DNA of 64,000 nucleotides, from the NCBI GenBank assembly GCA_009667805.1, contig CM019067.1:248717721-248781720 (forward strand), given 5' to 3'. The notes below the pieces were generated by a model, which saw nothing but the letters and a program-made list of their open reading frames with translations, did not search any database and was not told the origin of the DNA. The position numbers and the translations under genes are program-made. Below, piece after piece: positions 1-64,000 of the stretch. Within the stretch, counting starts at the first letter, position 1, and each line of letters begins with the position of its first letter. Source of the stretch: Leptobrachium leishanense. Taxonomy: Eukaryota; Chordata; Amphibia; Anura; Megophryidae.

Positions 1-38
1 AGGTTAATATATATATATATATATATATATTATATTTT

Positions 39-214
39 TTTGAGAAAGGAGTTTACCAGGAAGGATACATTGAGATTTCTCTCATTTTCAAGTATGTCCT
101 GGGTGGTGAGTATGTACCGTTAGGTGTCTTGCCCAAGGACACTTACTGGATCGAACCCATGTCTCCACAGGCTCGCTCCACGCAGAGCAGTGATGTAACC
201 TCTACTCCACCCAG
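39..214 (-). mobile_element. tRNA-derived SINE, copy 1
   Basis: Reading the minus strand gives a tRNA-like head (ctgggtggagtagaggtta, then a B-box-like ggttcgatcc), a core with gtccttgggcaagacacc, and a tail ending caggaaggatacat. The same layout is seen at 8005-8197 and 8199-8396. The cccttgggcaagacac core is reminiscent of the V-SINE group; that assignment is inference. Confidence 0.7.
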
Positions 215-408
215 CCGATAATATATTATAACCTACCGCAATGCACAAGACGTCTGCAATAACAAATGTATCAGTGCACACAGTTCTCGCTACAGTGAGG
301 TCAGGAGACCCGATAATCAAGGGTGCAGCTAATCCCCAAACTCAACAAACCCATCAGTAATTAAGAATAAGCAGGAGCAAACCAGACCAGGCACTCCAAT
401 GTCTTAGT

Positions 409-587
409 CAGAGGTTCCCAACCTTGGTCCTCAAGTCCCCCTAACAGGCCAGGTTTGCCAGATATTTGAAGCACAGATGATATGATTTGTTGCTCAGTGA
501 TTGCAGGATTCAGCCTGTATTTCCGTGAGGTAATCTTTAAAATTTGGCCTGTCAGGGATACCCGTGGACCAGGGTTGGAAACCACTG
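409..587. mobile_element. hAT-type MITE, copy 1
   Basis: Inverted ends cagaggttcccaaccttggt and accagggttggaaaccactg bound 179 bp, with weakly similar 8-bp flanks (gtcttagt / ctctagct). The internal part (cagtgattgcaggattcag) recurs at 5863-6035 and 47957-48120. Confidence 0.7.
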
Positions 588-966
588 CTCTAGCTGTTTA
601 TTGGAGAATTAGCATTGTTTTTGCCTTTCTCAAGTTAGAGAAGGCTGCTCCTCACCTGGAAGATGGAAACCATAATTATTAAGGGGGGGGGGGGTTATAC
701 TTTCAACTTGTTATGCATATATGGATCTGCTGGGATAGGGTCACAAATTATTTGGACCAATTATTGTGCAAAAACTCAACTGCTACCGACAATTAGACTT
801 CTGACAGCGCACAATTATGTATATAGATGGACAAATCTTATTCCTTAAAATATTATAACTTCAATGCATTATGCAGTATATGGTAACAGTATAAGTGGGT
901 GTGCCAGTGTTCAAAACACATTACATATATAGTGGAAAAAAGCATCACACACACGAGATGCATATA

Positions 967-1380
967 CAGTTAGGTCCATATATATATTTGGACACAGGCA
1001 CAATTTTTTTTTTCCAGCATTTAGCAAAACAAATTCCAGCTCTAGTTCTATAATGGATATGGGCTGAAAGTGCACACTCTCAGGTTTAATCTGAGGGTAT
1101 GTACATCCATATTATGTACATCCATATTGGAGGAAGGGTTTAGGAATTACAGCTTTTAAGAGGATCCATCTCCCCTTTTCAAGGGACCAAAAGTAATTGG
1201 ACAATGCAATCAAAAGCTGTTTCATGGCCAAATGTGGGCTACTCCTTTATTACTTCTTCATCAATTAAGCAGGAAAAAGGTCTGGAGTTGATTCTAAGTG
1301 TGGTATTTGCATTGAATCTACATCATGCGTTGAATTGCGTTGAAAGGAGCTGTCCATGCAAGTGAAACAGGCCATTGTAA
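967..1380 (+). mobile_element. 5' fragment of a second Tc1/mariner family
   Basis: It begins cagttaggtccatatatata and continues ttggacac, the terminus of a Tc1-like family common in fish and frogs. The body reaches a stretch (ggagctgtccatgcaagtg) resembling the start of the transposase gene, then stops and gives way to GC-rich DNA. No matching right terminus was found. Confidence 0.6.
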
Positions 1381-1814
1381 AGCCGGAGATACACTGAGCG
1401 CGAAGCATCGCGCAGCGCCTGTAGGCGGCGCCACGCATCAAGACGTGCTCAGTGGGTCCAGGTTTTTCCTCCTCCCTCGCTCAGGCTGCGTCACGATGTG
1501 GCGCTGAGCAAAGGGAGTTGGAAATTCCAACTTTCCCCTCGGCGGAGCGGCGCGATGAGGGGAGGGGCAGGATCTGAGGCACATGGCGCTTGTGCCGTGT
1601 CCTGTAGATGCCTCCCACCTACCATTGCGTCACCCCGCCGGGGGCGGAGTTTAGCGACAGCAGGCTCATGCCACTCTGACAGTCGGCTGAGCTGCCGACT
1701 CTGGCTCAGCCAGATCCTGCCTGCCTAGCGATTGCAGGGTCTGGTCTGAGGTCTATATGTATGTATCTATGTGGGCCTGATCTGGTCTGAGGTCTATATC
1801 TGTGGAAATATATG
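1381..1814. other. GC-rich repeat-like segment, no gene recognised
   Basis: Compositionally distinct (rich in CpG and gcgc) between the truncated Tc1 copy and the complete one. It contains short internal inversions such as cagtcggctgagctgccgac. It is probably part of a MITE, but no terminal repeats could be paired. Confidence 0.35.
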
Positions 1815-1816
1815 TA

Positions 1817-3436
<1,620 letters not shown>

Positions 3437-4585
3437 TATATGTTTTGTGATTGTATTATTTGTTCATGCAGCTAAATTGGCTGTGATGAAATTCCACTGA
3501 AGGTTTGCTATGTTTTATGGTATTATTTTATTTGATAATGCAGTATTCTTGCAGATTATTTGTGCTTTGTCACGCTTATCACACTCACAATCACATAAAC
3601 ATACTGTACATTAAATACTGATCTCACACAGACAAGTCATATCACACACAGCAAATATTCTTGTGAAACACTCCTTAGTAGGAGGTCTCCCATTCTCTTC
3701 CTTCCATCAGTCCTGCTCAGCTGAAAATATGTAACTGATCTGTGTCTCAGACACCTGCATCCACTGGGTCAATGTGACTGTGGACTGTGAGGTCACCGTC
3801 AGCGGATGATGTCATAATTCAATTTTCCCAAAGTGCAGCATGATTTGTGTTTAAAATAACTTCAGATTAAAATTTCAATGTTCTTGAACCCAGGACATAC
3901 TTGAAAACGAGAGATATCTCAATGTATCCTTCCTGGTAAAATACTTTGCAAATAAATAAATAAAATACTTTGTAAATAAATAAATAAATATTCACAAATG
4001 AGATAATAGACAATGTTTCTTCTATTTGTTTTCCGAAGAGGGTGTTCAATGCTTTAATGATGTGCACATGCGACTTATATGGAAAATGCATTTAAGTAAT
4101 AGATTGCATTTCTGCTACTTATGCATTGGAGTTTTGCATTAAAACTTGTGTCAGTCGTACTACTTTTATTTGTGTGTTTATTTGTATTGGATGAATATTT
4201 ATTTGATAGATTGGATTGGATTGATATAATTTTTCGTAAATCAAATATCCCAAATGAATCCAAAATATCCAAATAAATGCACTTTCACTGCAACAAGTGT
4301 GAGTATTTTGAAAATAACCAGGTCAATACCTGCTTATTTACAAAATACTCACACTTGCTGCAGTGAAAGTTCCTTTATTTGAAGCAAAAATCCTTTAGAA
4401 ACAAGTCTCTGCTTGTCCTCTTCTGGGATTACAAAGATATCCTCAGCAGAAGAACTAATTGCACATGATTATAGCCTCACGGTTTATTCTGCGACGTGTC
4501 TAAGAGTCTAAGTGTCTTACCCTTTAAATAAGTAACTTCTGGAGAAATGTGTCAAATCTACACATTACATTCAGCTTTGCATATC
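3437..4585. other. No gene; one SINE fragment, otherwise unremarkable AT-rich DNA
   Basis: Apart from the SINE tail at 3886-3992 nothing is recognised. Near 4267 and 4363 a short inverted pair (tgcactttcactgcaac / gctgcagtgaaagt) lies about 70 bp apart. Confidence 0.4.
3886..3992 (+). mobile_element. SINE 3' fragment with (aaat)n tail
   Basis: The tail of the SINE described at 8005-8396 (cccaggacatacttgaaaa through tatccttcctggtaaaat) is followed by two rounds of aaataaataaat. The tRNA-like head is missing, as in a 5'-truncated retroposed copy. Confidence 0.7.
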
Positions 4586-5082
4586 GGAAAAGAAAATTGG
4601 AAGACCTCAGCGTCTAAAATAAATCCCCGTTGGTCTATTCAAATGGATCACGGGTGTTGGAATCGCCAAAATTGACAAGAAGATGGGTGTAGGATAAAAA
4701 CTTTTATTCCAAAATAAATAAATAAAAAGATGAATTAAATAGCATAATATGCACAAAGCCCAACGCGTTTCGTCTATGAATAGACTTTTTCAAGGGCAAT
4801 ACAAATATATAAATTATAAAAAGCAAAATAAGCATATTATTTTGCTTTTTATAATTTATATATTTGTATTGCCCTTGAAAAAGTCTATTCATAGACGAAA
4901 CGCGTTGGGCTTTGTGCATATTATGCTATTTTATTCATCTTTTTATTTATTTATTTTGGAATAAAAGTTTTTATCCTACACCCATCTTCTTGTCAATTTT
5001 GTCAATTCCAACACCCGTGATCCATTTGAATAGACCAACGGGGATTTATTTTAGACGCTGAGGTCTTCCAATTTTCTTTTCC
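4586..5082. repeat. Near-perfect 497-bp palindrome (246-bp arms, 5-bp spacer)
   Basis: The left arm 4586-4831 and right arm 4837-5082 are reverse complements with only a few mismatches. The spacer is gcata. Both arms carry the motif cgaaacgcgttgggc (at about 4762 and 4897). Because of the symmetry both strands encode the same 71-codon open frame, which is a by-product. The arms look like two inverted copies of a frog repeat joined head to head. Confidence 0.93.
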
Positions 5083-6209
5083 ATTCTATGTGTGGAGAAT
5101 TGGACCATCTCCAGGGAACCTCCTCAGCATTTCATCTTAAAAGATAAGTTTGACTTTTTTCTCCCTATCACTAATTGCCGGTTATTATTACAGCTTTGCA
5201 TATGATAAGAAATATTTCTGTCTCATAGACAAGTGTCTGAAAAATGTATTTTCATACTTTGGAGCATAGTTAAATAGATGAAGCATTTCTCTCCTCTGGT
5301 ATTCTCCACTGGCTAATGTGTTGTCACTTGGAGATTTAAAAAAGCCTCTCGTAGATCTATTTGTAATAGGTGAGAAGTGGGTTCAATGCTGAATTACGGG
5401 CTTCAGGGTCCAGACTTGAAAGTTTTGGACGGATTCGGTTTTGCCCAACTCACCTCATTTGCGTTTTTTCCCCTTCCCCATCACCCCGATTGTGCCTTTG
5501 TGCTAACCCCCTGCATTGTACCATCAACACATCCTTTATGTACACATTGCGCGATTGTCTTACCTGTCTATGCATTGGAGGCAGTTGGTGCCATAACAGC
5601 TAGCTTCACTCTTGAGTTTCAGCTACAGTAGCCCCATTTATCAATACAGGCTTAATCGGGTAACGTGCAATGAGTCCTAGGGAACTGTTCATAAAGGGTG
5701 AAATAACTGACATGGCACGTCATTATTTGAAGGGCTCATAATTTCCCGGCACCAGAATTACTGCAGACATCTGCCTCTTATGTGAAGTGGATGCTCATTT
5801 CTACCCCCAAGAGGTTGATGTGATTTGCAATCACATGGATCGCATGACATTGTGATGTAGAGCAGTGGTTCCCAACCCTGGTCCTCAGGGCCCACTAACA
5901 GGCCAGGTTTCCAGATATGTGTAGCGCAGCAGAGGTGATATGATTTGCTACTCAGTGATTGCAGGATTCAGTCTGTATTTCCTCAAGGTGATCCTTAAAA
6001 ATTCTGGCCATGAAGGTTAAGGTTGGGGACCACTGATGTTCACACCCACAGGATGCTGAACACCCCTTGTAGCATGTAACTGAATTTAGAAACCACATAA
6101 TAATTATAGAATAATCAGAAATATAAGATCACCGATGGGAATTAAAACATCATGTGATCTCAAATTAAACACAACTAAATTGAAGTCTCTAGGGTACAAT
6201 AAAGGCTTA
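5083..6209. other. No gene recognised; contains one MITE
   Basis: Unique-looking sequence with short open frames lacking splice or domain support, interrupted by the hAT-type MITE at 5863-6035. Confidence 0.35.
5863..6035. mobile_element. hAT-type MITE, copy 2
   Basis: Starts cagtggttcccaaccctggt and ends aaggttggggaccactg. It shares the internal cagtgattgcaggattcag with the other two copies. The 8-bp flanks (atgtagag / atgttcac) are only partly alike. Confidence 0.7.
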
Positions 6210-6545
6210 CAGGGTTATTCAGAGAGCACCGAAATCTCGCCGACATTTCTGTGCCCTTTCGTTCCTCGCATTTTGGGGCGATTCGGCGATTCTAATTCGC
6301 CGACTCTGCGGTGTATTCAAGTACAACTGCAGGGTCCACAGAGCGCAGGGAATACCACCGCAAACCCAACAAACACTCACCGATGACCAAACACTCACCG
6401 AAAACCCGCAGAAACTGCCGTAAAAACTACGCCGAACACGACGGAAAAAGCCGACGAGCCACCGATTAGTGATCACAGCACAGAGCAGCCGGCGGAAAAA
6501 GCCAACACACTGAAGAACGGGGTAAAAAAAAAACAGTACGCTTGA

Positions 6546-6994
6546 GGCTGGGGTCAGACGAGCATAGTGTTCACGTCCGTGATTGCGCCTAAAAGTACGT
6601 CCGTGATAGCATGAAAGTAAGTCCATTGGAGCCTGACACATGAAGTACGTCCGCACTGAACTGCGGACGCACAACGGCCGCGGCAAACGGACGCAGGTTA
6701 GGCAAGAACGTAATACTGCTAGAACGGACGTGCGGAGTGCGCCACGTCCACAACGTCTGCATAGCTTTGTGTGTGAGTGATGGAGCGAGGTCAGACGGAC
6801 TGCATTTATACGTCCAGCATTTTTGACGGACAGAATGTTTTTTCATTGTAATTTATTTTCCCCTCCTACATCCGTCAAAAAATAACTTCAGTGAAAAAAC
6901 GGACTGTGTGACCACTACTGCGTCATCCGTACTGACGATGTCCGTACTGCACGGACGTACAGTCCGTAGAAATCACGCTCGTCTGACCCCAGCC
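6546..6994. mobile_element. PIF/Harbinger-like MITE, copy 1
   Basis: Inverted ends ggctggggtcagacgagc and gctcgtctgaccccagcc with perfect 3-bp duplication tga (6543-6545 and 6995-6997). It is 449 bp, CpG-rich and non-coding. The family recurs at 28936-31582, 30820-31247 and 52834-53133. Harbinger assignment rests on the 3-bp target duplication and is inference. Confidence 0.8.
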
Positions 6995-7066
6995 TGAAAG
7001 TTTCAAAATTGAAACACTGTTTACAAAAAAATACTACTGAATGAAAATGCCTGTAATTTACATATA

Positions 7067-7970
7067 CAGGGTTATCCAAAGAGATTCGAAAAGTCACCGC
7101 ACGTTCGGTGACTTTTCGTTCTCTTCAATTCGGTTCCTTTTGCCGATTGCATTTCGGTGACCCTGCGGTGTATTCAGCAAACACCACAGGGTCCCCGTTG
7201 CAGGGAAAAGCTGCCGCAAACCTGACGAAAACTAACCGAATGCACGCTGAAAACAAGCAAAAACATCTGGATTAACCTTCGAAGAAGCCGAACAGGAGCC
7301 GAACAGGAGCCGAACATGAGCCGAATCACACAGAGCCGAAGCAGCTGTGACGTAGAGGAGGCAGTGAATAAATTAGAAAAACCATTTGTATGAATCTGGG
7401 AAAATGAAACGCTGTTTGCAAAGAAACTACTAAGCGAAAATGTCTGAAATTTTCACAGGAGGTCCAGGGAATGATAATAAGAGGGCTGTTACAAAAAAAT
7501 AAGCAAACTGAAAAAAAAAATAAAAAAATCTGACTTTTAATTTTTTTTTAAAAATTCAGAAAAATGCTTAAAGTATCCTAAAAAATCTATAAATAAAGAG
7601 ACTTTTTGCTGCAGAATTTTATAATGAACGGTTTATTAGATATTGAATTAAAACGGGAATATTTTTAACATTGAAGTCTATGGGATTCTCCTGAATAAAT
7701 TTGCCGAATTAAACCACCGAATGGCAGGGTATTAGGGGAACCTTTCACTGCTGGTTTGTGTTCTCTGAATAGCCGAAGCAGTGCTTTTTCATGGGGATTT
7801 CACTGCCCTCGAACAGGGACCGAACAGGCACCGTATGTGCAGGCAATTCGACAGGATTTGGCGAATTGCCTGCTCTCTGGATAGCCGAATGGCCAGGAAA
7901 GGTAACCGAACGCTGATTTTCAGCGTTCGGTTACCTTTCTCAAGCAATTCGATGTCTTTGGATAACCCTG
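7067..7970. mobile_element. MITE with cagggttatcc ends and ata duplication
   Basis: Ends cagggttatccaaagag and ctttggataaccctg are inverted and flanked by ata on both sides. It contains the shared module around aacggtttattagatattga (7629) and a cagcgttcggttacc hairpin near the right end. Confidence 0.72.
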
Positions 7971-8004
7971 ATAAGGTTCTATGTATATGAATAACAGCAA
8001 GGTA

Positions 8005-8197
8005 CTGGCTGGGTGAAGTAGAGGTAACAAAGAGGCTTTGCATGGAGAGAGCCTGTGGAGTCATGGGCTCGATCCCAGTGAGCAACCTCTCCAGTAAGTG
8101 TCCTTGGGCAAGACACCTAACGGTACATACTCGCCACCCAGGACATTCTTGAAAATGAGAGAAATCTTAATGTATCCTTCCTGGTAAAATCCTTTCT
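8005..8197 (+). mobile_element. tRNA-derived SINE, first of a tandem pair
   Basis: Near full-length: head ggctgggtgaagtagaggta with an A-box-like stretch, B-box-like gggctcgatcccag, core ccttgggcaagacacctaac, and tail tatccttcctggtaaaat. It is directly abutted by a second copy in the same orientation. Confidence 0.72.
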
Positions 8198-8198
8198 A

Positions 8199-8396
8199 CC
8201 AGCTGGGTGGAGTAGAGGTAACATCACTGCTCTGAGTGGAGAGAGCCTATGGAGACATGGGTTCGATCCCAGCAAGCAACCTCTCCAGTAAGTGTCCTTG
8301 GGCAAGACACCTAACAGTGCATACTCGCCACCCAGGACATACTTGAAAATGAGAGAAATCTCAATGTATCCTTCCTGGTAAAGTAAAATAAATTTT
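8199..8396 (+). mobile_element. tRNA-derived SINE, second of a tandem pair
   Basis: Same structure as the preceding copy with a better B box (gggttcgatcccag), ending in aaagtaaaataaa. The two copies differ at scattered positions, so this is two insertions or an old dimer, not a recent duplication. Confidence 0.72.
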
Positions 8397-8818
8397 AAAA
8401 AAGTTCTGTTACAGAAAAAACTCTTTAAATTTTTTTTAAATTTTGCCGAAAAAAATCCTAAAAATCTATATATAAAGAGACTCTTTATTGCAGAATAAAA
8501 TAATAAACGGTTTATTAGATATTGCATTAAAACGGGAATATTTTTAACATTGAAGCCTATGGGAATCGCATGAATAAACCTGCCGAATGAAAACACCAAA
8601 CAGCAGGGCATTTCGGCAACTTTTCACTGCTGTTCGGTGTTCTCTGAATAGATCAACCATAGCTTCTCTAGGGGGGATTTCACTGCCGTCTAACAGCACC
8701 GTACGTGCAGGCAATTTGCCAAAATTTGGTGAACTGCCTGCTCTCTGAATAGCCAAATGGCCCCGAAATGTCACCGTACGCTGAATTACAGTGTCCGGTT
8801 ACATTTCGGAACTCTCTT

Positions 8819-10040
8819 ATATCTACATAAGCAACATGGAGACCTAAGAACACAAGTCTGATGAAAATAAAATTCAAATAATGTTTGTTCATTTATTTAA
8901 AAAAAATTGGCACACATTTATGTTTGAAATAAAATAATCTTTGATGCCTTTATTGAAGCTCCCAGTGATTTCAGCAATGAATGTCCTCTAAGTTACAGCC
9001 TCCTCATATTTACCGTCTCCTATTTTTGGTACGACAAGGTGCTGATAAGCAGCTGGCTGGGAAAATTTATACTCCCCTTTGCATATTCTCCATTATTTCA
9101 CCACTAACCATTTTCATGCTTGTTTCCTGTATTTATTTGACAACCACATAGCAAAGAAAAAACAAACCATGCAGCGCCTGCCCTGTCACATATTATTATA
9201 CTTTATTTATAGACTTCGACAGACTTTGTTACATTGTAAAAAAGTACAAATCAACACACCATTATGTGGACAATGGTACAATAAATACACTTAAACAAGA
9301 CATAGTTGACAGTATGAATAAAGAACCCTGTTCCCAATGGAAATACAATCTAGGTGGTAAACGCAATTACAGAAACAAGAGGGAGGGAAATGCTCGGCCA
9401 GTGGTGTGTTGAGTAGAGTCCTCGCAGTTGCTGTGTTGCATACTCACTCCTGTCTCATTCATCCAGCAAGATACTCACTACAATCTCACTCTATCAAGCC
9501 ACAAACTCACTACTAGCTCACTGCACCAACACTCATACTCCTGATTCAGTCACCTACACACTGTCATTCCACTCAATGAATTGCATGCTCATTCCCATCT
9601 CTCTCAGTAAATACTCACTCTCATCCTACCGAGCCTCTCATTTCCACCACACTCAGCCCCATTCACTCCCATGCCTACAGGAAACCCCAAACACATACAA
9701 ATGTCTTTCCAATATATTTATAGCTATGTTTTTTATTTTTTTATTAACTTTAATTAATAATTGATCAATTAATAATTGTTTGGTATTACAATGTTTTCTA
9801 AAGAAAAGGAAAAAAGGTTTTGGTCCGGCATTTTATCTTTCACCGGGCATCACAAACTCTAGAGCCAACCCTGCTTTCATTATAAGGCTATGGACTCAGT
9901 AAATAGGGTATTTTGGCCATGGAAGTGAGTCGTAATTAATTTTTTACTAAAGGAATTGTATCATTGTTCATTCAATAGGTCTTTGATTAATACTAAGTGA
10001 ATCACAAAGAAAATTTTAATAATGCGAGTCATCTATGCAG
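8819..10040. other. No gene recognised; CTCAC-rich low-complexity stretch
   Basis: From about 9430 to 9670 the sequence is an irregular, degenerate series of actcac/ctcact words, perhaps an eroded minisatellite. The remainder is unique. This is intron sequence if BFSP2 exon 1 lies upstream. Confidence 0.4.
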
Positions 10041-10123
10041 GTGGGTGATGCTGTGTTGGAGAATGCCCGTCTTATGCTGCAAACAGAGAATATTCAAGCA
10101 TGTGCGGAAGATTTTAAGGAGAG
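10041..10123 (+). CDS. BFSP2: BFSP2 exon 2
   Basis: The acceptor is ctatgcag and the donor gtaatt. The exon encodes [16 protein letters not shown] followed by [11 protein letters not shown] plus the first two bases of an Arg codon. It matches the start of human phakinin exon 2 ([16 protein letters not shown]). It is 83 bp long and is completed in phase by the next exon. Confidence 0.93.
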
Positions 10124-13100
10124 GTAATTAACCATTTTGAGCTTGTCAGATTGCCCCAAGAATGTATACAAATGCAACCAGTGAACTAGACCAGAATATG
10201 CGAGATGTATCCTATTGGATCTAAGAAAACTCTCCCTATGCTACACCACCCCACAGTGGCTCAGTGTCTTCTAGAGGCCAGGATATTTTGCATCTGACAT
10301 TACGTAGGTCTGGAGAAACATCATTCAGTATGGTGAGACAGAAGAATAGCATATACAGCTTTTACATTAATTGACATTCAGAAAATAGGGTGAACTGGTC
10401 AGGATGAGTAGACTAATGTCCCTTTAAAATATAGGTGGTTCCTTCTTCAAGGCATGAAGGGGAAGGTGCACACAGTGATCCACAGCCCATCTGATGTAAA
10501 ATAAAAAATATGAATATAATAAAAAAACACTTTGTACTTGTTGATCTAATCTGATTGCCAATAATGAGTTTGTAGGTTTTTGTGGCAAGGTTGGATAGTA
10601 CCTCATTATCGACTGTAGAGGTATGAGGTGTGAGAGGTACAGGATGTGTTGTGAATCAACCTAGCAGAGGAATTCGTTATAGACTGTAAAGGGATATTCT
10701 GGGATTGTTTAAGGCCAATGAGTAGAGTGTTACAGTCAGGGGTCAAGTCCTAGGAAAAAAAGTGAGGGAACTCACCCACGAATTCCACAACCCCTATTAC
10801 CTGAAGAAAAAATATATATATCACGAGTATAGCAGTGCGTGGTGATACCATTTTTATTGGGTTAACATTACATTTAAAAGACAAGCTTTCAAGAGTGTAA
10901 ACTGGAAACTATACTGATCAGTGAAAGGTATCACTCCGTACAGGTATACTCGTGATTTTGGCAACTGGACTAATGCGTTTTATATATAATATATATATAT
11001 CCAGGCACAGACCCCCCAGAATTATATACACAGGCACTGGACCCCCAGAATAATATGCACAGCACTGGACCCCAGAATAATATACACAGCGCTGAGCCCC
11101 CAGAATAATATACACAGCACTGAGCCCCCAGAATAATATACACGGCACTGGACCCCCAGAATAATATACACAGCACTGAACCCCCAGAATAATATGCACA
11201 GCACTGAGCCCCAAGAATAATATGCACAGCATTGAGCCCCCAGAATGATATACACAGCACTGAGCCCCAAGAATAATATACACAGCACTGAGCCCCCAGA
11301 ATAATATACACAGCACTGAGCCCCAAGAATAACATAATAACATGCACAGCACTGAAGCCCCAGAATAATATACACAGCACTGAACCCCAAGAATAATATG
11401 GACAGCACTGGTTATATGGATATATTTTCCCCAGTTCACATGGATATATTTTCCCCAGTTCACATGGATATAATTGCCCACAGTTCACATGGATATAATT
11501 GCCCCAGTTCATATGGGTATATATTGCACCCAGGTCTCATGGATAATGCCCCAGCTCTCATGGATACTGTCCCCAGGTCTCATGGATATGCCCCCCAGCT
11601 CTCATGGATAATGCCCCAGCTCTCATGGATAATGCCCCAGGTCTCATGGATATGCCCCCAGGTCTCATGGATAATGCCCCAGGGTCTCATGGATAATGCC
11701 CCCAGCTCTCATGGATAATGCCCCCGGTCTCATGGATAATGCCCCCCAGGTCTCATGGATAATGCCCCAGGGTCTCATGGATAGTCCCCCCAGGTCTCAT
11801 GGATACTGCCCCCAGGTCTCATGGATAATGCCCACAGGTCTCATGGATATGCTCCCAGGTCTCATGGATATTGCCCCAGGTCTCATGGATATTGCAGCCA
11901 GCTCACCTCTGCCTCTGCTTCTGCCGCCGCCGCACATTGCCGGCGGCCGCGTGCTTCCTGCTAGAATGGCCGCTGACAGGAAGTGCAGCCACTCGCCGAT
12001 CGATGAAACAGCCAGGCGAGCGGCTGCACTTCCGGTCAGCGGCCGTTCTAGCAGGAAGCACGCGGCTGCCGGCAAAGTGCGGCGGCGACCTGCTCCAGCG
12101 TTTTGGGCTCGGGCCACAGTGGGAACGCTGCGTTCCCGCTGTGGAAGAAGTGCGGGAACGCCGTTCCCGCGCGTTCCCGCTCGACTCGAGCCTTGGTTAC
12201 AGTAGCCAAGGCGGGAGATAAGAAGAGCATGGATGAGTAGAGGATTGGATAAGAATGCAGCCGATCTTTTAGTGACTGTATGTGCAGAGTAAAGAGATTA
12301 ACAGGGGTGAGGTGTTAGATGGGCAAAATGAGAGGTGAATGATTCTAGCAGAGACGTTCAATGTCTGGAATCATTAAAGGCCAATGAGAAGAAGGTTACA
12401 GTAGTTATCTGGGGAAGAGCATGAACAAGCATTATAATAGAGTCTTAAGATAGGATATGTCAGATGCATTGTTTTTAAGTTCTTAGCATTTAGTAAATGA
12501 CTGTCTGCCATGAAATAACAGACACTGACATATACAGAGCACCAATGTCCGATTCTTACGCTCTTACTTTGTATGTCTGTAGATGTTCTTTGAGAGACCC
12601 CATTAAATAATTATTTAACATGTTTGGCCATAAAATGTTATGCTATAGAATAATTCCTTATTGCAGACAACTACTGTAGATTTCTGCATTTTAGTTGACC
12701 TGCATTGCCCTGAATTATCAATCATAATACCAAAATGAAATAATCTGTAGTAAAAACATATTTTGCTCAACATGAGCAGGGATGGGAATTGCTCCAACAG
12801 GGAGTACAGTAAACAGAAGACCATTACAAGCTGATTAGATTCCTAGGGATGTTGCCAAATTGTGTATCACAATGACCCTTCATAAGTAAGTATAAACTAC
12901 TATTTATTTTCGTCTCTATGCTTATGTATTTATGAATGTGACTATGTGTAAATATGGTAATTTGACATATAGAGTTAACATGCATTTCAATACAGCTCAG
13001 TCACACTTACAGAAAGGCAACACTAGGATCATTATTGCTGATCTGGGTCCTCACTGTATGTGATAACAAGACATGTTTTCTTAAGTCTTCGCTGGGATGG

Positions 13101-16100
13101 ATGCTAAAAAAGAATGTACAAGTAATGCATGTATGTTATGTAAAATAAACTGATTCCAAATCTATGTATGGTTTTGTAAATAAAATGTACTTAAACTCTT
13201 TAAAAAACTTGTCCCTTTCCAGTCAACATGTGAGTAAAATTAAACGGTTTATTGGGTGAGCTAAAAGGGGCTAAACATCTCCAAGTGTTTATAGTTTGGA
13301 TAATCCAAAATGGATTTTTTAAATAAAAAGTGAATTGACAACCTAGGCGTCAAATGTAACTTGTCAGCAACCAGAGGAGACTTGTATTATTTTTTTGTTA
13401 TATTAATAATTTTAATTTTGAAAGATTGTCATCTGTACAATAGACAATAAGGAATAATGGCCGCATAGGGCCAGCTAGAAACAGTCGCAAACATAGACAT
13501 CAGAAAAATAGTATAAGCCGACAAAGGAGATCGATATAAGTCAGCAAGTAATGAAAGATAAAAAGAAAGGGAAAAGACATCGCAGAAAGCCCCCAAAGCA
13601 GCAGGATAGATCAAAACTGTGTGGAGCAGGCGAACTAAGGATGGGGGAAGGATGGGTGAAGAAAAATGGGAAAGGAGAGGGAGGAGACGTGGACAAAAGC
13701 CCAAGAAGAAATGGCATTCCTGGCGCACTCAGGAACCCCGGATGGGGACCTAAGGCCATGGAAGAGTTCTGTGGGCCAGGAGACCCATGGCCAGGGGAAT
13801 GTGCAATGCCAAGGTGGCTGCCCACATGGCACGCCTGGGTCAACCGAAAACATCCACAAAATAAATAAATAAATAAGGGGGGGACCAAACCAGGGGGGGG
13901 GCAAAAATTAATATAAAATGCAAGACAGCAAAACTATCAGAAAACAACGAAGCATCCTCAAGGCCTTCAAAAAAGAATGGTGTTTTAGTTCCCAAACCAA
14001 GATGGAACACAAAGCATATGTGGGAGTCACTAATAAAGGATAAATTCGGGAGGAATAGGCCACAAGAGCACCAAGATACAGAGAGGATCTTTCAAGACAG
14101 TCATCCTGAGTCCATAGGAGAGTCCATCAACCGAGTAGGCGAACGCGGGGAGAGTCTCAATGTAAGCAGCAGTGACCATGCCTCCTCAGGGGTAGCAGCA
14201 TGTATGTTCTCAAAAACCAAACGGATAGAACTGGCGACTCCCCGATGGTATTGAATCCCTTATCACAGAGCAAAGATGCAACTTCACAGAATCTCCTGTG
14301 AGCCATGAGGATCATGAAAGGTCATGAAATAGAGTCAAGGAGGTCGACTCGAAGGGGACCACACTCCATGCAGTAGGCATAGCCATAATCCGGAGCTTCA
14401 AAGAGACCTCTATAGGTAGCATCAGGAAGATAATATGTGGGTCATGCATTAAACACACTTATCCTGGCGGTAACGCATACATATCGTGGCTGGTTGGGAA
14501 TGCACAGTTCTGTGCATTCCTTTACCTAAACCCTGTAAGTCTTCCACTCAGAAGGCTGAATCATCCTGAATTACAACCACTAAGGAGTGAGGACGCAGCT
14601 AACCATGAACATGTGAAATACAATAAATGGTCATGGAGGACAGTGGTAACCTTTACAAAGGATGGCTAGATCCGATAGCATATAAAAACCATATCATCAG
14701 ATGTGCATTTTTTTAATATATACCGATAAGAAATGTCATGAAATTGCAGGTATGAGAATGAACAGCCTTTTAGGAAAGCGGTGGAGGAAGAGATACGATC
14801 CTTATACAAAGTGATCGATGATGCAAACTTGACAAAAATGGACCTGGAAAGTCAAATAGAAAGCATGAAGGAAGAGCTTGCTTTGCTATCAAAGAATCAT
14901 GAAGAGGTAAGAGGTCCTCTAAGACTACCGCAAATGGTAGCTTTGTGTGCTGAACCCAATGGCCCATTGGCATTTTTTGGGAATGTGGTTTAGTAAAACA
15001 CATAAAACTAATGTAAGGATAATCTCTGTATGTTGGCATCATTTCTCCATGCATTTGCTATACTTATTTGGCTAAAGTTAAGTGTAGGACAATTAATATT
15101 CAAATACAGCCAGCCAATGATATAATTGTAATGTAGTCACTAGCAAATACTCAGATACCACGCCGTCATGCATTCAGCGGTTGAGAAGGGTGATTGGCAG
15201 CCAGGAATGCACCAAGACTGTCCTATGTTGGTCACTGCTGTTATTTCATAAAGGTCTTAATGGACAAATTCTGCCTGCTTTCCAAGGGATTTTTGTCAAG
15301 GTAATTAACAAGGACAATTTTAGGGATGTGGGATGAAATATGCAAATTATGAGGTCATAGAATTATGTAAAAAAACACATTACTATTTACACTTAACCAC
15401 CCTGATGGCATAGAATCTGTGGGTGCATTATATGTTCATTGCCACTTAGGATTTACATATGCATTTCACTTCCTCCTAACTGTGCATTGTGAGACCAAAG
15501 CCCTTACAAGCCCTAGAATGGGTGTTAGAACTTAAGAGACAACCTTTTACTATCACTCTCCTATACAAAGTAACACAATGCAACTGCCATTATTCGCAAC
15601 CTGTCAGGCATTTTCTCTAAATGACGATTTTTTTTTTTTTAAATAGATTAAAAGCCATTACACATATGAGCATCCTAATTAGAAATTATAGTGATATCTA
15701 AAATAACCAAAGTATTCTGTTCCCTCTAGGATGTGAAGATGTTGTACAGACAGCTTGCTGGATCTCAGTTGGAAGAAGTTGATGCTCCTATTGGAACTGG
15801 GCTTGATGATATCTTGGAGACTATCAGAATTCATTGGGAAAAAGACATTGAGAAGAACCGGGCAGAAACAGGCGCCCTCCTCCAAGCCAAAGTATGGACA
15901 TGCCTTTACATGTCAAGGTTTCATGAATTCTATATAGAAATTATATACAGGTCTATTCACTAAAGGTGAAACTTGGAAGAATTGGCAGGAGAAGAGAACA
16001 ATCTAGACCACATAGCTGATTTGGATAGCGAGATAAATAAATAGGAGAATTTTTCTGGTTTGGCTATTTTGACCTAGAATTTTCACTTCTCCAGTCATTC

Positions 16101-19100
16101 TCCTGAGTTTCACCTTTAGTGCATAGACCTGATCAGTGTTTTTATATTATATATTATTCTATTAACTGTTACATTTTATATATGCTCTTCTAGTCATAAT
16201 GCAAAATTTTATTTAATGCAATAAATCCAGTTTATGGATAATGCAATCCAGTGAATACATCAGGTTTGCTAATGTCACCGAGTGAAGACAATGACGGGTG
16301 ATGCCATTTCCATATAGTTTCTTGTTACACAAAGACAATTCCCAGTGATGGGATAAGCCTTGTTAAAGGTCATTTTGTGGTGTGAAACATTGTCCTATCC
16401 AACTGTGTGGGATTAATTGGAAAGCTTTCAACTAGATCTGTGCGCTCATCAGTCAATCATATTGGTTATTGCCGTTGTGACATTTGGGGCTCAATTTAAT
16501 TCTTTCGGCTGGTGTTTTGAAAAAAATATCATCGAGTTTCGACTGATATCATTTTCAAACATCAGCTGATTCATTCAAGAAAATTTGGCCACAGACGAAA
16601 AACGATGCTTGGTCCGAAAAAAATCTGACTAGTAGAATGCCCAAAACAACATACTTTCGGCCGGCACCATATTGATTTTTGTTATTAAGCTTGTCTATTT
16701 GAAAATCCAATGTTAAAATGAGGGTTTCAGTCTGACGTTGTGGTTCCCTGTCTTTCCATTTATCCAAACCTTTCAGCACTTCATATTTTTAAACATCAGC
16801 TTACTGATAATTCGAATCGAATCGCTAAAGCCAACATTTCCATTAGAGTGTACAGATAATACATAACAATAAATGAGGTGAATTTTTAATGGGAATCAAA
16901 TGTTGGTAAACCCTTCATGGATTTGTCAGATTGGGGTGGAAAAATCTGTACATTTCTGTAAAAGAGTTACATTAAATCAAGCCCTTTATTAAAACCTGGG
17001 GCCCTATTCCAAGGTGTAAACTTAACCAGTGCTGTTATAAACTTAACAACTGCATAGAGTATGATGGCTCTGGTAAATTTACAACAGCTTTGGTTCAGCT
17101 AACAAAAAGGGGACCTATTTCATAGTGAACGCTAAATTGGAGACGTTAACCAGGATAATGTGCGCTTTCAGATTTTCCCTCAGTGTCTCCATGTTATCTC
17201 AGCACTTCGTCCCAGAAAGCAGGACTAACCTCCCTGATTCCCCCGCGATGGCGCGAGCATCAGCTGCTGGAGTCCATAGGACTCTATGGAGCCCTGCACT
17301 TCCAAGCCTCGAGCTCTGCTCAAGCTCGCTCTCGTGAGATCGCGAAGTGCCACAGTGTAATTGCGGAAGGAGACTGGGAACTATTTGTTCCGTGTCTTAC
17401 TCTGCTCCTGGTGAGATGCAGTGGATCACGCCATCCCTTTTTGTGATGGGATAAAAATTATGGGATTCTTAGGGGGGGGTTGGAATGTGTTAAATGATTT
17501 TGCATTTGCAGAATTATGTAGCGGCAGCTTTTAGGAGTTGTTAAAAATTTTCATTTCGTGGTAATTTGTGCCTGCACTTTGTAATACCTCCCGTCTCGAG
17601 ACGTTAAAAATAGATTTCGCTCCCCAAGTTAAATATAGGAGGCGCAGAGTACAGTAAGCTTGCGCAAGCTGCGAGGCGCAAACTAATTTCACCCCAGTTT
17701 AGTGTCAACTATAGAATATTGATTCCAGACATTAAACTTACCAATGCTAGCGCTGACGATTACATATTGAAACGCCACATTAACACCAACTATGGAATAG
17801 GGCCCCTGGTGAGTTATAAAAAAGGGAATTGTGTAATGTGTGTGATCTCACAAGATCAAATTATAGATAACTTCTTATTGGTGGAAACCACAAACCCACC
17901 CCCACGTATTCTTATCGGTGCTCCGAGAAATCTGACCATAATCTCTGAGTTTTCCCAAATACTCCATGACCATGACAACGGTTATACTTAATGCATTTTC
18001 CTTCTTTCCTTCATTGTGAGCAGCAGTCCGCAGCCTTACCTGCAGTGCAAAGCCAAGAGGAAGAGGTGGTGAAGTGCCTAAGAGATGAATTTCATGACAC
18101 TGGTTGCAAAATACAGAGCCTTCAAGCAGAAACAGAGTCCCTGAGGACTTTGGTAGGTGGTGCTCCTTACTATAATTTATAAAACAATGCATGGATAAAA
18201 ACAAGAAACATTTCAAAGCTCAGATGGAAGGTGTACTGTGTATCCAGTGGACTGCTACGACCAGTGAAATAGAGATGACCAAAGATACTTTGGATAGCGT
18301 GAATTGCAATTTAGGTTAGATAATGTTTTATAAAAAAAATAGATAAAGAAATAAAAAATTGTCTGCTTCATTGCATCAAAATACTTATTTTTCAGTAGTG
18401 TGTTCTGGTGCTGTCACGCTAACATGATGATGTGCCATCACAACAAGTGTTCCAAAGCAGGAGATGATGAACAAATACAATCGGATATGTTAGTCTAACA
18501 ATTCTAGGTCTCTATGTTCACAGAAAAGAGGTTTGGAGAACTCTCTTCATGATGCTAAGCACTGGCACGACATTGAACTACAGAACTTGGGCTCAGTCAT
18601 CACCAAACTGGAGGCAGAGTTGGAAGAAATAAAAAGTGAAACTGAACAGCACCAGAAGGACAGAGAACATCTGCTGGCCAACAAACACCAGCTTGAAAAT
18701 GAAATTGCAGCATACCACTCCATCCTGGATGGAGAAGAAAACAGGTAGCCTGTTAGTAACCCAATTTACCATTGGGTTGTGGATCTCTATACTGTTATTC
18801 CATAATGCATGTGTAGCGCTCACTCCCGGAGGAGCCGCTGAAAATGAACCACGGGTCAGTCTCCCCGCACTAGGGAATAAATATACTCCAACACCGCTGT
18901 GAGTTTTTATCATTTAAATAGTTTACTAAAATAATAAGCAGATGTTGAGACACGGTATTCACAGATATTATTACAGTACTTTCGTATTGCGGTAAAACGC
19001 GTAGCGGAAAAGAAACGAAACACGAGGCTTCGTATTTCGGAAGAATAAAATATTCGCAACCGAACAGAAAAATATATGCAATTGCCCAATAGTTCGGTAA

Positions 19101-21325
19101 AACAGAGACACGTAGCGAACCCCAAAATACAATCTCTTCGTATTACGATAAACGCGCAGCGGAAAAGAGAAAAATATGTATTCGGAACGTAACCTTAACT
19201 CCCGTTCCGATTCGTAACAAAATGAGTCCTGCACAGGTTTAAGTCCCGGAATGTAAAAGGTGTGTATGTGTGTGTGGTACCCGGGTACTGTTCAACTGAC
19301 CAGTGAATTTACTGAAGGAATGTCTTCGACTAGTCAGTTGGGGCCCTGTGGACTTTAAAGAGAAAACAGCAGTGTGTTCCTTAATTACATACGGCCTTGG
19401 AGGCCTCTCACCCATCCACCGGTTGCTGTAGGCTCCGCTGACCCAGGACGTCTCTCCGCTCGATTTTGACTGGGGATACTAGCGGCCGGATCCGTTGTCT
19501 GACTCTCTGTTGCTTGTCCACGACTTGTCCCGCTCTCCGCCTGCTCTCTGTATCCGATCAGCTCGCGGCAACTCCTCACTCCAGGTCTTTGGCTTCTTTA
19601 ATCTGCAGCAACCTCAGGAACTCGGAGGTCTCCTTCTCTTTAGGCCGAATGACCCGATAAGGAACTGACAGGTCTCTCGCTGGCTCTGGCCTAGGCCCTC
19701 TTGCGATGTCTTTCACTGCGTCTGCTCTCTCTCGTTCCCTCGCGCGCTCTGGCGCGTTCTCCACGAGGTTCGGGAAGTAAGCCTCCTGTGTCCCACCCAC
19801 TTCCTGTCCTTTTGCAAAGCACGCCGGGAAATGTAGTCCCAATGTCTCGTGTCTCTAATCGCGATTGTCTCCATCTTGTGGCCAAAAATAGGTACTACCG
19901 GCAGCAAGATTTAACACAGCACTACACATGTATATGAGTGACCGGGGGAGGGGCGTGTGGGAACCAGTGCTACTACTTCAGGTCTAGGTGATATGTTGCT
20001 TCAATAAAGGTGTAGTCAGGGTCCTGGTCATGATCAGGTCCAGATCTTTCTGTTATATTTCAGTATAAGCATATACACAATGTGCAGACTGCTTCCTTAA
20101 TATTGGCTATACAGATGGAGGTAGTCTACTCACATTTTTTTATGTCTTTTCCCCGAATGGCACCAAAATCAGGGCAGCCGGTGACTTGGGGAGCACCGGA
20201 TCTCCCTAATCTCTTGTAAAGTCCTCAGGTATGGATTGGGTAATGCTCCTCAATGAAATGAAACAGGACAGGATAACGCCTGCGGTATTTTAAAACGGAT
20301 TTATTAAAACAATAAATGAATAAATAAACAGTACACCGCAAACGCGTTTCGCTCAGTAGCTTCATTATTGGTGTAAACATGAGTAAGACTGGTGCTGGGG
20401 ACACTGACAAACAAATGAGCAATTAATATTGCAAAAATACAACTACCAAGAAAAGATGCGTAAATCAAAAGATTTTTCATAATATATAGTGTCAACAAAA
20501 TAATCTTATCCTTTACCTCCCACACACAACCACATACTGTATGTTGTAAAATCCTCACCTCAGTCAGCTTCCAAACATTCTTGCATTCCTTTCTCCAGTA
20601 TTTCAGGGTCTTTAAATTCTGCCGATAACTGTAGAACATTGATTTCATCCAGATAAATAGACCCAACAACGTTTCAACAACTGAATGTGTCAAGTGGAAT
20701 TTTGGCCTTGATTTAATTCCATTGGATAAGCATTTTCTAATCATGACTCTCTTTTAGAAAAACTTCAAATGATTTATCTACAAAAACTCCCACAGACCTC
20801 AACGGTGCCTTGTCTAGGTAAATCATTTGAGGTTTTTCTGTTAGTAATCATTTCAAAGTGCTTACCCAAAGGAATTAAATTAAGGCCTTGTTGGAAAATA
20901 GTCAGCCAGGAAGCTGAATTCATCCAACATTTTAATGTGAAATACTGTTCTTGAAGCTGGGAATGCGCTCCTCTGACTAATCATAGAGTTCCATGGATAC
21001 TGATTCTCAAAAGGAGCTGTACTTTTAACAAAACACCAGTTTACAATATTTATTAACAATACAATTCAACCCATCTCTCTAGTACAAACATTTCTTACAG
21101 TAGCAGTTTTTTGTTGGTAAATGAAAACAATATACTGTACACAAAAGTCTTGACAGATAATCAAAGCCAATGGTGGGGCTTTTTGAGCGGCGAGTTCCGA
21201 GGAAATTCCAAATGGTACATGCTAATACAGAAACAACGTTTTCGTAGAGTATAGACGTAACCAATAACCAGTGAATTTAGTTTGTGAAATTAATCATCAT
21301 GTTTTTCATTTTCCATTGCAGATGA
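10041..21325 (+). CDS. BFSP2: BFSP2 (phakinin / beaded filament structural protein 2), exons 2-7 of the gene
   Basis: Lens-fibre-specific intermediate filament protein that co-assembles with filensin (BFSP1) into beaded filaments; loss causes cataract in mammals (family knowledge). Six exons are joined by GT-AG introns: 10041-10123, 14750-14906, 15730-15891, 18021-18152, 18524-18744 and the last from 21322. Together they give 252 codons of alpha-helical rod that follow the human protein almost block by block, for example [47 protein letters not shown] and [12 protein letters not shown]. The 221-bp exon 6 is the length typical of intermediate filament genes. The protein ends right after the rod (ILDGEENR), matching the tailless phakinin design. 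Exon 1 (head and coil 1A) is not seen and is probably upstream of the window. No frameshift or internal stop is present. Orthology is certain from identity and from CDV3 lying downstream. Confidence 0.95.
11000..11410. repeat. 28-bp minisatellite in hAT element 1
   Basis: About 14-15 units of consensus gagcccccagaataatatac followed by acagcact. Some units lose a C or carry aag for cag. The open frames of all three minus-strand phases are caused by the absence of stops in the unit and are not genes. Confidence 0.9.
11411..11900. repeat. 20-21-bp minisatellite in hAT element 1
   Basis: Units of caggtctcatggatatgccc type with variable spacer (atgcc, actgc, attgc) and variable C-run length. The same unit family is found in the hAT elements at 23588 and 44534. 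Confidence 0.9.
11921..12090. repeat. GC-rich hairpin at the 3' side of hAT element 1
   Basis: The left arm (gccggcggccgcgtgcttcc, then tgctagaatggccgctgac) is followed about 30 bp later by its reverse complement. It could form a stem of about 60-70 bp. Confidence 0.85.
12204..13400. other. BFSP2 intron 2 sequence, nothing recognised
   Basis: AT-rich with scattered short open frames and no domain, repeat or splice support. Confidence 0.4.
13410..14470. mobile_element. Unclassified dispersed repeat, copy 1
   Basis: Purine-rich repeat sharing order and wording with 49550-50350 (ccatggaag..., ggtggctgcc, cacatggcac). No terminal repeats were seen. It could be part of an LTR or DIRS-type element. 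Short overlapping open frames on both strands are not supported as genes. Confidence 0.4.
14750..14906 (+). CDS. BFSP2: BFSP2 exon 3
   Basis: The acceptor is aaattgcag and the donor gtaaga. The 157-bp exon completes the split Arg codon and then reads [31 protein letters not shown] and [15 protein letters not shown], ending KNHEE. This is coil 1B of the rod and is nearly identical to mammalian phakinin. Confidence 0.94.
14907..15729. other. BFSP2 intron 3, nothing recognised
   Basis: Ordinary AT-rich intron of 823 bp without recognisable repeats. Confidence 0.5.
15730..15891 (+). CDS. BFSP2: BFSP2 exon 4
   Basis: The acceptor is ccctctag and the donor gtatgg. The 162 bp (54 codons) begin [16 protein letters not shown], contain the phakinin block [16 protein letters not shown], and end ETGALLQAK. 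It starts and ends in phase 0. Confidence 0.94.
15948..16131. mobile_element. MITE M (ggtgaaa / tttcacc ends), copy in BFSP2 intron 4
   Basis: Ends caggtctattcactaaaggt and cacctttagtgcatagacct are inverted. The interior holds gaacaatctagaccacatag and ttctggtttggctattttga. The family also occurs at 28676, 28851, 31670 and 45876. Confidence 0.78.
16132..16999. other. BFSP2 intron 4, nothing recognised
   Basis: AT-rich sequence with no supported gene or repeat boundary. Confidence 0.4.
17000..17804. mobile_element. Foldback MITE with ggccctattcc ends
   Basis: Ends ggccctattcc and ggaatagggcc are inverted and flanked by a perfect 5-bp duplication cctgg. Internal hallmarks are gggaactatttgttcc and a G-run. 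Related sequences occur at 22039-23007, 26098-27120 and around 44290-44533. Confidence 0.75.
18021..18152 (+). CDS. BFSP2: BFSP2 exon 5
   Basis: The acceptor is cattgtgag and the donor gtaggt. The 132 bp (44 codons, the same count as the human exon) start [15 protein letters not shown] and end [15 protein letters not shown] second possible acceptor (gagcag) 3 bp further on would drop one Gln. The first was chosen because the human protein also has two Gln residues here. Confidence 0.92.
18524..18744 (+). CDS. BFSP2: BFSP2 exon 6 (221 bp, end of the rod)
   Basis: The acceptor is tatgttcacag and the donor gtagcc. The exon reads [20 protein letters not shown], then coil 2B, and ends at the helix termination motif [10 protein letters not shown]. 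Its length is exactly 221 bp, as in classical intermediate filament exon 6. Read through without splicing, the next codons are AGG TAG; spliced to 21322 they are AGA TGA. Both give Arg then stop, so the predicted protein does not depend on the last splice. Confidence 0.92.
18812..19926 (-). mobile_element. Solo LTR of a Ty3/gypsy-type element, antisense in BFSP2 intron 6
   Basis: Begins tgtagcgctcactcccggag and ends gcactaca, flanked by catg on both sides (18808-18811 and 19927-19930). Read on the minus strand its end matches the end of the 5' LTR at 34660-35597 (ctcctccgggagtgag), and the segment around gactagtcgaagaca / ggtacc also matches. It is 1115 bp. No internal retroviral-type genes remain, so it arose by LTR-LTR recombination. 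Confidence 0.9.
19931..21320. other. BFSP2 intron 6, repeat fragments including a foldback
   Basis: Near 20338 there is the motif gcaaacgcgtttcgctcagt seen in other frog-type repeats. An imperfect foldback spans about 20695-20890, with arms sharing aaatgatttatctac and its inverse. No gene is supported. Confidence 0.45.
20695..20890. repeat. Imperfect inverted repeat
   Basis: The left arm tgatttaattccattggata ... caaatgatttatctac is mirrored by gtaaatcatttgaggttttt ... ggaattaaattaaggcc, with a spacer of about 35 bp. The arms have diverged at many positions. Confidence 0.65.
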
Positions 21326-21590
21326 TGGGTTTTTAGAAGATGATGAGGACCTTGCTGAGAAAAACCGCATCACATAATCATCGGAAAGCTTCATTGCTAC
21401 ATTAGGGTGAATCAATGCAAGAGGGCTTTCATTTTGATTGCGTGTAATTCAGTTAAATTAGTTTTTAGATTTAAAATCCATTTAACCCTTTTTCAAGCAA
21501 AACGTGGATTTGGAATGCTATCTATTTCATATGCCATGGTGTTAAAAATCTAAATAAATGCTAATAAACTAAATATTCTGATCAAATCTT
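21322..21590 (+). CDS. BFSP2: BFSP2 terminal exon 7 (last codon, stop and 3' UTR)
   Basis: A pyrimidine-rich acceptor (ttttccattgcag) at 21321 precedes atgatgg. Joined to exon 6 it completes the final Arg codon and is followed at once by TGA at 21323-21325. Two AATAAA signals at 21553 and 21563 would end a 3' UTR of about 260 bp. That human BFSP2 also finishes with a tiny coding portion in exon 7 supports the assignment. The alternative is that the transcript ends in exon 6 at the TAG at 18746. Only transcript data can settle this. Confidence 0.6.
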
Positions 21591-21599
21591 GGATGTTTG

Positions 21600-22038
21600 C
21601 CTTTGCCTGGAGTGTGGTTTGGTTATGTTATAAAAATTACTAGGTCAACATGGTTCTATTGTCTTTGCTCAGTAAACATATACACCACTTTGTTATGTCA
21701 CCCTACTTTAATTCAAAATAAAACTGCAAAGAGTTTAACAAAAAAAAATTACAGATGACGGTGTCTACATACCGTGCACATCTAAGCATATTCTGAAATC
21801 ACCACAGTCTGAATATGTGGTGGATAATACAAAGTTGCCCACTCTTCTGCAACTGAAAGGTATTATTACTTATCATTTTTATTAATGTTTTCACTGAATT
21901 CAGGGGGTCAAGTCAAGCTGGAACACAAACCTCTCACTATTTTTTCTCACTATTTTAGCAGAGGGAATATAGTTGCTATTTGATTTTAGTTGAAAGATGA
22001 AATATCTTTGTTGTCAGAAAAGTTCATATAAATGTCTG
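21600..22038. other. Intergenic, nothing recognised
   Basis: AT-rich sequence after the proposed BFSP2 poly(A) signals with no supported feature. Confidence 0.4.
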
Positions 22039-23007
22039 GGCCCTATTCTGACCATGCCGCTACCTTCTCAAGTCATTAATTTATTGTCTCGAGACATTAT
22101 ATATAATGGCTAAAGACACAGTTTCAAGCTTGCATCAATTAGCGGCAGATTAGTGTACATTAACGGCTTTTACAACTTTTATAGGTGTTGTTAATAACAA
22201 CTCAACATGGGAACAGTGAATTATTCCATGGTAGACGAAAAAGAATACCAGCTCTCAGAACCTGGTGTTAAGTGATTTCCCTTAACCCAAATCACTTAAC
22301 AGTTAAATGTAAACCCCTCACAAATTCCAAATTTATCTCTGATCCCATGAAGCAGAGAGCAGCATGATCCGCTGCTTCCACTGCCGGGATGTAGCAGAAT
22401 ACTGGGAACAAATAGTTCCTAGCGTGTCTCTCTGTGGCTATGACACGTGAACCCACATGCATGAGCTTATACTAGCATCGTTGCTGGTATCGATTCTAAT
22501 TTGTGCCGCTAATACAGCAGCTTGGTAGGAATCAAGTCGGTATAGGAATTGTTAAGAGTTAGCGTCTTGTCTTGACATTACTCTTTAGCTCACTGATGGC
22601 AAACTATGAAATACCGTCTCCTCAAAGCAGGTGTTAAATGAATTTGCATTTGCAAAATCACATAACAAACTATGAAAACATGCCATTAAATCCAATACTC
22701 ACCTCTCATTCTGTGGTGGAGAGGGTGGCACGATCCACTGCTTCCTCTCACCGAGAACAGAGTGAGACTGGGAACAAATAGTTCCTAGTCCCACTCCACG
22801 ATTCCAACGAGGCAATGCACGATCTCGTGTGAGTGAGCTTGCGGCCGGGACGCACAAGGCTCCACAATATAAGGTATCAGGCAGCTTTGCGCTTAGTTCC
22901 ATCTACCCCAGAATACGCTCAGTAAAATGGAGACGGTAAGGAGAATCTGCAGGTGTAGATTTTCTTGCTTACCATCTTCATTTTACTGACAACAATGGTA
23001 TAGGGCC
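22039..23007. mobile_element. Foldback MITE, second copy of the ggccctatt family
   Basis: Ends ggccctattctgacc and caatggtatagggcc are inverted. It contains two inverted occurrences of gggaacaaatagttcctag, the family hallmark. Flanks do not show a clear duplication. Confidence 0.65.
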
Positions 23008-23579
23008 CTACATATGTTATATATCTTTTGGAATATTTTGAAACTACACAATAGAATCCCACAGTTATAGAAAATGCCACATTGAAAATGTAATCAGAAA
23101 AAGCAGTTTACATTAAAAATATCACAATACAGTGCAGAATATGAGCCTCTTTTACCACATGCATTAAATAACTGAGTACCGTTCCTCCATGGGGTAGATT
23201 AGTAAAGTACTTCACACGTTAGAGGAAAAGGACTATGATGAAAGCTAAAAAATGATGTACAGTATATTATTGATTCCATAAGACGAACACCATGGGAAGA
23301 ACAAACAGGATATGTCTGCTTCACACCTGTGCATCCAGTCTATTCACACATCATTCTCTGCTGACTATGGGAAGAAAATGTTCAAGCTTTATATATTATT
23401 TATGTAATCCTTTATTCAGAGGCATAAAACAGATATATAATCAGATATCTTCACAAGAGGACATTGTACAAGACCTTAATAACATCTCTTACACGTATTG
23501 GGCCTTATTCCCTATTTCACACTAAGGCCCCTATTACATACCTAACGCTAACGGTAGCGCTCACCTGCGTGAGCACTAC
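23008..23579. other. Intergenic, repeat remnants
   Basis: Ends with an inverted pair (taacggtagcgctcacc / gagcactaccgttagc) that belongs to the repeat into which the next hAT element inserted. No gene. Confidence 0.4.
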
Positions 23580-23891
23580 CGTTAGCTCAGGGGTCAAGTC
23601 CTGGGACAAAAAGTGAGGGAACTCACCCACGAATTCCACAACCCCCATTACCTGAAGAAAATATATATATATATCACGAGTATAGCAGTGCGTGCCGGTG
23701 ATATCATTTTTATTGGGTTAACTTTACATTTAAAAGACAAGCTTTCAAGAGTGTAAACTGGAAACTATACTGATCAGTGAAAGGTATCACTACGTACAGG
23801 TATACTCGTGATTGTGGCAACTGGACTAACGCGTTTTATATATAATCTATCTATATCTATATCTATATCTATCTATCTATATATATATATA

Positions 23892-24515
23892 TCCAGGCAC
23901 AGACCCCCAGAATAATATACACAACACTGTGCCCCCAGAATAATATACACAGCACTGAACCCCCAGAATAACATACACAGCGCTGAGCCCCCAGAATAAT
24001 ATACACAGCACTGAGCCCCCAGAATAATATACACAGCGCTGAGCCCCCAGAATAATATACACAGCACTGAGCCCCCAGAATAATATACACAGCACTGAGC
24101 CCCCAGAATAACATACACAGCACTGAGCCCCAGAATAATATACACAGCACTGAGCCTCCAGAATAATATACACAGCGCTGAGCCCCCAGAATAATATACA
24201 CAGCACTGAGCCCCCAGAATAATATACACAGCACTGAGCCCCCAGAATAACATACACAGCACTGAGCCCCCAGAATAATATACACAGCACTGAGCCTCCA
24301 GGATAATATACACAGCACTGAACTCCAAGAATAATATACACAGCACTGAGCCCCCAGAATAATATACACAGCACTGAACCCCAAGAATAATATACACAGC
24401 ACTGAACCCCAAGAATAATATACACAGCACTGAGCCCCAGAATAACATACACAGCACTGAACCCCAAGAATAATATACACAGCACTGAGCCCCCAGAATA
24501 ACATACACAGCACTG
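23892..24515. repeat. 28-bp minisatellite in hAT element 2
   Basis: About 22 units of the gagcccccagaataatatac type, with some units reading aataacatac. It is open in all three minus-strand frames over more than 200 codons, a by-product of the unit sequence. Confidence 0.92.
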
Positions 24516-25805
24516 GTTATATGGATATATTTTCCCCAGTTCACATGGATATAATTGCCCCAGCTCATATGGGTATATATTGCCCCAGCTCTCATGGATA
24601 ATGCCCCCCGGTCTCATGGATAATGCCCCCCGGTCTCATGGATATGCCCCAGGTCTCATGGATATGCCCCAGGTCTCATGGATATGCCCCAGGTCTCATG
24701 GATAATGCCCCCAGGTCTCATGGATATTGCCCCAGGTCTCATGGATATTGCCCCAGGTCTCATAGATACTGCCCCCAGGTCTCATGGATACTGCCCCCAG
24801 GTCTCATGGATATGCCCCAGGTCTCATGGATATGCCCCAGGTCTCATGGATATTGCCCCCAGGTCTCATGGATATGCCCCAGGTCTCATGGATATTGCCC
24901 CCTGGTCTCATGGATATGCCCCAGGTCTCATGGATATTGCCCCCAGGTCTCATGGATATTGCCCCCAGCTCTCATGGATACTGCCCCAGGACTCATGGAT
25001 ATGCCCCAGGTCTCATGGATATGCCCCAGGTCTCATGGTTAATGCCCCCAGGTCTCATGGATACTGCCCCAGGTCTCATGCATACTGCCCCCAGGTCTCA
25101 TGGATATGCCCCAGCTCTCATGGATACTGCCCCCAGGTCTCATGGATATGCCCCCAGGTCTCATGGATATGCCCCAGCTCTCATGGATATGCCCCCCCAG
25201 GTCTCATGGATATTGCCCCAGGTCTCATGGATATGCCCCCCCAGGTCTCACGGATATTGCCCCCCCCAGGTCTCATGGATATTGCCCCCCAAGTCTCATG
25301 GATATGCCCCCCCAGGTCTCATGGATATTGCCCCCCAGGTCTCATGGATAGTGCCCCCCCAGGTCTCATGGATATGCCCCAGGTCTCATGGATAGTGCCC
25401 CCCCCAGGTCTCATGGATATTGCCCCCCCAGGTCTCATGGATATGCCCCCCCAGGTCTCATGGATATTGCCCCCCAGGTCTCATGGATATGCCCCCCCAG
25501 GTCTCATGGATAGTGCCCCCCCAGGTCTCATGGATATGCCCCAGGTCTCATGGATAGTGCCCCCCCCAGGTCTCATGGATATTGCCCCCAGGTCACATGG
25601 ATATGCCCCCCCAGGTCTCATGGATAGTGCCCCCCCCAGGTCTCATGGATAGTGCCCCCCCCAGGTCTCATGGATATTGCCCCCCAGGTCTCATGGATAG
25701 TGCCCCCCCAGGTCTCATGGATATGCCCCCCCAGGTCACATGGATATGCCCCCCCAGGTCTCATGGATAGTGCCCCCCCCAGGTCTCATGGATACTGCCC
25801 CCAGC
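24516..25805. repeat. 20-26-bp minisatellite in hAT element 2
   Basis: Roughly 60 units of aggtctcatggatatgcccc. The C-run grows from four near the left end to six to eight near the right end, giving a directional change in unit type. Long plus-strand open frames (up to 324 codons) are by-products. Confidence 0.92.
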
Positions 25806-25831
25806 CCAGCTCACCTTTGCTGCTCCTCTGC

Positions 25832-25965
25832 CAGCGGCCGCGTGCTTCCTGCTTCAGCGGCCGCTGACAGGAAGTGCAGCCGCTCGCCTGGGATCTATGA
25901 AACAGCCAGGCGAGCGGCTCCACCTCCTGTCACCGGCCCTTGTAACAGGAAGCACGCGGCCGCCG
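25832..25965. repeat. GC-rich hairpin of hAT element 2
   Basis: Arm ggccgcgtgcttcctg ... gaagtgcagccgctcgcctg is followed by the inverse caggcgagcggctccacc ... acaggaagcacgcggcc. It corresponds to the hairpin in element 1 with different spacer bases. Confidence 0.85.
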
Positions 25966-26097
25966 GCAATGTGCGGCGGCGGCGTTCGGGCTCGGGCCAC
26001 AGCGGGAACGCTGCATTCCCGCAGCGTTCCCGCTGTGGGAGAAGTGCGGGAACGCCGTTCCTGCGCGTTCCCGCTCGACTCGAGCCCTGCGTTAGCT

Positions 26098-27470
26098 GCG
26101 GTATTAGCAGACTATTAAGATCCAAACGCAAACGGGTTAAAAAAAAACTTTTGCGTTTGGTACCTTGCGCTTCTCAGTGCGAGGTCACTGCACTTTGCGC
26201 TCCCTATACTTAACATGGGGAGCGAAAAGTGTTAATCAGTGCTGGTATTACAATGTCCCAGCGCTGATTAACGCCTGGCTCTGGTCAACGAAAAGTTAAC
26301 CAGAGCCAGGACCTGGTGTTAACGGATTCCGCTCCTACAGAATCCGTTAACACCAGCTCTAAAAATAAAAAAAAACAACCAGATACTCACCCTCTGTCCC
26401 GCGGCGAGGACAGCGGCTCCGGTCGCCTCCTCCGGCCGGTGCAAGATCCGGCCGGTCACGTGACCGGCAGAGAGAAACTCAGTGGAGTTCTATGGACTCC
26501 AGCGAGAGGATGCTCGTGGCTGCGCTCAGCGCTGCAGCGAGCATCCTAAGTTTTAACGGCCGAAAACAATGCAGGCAGCATTTTTTGCGCCTGCATTGTA
26601 ATCTGGCGTTAAAACGCGGGCGCAAGGGGGAAAACTGTGGGCGCAGTTTTTCCTCCCTTGCACCCGCGTTTTAACGTACAGATTGTAATAGAGCCCTAAT
26701 ACAGGGATGCTAACGGGGAAATTCTGCACCTGCAGATTTCCCCATAGCCTCCCTGTGTTGATGCGATATTCCGAAGCAGGCGGTAGTTCAGCATCTTGCC
26801 TCTGAGTGGCAGCGAGTATCACCTCCTGGAGTCCATAGGACACCATGGAGGGTTTCGCTTTCGGGGCACGAGCCCTACATGATCTTGCTCTCGCGAGATC
26901 GCGCAGCAACACTGAGAAATCGTGGATGCATACTGGGAACTATTTGTTCGGCCCACCATTCTCACCGCGGGATGAGAGGTGAGTATCAGAATTATTGGGG
27001 GGGGGTGTTACATGATTCTGCCAGTGCATGTAACGCCAGCTTTTAGAAGGTGCTAACTTTTGGCACTCTGCATTCCTGTGGTAATTAGCACTAGCACTTT
27101 GTAGTACCTTACTTAATGAAATGCTAATTAATGTGGAGCCGGCAGGAGGGGTTAATGCCGGTGGGGTATACTAGTACGCCCCGACACCAAGTGCTGCAGC
27201 GGGCCTTTTCTTTGGCCCGCCCTGGTAGCTGACACGCGTCGTGTGTCATTAGCTGCAGAGGGATGGCCTGAGTTCAGGCTGTCCCACAGAATCGTGCGCT
27301 GGGAGGGGCCGAGGTGGCCCATAGAAGTCAATGGGGCGTACTAGTGCGCCCCACGGCTTCAAGGCCCACCCGCCGCAGGGAAGGCATAGTACTCCCTTCG
27401 GAGGGAAAGGGTTAAGTAAACGATGCGCAAAGTACAGTAAGCTCGTGGAAGCTAGCGCAAAAATCAATGC
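26098..27470. repeat. Decayed foldback repeat complex
   Basis: Contains a perfect small hairpin (gtgttaacggattccgctcc then gaatccgttaacac), the hallmark gggaactatttgttcg at about 26935, and sequence similar in order to the right half of 17000-17804. It is the right part of the repeat split by hAT element 2. No gene. Confidence 0.5.
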
Positions 27471-27556
27471 TTTTTTTTTTTAGAAAGGATTTTACCAGGA
27501 AGGATACATTGAGATTTCTCTCGTTTTCAAGTATGTCCTGGGTGGCGAGTATGCAT
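27471..27556 (-). mobile_element. SINE 3' fragment, minus strand
   Basis: A T run followed by the reverse complement of the SINE tail (accaggaaggatacattgag, then caagtatgtcctgggtggcg). The tRNA-like head is absent. Confidence 0.65.
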
Positions 27557-27717
27557 GGATTACTACCGGAGGTACCATCAGGAATGTAATATGGGTGGCA
27601 TGCGTTAAACACACTTATACTGGCGGTAAAGCTTACATATCAAGGTGTTAAAATTAGTGCCAACTATGGACTAGAGCCCATTGTGTTTACTAGAGCACTT
27701 AATCAACAATAACAGTT

Positions 27718-28033
27718 ATTAACAATACTATCAGCGGGGGCGGAGTCTGGACGTCCGCCGGAGCAGCCGCATGTAAAGAGGGCTCCCGAGGATTCAGAGT
27801 TCCCCCGTGACCCCTGACAGCACACCGCTCCTTTAGCACACCCCCTATACCCCCACCGGATCAGTGAACATTTCTTCCTCTCTGGCTCTTCTCAGTCTGT
27901 TCTTCTTTCTCTTCTTACCCGGGGGGGATGGGCGTTCCTGGTGACACTGATATGGCGTGGGTATGATATGTGGCCATTTCTACGTCCGCCATGATGGCAG
28001 ACCTTAAAATAATCTCCCAAAATGTCAAGGGCC
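27718..28033 (+). mobile_element. 5' end of an L1/Tx1-type LINE, cut by the assembly gap
   Basis: A GC-rich 5' region (gggggcggagtctggacg) leads to an ATG at about 27991, whose frame reads MMADLKIISQNVKG. This resembles the first strand of the apurinic endonuclease domain that opens LINE ORF2. The sequence then runs into 100 Ns. Only about 14 codons are visible, so the class assignment is moderate. Confidence 0.55.
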
Positions 28034-28133
28034 NNNNNNNNNNNNNNNNNNNNNNNNNNNNNNNNNNNNNNNNNNNNNNNNNNNNNNNNNNNNNNNNNNN
28101 NNNNNNNNNNNNNNNNNNNNNNNNNNNNNNNNN
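28034..28133. other. Assembly gap of 100 N
   Basis: Exactly 100 ambiguous bases, the usual placeholder for a gap of unknown size. The true gap may hold most of the LINE that begins at 27718. Confidence 0.95.
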
Positions 28134-28675
28134 GTATATACAGTAATTAGGCAGCGAAGGGAATGGTAACAAATCTTTTTATGTAATAAAACATAGGGAT
28201 GAGCTGTTCGGGTTCGGACGGTTCTGAGTTCGACCCGAACTTTGGCAGTTCGAAAGTTTGCGAATTTCGAACTTTTTGGGCGTGTTCGGTTCCGGTTCAA
28301 AAAAAAAATGAAATTTTGAAAAAAGTATAGAAAATGCTTAAAAAAATACTACAAAATCTAGAAATAAAGAGACTCTTTACTGCAGAACATTATAAGCAAC
28401 GGTTTATTAGATATTGAATTAAAAACTAATGTGTACGTGGAAAGATTATCAACTCTAAATGACCTCTGTTCACAAACGGGCATAACACCAGGTGTTTTCA
28501 GTCTGGTAATCAATTTGATACATTGTACAATATAGTGAGGGGGTGGAGTGGTGTCTGTTTCTGATTGAGATTTGAGAATTAATTTCCCTCCTGAAACATC
28601 CTAATATGCTGCATTGACTGGTGTTTGAAAAAAATCTAAAGCAATGTTATTTTTCACCTCGGGATTAAACATTCA

Positions 28676-28850
28676 CAGGGTTATTCAGAGAGCGGTGAAA
28701 AGCAGGAGAATAACTGGAGAAGTGAAAATTCTAGGTCAAAATAGCCAAACCAGAAAAATTCTCCCATTTAACTCACTTTCCAAATTGGCTATTTGGTCTA
28801 GATTGTTCTCTTCTCCTGCCAGTTCTCCTGGCTTTCACCTCTCTCTCGGG
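28676..28850. mobile_element. MITE M, inverted copy in element A
   Basis: Starts cagggttattcagagagcgg, contains attctaggtcaaaatagcc, and ends near cctggctttcacctctctc. It is the first of three abutting copies of the family. Confidence 0.7.
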
Positions 28851-29325
28851 GTTGTTCAGAGAAAGGTGAAAACCAGGAGAATGGCAGGAAAAGAGAACAA
28901 TCTGGACCAAATAGCCGATTTGGAAAGTGAGATAAGGCTAGGGTCAGACTAACGCATTTTTCGCAGCGACCGTCAAAAAGTGCGTCCGAACGCATTGCCG
29001 GTCATACGATGCGCATTTTTGTGCGTGATTTTTTACGGATCCAAACCAGGAAACTTTGTGTGTCTGGACATTATGTTGGCCGGACATGAGTAGGGTCTGA
29101 CGTCTCCAAATCACGCACACACGCCGCTAGTGGATGCAGCGCACTCTGTACGTCCGTACTAGCAGTTCTGCGTTCTCGAAAAAATGCGTTCATTTTCCAC
29201 TTGCGTTGCGCAGCTGGAATTTCGTGCAACCGTACTTCGTATATTGGCCGTCATTGCCCGTCATTTGCTGCTAGTGCGGCCGTGATTAAGTGCGCCTAAA
29301 CGCACGTTAAAAATTCGCTAGTCTG

Positions 29326-31558
29326 GGGGGGCGTGGCCGGCTGCGAGCAGGAGCGGACGTGTCCTTGTGGAGCTCCTCATGTCTTCCCTGCTTAAGGACC
29401 CCTAGCTGACTTTAACTGCACCGATTTTGTGATTAAGGGTGCCTGTGTAGCTGGCCATCGTGCTGACCCGTCCGGAGCCCGTTTGGCCTCCCCTCCGGAC
29501 CAGAGACTCCATTGCTAGCTGAGGAATCTGGCTGTTACCAAGCGCTGGCGGCCATCTTGAGGCCTGCTTCCCGGCGTCGGATGCTTAATGACCCTGTGGA
29601 TCTGGCTGCCCCGACCCAGGCTGTGTTGCTGAGGGGGGAGATGGTGGGCCCACGTCTCCGGCCAATGCTGCTGAGTGTCCCCTGGGGGCGGTGGATGGAT
29701 CTGCGGGGGGATGGGTCGGCGACTTCCCCCCCCTTTCCAGAGGTGGTGGAGCTGTGGATTCAGGCCTTGAGGCCTGCTTGATGATTTTATCGGGGGAGGA
29801 CGAAGATGGTCCGCTGACCAGGGGTGTCATGCGCCGGATGCTCGCCGCACTGAGGGATTGCCAGGGAGAGATGGCCCCGAAGGTGAGGACGGGATCGGAT
29901 GTTGCACCACTGGATACGGCGCTGCCACAATCGGACCCTGCGGAGCTAAGCCTGTCGACTACTTACAGCCTCCATGTCAAGAAGGTTCCTGATGGAGATG
30001 AAGCACCCCCTGATGCGGCGGGCCGTTCTGCCAAGGGGATGGGGCACGCACCTCGTTACCACCACGTGGCTCTGATCGCCGCCGGTTTGTCCCGAAACCC
30101 GCTGAGTAGCTGTACCCTTTATAGAGGACTGCTGTCCAGAACGTTGGGAGGTGCTCGTCGCGGAGCGGGTCTGGTATTAGGGGTGCATGTGAGCTCCCTA
30201 GACGGGCCTGCAGAGGGCTTCCTCCCCGCATTCCCATGGGACACAGGCTGAAAAGGTGTGTCGTGTCTACCTGCTGCCTTATGCCCAACAGTATAACGAA
30301 CCGTTAAGTTTATTCACTGTCCGTCCTCTGAAATTCTCCCTCACCTGCAAGTTACACGCTGTGGACAATTTTTGGTTTTTCAGCAATGTTTATGGCTTTT
30401 TCTGTGGACTCCCCCCCCCCGATTGATATGTTCCGCTGAGACCCCCCTATCTGGGGATGTTTATTATTTTCCTTATGCTGTACCTATGATGACAGTTTTG
30501 AAGGGCCCTCACTTTGCTATATATTTGTCGACTTCTCTAAGGACTTTTTGAATTTTACTGCCGAGTTTTTCTCCCCAGCTGACTTTTTTTTTTTTTTCTC
30601 ATCCTTAGCCGTTTTACTTTGAGGACTCTGATTTCTGTTGTTACCCCCCCCTTTTTTTTTTTTTTTTGCGATATTTGGCAGTTGCCTTATGATACTCACC
30701 CATGTTTTACCCCACCCCCATATCCCCTGTACGCATTATTGGTACCGATGTAACTTTGCTGTTTCCATCTATCTTGCTGTTTGATGTATTGATGGCATAT
30801 TTTCAAAATAAAAACCTTAAGGCTAGGGTCAGACGAACGCAGCTTTAACGTGCGTTTAGCCGCACAAAATCACGGCCGTGCTAGCAGCAAATGACGTCCA
30901 ATGCCGGGGAACACACGAAGTACGGCCGCACGAAAGTTCGTCCGCGCAACGCAAGTGGCTAACGAACGCATTTTTTCGAGAACGTCAAACCGCTACTACT
31001 GACGTACAGAGTGCGCTGCGGCCGCATAGCGGCGTGTGTGTGTGATTGGGAGACATCAGACGCTGCTAATGTACGGCCAACATAACGTCCAGACACAAAA
31101 AGTGTTTTATTGATGATCCGTACAAAATCACGGACGAAAAGGCGCATCGTATGACCGCTACCGCGTATTCCGTGAAAAAATATGTCCGTTCGTTCGACCG
31201 CACTTTTCCACGGTCGACGCGAAAAATGCGTTCGTCTGACCCTAGCCTTAATATAAAAAAAAACTCTTTTGAGAGCAATTTGAAACTCCCATGCAAGCTT
31301 TCTGCCCCTGTTTTCCCAGATACCTTATCTTAATGGCTTCTCAGTTAGGTATTGCCAGCTTTTGAGACTATTTTATTGCATTGTAAAAGTCGTTCTTTTT
31401 GCGTGCCAATGTATCCCACATCATTTACCCAAATTCCATCATTTTCATGTGTAATAATGTGATATTTTTTTTTATAAGGTATACCAAGGAATGTGTGAAA
31501 AAGTGCATTGTTTCTACGATAAGAAGGATTGAATAAAATAAATATGTAACAGAAAAAA
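29326..31558 (+). mobile_element. L1-like retroposon with poly(A) and 13-15-bp target duplication
   Basis: Flanked by attcgctagtctg on both sides (29313-29325 and 31561-31573), ending aataaaataaatatgtaac and an A-run. It begins ggggggcgtggccggctgcg, as many L1-type 5' ends do. It has no reverse transcriptase, so it is an internally deleted or non-autonomous copy. A first A-rich end (aataaaaacctta and, after a MITE, taaaaaaaaa) lies at 30807-31263, well before the final tail. The open frame at 29691-30251 shows no recognisable domain. Confidence 0.75.
30820..31247. mobile_element. Harbinger-like MITE, copy 3, inside the L1-like retroposon
   Basis: Ends ggctagggtcagacgaacgc and ttcgtctgaccctagcc, flanked by tta. 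It is the innermost layer of the stack and sits in the A-rich end of the retroposon. It is about 428 bp and CpG-rich like its relatives. Confidence 0.8.
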
Positions 31559-31669
31559 AAATTCGCTAGTCTGACCCTAGCCTAAAGGGGAGAATTTTTC
31601 TGGTTTGGCTATTTTGACCTAGAATTTTCCATTCTCCAGTCATTCTCCTGCTCTTCACCGCTCTCTGAA

Positions 31670-31830
31670 TAACCCTGACAGGGTTATTCAGAGAAAGGTG
31701 AAACTCAGGAGAATGACTGGAGAATGGAAAATTCTAGGTCAAAATAGCCGAACCAGAAAAATTCTCCAAATCGGCTTTTTGGTCTAGAAGTTTCCATTCT
31801 CCTGCTTTTCACCGCCAAAAAATCAGTAAA
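31670..31830. mobile_element. MITE M, third copy
   Basis: Opens cagggttattcagagaaagg directly after the second copy and ends near cctgcttttcaccgcc. The right terminal bases are missing. Confidence 0.65.
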
Positions 31831-31907
31831 CTTTTTCTGCGTGTACGAAAATGTCTCCTCTTTTCATACAGACTGCCACCCCAAGCAGTTGTTTATGGAT
31901 AGATTAA

Positions 31908-33126
31908 CCCTTTCGCTGCTGAGGCTTTTCCCGCCCCTGTGCTGAGGTCATTTTTACCGGTTTTGCTCATCATGTTTAAATGTGTTTTGAAGGCTTATTT
32001 TAGTATATGACCCAGACATATTATATATCGTTCTTTCCGTCAGACTCGGCAGATTCATAATATGTCATTATTATATGTATACGTCATGACCTGTCTGTAT
32101 ATTATAACAAAAAATGCAATAAAATATGATTTTTCAATAATTTACAATGTGTAAAGTGTTTTTTTTTCACATTTTAACATGCGAGCAATTGCGGTTATAT
32201 TTTGTATGGGCTGCGCTTGTTAAAAAAATTAGAGATGGGGTCTCGTTACATTTTTTTTTGGGGAAAATTACACGATTTTTAACAAACGCACCGCAACAAA
32301 AATCGGTAGTGCAGCATCATTGTTCACATTATAATTGAAATGGGAACAATATTGCTGCATTAACAAACCAAAAAAAAGAAAAAAAACTTTTTTTTTTTTT
32401 TAAATACTTTTTTATTTTGATTTTTTTTTTTTTTTTTTTACTAACTGTTTTCACATTCGAGTTTGGTATCGTTGGAACGGCCATGCTCTGGCCGATCCAA
32501 CAATACCAACTTTTAACCCCTAGCTGCCACGGATCGGGAGATAGGGGATTCATTGGAACCCCCTATCTCCACCATTGGTGGCAGCTAGGGGTTAACTCCA
32601 GGACTGGCGTCATCGTGCAATGCACGATGATGCCAGTCCTCAGGGGGAGTTCCCGGAGGCTTGGCCGACATCCAAGATGTCGGCCAGCTCCGGGAAAGGA
32701 TCACGAACCGGCGCTTTTCAGCGCCGATTCGTGATCCGGCTCCCCAGGGGTTAATGCCAGGTACCATTTGGAAGGGCAGGCTGTGCCCTTCCAAATGGTG
32801 CCTGGGTTAACCCCCGCAACGCCGCCGATCGGGAGGGAGAGAGGTCTGAAGGACCTCCCCCATCCCTTTCAGGCGCCTCCTCCGCACATGCGGGGGGGGG
32901 GCGCCTGAATTAGGTGTCATCGGCGGCGCGATGACACCTAATTAGCCCGGCGGCGGTTCCGGATGCTGGGCTGACATCGAGGATGTCAGCCCGCACCGGG
33001 GGGGCCAGCGATCGGCCAGAACCCGGCCGAACGCTGACCCCAAAGGCTGGACGCGCTCAGCGCATCCTCCGCATGCAACGTGACATGCGGTTGGACGCGC
33101 TGAGCGCGTTCACCGCAGCGAAAGGG
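31908..33126. mobile_element. piggyBac-like non-autonomous element with TTAA duplication
   Basis: Ends ccctttcgctgc and gcagcgaaaggg are inverted and flanked by TTAA (31904-31907 and 33127-33130). The related element at 43963 has an uninterrupted TTAA at the matching site, which confirms the insertion. It is 1219 bp with no transposase gene. The left half is AT-rich; the right half (32465-33110) is GC-rich and consists of consecutive hairpins. Confidence 0.85.
32465..33110. repeat. Chain of about twelve consecutive hairpins
   Basis: Perfect or near-perfect inverted repeats follow one another with little spacing: 32465-32507, 32513-32595, 32600-32640, 32650-32696, 32698-32737, 32747-32814, 32841-32857, 32870-32907, 32908-32943, 32968-32992, 33003-33039 and about 33048-33110. 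Examples are ggactggcgtcatcgtgc with its inverse, and attaggtgtcat with atgacacctaat. Together they cover most of 646 bp. Confidence 0.9.
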
Positions 33127-33552
33127 TTAAAGGAAAAGCATTTACCGTCATTTGAAATGTCATTTTTTGGTTTTTACATATTTCTATACATCCTAGAAAT
33201 CCGCCACTTCACGGGCAGGTTATGGGGACCTCCTAGACACGATATTTGAAGGAATTTTTGGTTTTTATTTTTAACCCTTATTTCATGGAAAACTCACTGT
33301 CCCTTTAAAAACTTTTTTTTTTTACTTTTTGTCCTTGTTTCCTGTCCCCCAGGGCACTACCCGGACCCCCATACACCTTTTATGGCAAATATGTAGCATA
33401 TATGCCCTCTTGGAGGGCACTCTAAAAAACCGAATTTTCAGCCCCATTGACTTGCATGGGGGTTCGGGTTCGGGTTCGGGTTCGGACCCGAACAAATGGG
33501 AAGTTCGGGTTCGGGCCCGAACCGAACTCGGGGGGTGTTCGGCTCATTCCAT

Positions 33553-34659
33553 ACACATGATCAAATCTGGTTTTATATATTTAAATTTAAAAAATGATGT
33601 TAGCTAACATAAAATCTAGCCCATGGACATTTGATCAGCGGCACAGGCGTTATCCTTTTGGTTTATTGCACTCCAACACTTTGTATTTGAAATGATTCAA
33701 AGACTGGACTGATTGTAGACTTACACTTGCACAAGTTCTTCACTCAGTTGTATCATGTCCCCAATTACAATTTGTCCATCCAATACTACAGGGAAGGGCT
33801 GTCAAACTCACAGCCCCCCCGCCCAAGATGTTGATGCCTTCCAGAATTCCTGCAATAGATGGCCAGGGAATCATTTGCGTTGTAGTTCAACAGCATCTGG
33901 GGGGCCAGAGATTGACAGCCCTGCTATAGGATTTAGATTAACAACATGCGCGGAAATCGACGGAACTGAAGTGTAAACACCGATTTCACAAAACTAAAGG
34001 CCAAACAGTGACTGTGATGATTCTCCTGCTGCTGTTTTGATTTTAGTTTTGTGAAATGCCAACATTTGTTGGCATTTCAATATTGGCTAACTTTCGCCTG
34101 TGTTTCCAAACAAGGCAAACACTGGCATTTGAATAATCCCTTATATCTTCTACACAACCAGCATTTTTTATTTTCAGCCATGCAACACCCTTTAAGGGAG
34201 TGCGATTTGTATCGATAGTGCACAGGAATGTATTAATGAACAATTCACAGCACAGTACCACTCACCTGGCAGCCCAGATGCGGGAATTTAAAATGTGCCT
34301 TTACATTATAACCAAATGTCCCAACAACTACAATGCAACGCACAAACGTACAGTTTATCTATCGAAACTTGTTTTCTATCCCGTGGTCTCGATCTAACAA
34401 ACTAGACTCCACTAATCCCAGAAGAATACATTTTCTTGAGTCCTTCTTGATGGGAGAATGTCCAAGGGCCGACCACTACTGCACTCCAAAGAATTCAGAA
34501 ATCTCCTCTTGCCCAAATTTTGTATTTTATTTCAAATTAATCCTAGAGGGTAAATTGCCACAAACTCTAATGTATGAGTTGTAGTCCAGCACAAATGCAG
34601 GATAAGAGTTTCACATCCCTGCATTAAGGTTTCATCTGTTTCTCTACTGATGTATCCCC
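33553..34659. other. Intergenic; one hAT-like MITE, no gene
   Basis: A small element with inverted ends cagggaagggctgtcaaact and ttgacagccctg spans about 33789-33923. The rest is unique-looking with only short unsupported open frames. Confidence 0.45.
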
Positions 34660-35597
34660 TGTAGCGCTGTTTGAGTTCTGTTGCTGTAATTGCTCATTTC
34701 TGGCCACCAGGGGGAGACCAGCGCAATGTAAACTATACTGGACACTTTGGGACTACGTTTTCCAGCATGCTTTGGGGCAGAGACAGGAAGTGGGTGGGGA
34801 GAACAGACAGACATCTGCAACCTCGGCGGAGGAGAGCCAGTGCGTGCCAAGGGGTGAACAGAGCAAGACGCACGTGAGACAAGGAGCGATTGTGACCAGG
34901 CCGGAGCGCAGGTGCTGCCTTGCGGACACTGGAGATCGGTTTCAGTGACTTGCCAGAGACCTAGTAATCCACCGCTGAGAGGTTTACACAGATACAGAGC
35001 AGCAGATTGGACCCCGAGTTAGGAGACCGCGATGATCTAATGGGAGTGCAGGCGGTGAACTGAGAATCTTGTGGCAGAGACGGACAAGCAAGACAAGCGG
35101 ATCCGGTGGCACAGAGTCCCAGCCCAATCGAGCGGAGAGACGTCCTGAGTCGAGCAGGGTGCAGAGTATCTGGCGGATGGGTGAGAGGCCTTCCAGGCCA
35201 CAGTACAGTAACAAAGCACGCTGCAGTTTGCTTAAATCTACTGGGCCCCAACGTGACTAGTCGAAGACACATTGAATTCATTCACTGGCCAGTTGAATCT
35301 AGTACCCGGGTACCAACACACGCATACACGTACACCTTCTTGGGACACAACCTGTATGGGACTTACACTCCGGCAATGAAGGGGTTAAGATTTCCTTTTT
35401 TACCTCTGCGCGTTTCTCGCATTATGAATTCCTGTAAATATATATATACCGTGCTTGCCTTATATATGCCAGTTTATTTGAGACCAGTAAACTATATAAC
35501 ATAAAATCCACAACAGTGCTGGTGTATATTTATTTCCTAGTGTGGGGAGACTGACCCGAGGTTAAATTCAGCGGCTCCTCCGGGAGTGAGCACTACA
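34660..35597 (+). repeat. 5' LTR of a Ty3/gypsy element
   Basis: Starts tgtagcgctgtttgag and ends gtgagcactaca (TG...CA with short inverted tgtag/ctaca). It matches the solo LTR at 18812-19926 in inverted orientation. It is directly followed by a primer-binding site and gag-pol. It is 938 bp. Confidence 0.88.
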
Positions 35598-35599
35598 CG

Positions 35600-35619
35600 T
35601 GGGGGCTCGTTTCCGGGAT
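35600..35619 (+). promoter_or_regulatory. Primer-binding site, tRNA-Pro-like
   Basis: tgggggctcgtttccgggat, two bases after the LTR, resembles the tRNA-Pro complement used by many retroelements but has two extra T residues in the middle (gtttcc instead of gtcc). Assignment is by similarity. Confidence 0.65.
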
Positions 35620-35655
35620 CCAGTCTCTGGAAAAAACGCATTTAAAGGGTTAAAT

Positions 35656-36945
35656 ATGGATCCAGACACTGCTGCCAAATGGTGTGAGGAGCAAAGTAGT
35701 CAGATAGAATTATGCATAGTCATGGATATTCCTGCAGAAACTTGAGCCGAAGATCAGATTCGCCGGGCCGTGGCCGAGCTGACACCAGATCATCGGGGGT
35801 TAATCCTGGACATTAATGCGAACCCAGATACTTCTCACACGTATGTTCTTTTTGAATGGAGAAAGGGTGTTCCAGTGTGTTTTCAGGGCGCAAGTGTGAA
35901 GCTGACCGATGAGGTGGAGGTTCAACTGTTTCAGCCAAGTGCGCCACGTGGCGATCACACGAGTGTTCCCGCGCCCAGTCCACTGGCCATGATCGGGCCT
36001 GAATTTATAGTGGCTATTGGAGATTTGCTGGCTAAATGTCAAAGAACAAGCCCTCTGCACACTAACTTTGGTTATCGACGGTTGAGAAATTTTACAGGAA
36101 ACGTACCAACTCCGGCAGGAGAGGAAACCTTCGAAGAATGGGTAGAACAGGCGATGCAGGCTCTGGATGAGTGGGACGTCCCCGAAGCTCAGAAGAAGCA
36201 AAGAATTACTGAGAGTCTAAAGGGACCTGCGTCAGAGGCTGTCAGAAACCTAAAATTGAGCAAACAAGACTGCACTGCGTTAGATTACCTAAACGTACTA
36301 CAGGAAGTTTTTGGGCGAACGGAATAGGCTGCGGAGCTCGTGTACCAGTATGAACATACTTACCAGCGGAAAGGTGAGAAGATGACTGAATATATGAGGC
36401 GCCTAGATAAGATTAACCGAGGTAACCGAGAGTTGAAATACCTAGAACTGATCCGAGCTGTGAGAGAGGAAGAGGCTCTACTTGAAGAGAAATCCCTTAG
36501 GAGAGGAGAAAGAGCTTACGCACAGCCCATGAGGCATAACGAATGTTTGCAAGCGGAAGATGATTCATTAGACACCTATGGATCCGAAGTGGATGAACAG
36601 GAGCATCTGGTTGTTTCTAAATCCACAGAGAATGCTGCAAGAGAGCAAATTATTCCTACATACAGTGAAATCCACAAAACTGTTAAGAAAGTGCAACAAG
36701 CTCAAGCTGAATTGCAACAGGCACACACGGACCTTTTGAAGGTGGCAGAGACACATACCGATATGCAGAAGTTCCTTACTGATATGCGGACAACTGGAGT
36801 TGCTGTGCTGTCTGGCCAGGGTCCTTCAACTGAATCACCACAAGCGAGTGCGTCTCCGTCTTCAAAGAAGAGATGTTTTAGTTGTGGGGAAATGGTCATT
36901 TCCGAGCGCAGTGCAAAAGCCGAAAGCCTGAAGGAAATAGGGTAG
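35656..36945 (+). pseudogene. PNMA-like gag, broken
   Basis: An ATG at 35656 opens a frame with stops at codon 30 (35743) and at 36325, then continues in the same frame to 36945. The capsid-like part includes EEWVEQAMQALDEWDVPEAQ and SEAVRNLKLSKQD, resembling the gag type from which the vertebrate PNMA genes derive. A coiled, Gln/Glu-rich stretch follows. A CCHC zinc knuckle begins CFSCGE near 36872 but is lost to a one-base frameshift. The structural protein cannot be made. Confidence 0.75.
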
Positions 36946-37012
36946 AAGAGTTCCTAAAAGCATTGGAAGGGCTGCTATCTACCTCACTAGTGGGAAACGC
37001 CAGAGGGCCCAA

Positions 37013-37951
37013 GTGAAGGAGCAAACTAGGGGCCCAACGGTTAAAGACTGCTCCAGAAATCAAGCCAGGACTGAAAGGCCGAGAAGGCCCAGAGTTTCGC
37101 CAACTGCTGAGCCTGCCAGGACTGAAAAAGTTACTCCCTTAGCATCCGGTCCTACGTCATGGGGAGGCAATGCACACCCAAAACCTACACGGGTCAAGAA
37201 GAAGGCCAGGGTACAGCAAACGGGGTCTAAACTTCCTGCTACTACGACAAAGTTTCCTGACCAGCTGATAGGTCCTTCTCCCATCGTTCCAAACCAAGTA
37301 GAGGGAGTCTATACAAAAGCTCTGTTGGACTCAGAGGCTCAAGTGACATTGATCTACCGAGACTTCTACGAGAAGCACTTGAAACACATACCTCTACAGA
37401 AGTTAAAGGACCTTGAAATCTGGGGTATCGGGACTGAGAAACTTCCCTATGACGGATATCTACAGGTGAAGTTAGAGATCGGATCTGAAGTCATCGGACA
37501 GTCTGGAGGTTGTGATGCATTGGCCATTGTGTGTCCTCGGCCTTCAGGGGCCAACCGAAGTTCTATGATAGTGGGGACGAATACCGATCTGGTGCGACGT
37601 CTTTTGACTCCTTTAGTACTGGAAGAAGGTTCTACCAGGGGAGTACACCCGATGTTATGTCCAGTCTATCAGCGAATGGTCGAAGAACAGAAGGCACCTG
37701 CTGAAGTGGGGTGCCTGTGGAGATTGGGAAGAACAGAAAAGGTTCTGCAATCAGGAGAAGTGGCGAGTTTCCGGGCTTCAGTCAAGTTGAATGGATCGCA
37801 ACCAGGTCCCTATGTGGGACTGGAAACTGATTTCAATCATGGGAGTGAAGCCGGAGTAGAAGTAATCCCTGAAATAATCTCCACTAAAGCTTTGAAACGA
37901 ACACGAGGAAGAGTCTCAATCAGTGTATGTAATGTTCTGATTTTCCAGTAA
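37013..37951 (+). pseudogene. Retropepsin-type protease region, active site altered
   Basis: 312 codons. The protease core reads KALLDSEAQVTLIYRDF. The usual active-site triad is Asp-Ser/Thr-Gly, and here the Gly is Glu, which should abolish activity. The downstream part links to the reverse transcriptase but is out of frame with it. Confidence 0.7.
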
Positions 37952-37965
37952 TCCTAAAAGCACGA

Positions 37966-39102
37966 ATGCCTATCGGGCAAGTGGTGTCCGCTACGCCTCT
38001 CTCTCCTACCAATTTAGGAGGGGGAGCGAATAAAGAGATCCCAGCTGACAGGTTCTATCCCAAGGACGCTCCCATCTCGCTTGAATGGAAGAAAAGTCTT
38101 CAGTCCAGGGTCCTAAAGTGGAGAGACTTGTTCTCAAAGGATGAGTTCGACGTGGGCCTAGCTAAGAGTACTGAGCATCGCATTCGACTGCAAGAAGATA
38201 AGCCATTTCGAGAAAGGTCAAGACGAGTTCCGCTGGGAAACTTGGATGATCTAAGAGAACAGCTGAATGAACTGCAAAGAACTAAGGTGATTCAGGAGTC
38301 CAGGAGTCCGTACGCTTCTCCCATAGTGATGGTTCGGAAGAAGAATGGTTCTGTCCGTCTATGCATAGACTATTGCACGCTAAATCGGAGAACCATCCCA
38401 GATCAATACGCCACTCCTCGGATAGAAGATGCCTTACAGTGTTTGTCTGGAGCAAAATGGTTTAGTGTACTAGACCTGCGAAGTGGGTATCACCAGATAC
38501 CAATGCATCCTGAAGACAAAGAGAAGACTGCGTTCATCTGCCCACTGGGGTTCTTTGAGTTCAACAGAATGCCTCAAGGCCTTACGAGGGCTCCAGCCAC
38601 GTTCCAACGGTTAATGGAGAAGACAGTCGGGGACATGAACCTGATCGAAGTGTTGGTGTATCTGGATGACATAATTGTGTTTGGAAAGACTTTGGAAGAA
38701 CATGAGCAATGGTTGGAGAAGGTCTTGAAGCGGCTCCATGAAGAGGGGTTGAAACTGTCTCTGGAGAAGTGCCAATTCTGTCTACCTTCCATTACGTATC
38801 TGGGACATGTTGTTTCAGCAGAAGGCGTTTCGACGGATCCTCGAAAGTTGGAAGCCGTAGCTTCCTGGCTTAGACCCCGAAATGTTACTGAACTTAGATC
38901 TTTCTTGGGGTTCTGCTCCTATTACCGAATATTCGTAGGAGGATTTGCCAAGATAGCTCAACCACTGAACAAGCTCCTGCAGAAGGTAGACGCAGAAGAA
39001 GGCCACAAGGCCTCTGACCGAAATTCGTTGGCTCCAGGGCCAAGGAAGGCTCGAGAATCTACCAAGGAGAATGGACTAGTCAATGCGAAGGTGCTTTCAT
39101 GA
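37966..39102 (+). pseudogene. Reverse transcriptase domain
   Basis: 378 codons with the RT palm signatures: SPYASPIVMVRKKNGS, LDLRSGYHQIPMHPEDKEKT, FNRMPQGL and the catalytic EVLVYLDDIIVFGK, then the thumb LSLEKCQFCLPSITYLGHVV. The frame is lost just before RNase H at about 39080. The motif normally IDYR reads IDYC. Confidence 0.85.
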
Positions 39103-40433
39103 AACTGAAAGAGAGTCTAACTCGAGCTCCTGTCTTGGCCTACGCTGACCCTCATAAGCCGTACGAATTGCATGTGGATGCCAGCAGAGAAGGTCTAGGG
39201 GGAGTCCTATACCAAGAAAATGGTGGATTGTTCAGGCCTGTAGCCTATGTGAGCCGGAGTCTTACACCTTCAGAAAAGAATTATCCTACCCACAAGTTGG
39301 AGTTCCTAGCTTTGAAGTGGGCGGTGGTAGACAAGCTGAAAGACTATCTGTATGGAGCCGAATTTGTGATAAAAACTGATAACAATCCTCTTACCTACGT
39401 CCTTACTACTGCGAAACTGGATGCAACGGGACATCGGTGGTTGGCCGCTCTGTCAGGGTTTAGGTTCAGCCAGAAGTATCGCCCTGGAGTGAATAATCGA
39501 GATGCCGATGCTTTGTCAAGAAGGCCCTACACTACAGAATGGACTCAGTTAACTCCAGATGGGGTGCAAGCTTTATGTCAAGGAGCAGAGCGCCGGGTCA
39601 AGGGAGGGATTGAAGCAGAAGCCATAGGAGTTATGGCTGCGGCTGTTCCAGAGTTCTATTGTAATCCTACGCAGCTGAGGGATGAAAGTTTGCCTACTTT
39701 CTCGAAACAAGACCTGAGAGCTGATCAGGCTGGAGACCCTTTGATTGAATTAACCGTGAAGGCCCTAAACGCGAACCAACGGGAAATTCTTCTGACAAAT
39801 TCCCCAGAAGGGGCCAGATTGGTATACAAGGAGTGGGAACGGTTGAAGATGTTGGATGGGGTGGTCTACCAAAGGGGCCCCTCAAACAATGCTGGAGAAA
39901 CCCAACAGTTGTTCCTTCCCACCAAACACCGAGAGGATGTGCTGCGGTCATTACACGATGACCATGGACATTTAGGTGCAGAGAGAACTTTTAAGCTGGT
40001 GCGAGACCGATTCTATTGGCCCTGCATGAGACCTGAAGTTGAGAGTTACTGCCACTCATGTCTGAGGTGTATCCAAAGGAAGACTCTACCAACCCGAACT
40101 GCTCCAATGAGCCACCTGCAAAGTCAAGGACCCATGGATTTGGTGTGCATTGACTTCCTGTGCTTAGAGCCGGATGCTAGTGGGCAGGGAAATATCTTAG
40201 TGGTGACTGATCATTTCACGCGTTATGCCCAAGCTTTTTCTACGAAAGACCAACGTGCTCCTACAGTGGCGAAGGTTTTAATGGAAAGGTTTTTTGTTCA
40301 CTATGGCCTGCCAAGGAGAATACACTCGGATCAGGGTAGAGACTTTGAGAGCCGGCTTGTTGGGCAATTACTGGAACTGCTGGGAATTCAGAATACCCGA
40401 ACTACACCATATCACCCTCAAGGTGATGCTTAA
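39099..40433 (+). pseudogene. RNase H and integrase (zinc finger plus most of the core)
   Basis: 444 codons. RNase H acidic residues lie in ELHVDASREGLGG, HKLEFLALKWA, IKTDNNPL and RDADALSRR. The integrase HHCC zinc finger lies in DDHGHLGAERTF ... CHSCLRC, and the core aspartates in CIDFLCLEP and IHSDQGRDFES. It ends at a TAA replacing a conserved Gln codon just before the catalytic Glu. The same frame continues to 40706. Confidence 0.85.
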
Positions 40434-41265
40434 CCAGAAAGATTCAATCGCACTCTACTAAATATGTTGGGGACATTATCAAACAGAGAGAAGCAGAGCT
40501 GGAGTTGTCACATAGCCACGCTAGTACATGCCTACAACAGTACGGAGAGTGACGCTACTGGATACTCACCGTACCGTCTTATGTTCGGAAGGGAAGCTCG
40601 ACTGCCGGTTGATTTGGCGTTCGGGCTATCTCTGGATCAGACGTCTGTAGCCTCTCATAGGAATTATGTGGATAGACTTCGAAGGAATTTTGGCCTCTGC
40701 GTTTGAACAGGCCCGTTTGACCTCTGGGAACAGGGAACAGAGGAATAAGCGAAACTACGACTTGAAATTTCGGATACAGGATCTACAACCCGGTGATAGG
40801 GTTTTGTTGAAGAACTTGGGTGCTTCTGCCAGGCATAAGTTGGCAGATAGATGGAGTTCTCAAGTCTACATTGTCTGCAAGCAACTGCCGGGTCTGCCAG
40901 TTTACCAGATTCGACCGGATGGAAAGGCTGGGCCTCTTAAAAACTGGCACCGGAATCATCTGCTACCTCTGAGAGAAGCTGTAAGGATACCAGTTGGAGA
41001 CGAACTTTCTCTGCCAAACCCGCCTCTTCCTGCTCCACGTTTGACTCCCGTTACTCGGTCTCAGCAGATACGGGTTGTGGAAGAAAGTGAAGGGAATAGT
41101 GAGGAAGAAAGCTTTTGTCTGGACTGGGTGCGCTCACCAGAGCCTGAAGAGGTCATTCCAGTTCCCGAATGGTGGGAAAGTAACCTGAGGCCTGAGGCTC
41201 CAGAATTCCAGCTGGAAATTCCTGAAACTTCTGAAATTCCTGTAGTTCCTGAAAACGCATCCTGA
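40434..41265 (+). pseudogene. Integrase C-terminal part
   Basis: The frame after the stop reads PERFNRTLLNMLGTLS with the integrase catalytic Glu. Near 40690 it shifts to another frame that carries the GPY/F-like domain (GDRVLLKNLG, YQIRPDGKAGPLKNWHRNHL) and an acidic, Pro-rich tail. No chromodomain was seen. Confidence 0.75.
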
Positions 41266-41942
41266 AACCGACTGAGGAAGCCACGTCACGTGGCGAAACG
41301 CGTCTGGGCATACTGGCTGAGCCAGGTTGATCCATTTTATTTGTTTTGATGTTCAAATAAATTTTTACACCTGCACCAGTCCCCGGTGTGTTGCTGAGTA
41401 CAGAGGTTTTTCATGGGCTTTACCTTAAATAAGTCCACAGGCGTCTGACCCCAGAGCTTGGCTATAAGCTCCAACACATGTGAGTGCAATCCCTATATAT
41501 GTACCTCCATTGTGCTTCCAACAGACCTACGCAAGGAAGTCTTTCTTTTGTTACATGTCCCTTTATGCATTGGCATCGGAAGAGGACCGTCATCTTTGAA
41601 GGTTGTGGGTCGCCTCCTTCAAAACGGAAACAAATGACCGAATGTGTTGACTCGCTCAGAGCCAGTGTTGGGGCTCTTCCTTTGTGAGTGGGAGCAGTAC
41701 TACATGCACCTCTATCGATAATTTTATTCGCTCTACACTATTGTATTTCTTTACTGTTTTTCATATCACATGTGGACGGTACTAGAAAAGAGAACCACCA
41801 TAAGATCCAACAGCGACTGCCATCGCGCCGCCAGTTACGTATTTGTTTATCATTGCACACTGGTTTGGGGGAAACCACTGATTGCTGGCTGGCTTTGGAT
41901 ATTTGGTGGCGGCACAGGCGGGGGCGCCTACCACTTTGTTTG
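41266..41942. other. Repeat remnant with cgaaacgcgt motif, no gene
   Basis: It joins the truncated retrotransposon directly. It holds gtggcgaaacgcgtctgggc at about 41292 and downstream sequence that looks like a dispersed repeat. Short open frames here have no support. Confidence 0.4.
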
Positions 41943-44290
41943 TATTATAAGCAACGGTTTATTAGATATTGAATTAAAAACTAATGTCTTAAGTGCAAAG
42001 ATTCTCACCTCTAAATGACCTGTGTTGTCAAAGTTGTAAACAACAGGTGTTTTTAGTCCGGTGTAATGAATTTGATACATTGTATGTATGTAGAGTATAC
42101 TAAGGTGTGTTGTCTGCTTCTGAGAAGTGTTAATTTCTCTGCTAAATTTTCCTCTAATATGCTGCATATCACTGCTGTGTGCTCAGCTAATTTTTACCAC
42201 TTTCGCTCATCATGTTTAAACGCGATTTGAAGCCACATTTTATTAAATAACACAGACATATTAGATATCATTCTTTCCGGCAGACTCCGCAGATTCATAA
42301 TATATCATTTTTATATGTATACGTCATGTCCTGCCTGTATATTATGACAACAAATGCAATAGAAATTTAATTTTTAATCATCTGCAGTGTGTAAAGTGTT
42401 TTTTTTTCACATTTTAGCACATGAGCGTTTGCGGTTATGTTTTCTATAGGGTGCGCTTGTACAAAAATTAGAAATGGGGACTTGTTACATTTTGTGGGGG
42501 GAATTACGTGATTTATAGCAAAGAAAAAAATCATTAGTGCATCATCGTTCACATTATAATTGAAATGTGAACAATATTGCTGCATTAATAAAAATAACGC
42601 ACAAAAAAAATACATGATTTTTTTTTATTTTTTTAACTTTATACCTGGTCATGTTGGGTATCATTCGAAACCGGGTACCGGAGATACCCTTGCAGTATAA
42701 GCAGAATGTACCGGAGATACCCCTGCAGTATAAGCAGAATGTACCGGAGATACCCCTGCAGTATAAGCGGAATGTACCGGAGATACCCCTGCAGTATAAG
42801 CACAATGTACCGGGGATACCCCTTCAGTATAAGCACAATGTACCGGAGATACCCCTGCAGTATAAGCACAATGTACCGGGGATACCCCTGCAGTATAAGC
42901 ACAATGTACCGGAGATACCCCTGCAGCATAAGCGGAATGTACCGGAGATACCTCTGCAGTATAAGCACAATGTACCAGGGATACCCCTGCAGTATAAGCA
43001 CAATGTACCGGAGATACCCCTGCAGTATAAGCGGAATGTACCGGAGATACCCCTGCAGTATAAGCAGAATGTACCGGAGATACCCCTGCAGTATAAGCGG
43101 AATGTACCGGAGATACCCCTGCAGTATAAGCAGAATGTACCGGAGATACCCCTGCAGTATAAGCACAATGTACCGGGGATACCCCTGCAGTATAAGCACA
43201 ATGTACCGGAGATACCCCTGCAGTATAAGTGGAATGTACCGGAGATACCCCTGCAGTATAAGCACAATGTACCGGAGATACTCCTGCAGTATAAGCAGAA
43301 TGTACTGGAGATACCCCTGCAGTATAAGCAGAATGTACCGGAGATACCCCTGCAGTATAAGCGGAATGTACCGGAGATACCCCTGCAGTATAAGCACAAT
43401 GTACCGGAGATACCCCTGTAGTATAAGCACAATGTACCGGAGATACCCCTGCAGTATAAGCGGAATGTAACGGAGATACCCCTGCAGTATAAGCGGAATG
43501 TACCGGAGATACCCCTGCAGTATAAGCACAATGTACCGGAGATACCCCTGCAGTATAAGCGGAATGTACTGGAGATACCCCTGCAGTATAAGCGGAATGT
43601 ACTGGAGATACCCCTGCAGTATAAGCAGAATGTACTGGAGATACCCCTGCAGTATAAGCGGAATGTACCGGAGATACCCCTGCAGTATAAGCACAATGTA
43701 CTGGAGATACCCCTGTAGTATAAGCACAATGTACCGGAGATACCCCTGCAGTATAAGCACAATGTACTGGAGATACCCCTGTAGTATAAGCACAATGTAC
43801 CGGAGATACCCCTGCAGTATAAGTGGAATGTAACGGAGATACCCCTGCAGTATAAGCGGAATGTACCGGAGATACCCCTGCAGTATAAGCACAATGTACC
43901 AGAGATACCCGGTCTCCTCTTTTAATACAGACTGCCGCCCCAAGCAGTTGTTTATGAATAGATTAAAGAAAAAGCATTTATCGTCATTTGAAACGTCATT
44001 TTTTAGTTTTTAAGTGTTTAACCCTTATTTCATGGAAAACTCACTGTCCCTTTAAAAACGTTTTATTTTATCCTTTTTGTCCTTGTTTCCTGTCCCCCAG
44101 GGCACTACCCGGACCCCCATACACCTTTTATGGCAAATATCTAGCATATATGCCCTCTTGGACGGCACTCTAAAAATCGAATTTTCAGCCCCATTGACTT
44201 GCATTGAGTTCGAGTTCGAGTTCGAATTCGAACATTTGAAAAGTTCGAGTTTGAATGCGAACTGAACTCGGGGGTGTTCGGCTCATCCCT
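41943..44290. mobile_element. Element B, relative of element A, carrying a 33-bp satellite
   Basis: Colinear with 28390-33552 but lacking its left terminus. The shared module aacggtttattagatattga is at 41954. A piggyBac-like left half (42185-42640, like 31940-32430) leads into the satellite, then the body resumes at 43912. The right end is ggtgttcggctcatccct. The hexamer run is ttcgag here, where element A has ttcggg. Confidence 0.7.
42671..43912. repeat. 33-bp satellite, about 37 units
   Basis: Unit ggagatacccctgcagtata followed by agcacaatgtacc, with three main variants at the agcaca / agcgga / agcaga position. Almost every unit has a PstI site (ctgcag). Because 33 is a multiple of three, the array is open for over 250 codons on the plus strand and 434 codons on the minus strand; these are not considered genes. 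The array is bracketed by short inverted accgggta / tacccggt. Confidence 0.95.
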
Positions 44291-44533
44291 AATTACAAAG
44301 TGCTAGCGCTAATCACCATCAGGATGCGCAACGCAAAACTTTAGCTACACCTAAAAGCTGCTGCAAAATGATTCTGCAAATGCTAAATCATTTAGCACCC
44401 TCTAAAAAAAAACCAACAATAAATCCCATACGTGAGAACGGTGGCCCAATCTGCCACTTCTTCTGTCTGCGAGCAGTCCTCCTATTGATTCCAGTTGGTG
44501 ATGCTCGCGGCGGCACAGAGGTGTACCACGTGT
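44291..44533. repeat. Foldback-family remnant interrupted by hAT element 3
   Basis: Contains aaagctgctgcaaaatgat and similar wording found in the ggccctatt family elements. No gene. Confidence 0.4.
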
Positions 44534-44631
44534 CAGTGGCGTAACTAGAAACCTGAGGGCCCCGGTGCAAGAATCCATAAAGGCCCCCCAAAAAGATCTA
44601 TATTTTTCCTGCAATACAAAAAAAGATAGTA

Positions 44632-45421
44632 TTGCCCCAGCTCACATGGATATATATATTGCCCCAGCTCACATGGATTTATATTGCCCCCAGCTCACAT
44701 GGATTTATTGCCCCAGCTCACATGGATTTATTGCCCCCAGCTCACATGGATATATTGCCCCCAGCTCACACCTGGATATATTGCCCCAGCTCACACATGG
44801 ATACATATTGCCCCCAGCTCACATGGATATATTGCCCCAGGTCACACATGGATATATTGCCCCCAGCTCACATGGATATATTGCCCCAGCTCACACATGG
44901 ATATATTGCCCCAGCTCACATGGATATATTGCCCCAACTCACACATGGATATATTGCCCCCAGCTCACACATGGATATATTGCCCCAGCTCACACATGGA
45001 TATATTGCCCCCAGCTCACACATGGGTATATTTGCCCCCAGCTTACACATGGGTATATCATGGGTATATTTGCCCCCCGCTAACACACGGGTATATATTG
45101 CCCCAGCTCACACATGGGTATATTTGCCCCCAGCTGACACATGGGTATATATTTCCACAGCTCATACATGGGTATATATTCCCCCATCTCACACATGGGT
45201 TTATTTACCCCAGCTCACACATGGGTATATATTGCCCCCAGCTCATGGATGTATTTGCCCCCAGCTCATGAATATATTGTCCCCAGGTCATGGATATATT
45301 GCCCCCAGCTCATGGATATATTTGCCCCCAGCTCATGGATATATTGCCCCAGCTCATGGGTATATATTGCCCCCAGCTCATGGATATATTTGCCCCCAGT
45401 TCATGGATGTATTTGCCCCCA
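44632..45421. repeat. Minisatellite in hAT element 3
   Basis: About 30 units of agctcacacatggatatatt plus gcccc, changing along the array to catgggtatatttgccccc and then agctcatggatatatt. It is related to the arrays at 11411 and 24516. Confidence 0.9.
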
Positions 45422-45465
45422 GCGCTGAAATTGCTCTGCGCTGTTCTTCTCCAGCTGGCAGCATG

Positions 45466-45560
45466 CAGCTTGGCCGCTGGCCGGGAACCACCTGACCAGC
45501 GCAGCCGAGTTCTCGTGCGCTGGTCAGGTGGTTCCCATCCCACACAAGCGGCCAAGCTGT
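45466..45560. repeat. GC-rich hairpin of hAT element 3
   Basis: cagcttggccgc ... gggaaccacctgaccagcgc is mirrored by gcgctggtcaggtggttccc ... gcggccaagctg with a loop of about 20 bp. Its sequence is unrelated to the hairpins in elements 1 and 2, although the position in the element is the same. Confidence 0.85.
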
Positions 45561-45875
45561 AAGCCAGCGGCCGCTCGTAGGGATAGGATCGGCTGGTGGT
45601 GCTGCTCCCAGATTCCGGCGCTGATTTCCAGAATCTGGTGGCGGCGCTGGGCTCCCCTCCAGTGGCGAAATGCCAGGGCCCGGTTGCAAGTGCGACCGCT
45701 GCGACCCTGGTACTTCCGCCAATGCCACGAGTATCCGAGCAATTAGAGCATTGTACCAGGGCAAGGAGCTCAGCTAGTACCTGCCCTGGAATATCGCACT
45801 AAGATGGGGACGCTACAGCGAGACCTGAAGGCGCATTTTTTTCACCACTAGTGTCCCCATTTTACTGCTAACCAT

Positions 45876-46054
45876 CAGGGTTATTCAGAGAAAGGTGAAA
45901 ACCAGGAGAATTGGCAGAAGAGAACAATGTAGACCAAATAGCCGATTTAGAAAGTGAGATAAATGGGAGAATTTTTCTGGTTTGGCTATTTTGACCTAGA
46001 ATTTTCACTTCTCCAGTCATTATCCTGCTTTTCACCTTTCTTTGAATAGACCTG
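45876..46054. mobile_element. MITE M, intact-looking copy upstream of CDV3
   Basis: Ends cagggttattcagagaaagg and ctttctttgaatagacctg. The interior has gaacaatgtagaccaaatag and ttctggtttggctattttga. It lies about 350 bp before the CDV3 promoter region. Confidence 0.75.
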
Positions 46055-46399
46055 TGTGGAATAGTGCTCAGAGAAGGGATGCACCCAACATGAAGATGAC
46101 GAATCATATTATCCTAGAGGCAGCTGGGAGATTTTCAGTCCCTTTAGGTTCTACATAAGGTGTCTACACCCTGATAAAAAAATAATATTTAGTATTGTTA
46201 AAGAATGCCAAATCTAAAATCAGTATAAGCCTCCTGCATGGCAGCTACCAAACGCTGCATAACTCAACACGGTGTGTAACTGATAGAGATTTATTGTTCC
46301 TACAAATAAAGCTGATTAAAAAAAACAAGCTACGTAAGAGCTATGACACGTTCTCGGCTCAAGCGAAATAAAGGGGGAAGGAGGTGGAATGCACCATCC

Positions 46400-46610
46400 T
46401 AAGTACATGCATGGGGGGGTTTTATATCTCAGCACACGTGACCGAGTGCTGAAGCAGGAGACGGCTGGGCTCTGCCCACCCCCCCTAGTGAGGTACGGAT
46501 GGTCTGTTCCCGGGTGTGGGCAACTCTTCCGGCCTCTCCTCCGTCTCAGTCTCAGTGAGCGTGACCGGTGCGTGTCGCACGGGCGCATTAACACTGCGTG
46601 TCTCGTCAGC
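46400..46610 (+). promoter_or_regulatory. CDV3: CDV3 promoter and 5' UTR, CpG-rich
   Basis: CpG density rises sharply from about 46.43 kb to 46.9 kb against CpG-poor flanks. A CACGTGAC E-box (USF type) at 46435-46442 and an ETS/GABP-type CTTCCGG at 46526-46532 are followed by a CT-rich stretch. This suits a broad housekeeping promoter. A weak TATA-like tttatat at 46421 is probably incidental. The transcription start cannot be fixed from sequence. Confidence 0.6.
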
Positions 46611-46841
46611 ATGGCCGAGCCAGAGGAGAGAAGCCTGGACGACTTCTTCGCCAAGAGGGACAAGAAGAAGAAAAAGGATAAGGCGGGCGCCGCTGCAGCA
46701 GCGGGTAGCAGGGGATCTCCTAGGCCGCCGGAGGGAAGCCAGTCCTCCGCCTCCTCCGTGAGCTCCGGGTCAGGGCCGAGCAAGCTCTCCAGGAAGGACA
46801 AGTATGGCAAGAGTGAGGGCCAGGACAACCAACTGGAGAAG
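46611..46841 (+). CDS. CDV3: CDV3 exon 1 (coding part)
   Basis: The 77 codons begin MAEPEERSLDDFFAKRDKKK, continue into an Ala-rich stretch and a Ser/Gly-rich low-complexity segment, and end QDNQLEK before the donor gtgagg. Base composition is GC- and CpG-rich, unlike the surrounding DNA, as expected for a first exon in a CpG island. The long antisense open frame over it is a by-product of this composition. Confidence 0.95.
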
Positions 46842-49800
46842 GTGAGGGGTAGCGCCGCCATGACGGGCACTGCGCACCTACAAACCCACTCTACAGTATG
46901 GGCCGGCCTGCAGCTGCTAGACTGCGTTTCCCTTGAGGCCTTGCTGCATTCTGGGCCTGTGGTGTAGCCTGACACACGTGGCGGGGCTGAGCTGCTCCCA
47001 TTGGTGCCGTGTCTGGCCTTCTGCCATGTGTAGGGGTGCGATGCCATGTTCGTGAGGCAGATTAGCCTATTTATCGCCCGGGTTGGCATGCAGCCGCCGA
47101 ACAGAATGAGCACCAGCCTCACGGGAGGGGGGGGGTGCTATAATCCCCCGTTGCACCTCACTGATGTCAGGCCCCAACCTGCACAGCACGTGACCTGCAG
47201 ATGGTATTCACTGTGTGCATGTCACCTGGCTGTGGAATGCTCAGACCTGTCACCTCGCCATAGGGATTGGTTAAACCCTTAACCTCGATTCCATAAAGTG
47301 TAGCTGTGCTTGGCTGACAGCGTTTGACCCACGAGCCTTGGGGATCAGCTGAGCACAATGCTGCCATACAGTAACATGGCAAACCATTACTACTGTGATC
47401 CAGAGCTCCATGTGATATGTCTCCACACAGTGGGAATGGGAAAGGGATTTTCTGGTGCATCCATAAAAAAGGTCTGTTTTAAATACCCCCCCCCCCCCCC
47501 AACATTGTTAAAACGATGACCAAGCATATCCCCAGCCATGGACTACTCTGCACAATTCTGGGTTGATATCCTCAGTTCGACTTGAAATGTTTTGGGAGGG
47601 GTAGGAGGCTGGGTATTCCAACCTAAACATGGGTTCCAACCTGTCTGGTGCCATCTGACAGCTTTGTGGATGGTGAGGGTTGGGCACTTGTCAAACCATG
47701 AACATTTAAACCTCACACTGTGGTTGTGGCGGCTGGATTGCCCCTTCTAATGGATATGTCAAAGCTAACCGAGCCTGTGACTGTACATACTCTAAAACGC
47801 GTAGTCTCAGCTGTATTTGACAAACTGATCAACCTGAGGAACCTTTTAGTCACGAAAAGCTTCAATATGGATTTCTGAGAATACAGTAATTTTAGGGGTA
47901 AAACCTGAAGGAGCCTGTTAATTCCAACCCTTGGATTTTTTCAAATCCAGCTATGCCAGTGGATCCTGACCCTGGTCCGCAAGTACCCTAACAGGACTGG
48001 TTTGCCAAATGTGTAAGGCACAAGTGATCAGTGATTGCAGGATTCAGTCTGCGTTTCATCAAGGTAATCCCTTAAATCTGGCCTGTTGGGGTACCGGAGG
48101 ACTGGAGCTGGGAACCTCAGATCTATGCAATCTAGCTTTTGCTGTGATGTCTGAAGAGACCTGGATGTGGCAGAAACTGCTCAGCACATCCTAAAGGACT
48201 GCTTTAGCTGAATTTACTACATGGTTGCGGTGGCTGGAGTGTCCCCTGACTGCTGAGAGGCACTTTCAAATTAGGTCTGTCGTCTCTACCGTTCAAAATC
48301 CTTTTGACGGTTGATTTTTAAAAATTGAGTTACAGCACAGGGGTGCCTCTCTTCTGAATTTGGATGCATCTGATTGGCTGTGTATGATGATCAGTGGGCC
48401 AGCAGTTGGTGGCTGTCTTCTAGACCAGAGATCAGCAACCTTTGCTCTCCAAATATTTTGGAACGTTTGAGGATCTGCTATGGGGTTAAGTGTGTATTCT
48501 ATACAGATGATTTTAGCGGTTCATAACTTTAACCTAAAAAATAGACTTAAAAAATAGACTTAATTTGGCAGATCTCAGCCTCTGACATGCAATACAGACT
48601 CTGACGGTACAAGGAACAAGACAAAACTATATGAATGTCCCGTGGCATAATAAGCTTCTAAAAGTACTCGTATGGAGTACAAGGTGTTCCAGAACAAAGA
48701 ATTTCTTGATCCAGCATACACTGGTTATGAATGAGTCCAAGGACAAGTCAGTTTCAGATGACACCTGGCATTCACTGTTGTGTCCAACCAATCCAGGAGG
48801 TCTCTTCATGTAGACTGTCCAGGCCACAAGGGGTGGGGTTAAACCGTAAACCCTGTCTCTGTACCCCCTCTTTAACCCTTTATTTACGTTGGAGGGACAT
48901 GAGCCTTGAAGCTCAGGACTCCTACGAAACATGAGATATAGTTGACCCTTTATTAAAGATTACTTATACCCTAGCTGGTTTTGAAATCAACTAAAAAAAT
49001 AAATATATAATTTCAAATCTTTTCGTCCTTTACAGACATTATGTTAAATGGTTCTGAATGTAATGTTTTTTTTTTTTTTGTTTTTTTTTAAATGTATGGC
49101 ACAATTAAACATAGGTTCTGCATTATCGGCAGAAATGGCAATTGTGTCAAATGGGGTAAATGTGATTAAAAATGGTCAGATCTCCTTTCACGGGGATTTT
49201 GAGTGATCCATATGAGGTTAATGACTTTTTCAATAAGTGACTCCTCACCCTTTGCAGAGGTTTTATTTTGGCATTTTTTTTTTTTTTTAATTTCGGTTGC
49301 AAACCCCCTCTAAAAGTGTTTAGGATGTTTTTTTTTTTTTTTTCCTCCATGATCTAAATTTTATATATTTTTCCTTTTTTATTTGTTTTGATCACCTGGT
49401 CTGAACACCAAAGTGGAAAGTGCCTGCGTGGGAATTCGCAGCTGTTTGAACACACTGGATTTGCTTTTCTCTGCTAAATATTCTGTTAAATGGGCCTTTG
49501 CAAGGACTCCCCAGCTTGATTGTCCCTTTATCAATAGGTTTGAATTTTTTTCATTCAAAATTGTCATTTTGAAAGCACGTTCGCAGCACTTCAAGCCCGA
49601 GAAGGTGACCAAGGCAGCCGCACGGAGCCAACATTTAAAGTCTCATATAGAAGAAAAATCAATAAGCAAATCAAGAACCATAAAACAAATCAAGGGGGGG
49701 GAGGGGACAGGGAAGGAATATGTAGGTGTATGTCCCAGGACCCACAAGTAAACAGTGATGGGAATGGCAAAGGCCCAATATGTGACCTTTCTGGCTCTCC

Positions 49801-52800
49801 CAGGAGTCCAAAAGGTGGCCATGGAAGTGTGTAGGTCACCAGGGCACTCGAGGGACAGGGGTTACTGTCATAGCCATGGTGGCTGCCACAATGGCACACC
49901 CTGAGACGCCAAAGAAAAGGGGAGGGAGAAGGGGACCCGAGAACAATCTGGGATAAATACAAAAGGGGGGGGGGGATGGATGAGCATAAAATACAGATAA
50001 AGTAAGGTCTGCATAGTCAGCACCCTAAAGGGGAAACATAAACAAGCCTCACCCCACGGGGAGGTGGGGGGGGGGTAGTAATTCAGGGACGGTGTCTGGA
50101 AAGTCCCCTGGTAGTCGGAGTTAGTCTCAACCCAGGTCAAGCAAATGGGGTGTCGGAAAGAACCACAGAGGGGCCACCAGTGACCAAGCCGCCTCAGGTG
50201 TCGAGGCTACCACATGGAACTATTGGCCGTCACGTTAAGGGAGCTAGCTGCTCCCCATCTGTAGCAAACACCTTCAGCCCATAAATGAGTCGTCAAATAC
50301 CTGAAGCGCCAACGGGCCAGCAAGGTAATAAAGGAAGGCGGCAACGACTGGAAGGGAGATGGCCTCGTGCTGCTGCAATCACACATTTATAATGGTGGTA
50401 TATGAAAACCTGCATAAAGTGGGTATGATGACTCACCATATACAGGTGGGCATCCATCCAAGGTCCTTTTTCTCATGGGAGGGTTACTGACGTAGAGAGG
50501 TTTCTTATTGTTCCAGATTGTGTATTCAGTATTAAACACATGCTTATGTAGACCCTACAGATGGTTTTAGGGATTAGAAATGCCTTGCCCTGGTTAGGGG
50601 GTCACCTTATCTTCTGCAGATTATGTGCTGGTCTTGGTGGATGACACCACGGTGTGGTAAAGCTGCGGTGGGCTCAGTCTTGGTCTGTGAAGCTTAGGGA
50701 AATAAAAGCATAGCCCTATTTTAATAAAAGATTGCATCATTGAGAGGCTGTTCTTCTGTGTGATTCAGAGGTGGGTCATCCAATCTTTTCATAATCAGTT
50801 GAGAGCCCAGACTTTGCCAGCAGAACCTCTTTGTTGCTGGGTTTTTGTGCATGGATTGCTGCCTTCAGTGTTTTGCAGCTTATGTAAAGATCTTGCTATT
50901 AATACATTTAAAAAACAATCTCAAGTACAGTGCTGCGGATAATTAGATTTATTGCTAGGTTTATACCCTGGTTTTCTGCAGTGTATATAGTCACATATCT
51001 GAGCCGATACAATCGTGGTCATCAGTGACATTGGGGGCATGTTCTGTTGTGCTCTGGACACACAGGCTTGTCTTTATACATTGTGGTTGTATTGAATGAA
51101 CAAGTGGTGACACAAGGCCTGCAGGAGGAAAACGCCCTTGACTTGGTTCATTCTCGCCATATGAAATTCCCAATCTCGGGCCACAATTGTGTCCAGTGAA
51201 ATGAACCAAAGCTATCAAAGTCTATAGAGTTAATCTTTGAGCAGCTCTGGTTTAGTTTATACAGCGCTTGTACTCTAGCCACAAAATGCCACGTTTTTAG
51301 GGAGGCTAGGTCAGCTTTTGTAGTTGCTCACCCTTAAATTTTCATCTTTTCTCTACAGGAAGATGATGAATGGAAGGAATTTGAGCAGAAAGAAGTGGAC
51401 TACACCGGCCTTAGGATTCAGTCCCTACAAATAAGGTAATAACCTTTTTTTAACTTATGTTTACTCTCTAGGCTTTCGGTGACTTCAGGGTTTTCAGTCT
51501 GAGTCTGCGGAATATGCTGGCGCTAAATAAATGAAGAATAAGATCTGTCTTTTCATTTACAGTAAGACACCTTTTTCTGAATGTTTGTTTAAAGATCCTA
51601 TACTTCTTAACTTCCGCCTTGCTGGGCGATCGTGGCAGGAAGCACTAGCAACCGGAAAAGTAAGAGCCAGCATAAACGTCTCACTTAAGTGAGGTGTAAT
51701 ACCCTGCCTTTTTATCGGGCCTCACCCACTCAGAAGTAAACACCTAGGAAGAGTGGGTAAACAGTCACATACTCCCCTAACAGGCAGGGACATGGTGACA
51801 ATATAATTCTAAAAATATACATTGAACCACAAACAAGTCATTTATTAGAGGGGGAAAAATAGACAGACAATACAATCAATAAACACACACAAAATCCTAA
51901 AACCAGGTGTGTGTATATAGGTCCACAATAGGCCTTCAATTAGGACAATATTAAGGTAGGCTGATAATATGCAATCCCTTCTCCAAATAGCCATTAATAC
52001 AGGACACATCGAAAAGAGATCATGTATACGCAACAAAAATAAGTGAAACACATGGATAGTAGGGCTGCAACTAACGATTATTCTCATAATCGATTTAGTT
52101 GGCCAATTATTTCGATTAATTGATTCATCGGATAAAAAAAAAATTGTTAAAGGAATGTTATGTAAAATAAAACCACAACCACTCCCTTTTCTTCATAAGC
52201 TATTTGCATAGAGTATGTAACTTTCGTGCGTACATACGCAAATTGCGTATCTTGTGTACGTTTCACACAAGGTATGCGAGTGCTTGGTCAGAGGGATGGG
52301 TTGATGCTACATTCGCAGCTTAAGCCACTGTTTGCTTTTTCAAATGAACGTGGCTACAAGCACTTGGTCATAGAGGATGTCAGCATGAAATTGGGGTTAA
52401 TAAGCTAAAGTGGTCAGGCTGTGTAGAGCGTCCTTTTAAATAATTTTGTGAACAGAGTGGGAGGAGGGACTGGAGGCGGAAGGGAGTGACTTTGCTCAAT
52501 GACTTGACCTGAGTGTGAGGTGGGTTTGGACAAAAGACTGGATCTGAGTGTGTGAGTGAGTTTGGAGAAAGGAACCAGACCAGGGAGGGTGGGGTGTTGG
52601 CACAGGAGTCCAGCTTCAAGTAAGGCTAAAACACAGGCATACAGCTCCTTCACCCAGTGACAGTATCCTATTGTTTGTGTTATAGTCCTGCTACTGTTGT
52701 AAACGGAATAAAAACAAACTGGTTGGTTGTGTCTGACATAACCCTAGAACTAAATCATACAGAGTAAAGCAGCAGCATGTCTTCTCCAATCAGCTCTTAA

Positions 52801-55800
52801 ACTGAGGTTATTTACACTTAACTCAGACTCTAAGGCTGGGGCCAGATGAGCACACTGACTGCGCACAGTAATGGACGTACTTTTTAACTGAGATTGTGGT
52901 TACATTGTATCAGTTAATTTTGACTGAGAAAAAGAACTGTGTGCAGTTTCTCTACGTGCGTCTAGCTTTTTCACGTTGATGCCATTTTGGTGTCTGTTGA
53001 AACATGCGTTGCGCGTGCGTATAAAGTGCGCACGTGCTTCATGTGGTGTTCTCTATTGACTCCTTTGAAAACCTACAACAGACAGCAAACAGTGGTCAGA
53101 CGGACGCAAAAAGTGCGCTCGTCTGACAGGGCCTAAACAGTGTGTGCTGTACACAGGTCTATTAATCGACATAGATTACAACTATTTTAATCAGATTAAT
53201 CTATTTCCATTATCGATTAGTTGCCGATTTAGTTGTTTCAGCCCTAATGGATAGCACAGTAACTACTGTCTCAGACCATTATGCTAGACAGACTGCATTA
53301 CAATATAAGCCCCCCAGCGGTATATCAAAGAATCAACACCCTACTGTGTCCAGGACCATATCACCATGGAACCTATGCAGACACTATGTAATGGAGACAA
53401 TATCAAATGGCTAAACAAAGCCTGGATATAAGCATGTACTGGACTTGTACCATTAGTAACATATCTCCTTGTAGGCAGCCATACAGATTATTCACAGATG
53501 AAATTCGAATTTCTGTCAGATCAGCAAATCCATATTACTGGTCACTATCCTAATAGAAATAGACTGTTAAAATATAGAAAAAAAACACGCGCCGTGTTTC
53601 TACCTCAACAGTCTTTATAAAGAGTGGTCCTCTCCATAGAGATGTAGCCACTTTTTTATAATCCGAAAGACACCATTTATTGGACCCGTGTCTTTAATTT
53701 GCTCCAAAAGGAGCAAAACAAGGATAACCGTACACTTGGATATTCAATCCTAAACATTATAATATGCATCAAAAGGGTTCATATCCTGATATTAGTATAA
53801 AAGCATACCTTCTGAGGGCCACCCTGGAGCATGCAAAGACGTCTGTTTATAATCCTATCCCAGGGGTCAGCTTGTTAGCCCTCATCTCGGTTTACCAATC
53901 CAGCTCCACAGTTTGATAGCATGTATCAGCCATATTCGCCAAAGTATACATACACTGCTGGGTACAACAGCACAATCTACAGACTCCGATATTTCTGTGC
54001 CAGGTGAGTTGGCATACATTAGTAGTATGCATGCACAATGGAACATGGATCATCTGAGTCTACTACTAATTGCCAGCATTAACCTCTTATGGGAGTATTG
54101 TATGGGGCATTTCACTTAAGAGGTTAATGCTGGCAATTAGTAGTAGACTCAGATGATCTGTGCTCCGTTGCGTAGGAGTACTACGTAAGTATGCTAACTC
54201 GCCTGGCACAGGATTACCAAATATCAGCGTCTAGATTGCGCTGTTGTACCCAGCAGTGTATGTATACTTTGAATATGGCTAAAACATAGATGGCATGTTT
54301 CATCAATGTGGAGCTGGATTGGTAAACCGAGATGAGGGCTAACAAGCTGACCCGTGGGATATAATTATAAACAGACGTCTTTGCATGCTCCAGGGTGGCC
54401 CTCAGAAGGTATGCTTTTATACTAATCGTGATATGATCCCTGTGTGTAGGGTTAGTCTTGTTTCGGACCGAATTAAGACAAATTGTCAGCTGCCTGCAGA
54501 AGAGGTTGCCGGATGGGCACCTAGCTGCAGCTTAGAGCAGTGTCTGCCATGTCAGTATGCACGAGGGAGTACAATATCCCTGTTACTGGTGTCAGCTATG
54601 GAGCATACGACAATCGGTTGACCCCCCCCCCCCCCCCCCCCGTTCATTTTATTACATTTTTACTAACATGGTCAGCTCTCTAGACTGTTTTGATACCCAA
54701 TGACTCTGTAAGGAGTCGGCAATTGAGGCTGTCCTGATGTTTTGGAACTAAATCTCCCATGATGCTCAGCTATGCTTTAGATTCTTAGTGTCAAGGGAAA
54801 AGTAGTTCCAGAATGTCTGGGGGGGCAGGTTGCAGACCACTGCTGTAGGACATACTGTGCCAGATGGAGTGGTCCGATAGTCCCCTGCATCTCTGTATAG
54901 GGAATTCTCTGCCTGATAACGGAGAAGCCACACTCCATTTGTCTTTTATGCACAATACTGTCAGAGTGCAGAGGAAGTCCTACAGCGAGGACTGACATTC
55001 AAGATGCCTGCCTGTTGTAGGAGAATCCCCTTCCGATTGGCACTGATTTGCAGGACTTTGCATGTTGGAGCTTCAGTAAGTCAACTTGGCCAATTTATCG
55101 GTAAATAAAAAAAAGTGATACAATTACATCAGTAATCTGCTAATGTAGTCAGTCTTGCTGGTTGCACAGTACATTTACTATAGATATAAAGTGTATCTGC
55201 TGGTGTTCATACTGTTGGCCAGGTAAATGCTTCTGTAATGTAGACTGTCACGTAAAGACTGTTTTTTTTTAGTGACTTCTTAGAACCCTGCAATGGCTCT
55301 GCTTGGTTGTGGTGCCATACCATGCTGAGAGGTTTTGTGCTTTGCTGGTTTAGAGGACTACGGGAAGTTTTTTTCTTTTAATCCATTAAATCTTGCTAAG
55401 CAGCACACCAAACTCTCAGCCTGCACTAATTGCTTACACACTGCAGGGATATAATCTGCTTTAATATTTCTCTGAGGTTACAGGAGTCAGGGCCTACTTG
55501 TGAAAAAAGAGGGATTGCATGTTATGAGGCTTAACAGAACACCTTATTTGTTACAGTAACGAAAGGGAGGAAGACGATGACAGAAAGGAAGAGCAAGGTG
55601 CTGACTGGGATGACACAATTGGTTACAGTTCGGAAAAGTCATCAGGTCCTTGGAATAAGAGTGCTTCTGCCCAAGCTCCTGTGAATATAGGTAAGACTAC
55701 AGCAAATCCTCACTCTTGTATTGAACATTTGGAGTGTTTTTTTTTTCTTGGCACAGTATGCTGACTGCTTAATCACTAGCCAATAGTCAACTTGGTTTGA

Positions 55801-57816
55801 GAATTTCTCACATTCAGTTACATTCTTACACATACCTACTAGGGATAGACAGATGATCAGCTGAGCTGGTAATCAGTATTGGTCTTTATTTGCTGACAAC
55901 TTGCTAAGGCAGCTCATTGTGACACGTGTAGTCCCACAGACCTGTGCTGATCTGGGATGTGTACAGAAGGCTGACATCTTGGATGTTAGCCCATGCTGTA
56001 GGACTTCTCTGCTGACGGTATTGCATATAAGCGGTATGACCATAGAAGTGGGGCTTCACTCTTGTGGCAGGGAATTCCCTGTGCATGACATCTAGGAGTC
56101 ATTTGGACCCCTATGTCTCGGGTACCGTATGTCCTACAGCAGGGTAAGCAACTTTATCCCTTCATATTTTTGAACTACATTTTCCGTGCATCTGTCAACC
56201 TAATGAGTAGCCAGCATCATGGGAGATCTAGATCCAAAACCTTTAGAGGGCTAAGGTTGCTGACCACTTGCCTACAGGGTCATACAAGGTATCCTTGCAG
56301 GGCCAGAGTCTAGACATTGACATGGTGTTTTTTTAAGATGTTTTCAAACACAATCATTTAATGACCTGTCAGATTTTTGTTTCTTCAGAACATCCACGAT
56401 CTTCCAGAAAGGTTGCTGATAATGCATGTTTTTGACTCTGCTTCTTGTCTTGATTCCAGGACACGTATCAAATCTTATATTGTATGTATGTGCTCTAGCT
56501 TTAGTCTAGTTTATGAAAGCAAAATCTAAATGGCTTTAACAGTCCAGTGCTTTCCACATTCTCTTACAAAGGCACAAATCCTCACAATAACCTGGAAAAC
56601 TATATAATACAACTGAGCAAAGCAGAAATTGACAAGTCGCATTTGGACACCTGTATCTTGCATTCTGTTTCAGATGTGTGTTTTTTTTTCTAGTGGAAGA
56701 AGCTCCAGAGCCTGTACAGTCAGGTGGTGTATATAGACCTCCAGGCGCCAGGGCATCTGCTGCTACTCGAAAACCCCAGGGTCCTCCTGAAATATTTAGT
56801 GATACTCAATTCCCATCGCTGCAGTCCACTGCCAAACATATAGAGTCACGGAGGTAAGTAACCTTTCAGTCCTAGATTGCAAATGTGACAGACTTTACAA
56901 CTCACCAGAATTATAATCTGCTTTTCAGTCAGTGTGATTTAGGAGTATGGAGTCAGTAGCTGCATGCAGACCCCCCCCCATCTGCGTAGATAATTCTGTT
57001 CATTAAATCGGTGACTTTTCCCACCACAACCACTATACTGTGGCATGCTGCTAGAATTTGCTGTGCAATTGCATAATGGTGTGCATAATAGGACAGTGTC
57101 AAGTGATGGTATCACCTGCAGAAGTATTGAGTAGAACTTGTTGTTTTTTGTTTTTTTTTTGCTAAAAGCTATCCTTAACCATGGTTTCCTTTTTAAATGA
57201 TGGCAAAAAAAACATTTTCAAGGCACACTAGCAGTTTTTTATATGGGATGGCTGGAAGTGGAGAGGTTAAACAGTAACCCCTACATGCACACCTCCTCAT
57301 AATTTGCTTCTTTACTTTGCAAGTTTAACTTTCCAGTACTGGGCTGCCTATTCTCAGATGTGACATGTTGCTGCTTTCTGAGTTGGATCGGGGCACCGTG
57401 ACTACTTACTGTTACTGGTAACCAGTTCATGCGGAGCTGCATGGATGAATAGAAGTGCTACTGTGGGCTGAACTAAATATTCCATTAAACTCTGCAAGCG
57501 TTTAAGGAACTAAATTTGTCTCTGGGCCAGAATGAACGACTCCTGGCCTGGGTAGACCTTTCTGCAGCAGCTGTAAAGAATGGAGGTTCACATGAACTGC
57601 TTGACATACCCTGCACAAACTGTCTGTTCCCCCCCCCCCCCCTCTCTGTAATGGTTTAATTATTTTTATCCCATCGCCTCTGTTTTTAGGGATAAGGAAA
57701 TGGAGAAGACATTTGAAATTGTAAAGCATAAAAATCGTGCCAGAGAAGAAGCTGCAAGAAATCCAGACGTCCGGCTTCAGTTAGACAATCAGTACGCAGT
57801 CCTGGGGGAGCAGTAA
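46611..57816 (+). CDS. CDV3: CDV3 homolog, complete coding sequence in five exons
   Basis: Conserved, mostly disordered cytoplasmic protein of vertebrates (carnitine deficiency-associated gene expressed in ventricle 3); its molecular role is poorly known. Coding exons are 46611-46841, 51359-51435, 55557-55690, 56694-56853 and 57690-57816, all with GT-AG introns. They total 729 bp, encoding 242 aa against 258 in the longer human isoform. Family blocks seen: MAEPEERSLDDFFAKRDKKK, DEWKEFEQKEVDYTGLR, SSGPWNK, GVYRPPGAR, GPPEIFSDTQFPSLQS and LQLDNQYAVL. The Ala/Gly-rich stretch after the Lys run is shorter than in mammals. The protein ends AVLGEQ without the extra C-terminal residues of the long human form. 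The start ATG is the first in a CpG-rich 5' region. Confidence 0.96.
47957..48120. mobile_element. hAT-type MITE, copy 3, in CDV3 intron 1
   Basis: Same family as 409-587 and in the same orientation. The 8-bp flanks agctatgc and atctatgc agree at 7 of 8 positions, which confirms the hAT-type duplication. Confidence 0.72.
49550..50350. mobile_element. Unclassified dispersed repeat, copy 2, in CDV3 intron 1
   Basis: Colinear with 13410-14470 by shared words (ggccatggaag, gtggctgccaca, atggcacacc) and similar purine bias. No termini or coding domain found. Confidence 0.4.
51359..51435 (+). CDS. CDV3: CDV3 exon 2
   Basis: The acceptor is ttttctctacag and the donor gtaata. The 77-bp exon encodes EDDEWKEFEQKEVDYTGLR and IQSLQI plus two bases of a Ser codon. 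This is the most conserved block of the family. Confidence 0.94.
52060..53246. mobile_element. hAT element with perfect 8-bp duplication, in CDV3 intron 2
   Basis: Starts tagggctgcaactaacgatt and ends agttgtttcagcccta, flanked by atggatag on both sides (52052-52059 and 53247-53254). No transposase gene. Interior parts (cttggtcagagg, gcttaagcca) recur at 62960-63130. A Harbinger-like MITE is nested inside. Confidence 0.88.
52834..53133. mobile_element. Harbinger-like MITE, copy 4, nested in the hAT element
   Basis: Ends ggctggggccagatgagc and gctcgtctgacagggcc with taa duplication on both sides (52831-52833 and 53134-53136). It is 300 bp. Confidence 0.8.
53768..54444. repeat. Long inverted repeat, arms about 320 bp, loop about 27 bp
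   Basis: The left arm runs from gttcatatcctgatattagt to attaacctctta. The right arm runs from taagaggttaatgctggc to the inverse near 54440. The arms carry the same words in mirrored order (agcatgcaaagacgtctg, ttagccctcatctcgg, gtacaacagcacaatc) with scattered differences. It would fold into a long double-stranded RNA in the CDV3 pre-mRNA. Confidence 0.9.
55557..55690 (+). CDS. CDV3: CDV3 exon 3
   Basis: The acceptor is tttgttacag and the donor gtaaga. It completes the Ser codon, then encodes an acidic stretch (NEREEDDDRKEEQ), DWDD and SSEKSSGPWNKSASAQAP, and ends with the first base of a Val codon. Confidence 0.94.
56139..56267. mobile_element. Small hAT-like MITE in CDV3 intron 3
   Basis: Ends cagggtaagcaac and gttgctgaccactt with similar flanks (tcctacag / gcctacag, 7 of 8). 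Confidence 0.6.
56694..56853 (+). CDS. CDV3: CDV3 exon 4
   Basis: The acceptor is a T run followed by ctag, and the donor is gtaagt. It encodes EEAPEPVQSGGVYRPPGAR, then GPPEIFSDTQFPSLQSTAK, and ends HIESR with a split Arg codon. Confidence 0.95.
57690..57816 (+). CDS. CDV3: CDV3 exon 5 (C-terminus and stop)
   Basis: The acceptor is gtttttag. It encodes DKEMEKTFEIVKHKNRARE, a short linker and LQLDNQYAVLGEQ, then TAA. The C-terminus stops where the shorter vertebrate isoforms stop. Confidence 0.95.
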
Positions 57817-60800
57817 ACCTGCAAGATCTCACTTGTGTGAGTGAGCTTTGATAACCTGCCCATGAAAGTAAACAAACTACAGCTATTTTCTATGGACACA
57901 ATGCCATCTGAACCTCTTGGATGTTCTCCATAGTGCACTGGAAGATGATGCAAACAATTGGATTCTCAAGACTTGCAGAAGAATTGGAACAAAAAAAAAT
58001 ATCAAACTCTTTTAAACTTTTTTTCTCTCCCCTTTACATTTGAGAAGTCACTTTGAGGTGCCGAATGAATTCCTGGCATGTTATAACCATTATGCTTCCA
58101 TCTAAAGAATATAAAAAGCAGCATTCAGTGGTTATCTTAATGTGGAGCCTTTATAAAGGTTGACTACCTCAGTTTTGCGATTGTCATAGCAGATACGATG
58201 TGGATTGAGGGTGCTTTAGAAAAAAGGTGTGGTTGGATCTGTTTCAAGTAGTGCTTTTAGGGCAAATGTGTTTTTTGATTTCCCCCCCCCCCCCTCTCTT
58301 TTAATATGGTGAGGATTGGGTAATCTATAAAATCCCCCAACCAAACTTCACCTTTTTTTTTCTTCCTACTGAAACAACTCTTAACACATCTCCTTTTCAA
58401 CTGTCTGTGTCAATGAGTTAAGTGACCTTAAAAGGGATTTATTAGCAGGGGTTTAATATGGGTAATACACAGGTCTACGTAGAAATTCCTTCAAAGCTGT
58501 AGTTTGTTGCTTTTTTATGTAGGGCAACGTCAAACTTGGCAAGGGTGTAGTAACTGCAGAGGGGTAGCGTATCTATTATTTCACACATACTTGGCTGCTC
58601 TTCGAATTGGATTTTTTGTTTATCCAACCAAGGATTTAACCTTTCAGACGTCTAACAGGTTCTGGTTCCTCGCTCAGTGTTTTGTAGGAAACTTGAACTT
58701 TTGCTTTGTATTTTTTTAATGGCTGTTACACGATTCTAGGTTATGAAGTCCCCTTTTCACTTCCTCTCACATTCTGTGTGCAGCCTCGCGACTAGCATTG
58801 TATGAAGTGTAACGGCAGGTTTATCGCTGCATTGAGCACCTGGACACGTCTAGCAGAAGCACCTATGGATAATATTACTTTAGTTGTCACCTGGCTACCA
58901 CAAAGTAAGAAAATGCTCTACGACATGAATTGTTTGATTCAGAGGTTCACTTTCATAGAGGACAGTCTGACAAGGTGTCGCTAGATTTAAAAAAAAGTGG
59001 TCAGACTAGAGTGCTATATGTATATCTAGCTTGGCACAGTGATGACCCATTCAAGTGTTAAAGCTGACCTGGCACTCCTTTTTTATATTTGTATAACTCG
59101 AGCAACATCCAGCTACAAATTGCAGGAGGAGAAAGTAATTATTACAATTCATTGGATTTAAAGAATTCACCAAACAGGTTTTTTTTTTTTTTTTTGTGCC
59201 ACCGCCCCCCCCCCCCCCCACCCCCAAGTTGCTTGTTACAGCCACAGTGGCACTGGCTTGTCATTTGCTCCCTAGATTGTAAAACAATGTTTGGCTAATT
59301 AACAATCAAGCGAGCAAATGCTACTCTCTGGCAGGTTATCGGTTCAGCTTTACCTTGCTGTTGGGGAACAGAACCTAGTGCAGAGAACGCAAACATTGCA
59401 CATGTTTCTGAACCACAGCACCCATAATTTTCTGCACCCCCCCCCCTGCAAATTTCCTACAAATCCCAGAATTCATTTGACATCACTAGATTGCCCGAGT
59501 TTGCTATCCTTGGCATAGTGTGTGGGTCACGCCATGATGTGGTTGTTCGGATATTGTTTCTGATCCACTTTACTGAGCTCCAAACACTGTTCTGCTGTAA
59601 GCGGTCATATAATTTGGTAATAGTATGTCCTGCTTAAATTACACAAAATGGGTAATTTTAAGGTTAATGTATATGTACCTTTCCTTTTACTGCACAAATC
59701 TATATTTTCTTTGAGCATCCCGGATCATAATGTCCTGTTCGCACTGTGTGCTGGTCCTGCGTGAGCAAGCATACAAAAAAAACTCCTTGGAATAAAAGGG
59801 ACTTGCTGTGTGCCACATCCTTTTCATGCTTGATCTAGACGAGGCCTGGAAAACTACAGCTGTGTTCACTCTAACCATGTGTGTCTTTTGAAGAAAATGG
59901 CATGTCAAACAGGTTCATCTGTCCACCACCTCCACCTTCTGTTTTGTGAAAGGTAATTAAACTCCACTCCAAGCTTTGCCAATCTGTCATTCTCTCATTT
60001 TGGTACTGATTTTTAAAGGTTCAGGGTTACTTCACTGTAAAGTCAAACCATCTGATGGTTTTGCGCAGAAAAGTCTTAAGCAAATGATACTGTGGTTACT
60101 GTAAATTCCATTTACTCTTTCACCCATTCAAATAAGCATATGGCAAAGCACACCTCTTCTGGAAGTGAGGCTATTAATGCTATACTATCTTTTGAATAGA
60201 ACAAAGATGTTGACACAAAAGCACATTCATTGAAATCCAGTGTTGCTCTCACCCCTTGACTGAGTGATACGTTTTGCATTCTGGATCTCTGAAATGAACC
60301 TTGAAGTTTGAAAGGCTTACTATCTGACGCCTGATGTGGCAGGTAAGGAAACACCCATAAAAATGTTTGATCGTATTAGGGGGGGGAAATAGTCTCATGT
60401 GACATGAAAAACTGGTGCATTCCCCCCCCCCCCCCCCCACCTCGTCACAATTGGTTTCAGACTAGTGACATTTTACTGATGGTGTCTGTTTTAGGATGAG
60501 GGTTAACCTTAATCCTAAAACAGATTCTGCTTTTTTTTAGGCAACAGCTTATGCTTTTTCACACCTGCATAGCAAAAATGGAGCAAATTTGATTTAAGGT
60601 TTAGTAATTCCAAGAGTATGCCAATAAGAGCAAAGAATGGTGGCCCTCAAATGAACATCAGTCCCAGACTAATGTCATAATTTTGACAGGTTACTAGTCA
60701 CATTTGTGCCATTTTTCTAACATGGGGGTGTGTGTTTTTAAAAGGCAATATAATTGCGTCTTTAACTTATTACGTCCAAGGTGGAGAAATTGCTGCATAT

Positions 60801-62600
60801 GCATATATATCAAGGTCTCTACAAATTCAGGGGCTTGGTAGCCATGGGCTCCTAGTATTTTAAATTTCTGGATTCAATATTCTAAAAGGGAAGATTTTGG
60901 AACAGTCTGGGATTGACAAAAAAAATGTTGATCAAAGTTTTTTTTTTTTTTTTTTTTTTTTTCTTCCCCTGCTGCTCCATGAGACAGCATTGTGGTACCA
61001 AATTATCTTTCCAGCTAAACCATGGGTCTCTTTTGCGAGTGTAATTTAAAATTGGAAGCAGAAATGTTATTTATGTGGAATGTTTGGTACTCGTAGTTTA
61101 ATCTTGCAACATACCTTTCATGCATTTTTGAATTCCAGTGAGCTGCCTCTTCTATTAAACCATGTCCCCCTAACCCCCATATAAACTTTTATATTTTCTT
61201 TGAAAAGTGTATCTAGGTTTTATATCTTGCTGTGCTTTGGGTAGTGTGACTGTCAATTACAGGCTACTCGGGCATGGATTGAGCAACGGAGTTAAAAATC
61301 TGACTTTAGTAAACTGGATTAAAATTTGAAATCTCTAAATTTTGTTATCCTGTCTTGTTTGTAGATACTGTGAAAGCATTGTATGTGGCTTAAAATGTAC
61401 ATCTGCATTGGTTAGAAACGCAGGGTATTTGGTGGCTGACCATGACATCACAGCAGTGACCAAAACTGTTTCATTTCTGTGCTTTGACTCCAAATTAAAT
61501 CAAGAACCTATTCAGTCTTGCATATGATGATTGTCATGTCATTAGAAAGATTTCTTAATGGGTTCTTGCTTTAAAGGGATACTCTAGGCAACATGACCAC
61601 CTAAAGTATGGCCTTTTCCATTCCCTCCCCAGCGGATTGGCCGAAGCAGCGGAGAGACTCTGAGGCCCCGTTCACACCTAGCTGTTTGTGCACGCTTAAA
61701 CGCGCGTTAAAACGCATTAACGGGGAAATCCCATGCTTTGCTATGGGCCCCATTTAGAGCGCGCTTTAAATGGCCGACCCAAAAAGAAGTTCGGGAGCTT
61801 CTTTTCGGGCATACAGCAGCACGTTCGCGGCCATATCATAGCCGCGCACATGCTGCAACGCACGTTCGTGTGTTTATTGTATGTGCGATGCAGCGCTACG
61901 CCCAGGTGTGAACCCAGCCTGTCAGCAGGATTTGTATTTCCCGCTTCTGCCGAGGTAGATATCTCCAACTCGCCACAGTAGCTGGCGGCTGTGACTAGTG
62001 TTGCGTGCATCCTCTTGCTCGTAACAAATCAAAAGTTGGAGCGTAGACGTTGTGCCAACTTCCAGTGAAAGAGGGTGGTGCGTGATTTGAAAAAAACAGT
62101 GGGAAAACGCCTGACTAGGTAGGGCAGTAGCATTTGCATACGGCAAAAAAAGGGGAGGGGGGGGGGTCGGGGTCATTTTCTGCTTAGTGTAATTTGGATC
62201 CACCTTTTAAGGCAGCAAGGTGTTTGGTTTTTTTTAAATTTTAACTGACCAAGGCTGAACTAAACAATAGTATTTTTCCAGGGGTCCACAATTTTGGCCA
62301 CTGGCATAGCTAAATTTCAGTGCCATTCATATAATCTGCAGACCAGGTAAAGGTGAGTAGCTGGGGCTCCAATGGGGTGCTAACCCAGGTATACTTGTGA
62401 CAGTGCCCTCTAGATTGTTTTTGTGACTTACCACTAACTTGGCACCTTCTGAAATAATCATCCCATGAACAGAGGTTTTTGCCCAAAATGATCCTGTTAC
62501 ATGTCTGCACTAAATGCTTTGAATCTGTAAAACCTGAAATTGTTTCAACGTTTTGTCATGGACTCATGGCTAATAAAATTTGTCTTGCCATGGTTTAATA
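57817..62600 (+). other. CDV3: CDV3 3' untranslated region (extent inferred)
   Basis: No coding sequence follows the stop. The stretch is T-rich with many homopolymer runs and no clear gene. A good AATAAA at 62572-62577 could end a 3' UTR of about 4.8 kb; mammalian CDV3 also has a multi-kilobase 3' UTR. A MITE-like insertion with inverted ends (about 61660-61919) lies inside. Earlier cleavage sites using weaker signals such as ATTAAA cannot be excluded. Confidence 0.45.
61660..61919. mobile_element. MITE with gttcacacct ends in the presumed CDV3 3' UTR
   Basis: aggccccgttcacacctagc and ccaggtgtgaacccagcct are inverted. The interior is CpG-rich (cgcgcgttaaaacgc, gttcgcggcc) unlike the rest of the UTR. 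The flanks suggest a 3-bp duplication (tga / tgt, imperfect). Confidence 0.65.
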
Positions 62601-62867
62601 TGCCCACGTTTAATTTGGTTTGCCTTTTTATTTTTTTTTCTGCACACATGCCATATTGGTAACATGAGTGCTTTTGAATGGAGACCATTTCACAGGTGTG
62701 TTGGAACTAACTTGCACTACTGTACAACGGTATTGCAGCAAACCCATGCATCAGTGAGAACCTAACAAAGATTTTATGGACACCATATGTTATCACCAAG
62801 GCAAACTATTACAAAATGATAAAGTTTTTTTTTGCCTTGTTATACACCTAATCTATGCACTATTAGT

Positions 62868-63420
62868 TGTAGAGCTGCACCTGAAAATAATCTTTATTCA
62901 AATGTTTGTCTCCTAATGTACCTTGTGTGCAAAAAGAATGCAATTTATGTCCAAACGTTAAACAAGCACCTGGTCAGAGGTGGATTGATGCTGTGCATGG
63001 AGCTTAAGCCAACATCTTCTTTCTCTACAAACAAATGCTGCTACAAGTACTTAGACATGGGGGCGGGAGGGGGGGCACTCCTCAGAGCCTGACCACTTTA
63101 GCTTATTAAAGGTTGAGGTGGTGACACAGGACTCCAGCTTCAAGTAAGGATAAAACACCAGCCGTACAGTGCCCATAGCCAGGGTTTGTGTTACAGCACT
63201 TTTAACCAGTTTATTTTTGTTTACATTTGTAAGTCTAACAAACCTAAATCATACAGCAGCACATCTCCCTTAAGCTCCAACCAGAAGGTTATGTTTAACT
63301 CTGTCTCAAACAATGTGTACTATACACAGCTATTTAATCAACAGCTGATTAGTTGTCAACAATTCTCAATTAGTTGATTTAGGGCTGAAACAACTACTTT
63401 ATTAATTAGTTGGAATTCCC
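62868..63420. mobile_element. Degraded copy of the 52060 hAT family
   Basis: Shares ctggtcagagg, gagcttaagcca, caagtacttagacatgg and gcctgaccactttagctt in the same order as 52280-52420, plus tagggctgaaacaactac near 63372. Ends are unclear, and two overlapping partial copies are possible. Confidence 0.55.
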
Positions 63421-63499
63421 TGGCCACCTCATTCCCCAGTTATCACTCCCCATGACTTTTTCTATGGGGATGTTAATCTAAAGGAGAGGATCACTGATA

Positions 63500-64000
63500 C
63501 CATTACCAACATACATGAGGGTATACTACAGTGCAGGGGGTCAAAATTTCCACTTGCCCTCTTGCAATTTGCAGGTAGAAACTGGGAGATGGCAAGTGAA
63601 AATTGGTCGGGTATCAGCAAGGACGCTCACGGACACCGGCCTTGCACGCACTGTCTACCTCTCGATGAATTGGAGACGGAGAAGCAGTGTGAGTGACACA
63701 CTGTGCCCGGTGCACCCTGATGATGTAGGAGTGCCAGCACCTGACTCCCAGCGAGAATTTAACTGGAGAATGAGCTGCGTTTATGCTGGAGCTAGGAGGG
63801 TAAATGGGACAGAAACTATAGCAATCCCCCCCCCCCCGGAATCTTTTTCTATTGCCAAACTCAAAGCAGCAATCACTCTGTCCGCAGCTTGGAGCACTGA
63901 CCACCCGCCCCCCCCCTCTCACTAATAAATCATCCTTAGAGTGCATGCTGGCCATGGATTTCCTCAGTAAAGGCAATAAATACCAAATCGGCCATGAACA
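63500..64000. other. Repeat-like segment at the window edge, no gene
   Basis: Starts near cagggggtcaaaatttccac, a hAT-like terminus, and is CpG-richer than its flanks. No right end before the window closes. Open frames on both strands have no recognisable domain. Confidence 0.35.

Follow-up and report, generated by a model that had tools for sequence, protein, structure and literature searches.

Transposons and MITEs of the piggyBac superfamily include TxpB/Uribo of Xenopus, and MITEs in general usually measure under about 800 bp. Transposons with strong secondary structure are also familiar, the Foldback and Angel-type elements, whose structure consists of one large fold; the element described here instead carries a row of unrelated hairpins. 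Among the piggyBac MITEs, the coral CMITE families are like the present element in their TTAA target, their ends starting with CCC and their non-coding copies, and the left end of family VI, CCCTTTCACTGCCA, is close to CCCTTTCGCTGC of our element (PMC2872659). CMITE families IV-VI are however about 96-108 bp long, while the element here is 1.23 kb and has about a dozen end hairpins, and the words hairpin and palindrom are absent from the main text of that report (PMC2872659). The piggyBac and piggyBat transposases bind palindromes in the element ends via paired cysteine-rich domains, and those ends are asymmetric and carry palindromes, as here (PMC11707139). The left end of piggyBat has three imperfect copies of a short palindrome and piggyBac has a 19-bp palindrome at both ends; these palindromes are short and of one shared sequence (PMC11707139), whereas the stems in our element are long and mutually unrelated and are at most candidate binding sites.

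Hairpins ascribed to template switching show perfect stems, compensated changes and loop inversions, as here, but were studied in RNA genes and yeast coding genes, whereas the present ones lie in a transposon that has neutral control copies (PMC8794818, PMC8604942); the term transpos is absent from the main text of PMC8794818. Inserted copies of the present element, unlike the setting of those studies, show no arm correction at the hairpin that we call H3. Numerous perfect inverted repeats in one genome, as here, are also described as the coding palindromes of nematomorphs, which are mitochondrial and lie within genes rather than in a transposon (PMC6649704). Searches of the open-access literature brought up no piggyBac element with serial hairpins, which is weak evidence of novelty.

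The element, its family and its hairpins

The window, by which we mean the whole 64,000-nucleotide stretch of Leptobrachium leishanense DNA that was analyzed, contains one copy of a very large non-autonomous piggyBac-like family that inserts at TTAA. The first-pass annotation had called the element piggyBac-like, and its TTAA ends, an empty site and many dispersed copies support this identity. Both termini carry the exact 16-nt inverted end TTAACCCTTTCGCTGC, which is TTAA followed by CCCTTTCGCTGC; the short terminal inverted repeats begin with CCC, and the insertion is a precise one with TTAA duplication. The features are as follows.

31904..33130, + strand: whole element, piggyBac-like and non-autonomous, 1,227 bp including TTAA at each end
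31904..31919, + strand: left terminal inverted repeat with TTAA target site
31920..32362, + strand: left half, AT-rich, without hairpin array
32363..32451, + strand: tract of an A-run followed by a T-run, separating left half from array, read from the sequence
32463..32509, no strand: H1, from folding
32513..32595, no strand: H2, outer stem TTAACCCCTAGCTGCCAC/GTGGCAGCTAGGGGTTAA, inverted repeat of 18 nt, 100%
32537..32570, no strand: H2 inner tip, in both orientations among copies (inverted-repeat listing and orientation calls in copies)
32600..32640, no strand: H3, inverted repeat, used in the genome-wide double-mutant test
32650..32696, no strand: H4a, from the fold, within a closing stem shared with H4b
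32698..32737, no strand: H4b, inverted repeat
32747..32815, no strand: H5, longest stem, inverted repeat of 32 nt, 84%
32831..32866, no strand: H6, from the fold
32868..32909, no strand: H7, inverted repeat
32908..32943, no strand: H8, inverted repeat
32959..32999, no strand: H9, from the fold; core resembles that of H4a (19/23 by eye, without a BLAST match)
33005..33037, no strand: H10, from the fold
33048..33112, no strand: H11, nearest the right end, inverted repeat, each arm near-palindromic (GGACGCGCTSAGCGCGTCC in the consensus)
33115..33130, - strand: right terminal inverted repeat with TTAA target site, variable among copies (GAAAGGG, GAAGTGG, GAAGGGG)
43963..43966, no strand: TTAA of the empty-site paralogue, where the two flanks of the element meet without it

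The flanks match the empty site at 94% over 48 bp on the left (31853-31900) and, by eye, from 33131 onward on the right. The empty-site paralogue of the flanks closes a stretch (42178-44300) that begins with a homologue of the left half, 81% identical between 31938-32400 and 42178-42626, and continues with a minisatellite of about 33 bp per unit (by eye). None of the 35 closed frames of at least 140 aa listed in the window lies within 31904-33130. The element thus resembles a MITE in being non-coding and of high copy number with inverted ends, but its 1,227 bp exceed the MITE length of less than about 800 bp, and non-autonomous piggyBac-like element is the better name for it.

Allowing up to 2 mismatches, the genome contains 39,257 matches to the 30-nt left end and 0 to a control sequence. 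When the right half was used as the query, 3,954 candidates emerged; 40 of them were scored and match at 93-100%. Thirty of these best matches were fetched; all 30 start at element position 1 with the left half and have TTAA at the left end, 28 reach the right end and 27 have TTAA there, the exceptions being two copies that end early (L006, L023) and one whose row extended into a second element (L024). The right half alone was not seen among these 30, which were read out of the 40 scored and are best matches. Their flanks differ except in the pairs L018/L019 and L025/L029, each apparently one locus represented twice. Among the first 30 exact left ends on contig C1, 23 align with the consensus as a single piece to at least position 1217, and another 3 extend to the end as two pieces. 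In total 120 loci were examined: L001-L030, a biased sample because they are the best matches to the window copy, and L031-L120, 90 loci that come from the first 91 exact left ends on C1 after that of L014 was skipped. A single full-length match was obtained for 92 loci, and 91 were aligned, L019 being left out because it duplicates L018; both L025 and L029 were kept despite their matching flanks. The counts exclude the remaining 28 loci, which carry deletions or truncations, are composite or were cut at the fetched edge. Two pairs of loci (L045/L046 and L043/L044) are composite copies whose left ends face each other about 1.3-1.5 kb apart.

The hairpin array takes up 53% of the element, its right half, and the hairpins are common to the sampled full-length copies. 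As DNA, 32465-33110 folds at -274.8 kcal/mol, against a mean of -129.6 (sd 4.65) for 20 dinucleotide shuffles (z -31.2); with RNA parameters the values are -476.2 against -274.6 (sd 6.4; z -31.4), and 0 of 20 shuffles folded as well or better in either case. The row of hairpins noted in the first-pass annotation is thus confirmed. Eight local inverted repeats with arms of 15-32 nt, 81-100% complementary, lie in 32513-33112, and 540 of the 650 right-half positions are paired in the consensus of a 29-copy set; the stem sequences are mutually unrelated. The first-pass annotation had described twelve consecutive, back-to-back hairpins. About a dozen hairpins are indeed found, but back-to-back slightly simplifies an array that is partly nested and branched, with an inner hairpin in H2, H4a and H4b within one closing stem and H6-H8 in a multibranch. 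Its view that serial hairpins are unusual for a MITE is supported by the folds, and the literature searches brought up no described case.

Strong folding is also found elsewhere in the window. A second, unrelated hairpin row (25800-26760, DNA z -29) adjoins a minisatellite, and its first part recurs at 11809-12199 with 80% identity. Related long palindromic repeats with ends near CAGGGTTATTCAGAGA occupy 31567-31790, 28676-28930, 45876-46054 and 16038-16143, one of them with 83 base pairs, and 4586-5082 is a near-perfect palindrome of 243 base pairs with a 5-base loop. The window also holds a Tc1/mariner-type transposase frame (2169-3218; HTH_Tnp_Tc3_2, DDE_3), a retroelement with reverse transcriptase (35746-41265; RVT_1 at 37933-39099) and a frame at 46347-46967 that we take to be CDV3-like and that has no Pfam match.

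Compensatory changes, arm correction and tip orientation

The best explanation as a whole, which we regard as evenly balanced between right and wrong, is that the hairpin array is a DNA-level end module selected in active lineages. The main competing account is that the array is a mutational by-product: template switching between arms during replication or the repair of transposition would create the hairpins, correct their arms and flip their tips, and the array would be a functionless passenger. We treat this as a real possibility while leaning against it. Template switching is known to homogenize arms and invert spacers (PMC8604942) and has been proposed both to create and to maintain hairpins (PMC8794818).

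Changes at 283 stem pairs were counted on a FastTree tree of the 91 copies with Fitch reconstruction; the counts are approximate, the tree being shallow and the copies possibly recombining. The stem pairs come from a consensus fold, which favors pairing, and slid partners and random pairing served as controls. There were 27 double changes, 21 of which end in a canonical pair, against 2-8 canonical doubles for slid partners and a mean of 2.7 (maximum 8 in 200) for random pairing. Compensatory Watson-Crick doubles numbered 10 on internal branches where 0.56 were expected (P 5e-10) and 11 on terminal branches where 2.64 were expected (P 1e-4); restricted to non-CpG pairs, the numbers are 6 against 0.21 and 5 against 0.49. 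Compensatory changes among genome copies, on which the first-pass annotation had proposed to judge the stems, are therefore present, most strongly on internal branches. Clear cases are the pairs 657/670 (AT 62, GC 26, AC 1, GT 1) and 1022/1049 (GC 76, TA 12, GA 2, TC 1), while some stem pairs have common unpaired states (CC in 29 copies at 936/1057, CT in 35 at 925/1066). Doubles of any outcome also exceed expectation (13 against 1.62 on internal and 14 against 5.25 on terminal branches), and 3 non-Watson-Crick doubles were observed on internal branches, with 3 against 0.44 for non-CpG pairs, somewhat above expectation; part of the co-change may therefore be due to tree error, clustered change or another cause. 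The terminal-branch excess of compensated doubles, which counts in favor of the by-product account, reflects either unsampled source lineages or rare arm correction.

One of the sampled loci (L070) led to an older subfamily, whose copies have 79-83% identity with the young consensus in the stretch of best match; of these, 8 loci were fetched, 7 aligned and 5 found to be full length. The hairpins are retained in this subfamily. The old and young consensus sequences are 86% identical over 1,203 columns, fold at -481 and -523 kcal/mol respectively with RNA parameters, and share 209 pairs in their predicted structures. In the union of their pairs, both bases differ between the subfamilies at 24, of which 15 form a Watson-Crick pair in each subfamily, against at most 5 fully compensated pairs for slid partners and at most 6 in 1,000 random pairings; a further 79 pairs changed on one side only, and 61 of them switch between Watson-Crick and no pair. 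That many changes lack compensation weighs against a selected structure. The first-pass annotation had also held that mutations appear to be kept low within stems, and this we reject. Copies diverge from the consensus at non-CpG sites by 0.0121 in stems, compared with 0.0119 in the left half, and between the subfamilies this divergence is 14.2% in stems, 5.6% in the left half and 32.7% in the non-stem part of the right half. That stems diverge faster than the left half is odd for a selected structure and is a point for the by-product account.

The inserted copies offer a direct comparison of compensated and non-compensated mutations. H3 has two facing CpGs, at which the same four changes give either compensated or non-compensated doubles. 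Genome-wide, 81 + 38 = 119 copies are compensated and 111 are not (binomial P 0.64). Loop letters are visible in 88 of the 111 non-compensated copies and assign, by eye, 41 to one type, 46 to the other and 1 to neither; scaled to 52 and 58, these give an odds ratio of 1.02. At H4a the one compensated type counted has 134 copies and the two non-compensated types together have 285, so that there is no excess over 285/2. Arm homogenization above the level of independent mutation was thus not seen in neutral copies at the 2 of 25 CpG/CpG stem steps counted genome-wide (H3 and, for one compensated type, H4a). Neither arm correction nor constraint is detectable in inserted copies at these sites, which speaks against the by-product account there and best places the compensation in lineages that kept transposing. 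Arm correction in every copy had been suggested by the 29-copy set, in which all 15 doubles are paired, and by the terminal-branch excess; the genome-wide H3 counts do not support it. In the sample itself, compensated doubles occur at 8 of the 25 CpG steps (79 cells) and non-compensated ones at 1 step (1 cell); this test counts copies that share changes and so supports compensation in source lineages, not correction copy by copy.

The orientation of the hairpin tips gives some support to the by-product account. The H2 tip is nearer the reversed form in 10 of the 91 young copies and in 4 of the 7 old ones, an inversion of the kind expected of hairpins maintained by template switching. Its orientation takes 11 parsimony steps on the tree, against a mean of 12.4 and a least value of 10 for shuffled labels, with 13 reversed labels in total. 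Flips as scattered as shuffled labels point to template switching or to copies exchanging sequence, and the 11 steps indicate that a mutational hairpin process exists. Reversed calls were made in 1-3 of 91 copies at H3 and in 17 of 91 at the H8 loop. Against this account, eight tips (H1, H4a, H4b, H5, H6, H7, H9 and H10) gave no reversed call among the 82-91 young copies called; at H7, 2 of 7 old copies were called reversed. The earlier suggestion of template switching is partly supported, by the repeated flips of the H2 tip but not by arm correction, which is undetectable in individual copies at H3. In a variant of the by-product account, arm correction or template switching may be tied to the transposition event itself and serve no function. 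On balance we favor selection in active lineages over template switching alone, and we infer the function itself.

Improbable alternatives: RNA structure and nested insertion

A selected RNA structure would have the array transcribed and its fold serving as a decoy, a small-RNA precursor or a processing signal. The very stable RNA fold (z about -31) and the compensatory changes are what such a structure would be expected to show, the latter being its usual hallmark. Selection on one strand should also give an excess of G-T over A-C among single breaks, and the two are about equally common (17 vs 22 on internal and 152 vs 164 on terminal branches), although transcription from both strands would hide this signature. 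No Rfam match at the gathering threshold was found in the whole 64-kb window. Constraint on a sense-strand RNA is accordingly not supported, and we consider an RNA function improbable. The idea that the structure is selected thus stands for source lineages, where the compensatory changes lie, and is not supported for a sense-strand RNA, in which G-T would be preferred over A-C.

It is very improbable that small palindromic TTAA elements inserted into one another to build the array, which then became fixed in one element: the outer stem of H2 starts and ends with TTAACCCC/GGGGTTAA and the stems of H5 include GGTTAA, but such TTAA-like bounds occur in the window sequence at H2 and H5 only, and the old-subfamily consensus already has both hairpins.

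An autonomous element and the proposed end module

A Pfam profile search for piggyBac transposases gave 10,295 candidates, 116 of which were scored, with all the matches listed over the cut-off. From these loci one element was read (L129, L130). It has an intact 568-aa frame (DDE_Tnp_1_7, E 1.2e-91) whose nearest solved protein is piggyBat (E 2e-66). Its putative left end, TTAACCCCTTAAGGACC, lies at L130:717 and is followed by hairpins to about L129:580, an array of which 610 nt have a z of -26.7 and which holds a 140-bp internal tandem duplication (75%). Downstream of the transposase frame, at L129:2750-3500, a tandem repeat with a unit of some hundreds of bases is seen by eye. The two arrays have no sequence match except A/T tracts, and each lies next to one end of its element (putative in the autonomous element) with an A/T-run tract beside it (A-rich in the autonomous element). 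That two unrelated arrays occupy the same place suggests, from these two cases, a trait of the transposon type rather than one accident. The putative end CCCCTTAAGGACC of this one element differs from CCCTTTCGCTGC, and its role as mobilizer of the present family is therefore putative.

As we picture the selected end module, the array would act as DNA, its cruciform or palindromic sites near one end aiding the transposase or host factors. Because each stem has a sequence of its own, a single binder of specific sequence does not account for them, which argues for recognition of shape rather than sequence; palindromes near an end also fit with the binding of end palindromes by the piggyBac and piggyBat transposases. 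In active lineages the complementarity of the arms would be preserved, whereas inserted copies would drift. Template switching may create and flip hairpins and local duplication may multiply them, and selection on active elements would retain the paired forms. The broader claim, that serial arrays are a selected DNA-level end module of both autonomous and non-autonomous piggyBac elements here, with sequences that differ from family to family, rebuilt by template switching and duplication but with complementary arms preserved in active lineages because mobility requires the folded DNA, falls a little short of an even balance in our judgment and is put forward tentatively.

A functional RNA structure is usually considered proven by compensatory changes. 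In this family they sit in a DNA transposon and lack the G-U signature, and the many thousands of inserted copies provide a neutral control for the same hairpins. Two questions are thereby made testable: whether hairpins can be kept by template switching alone, and whether transposon ends can be selected for the folding of their DNA and not for their sequence.
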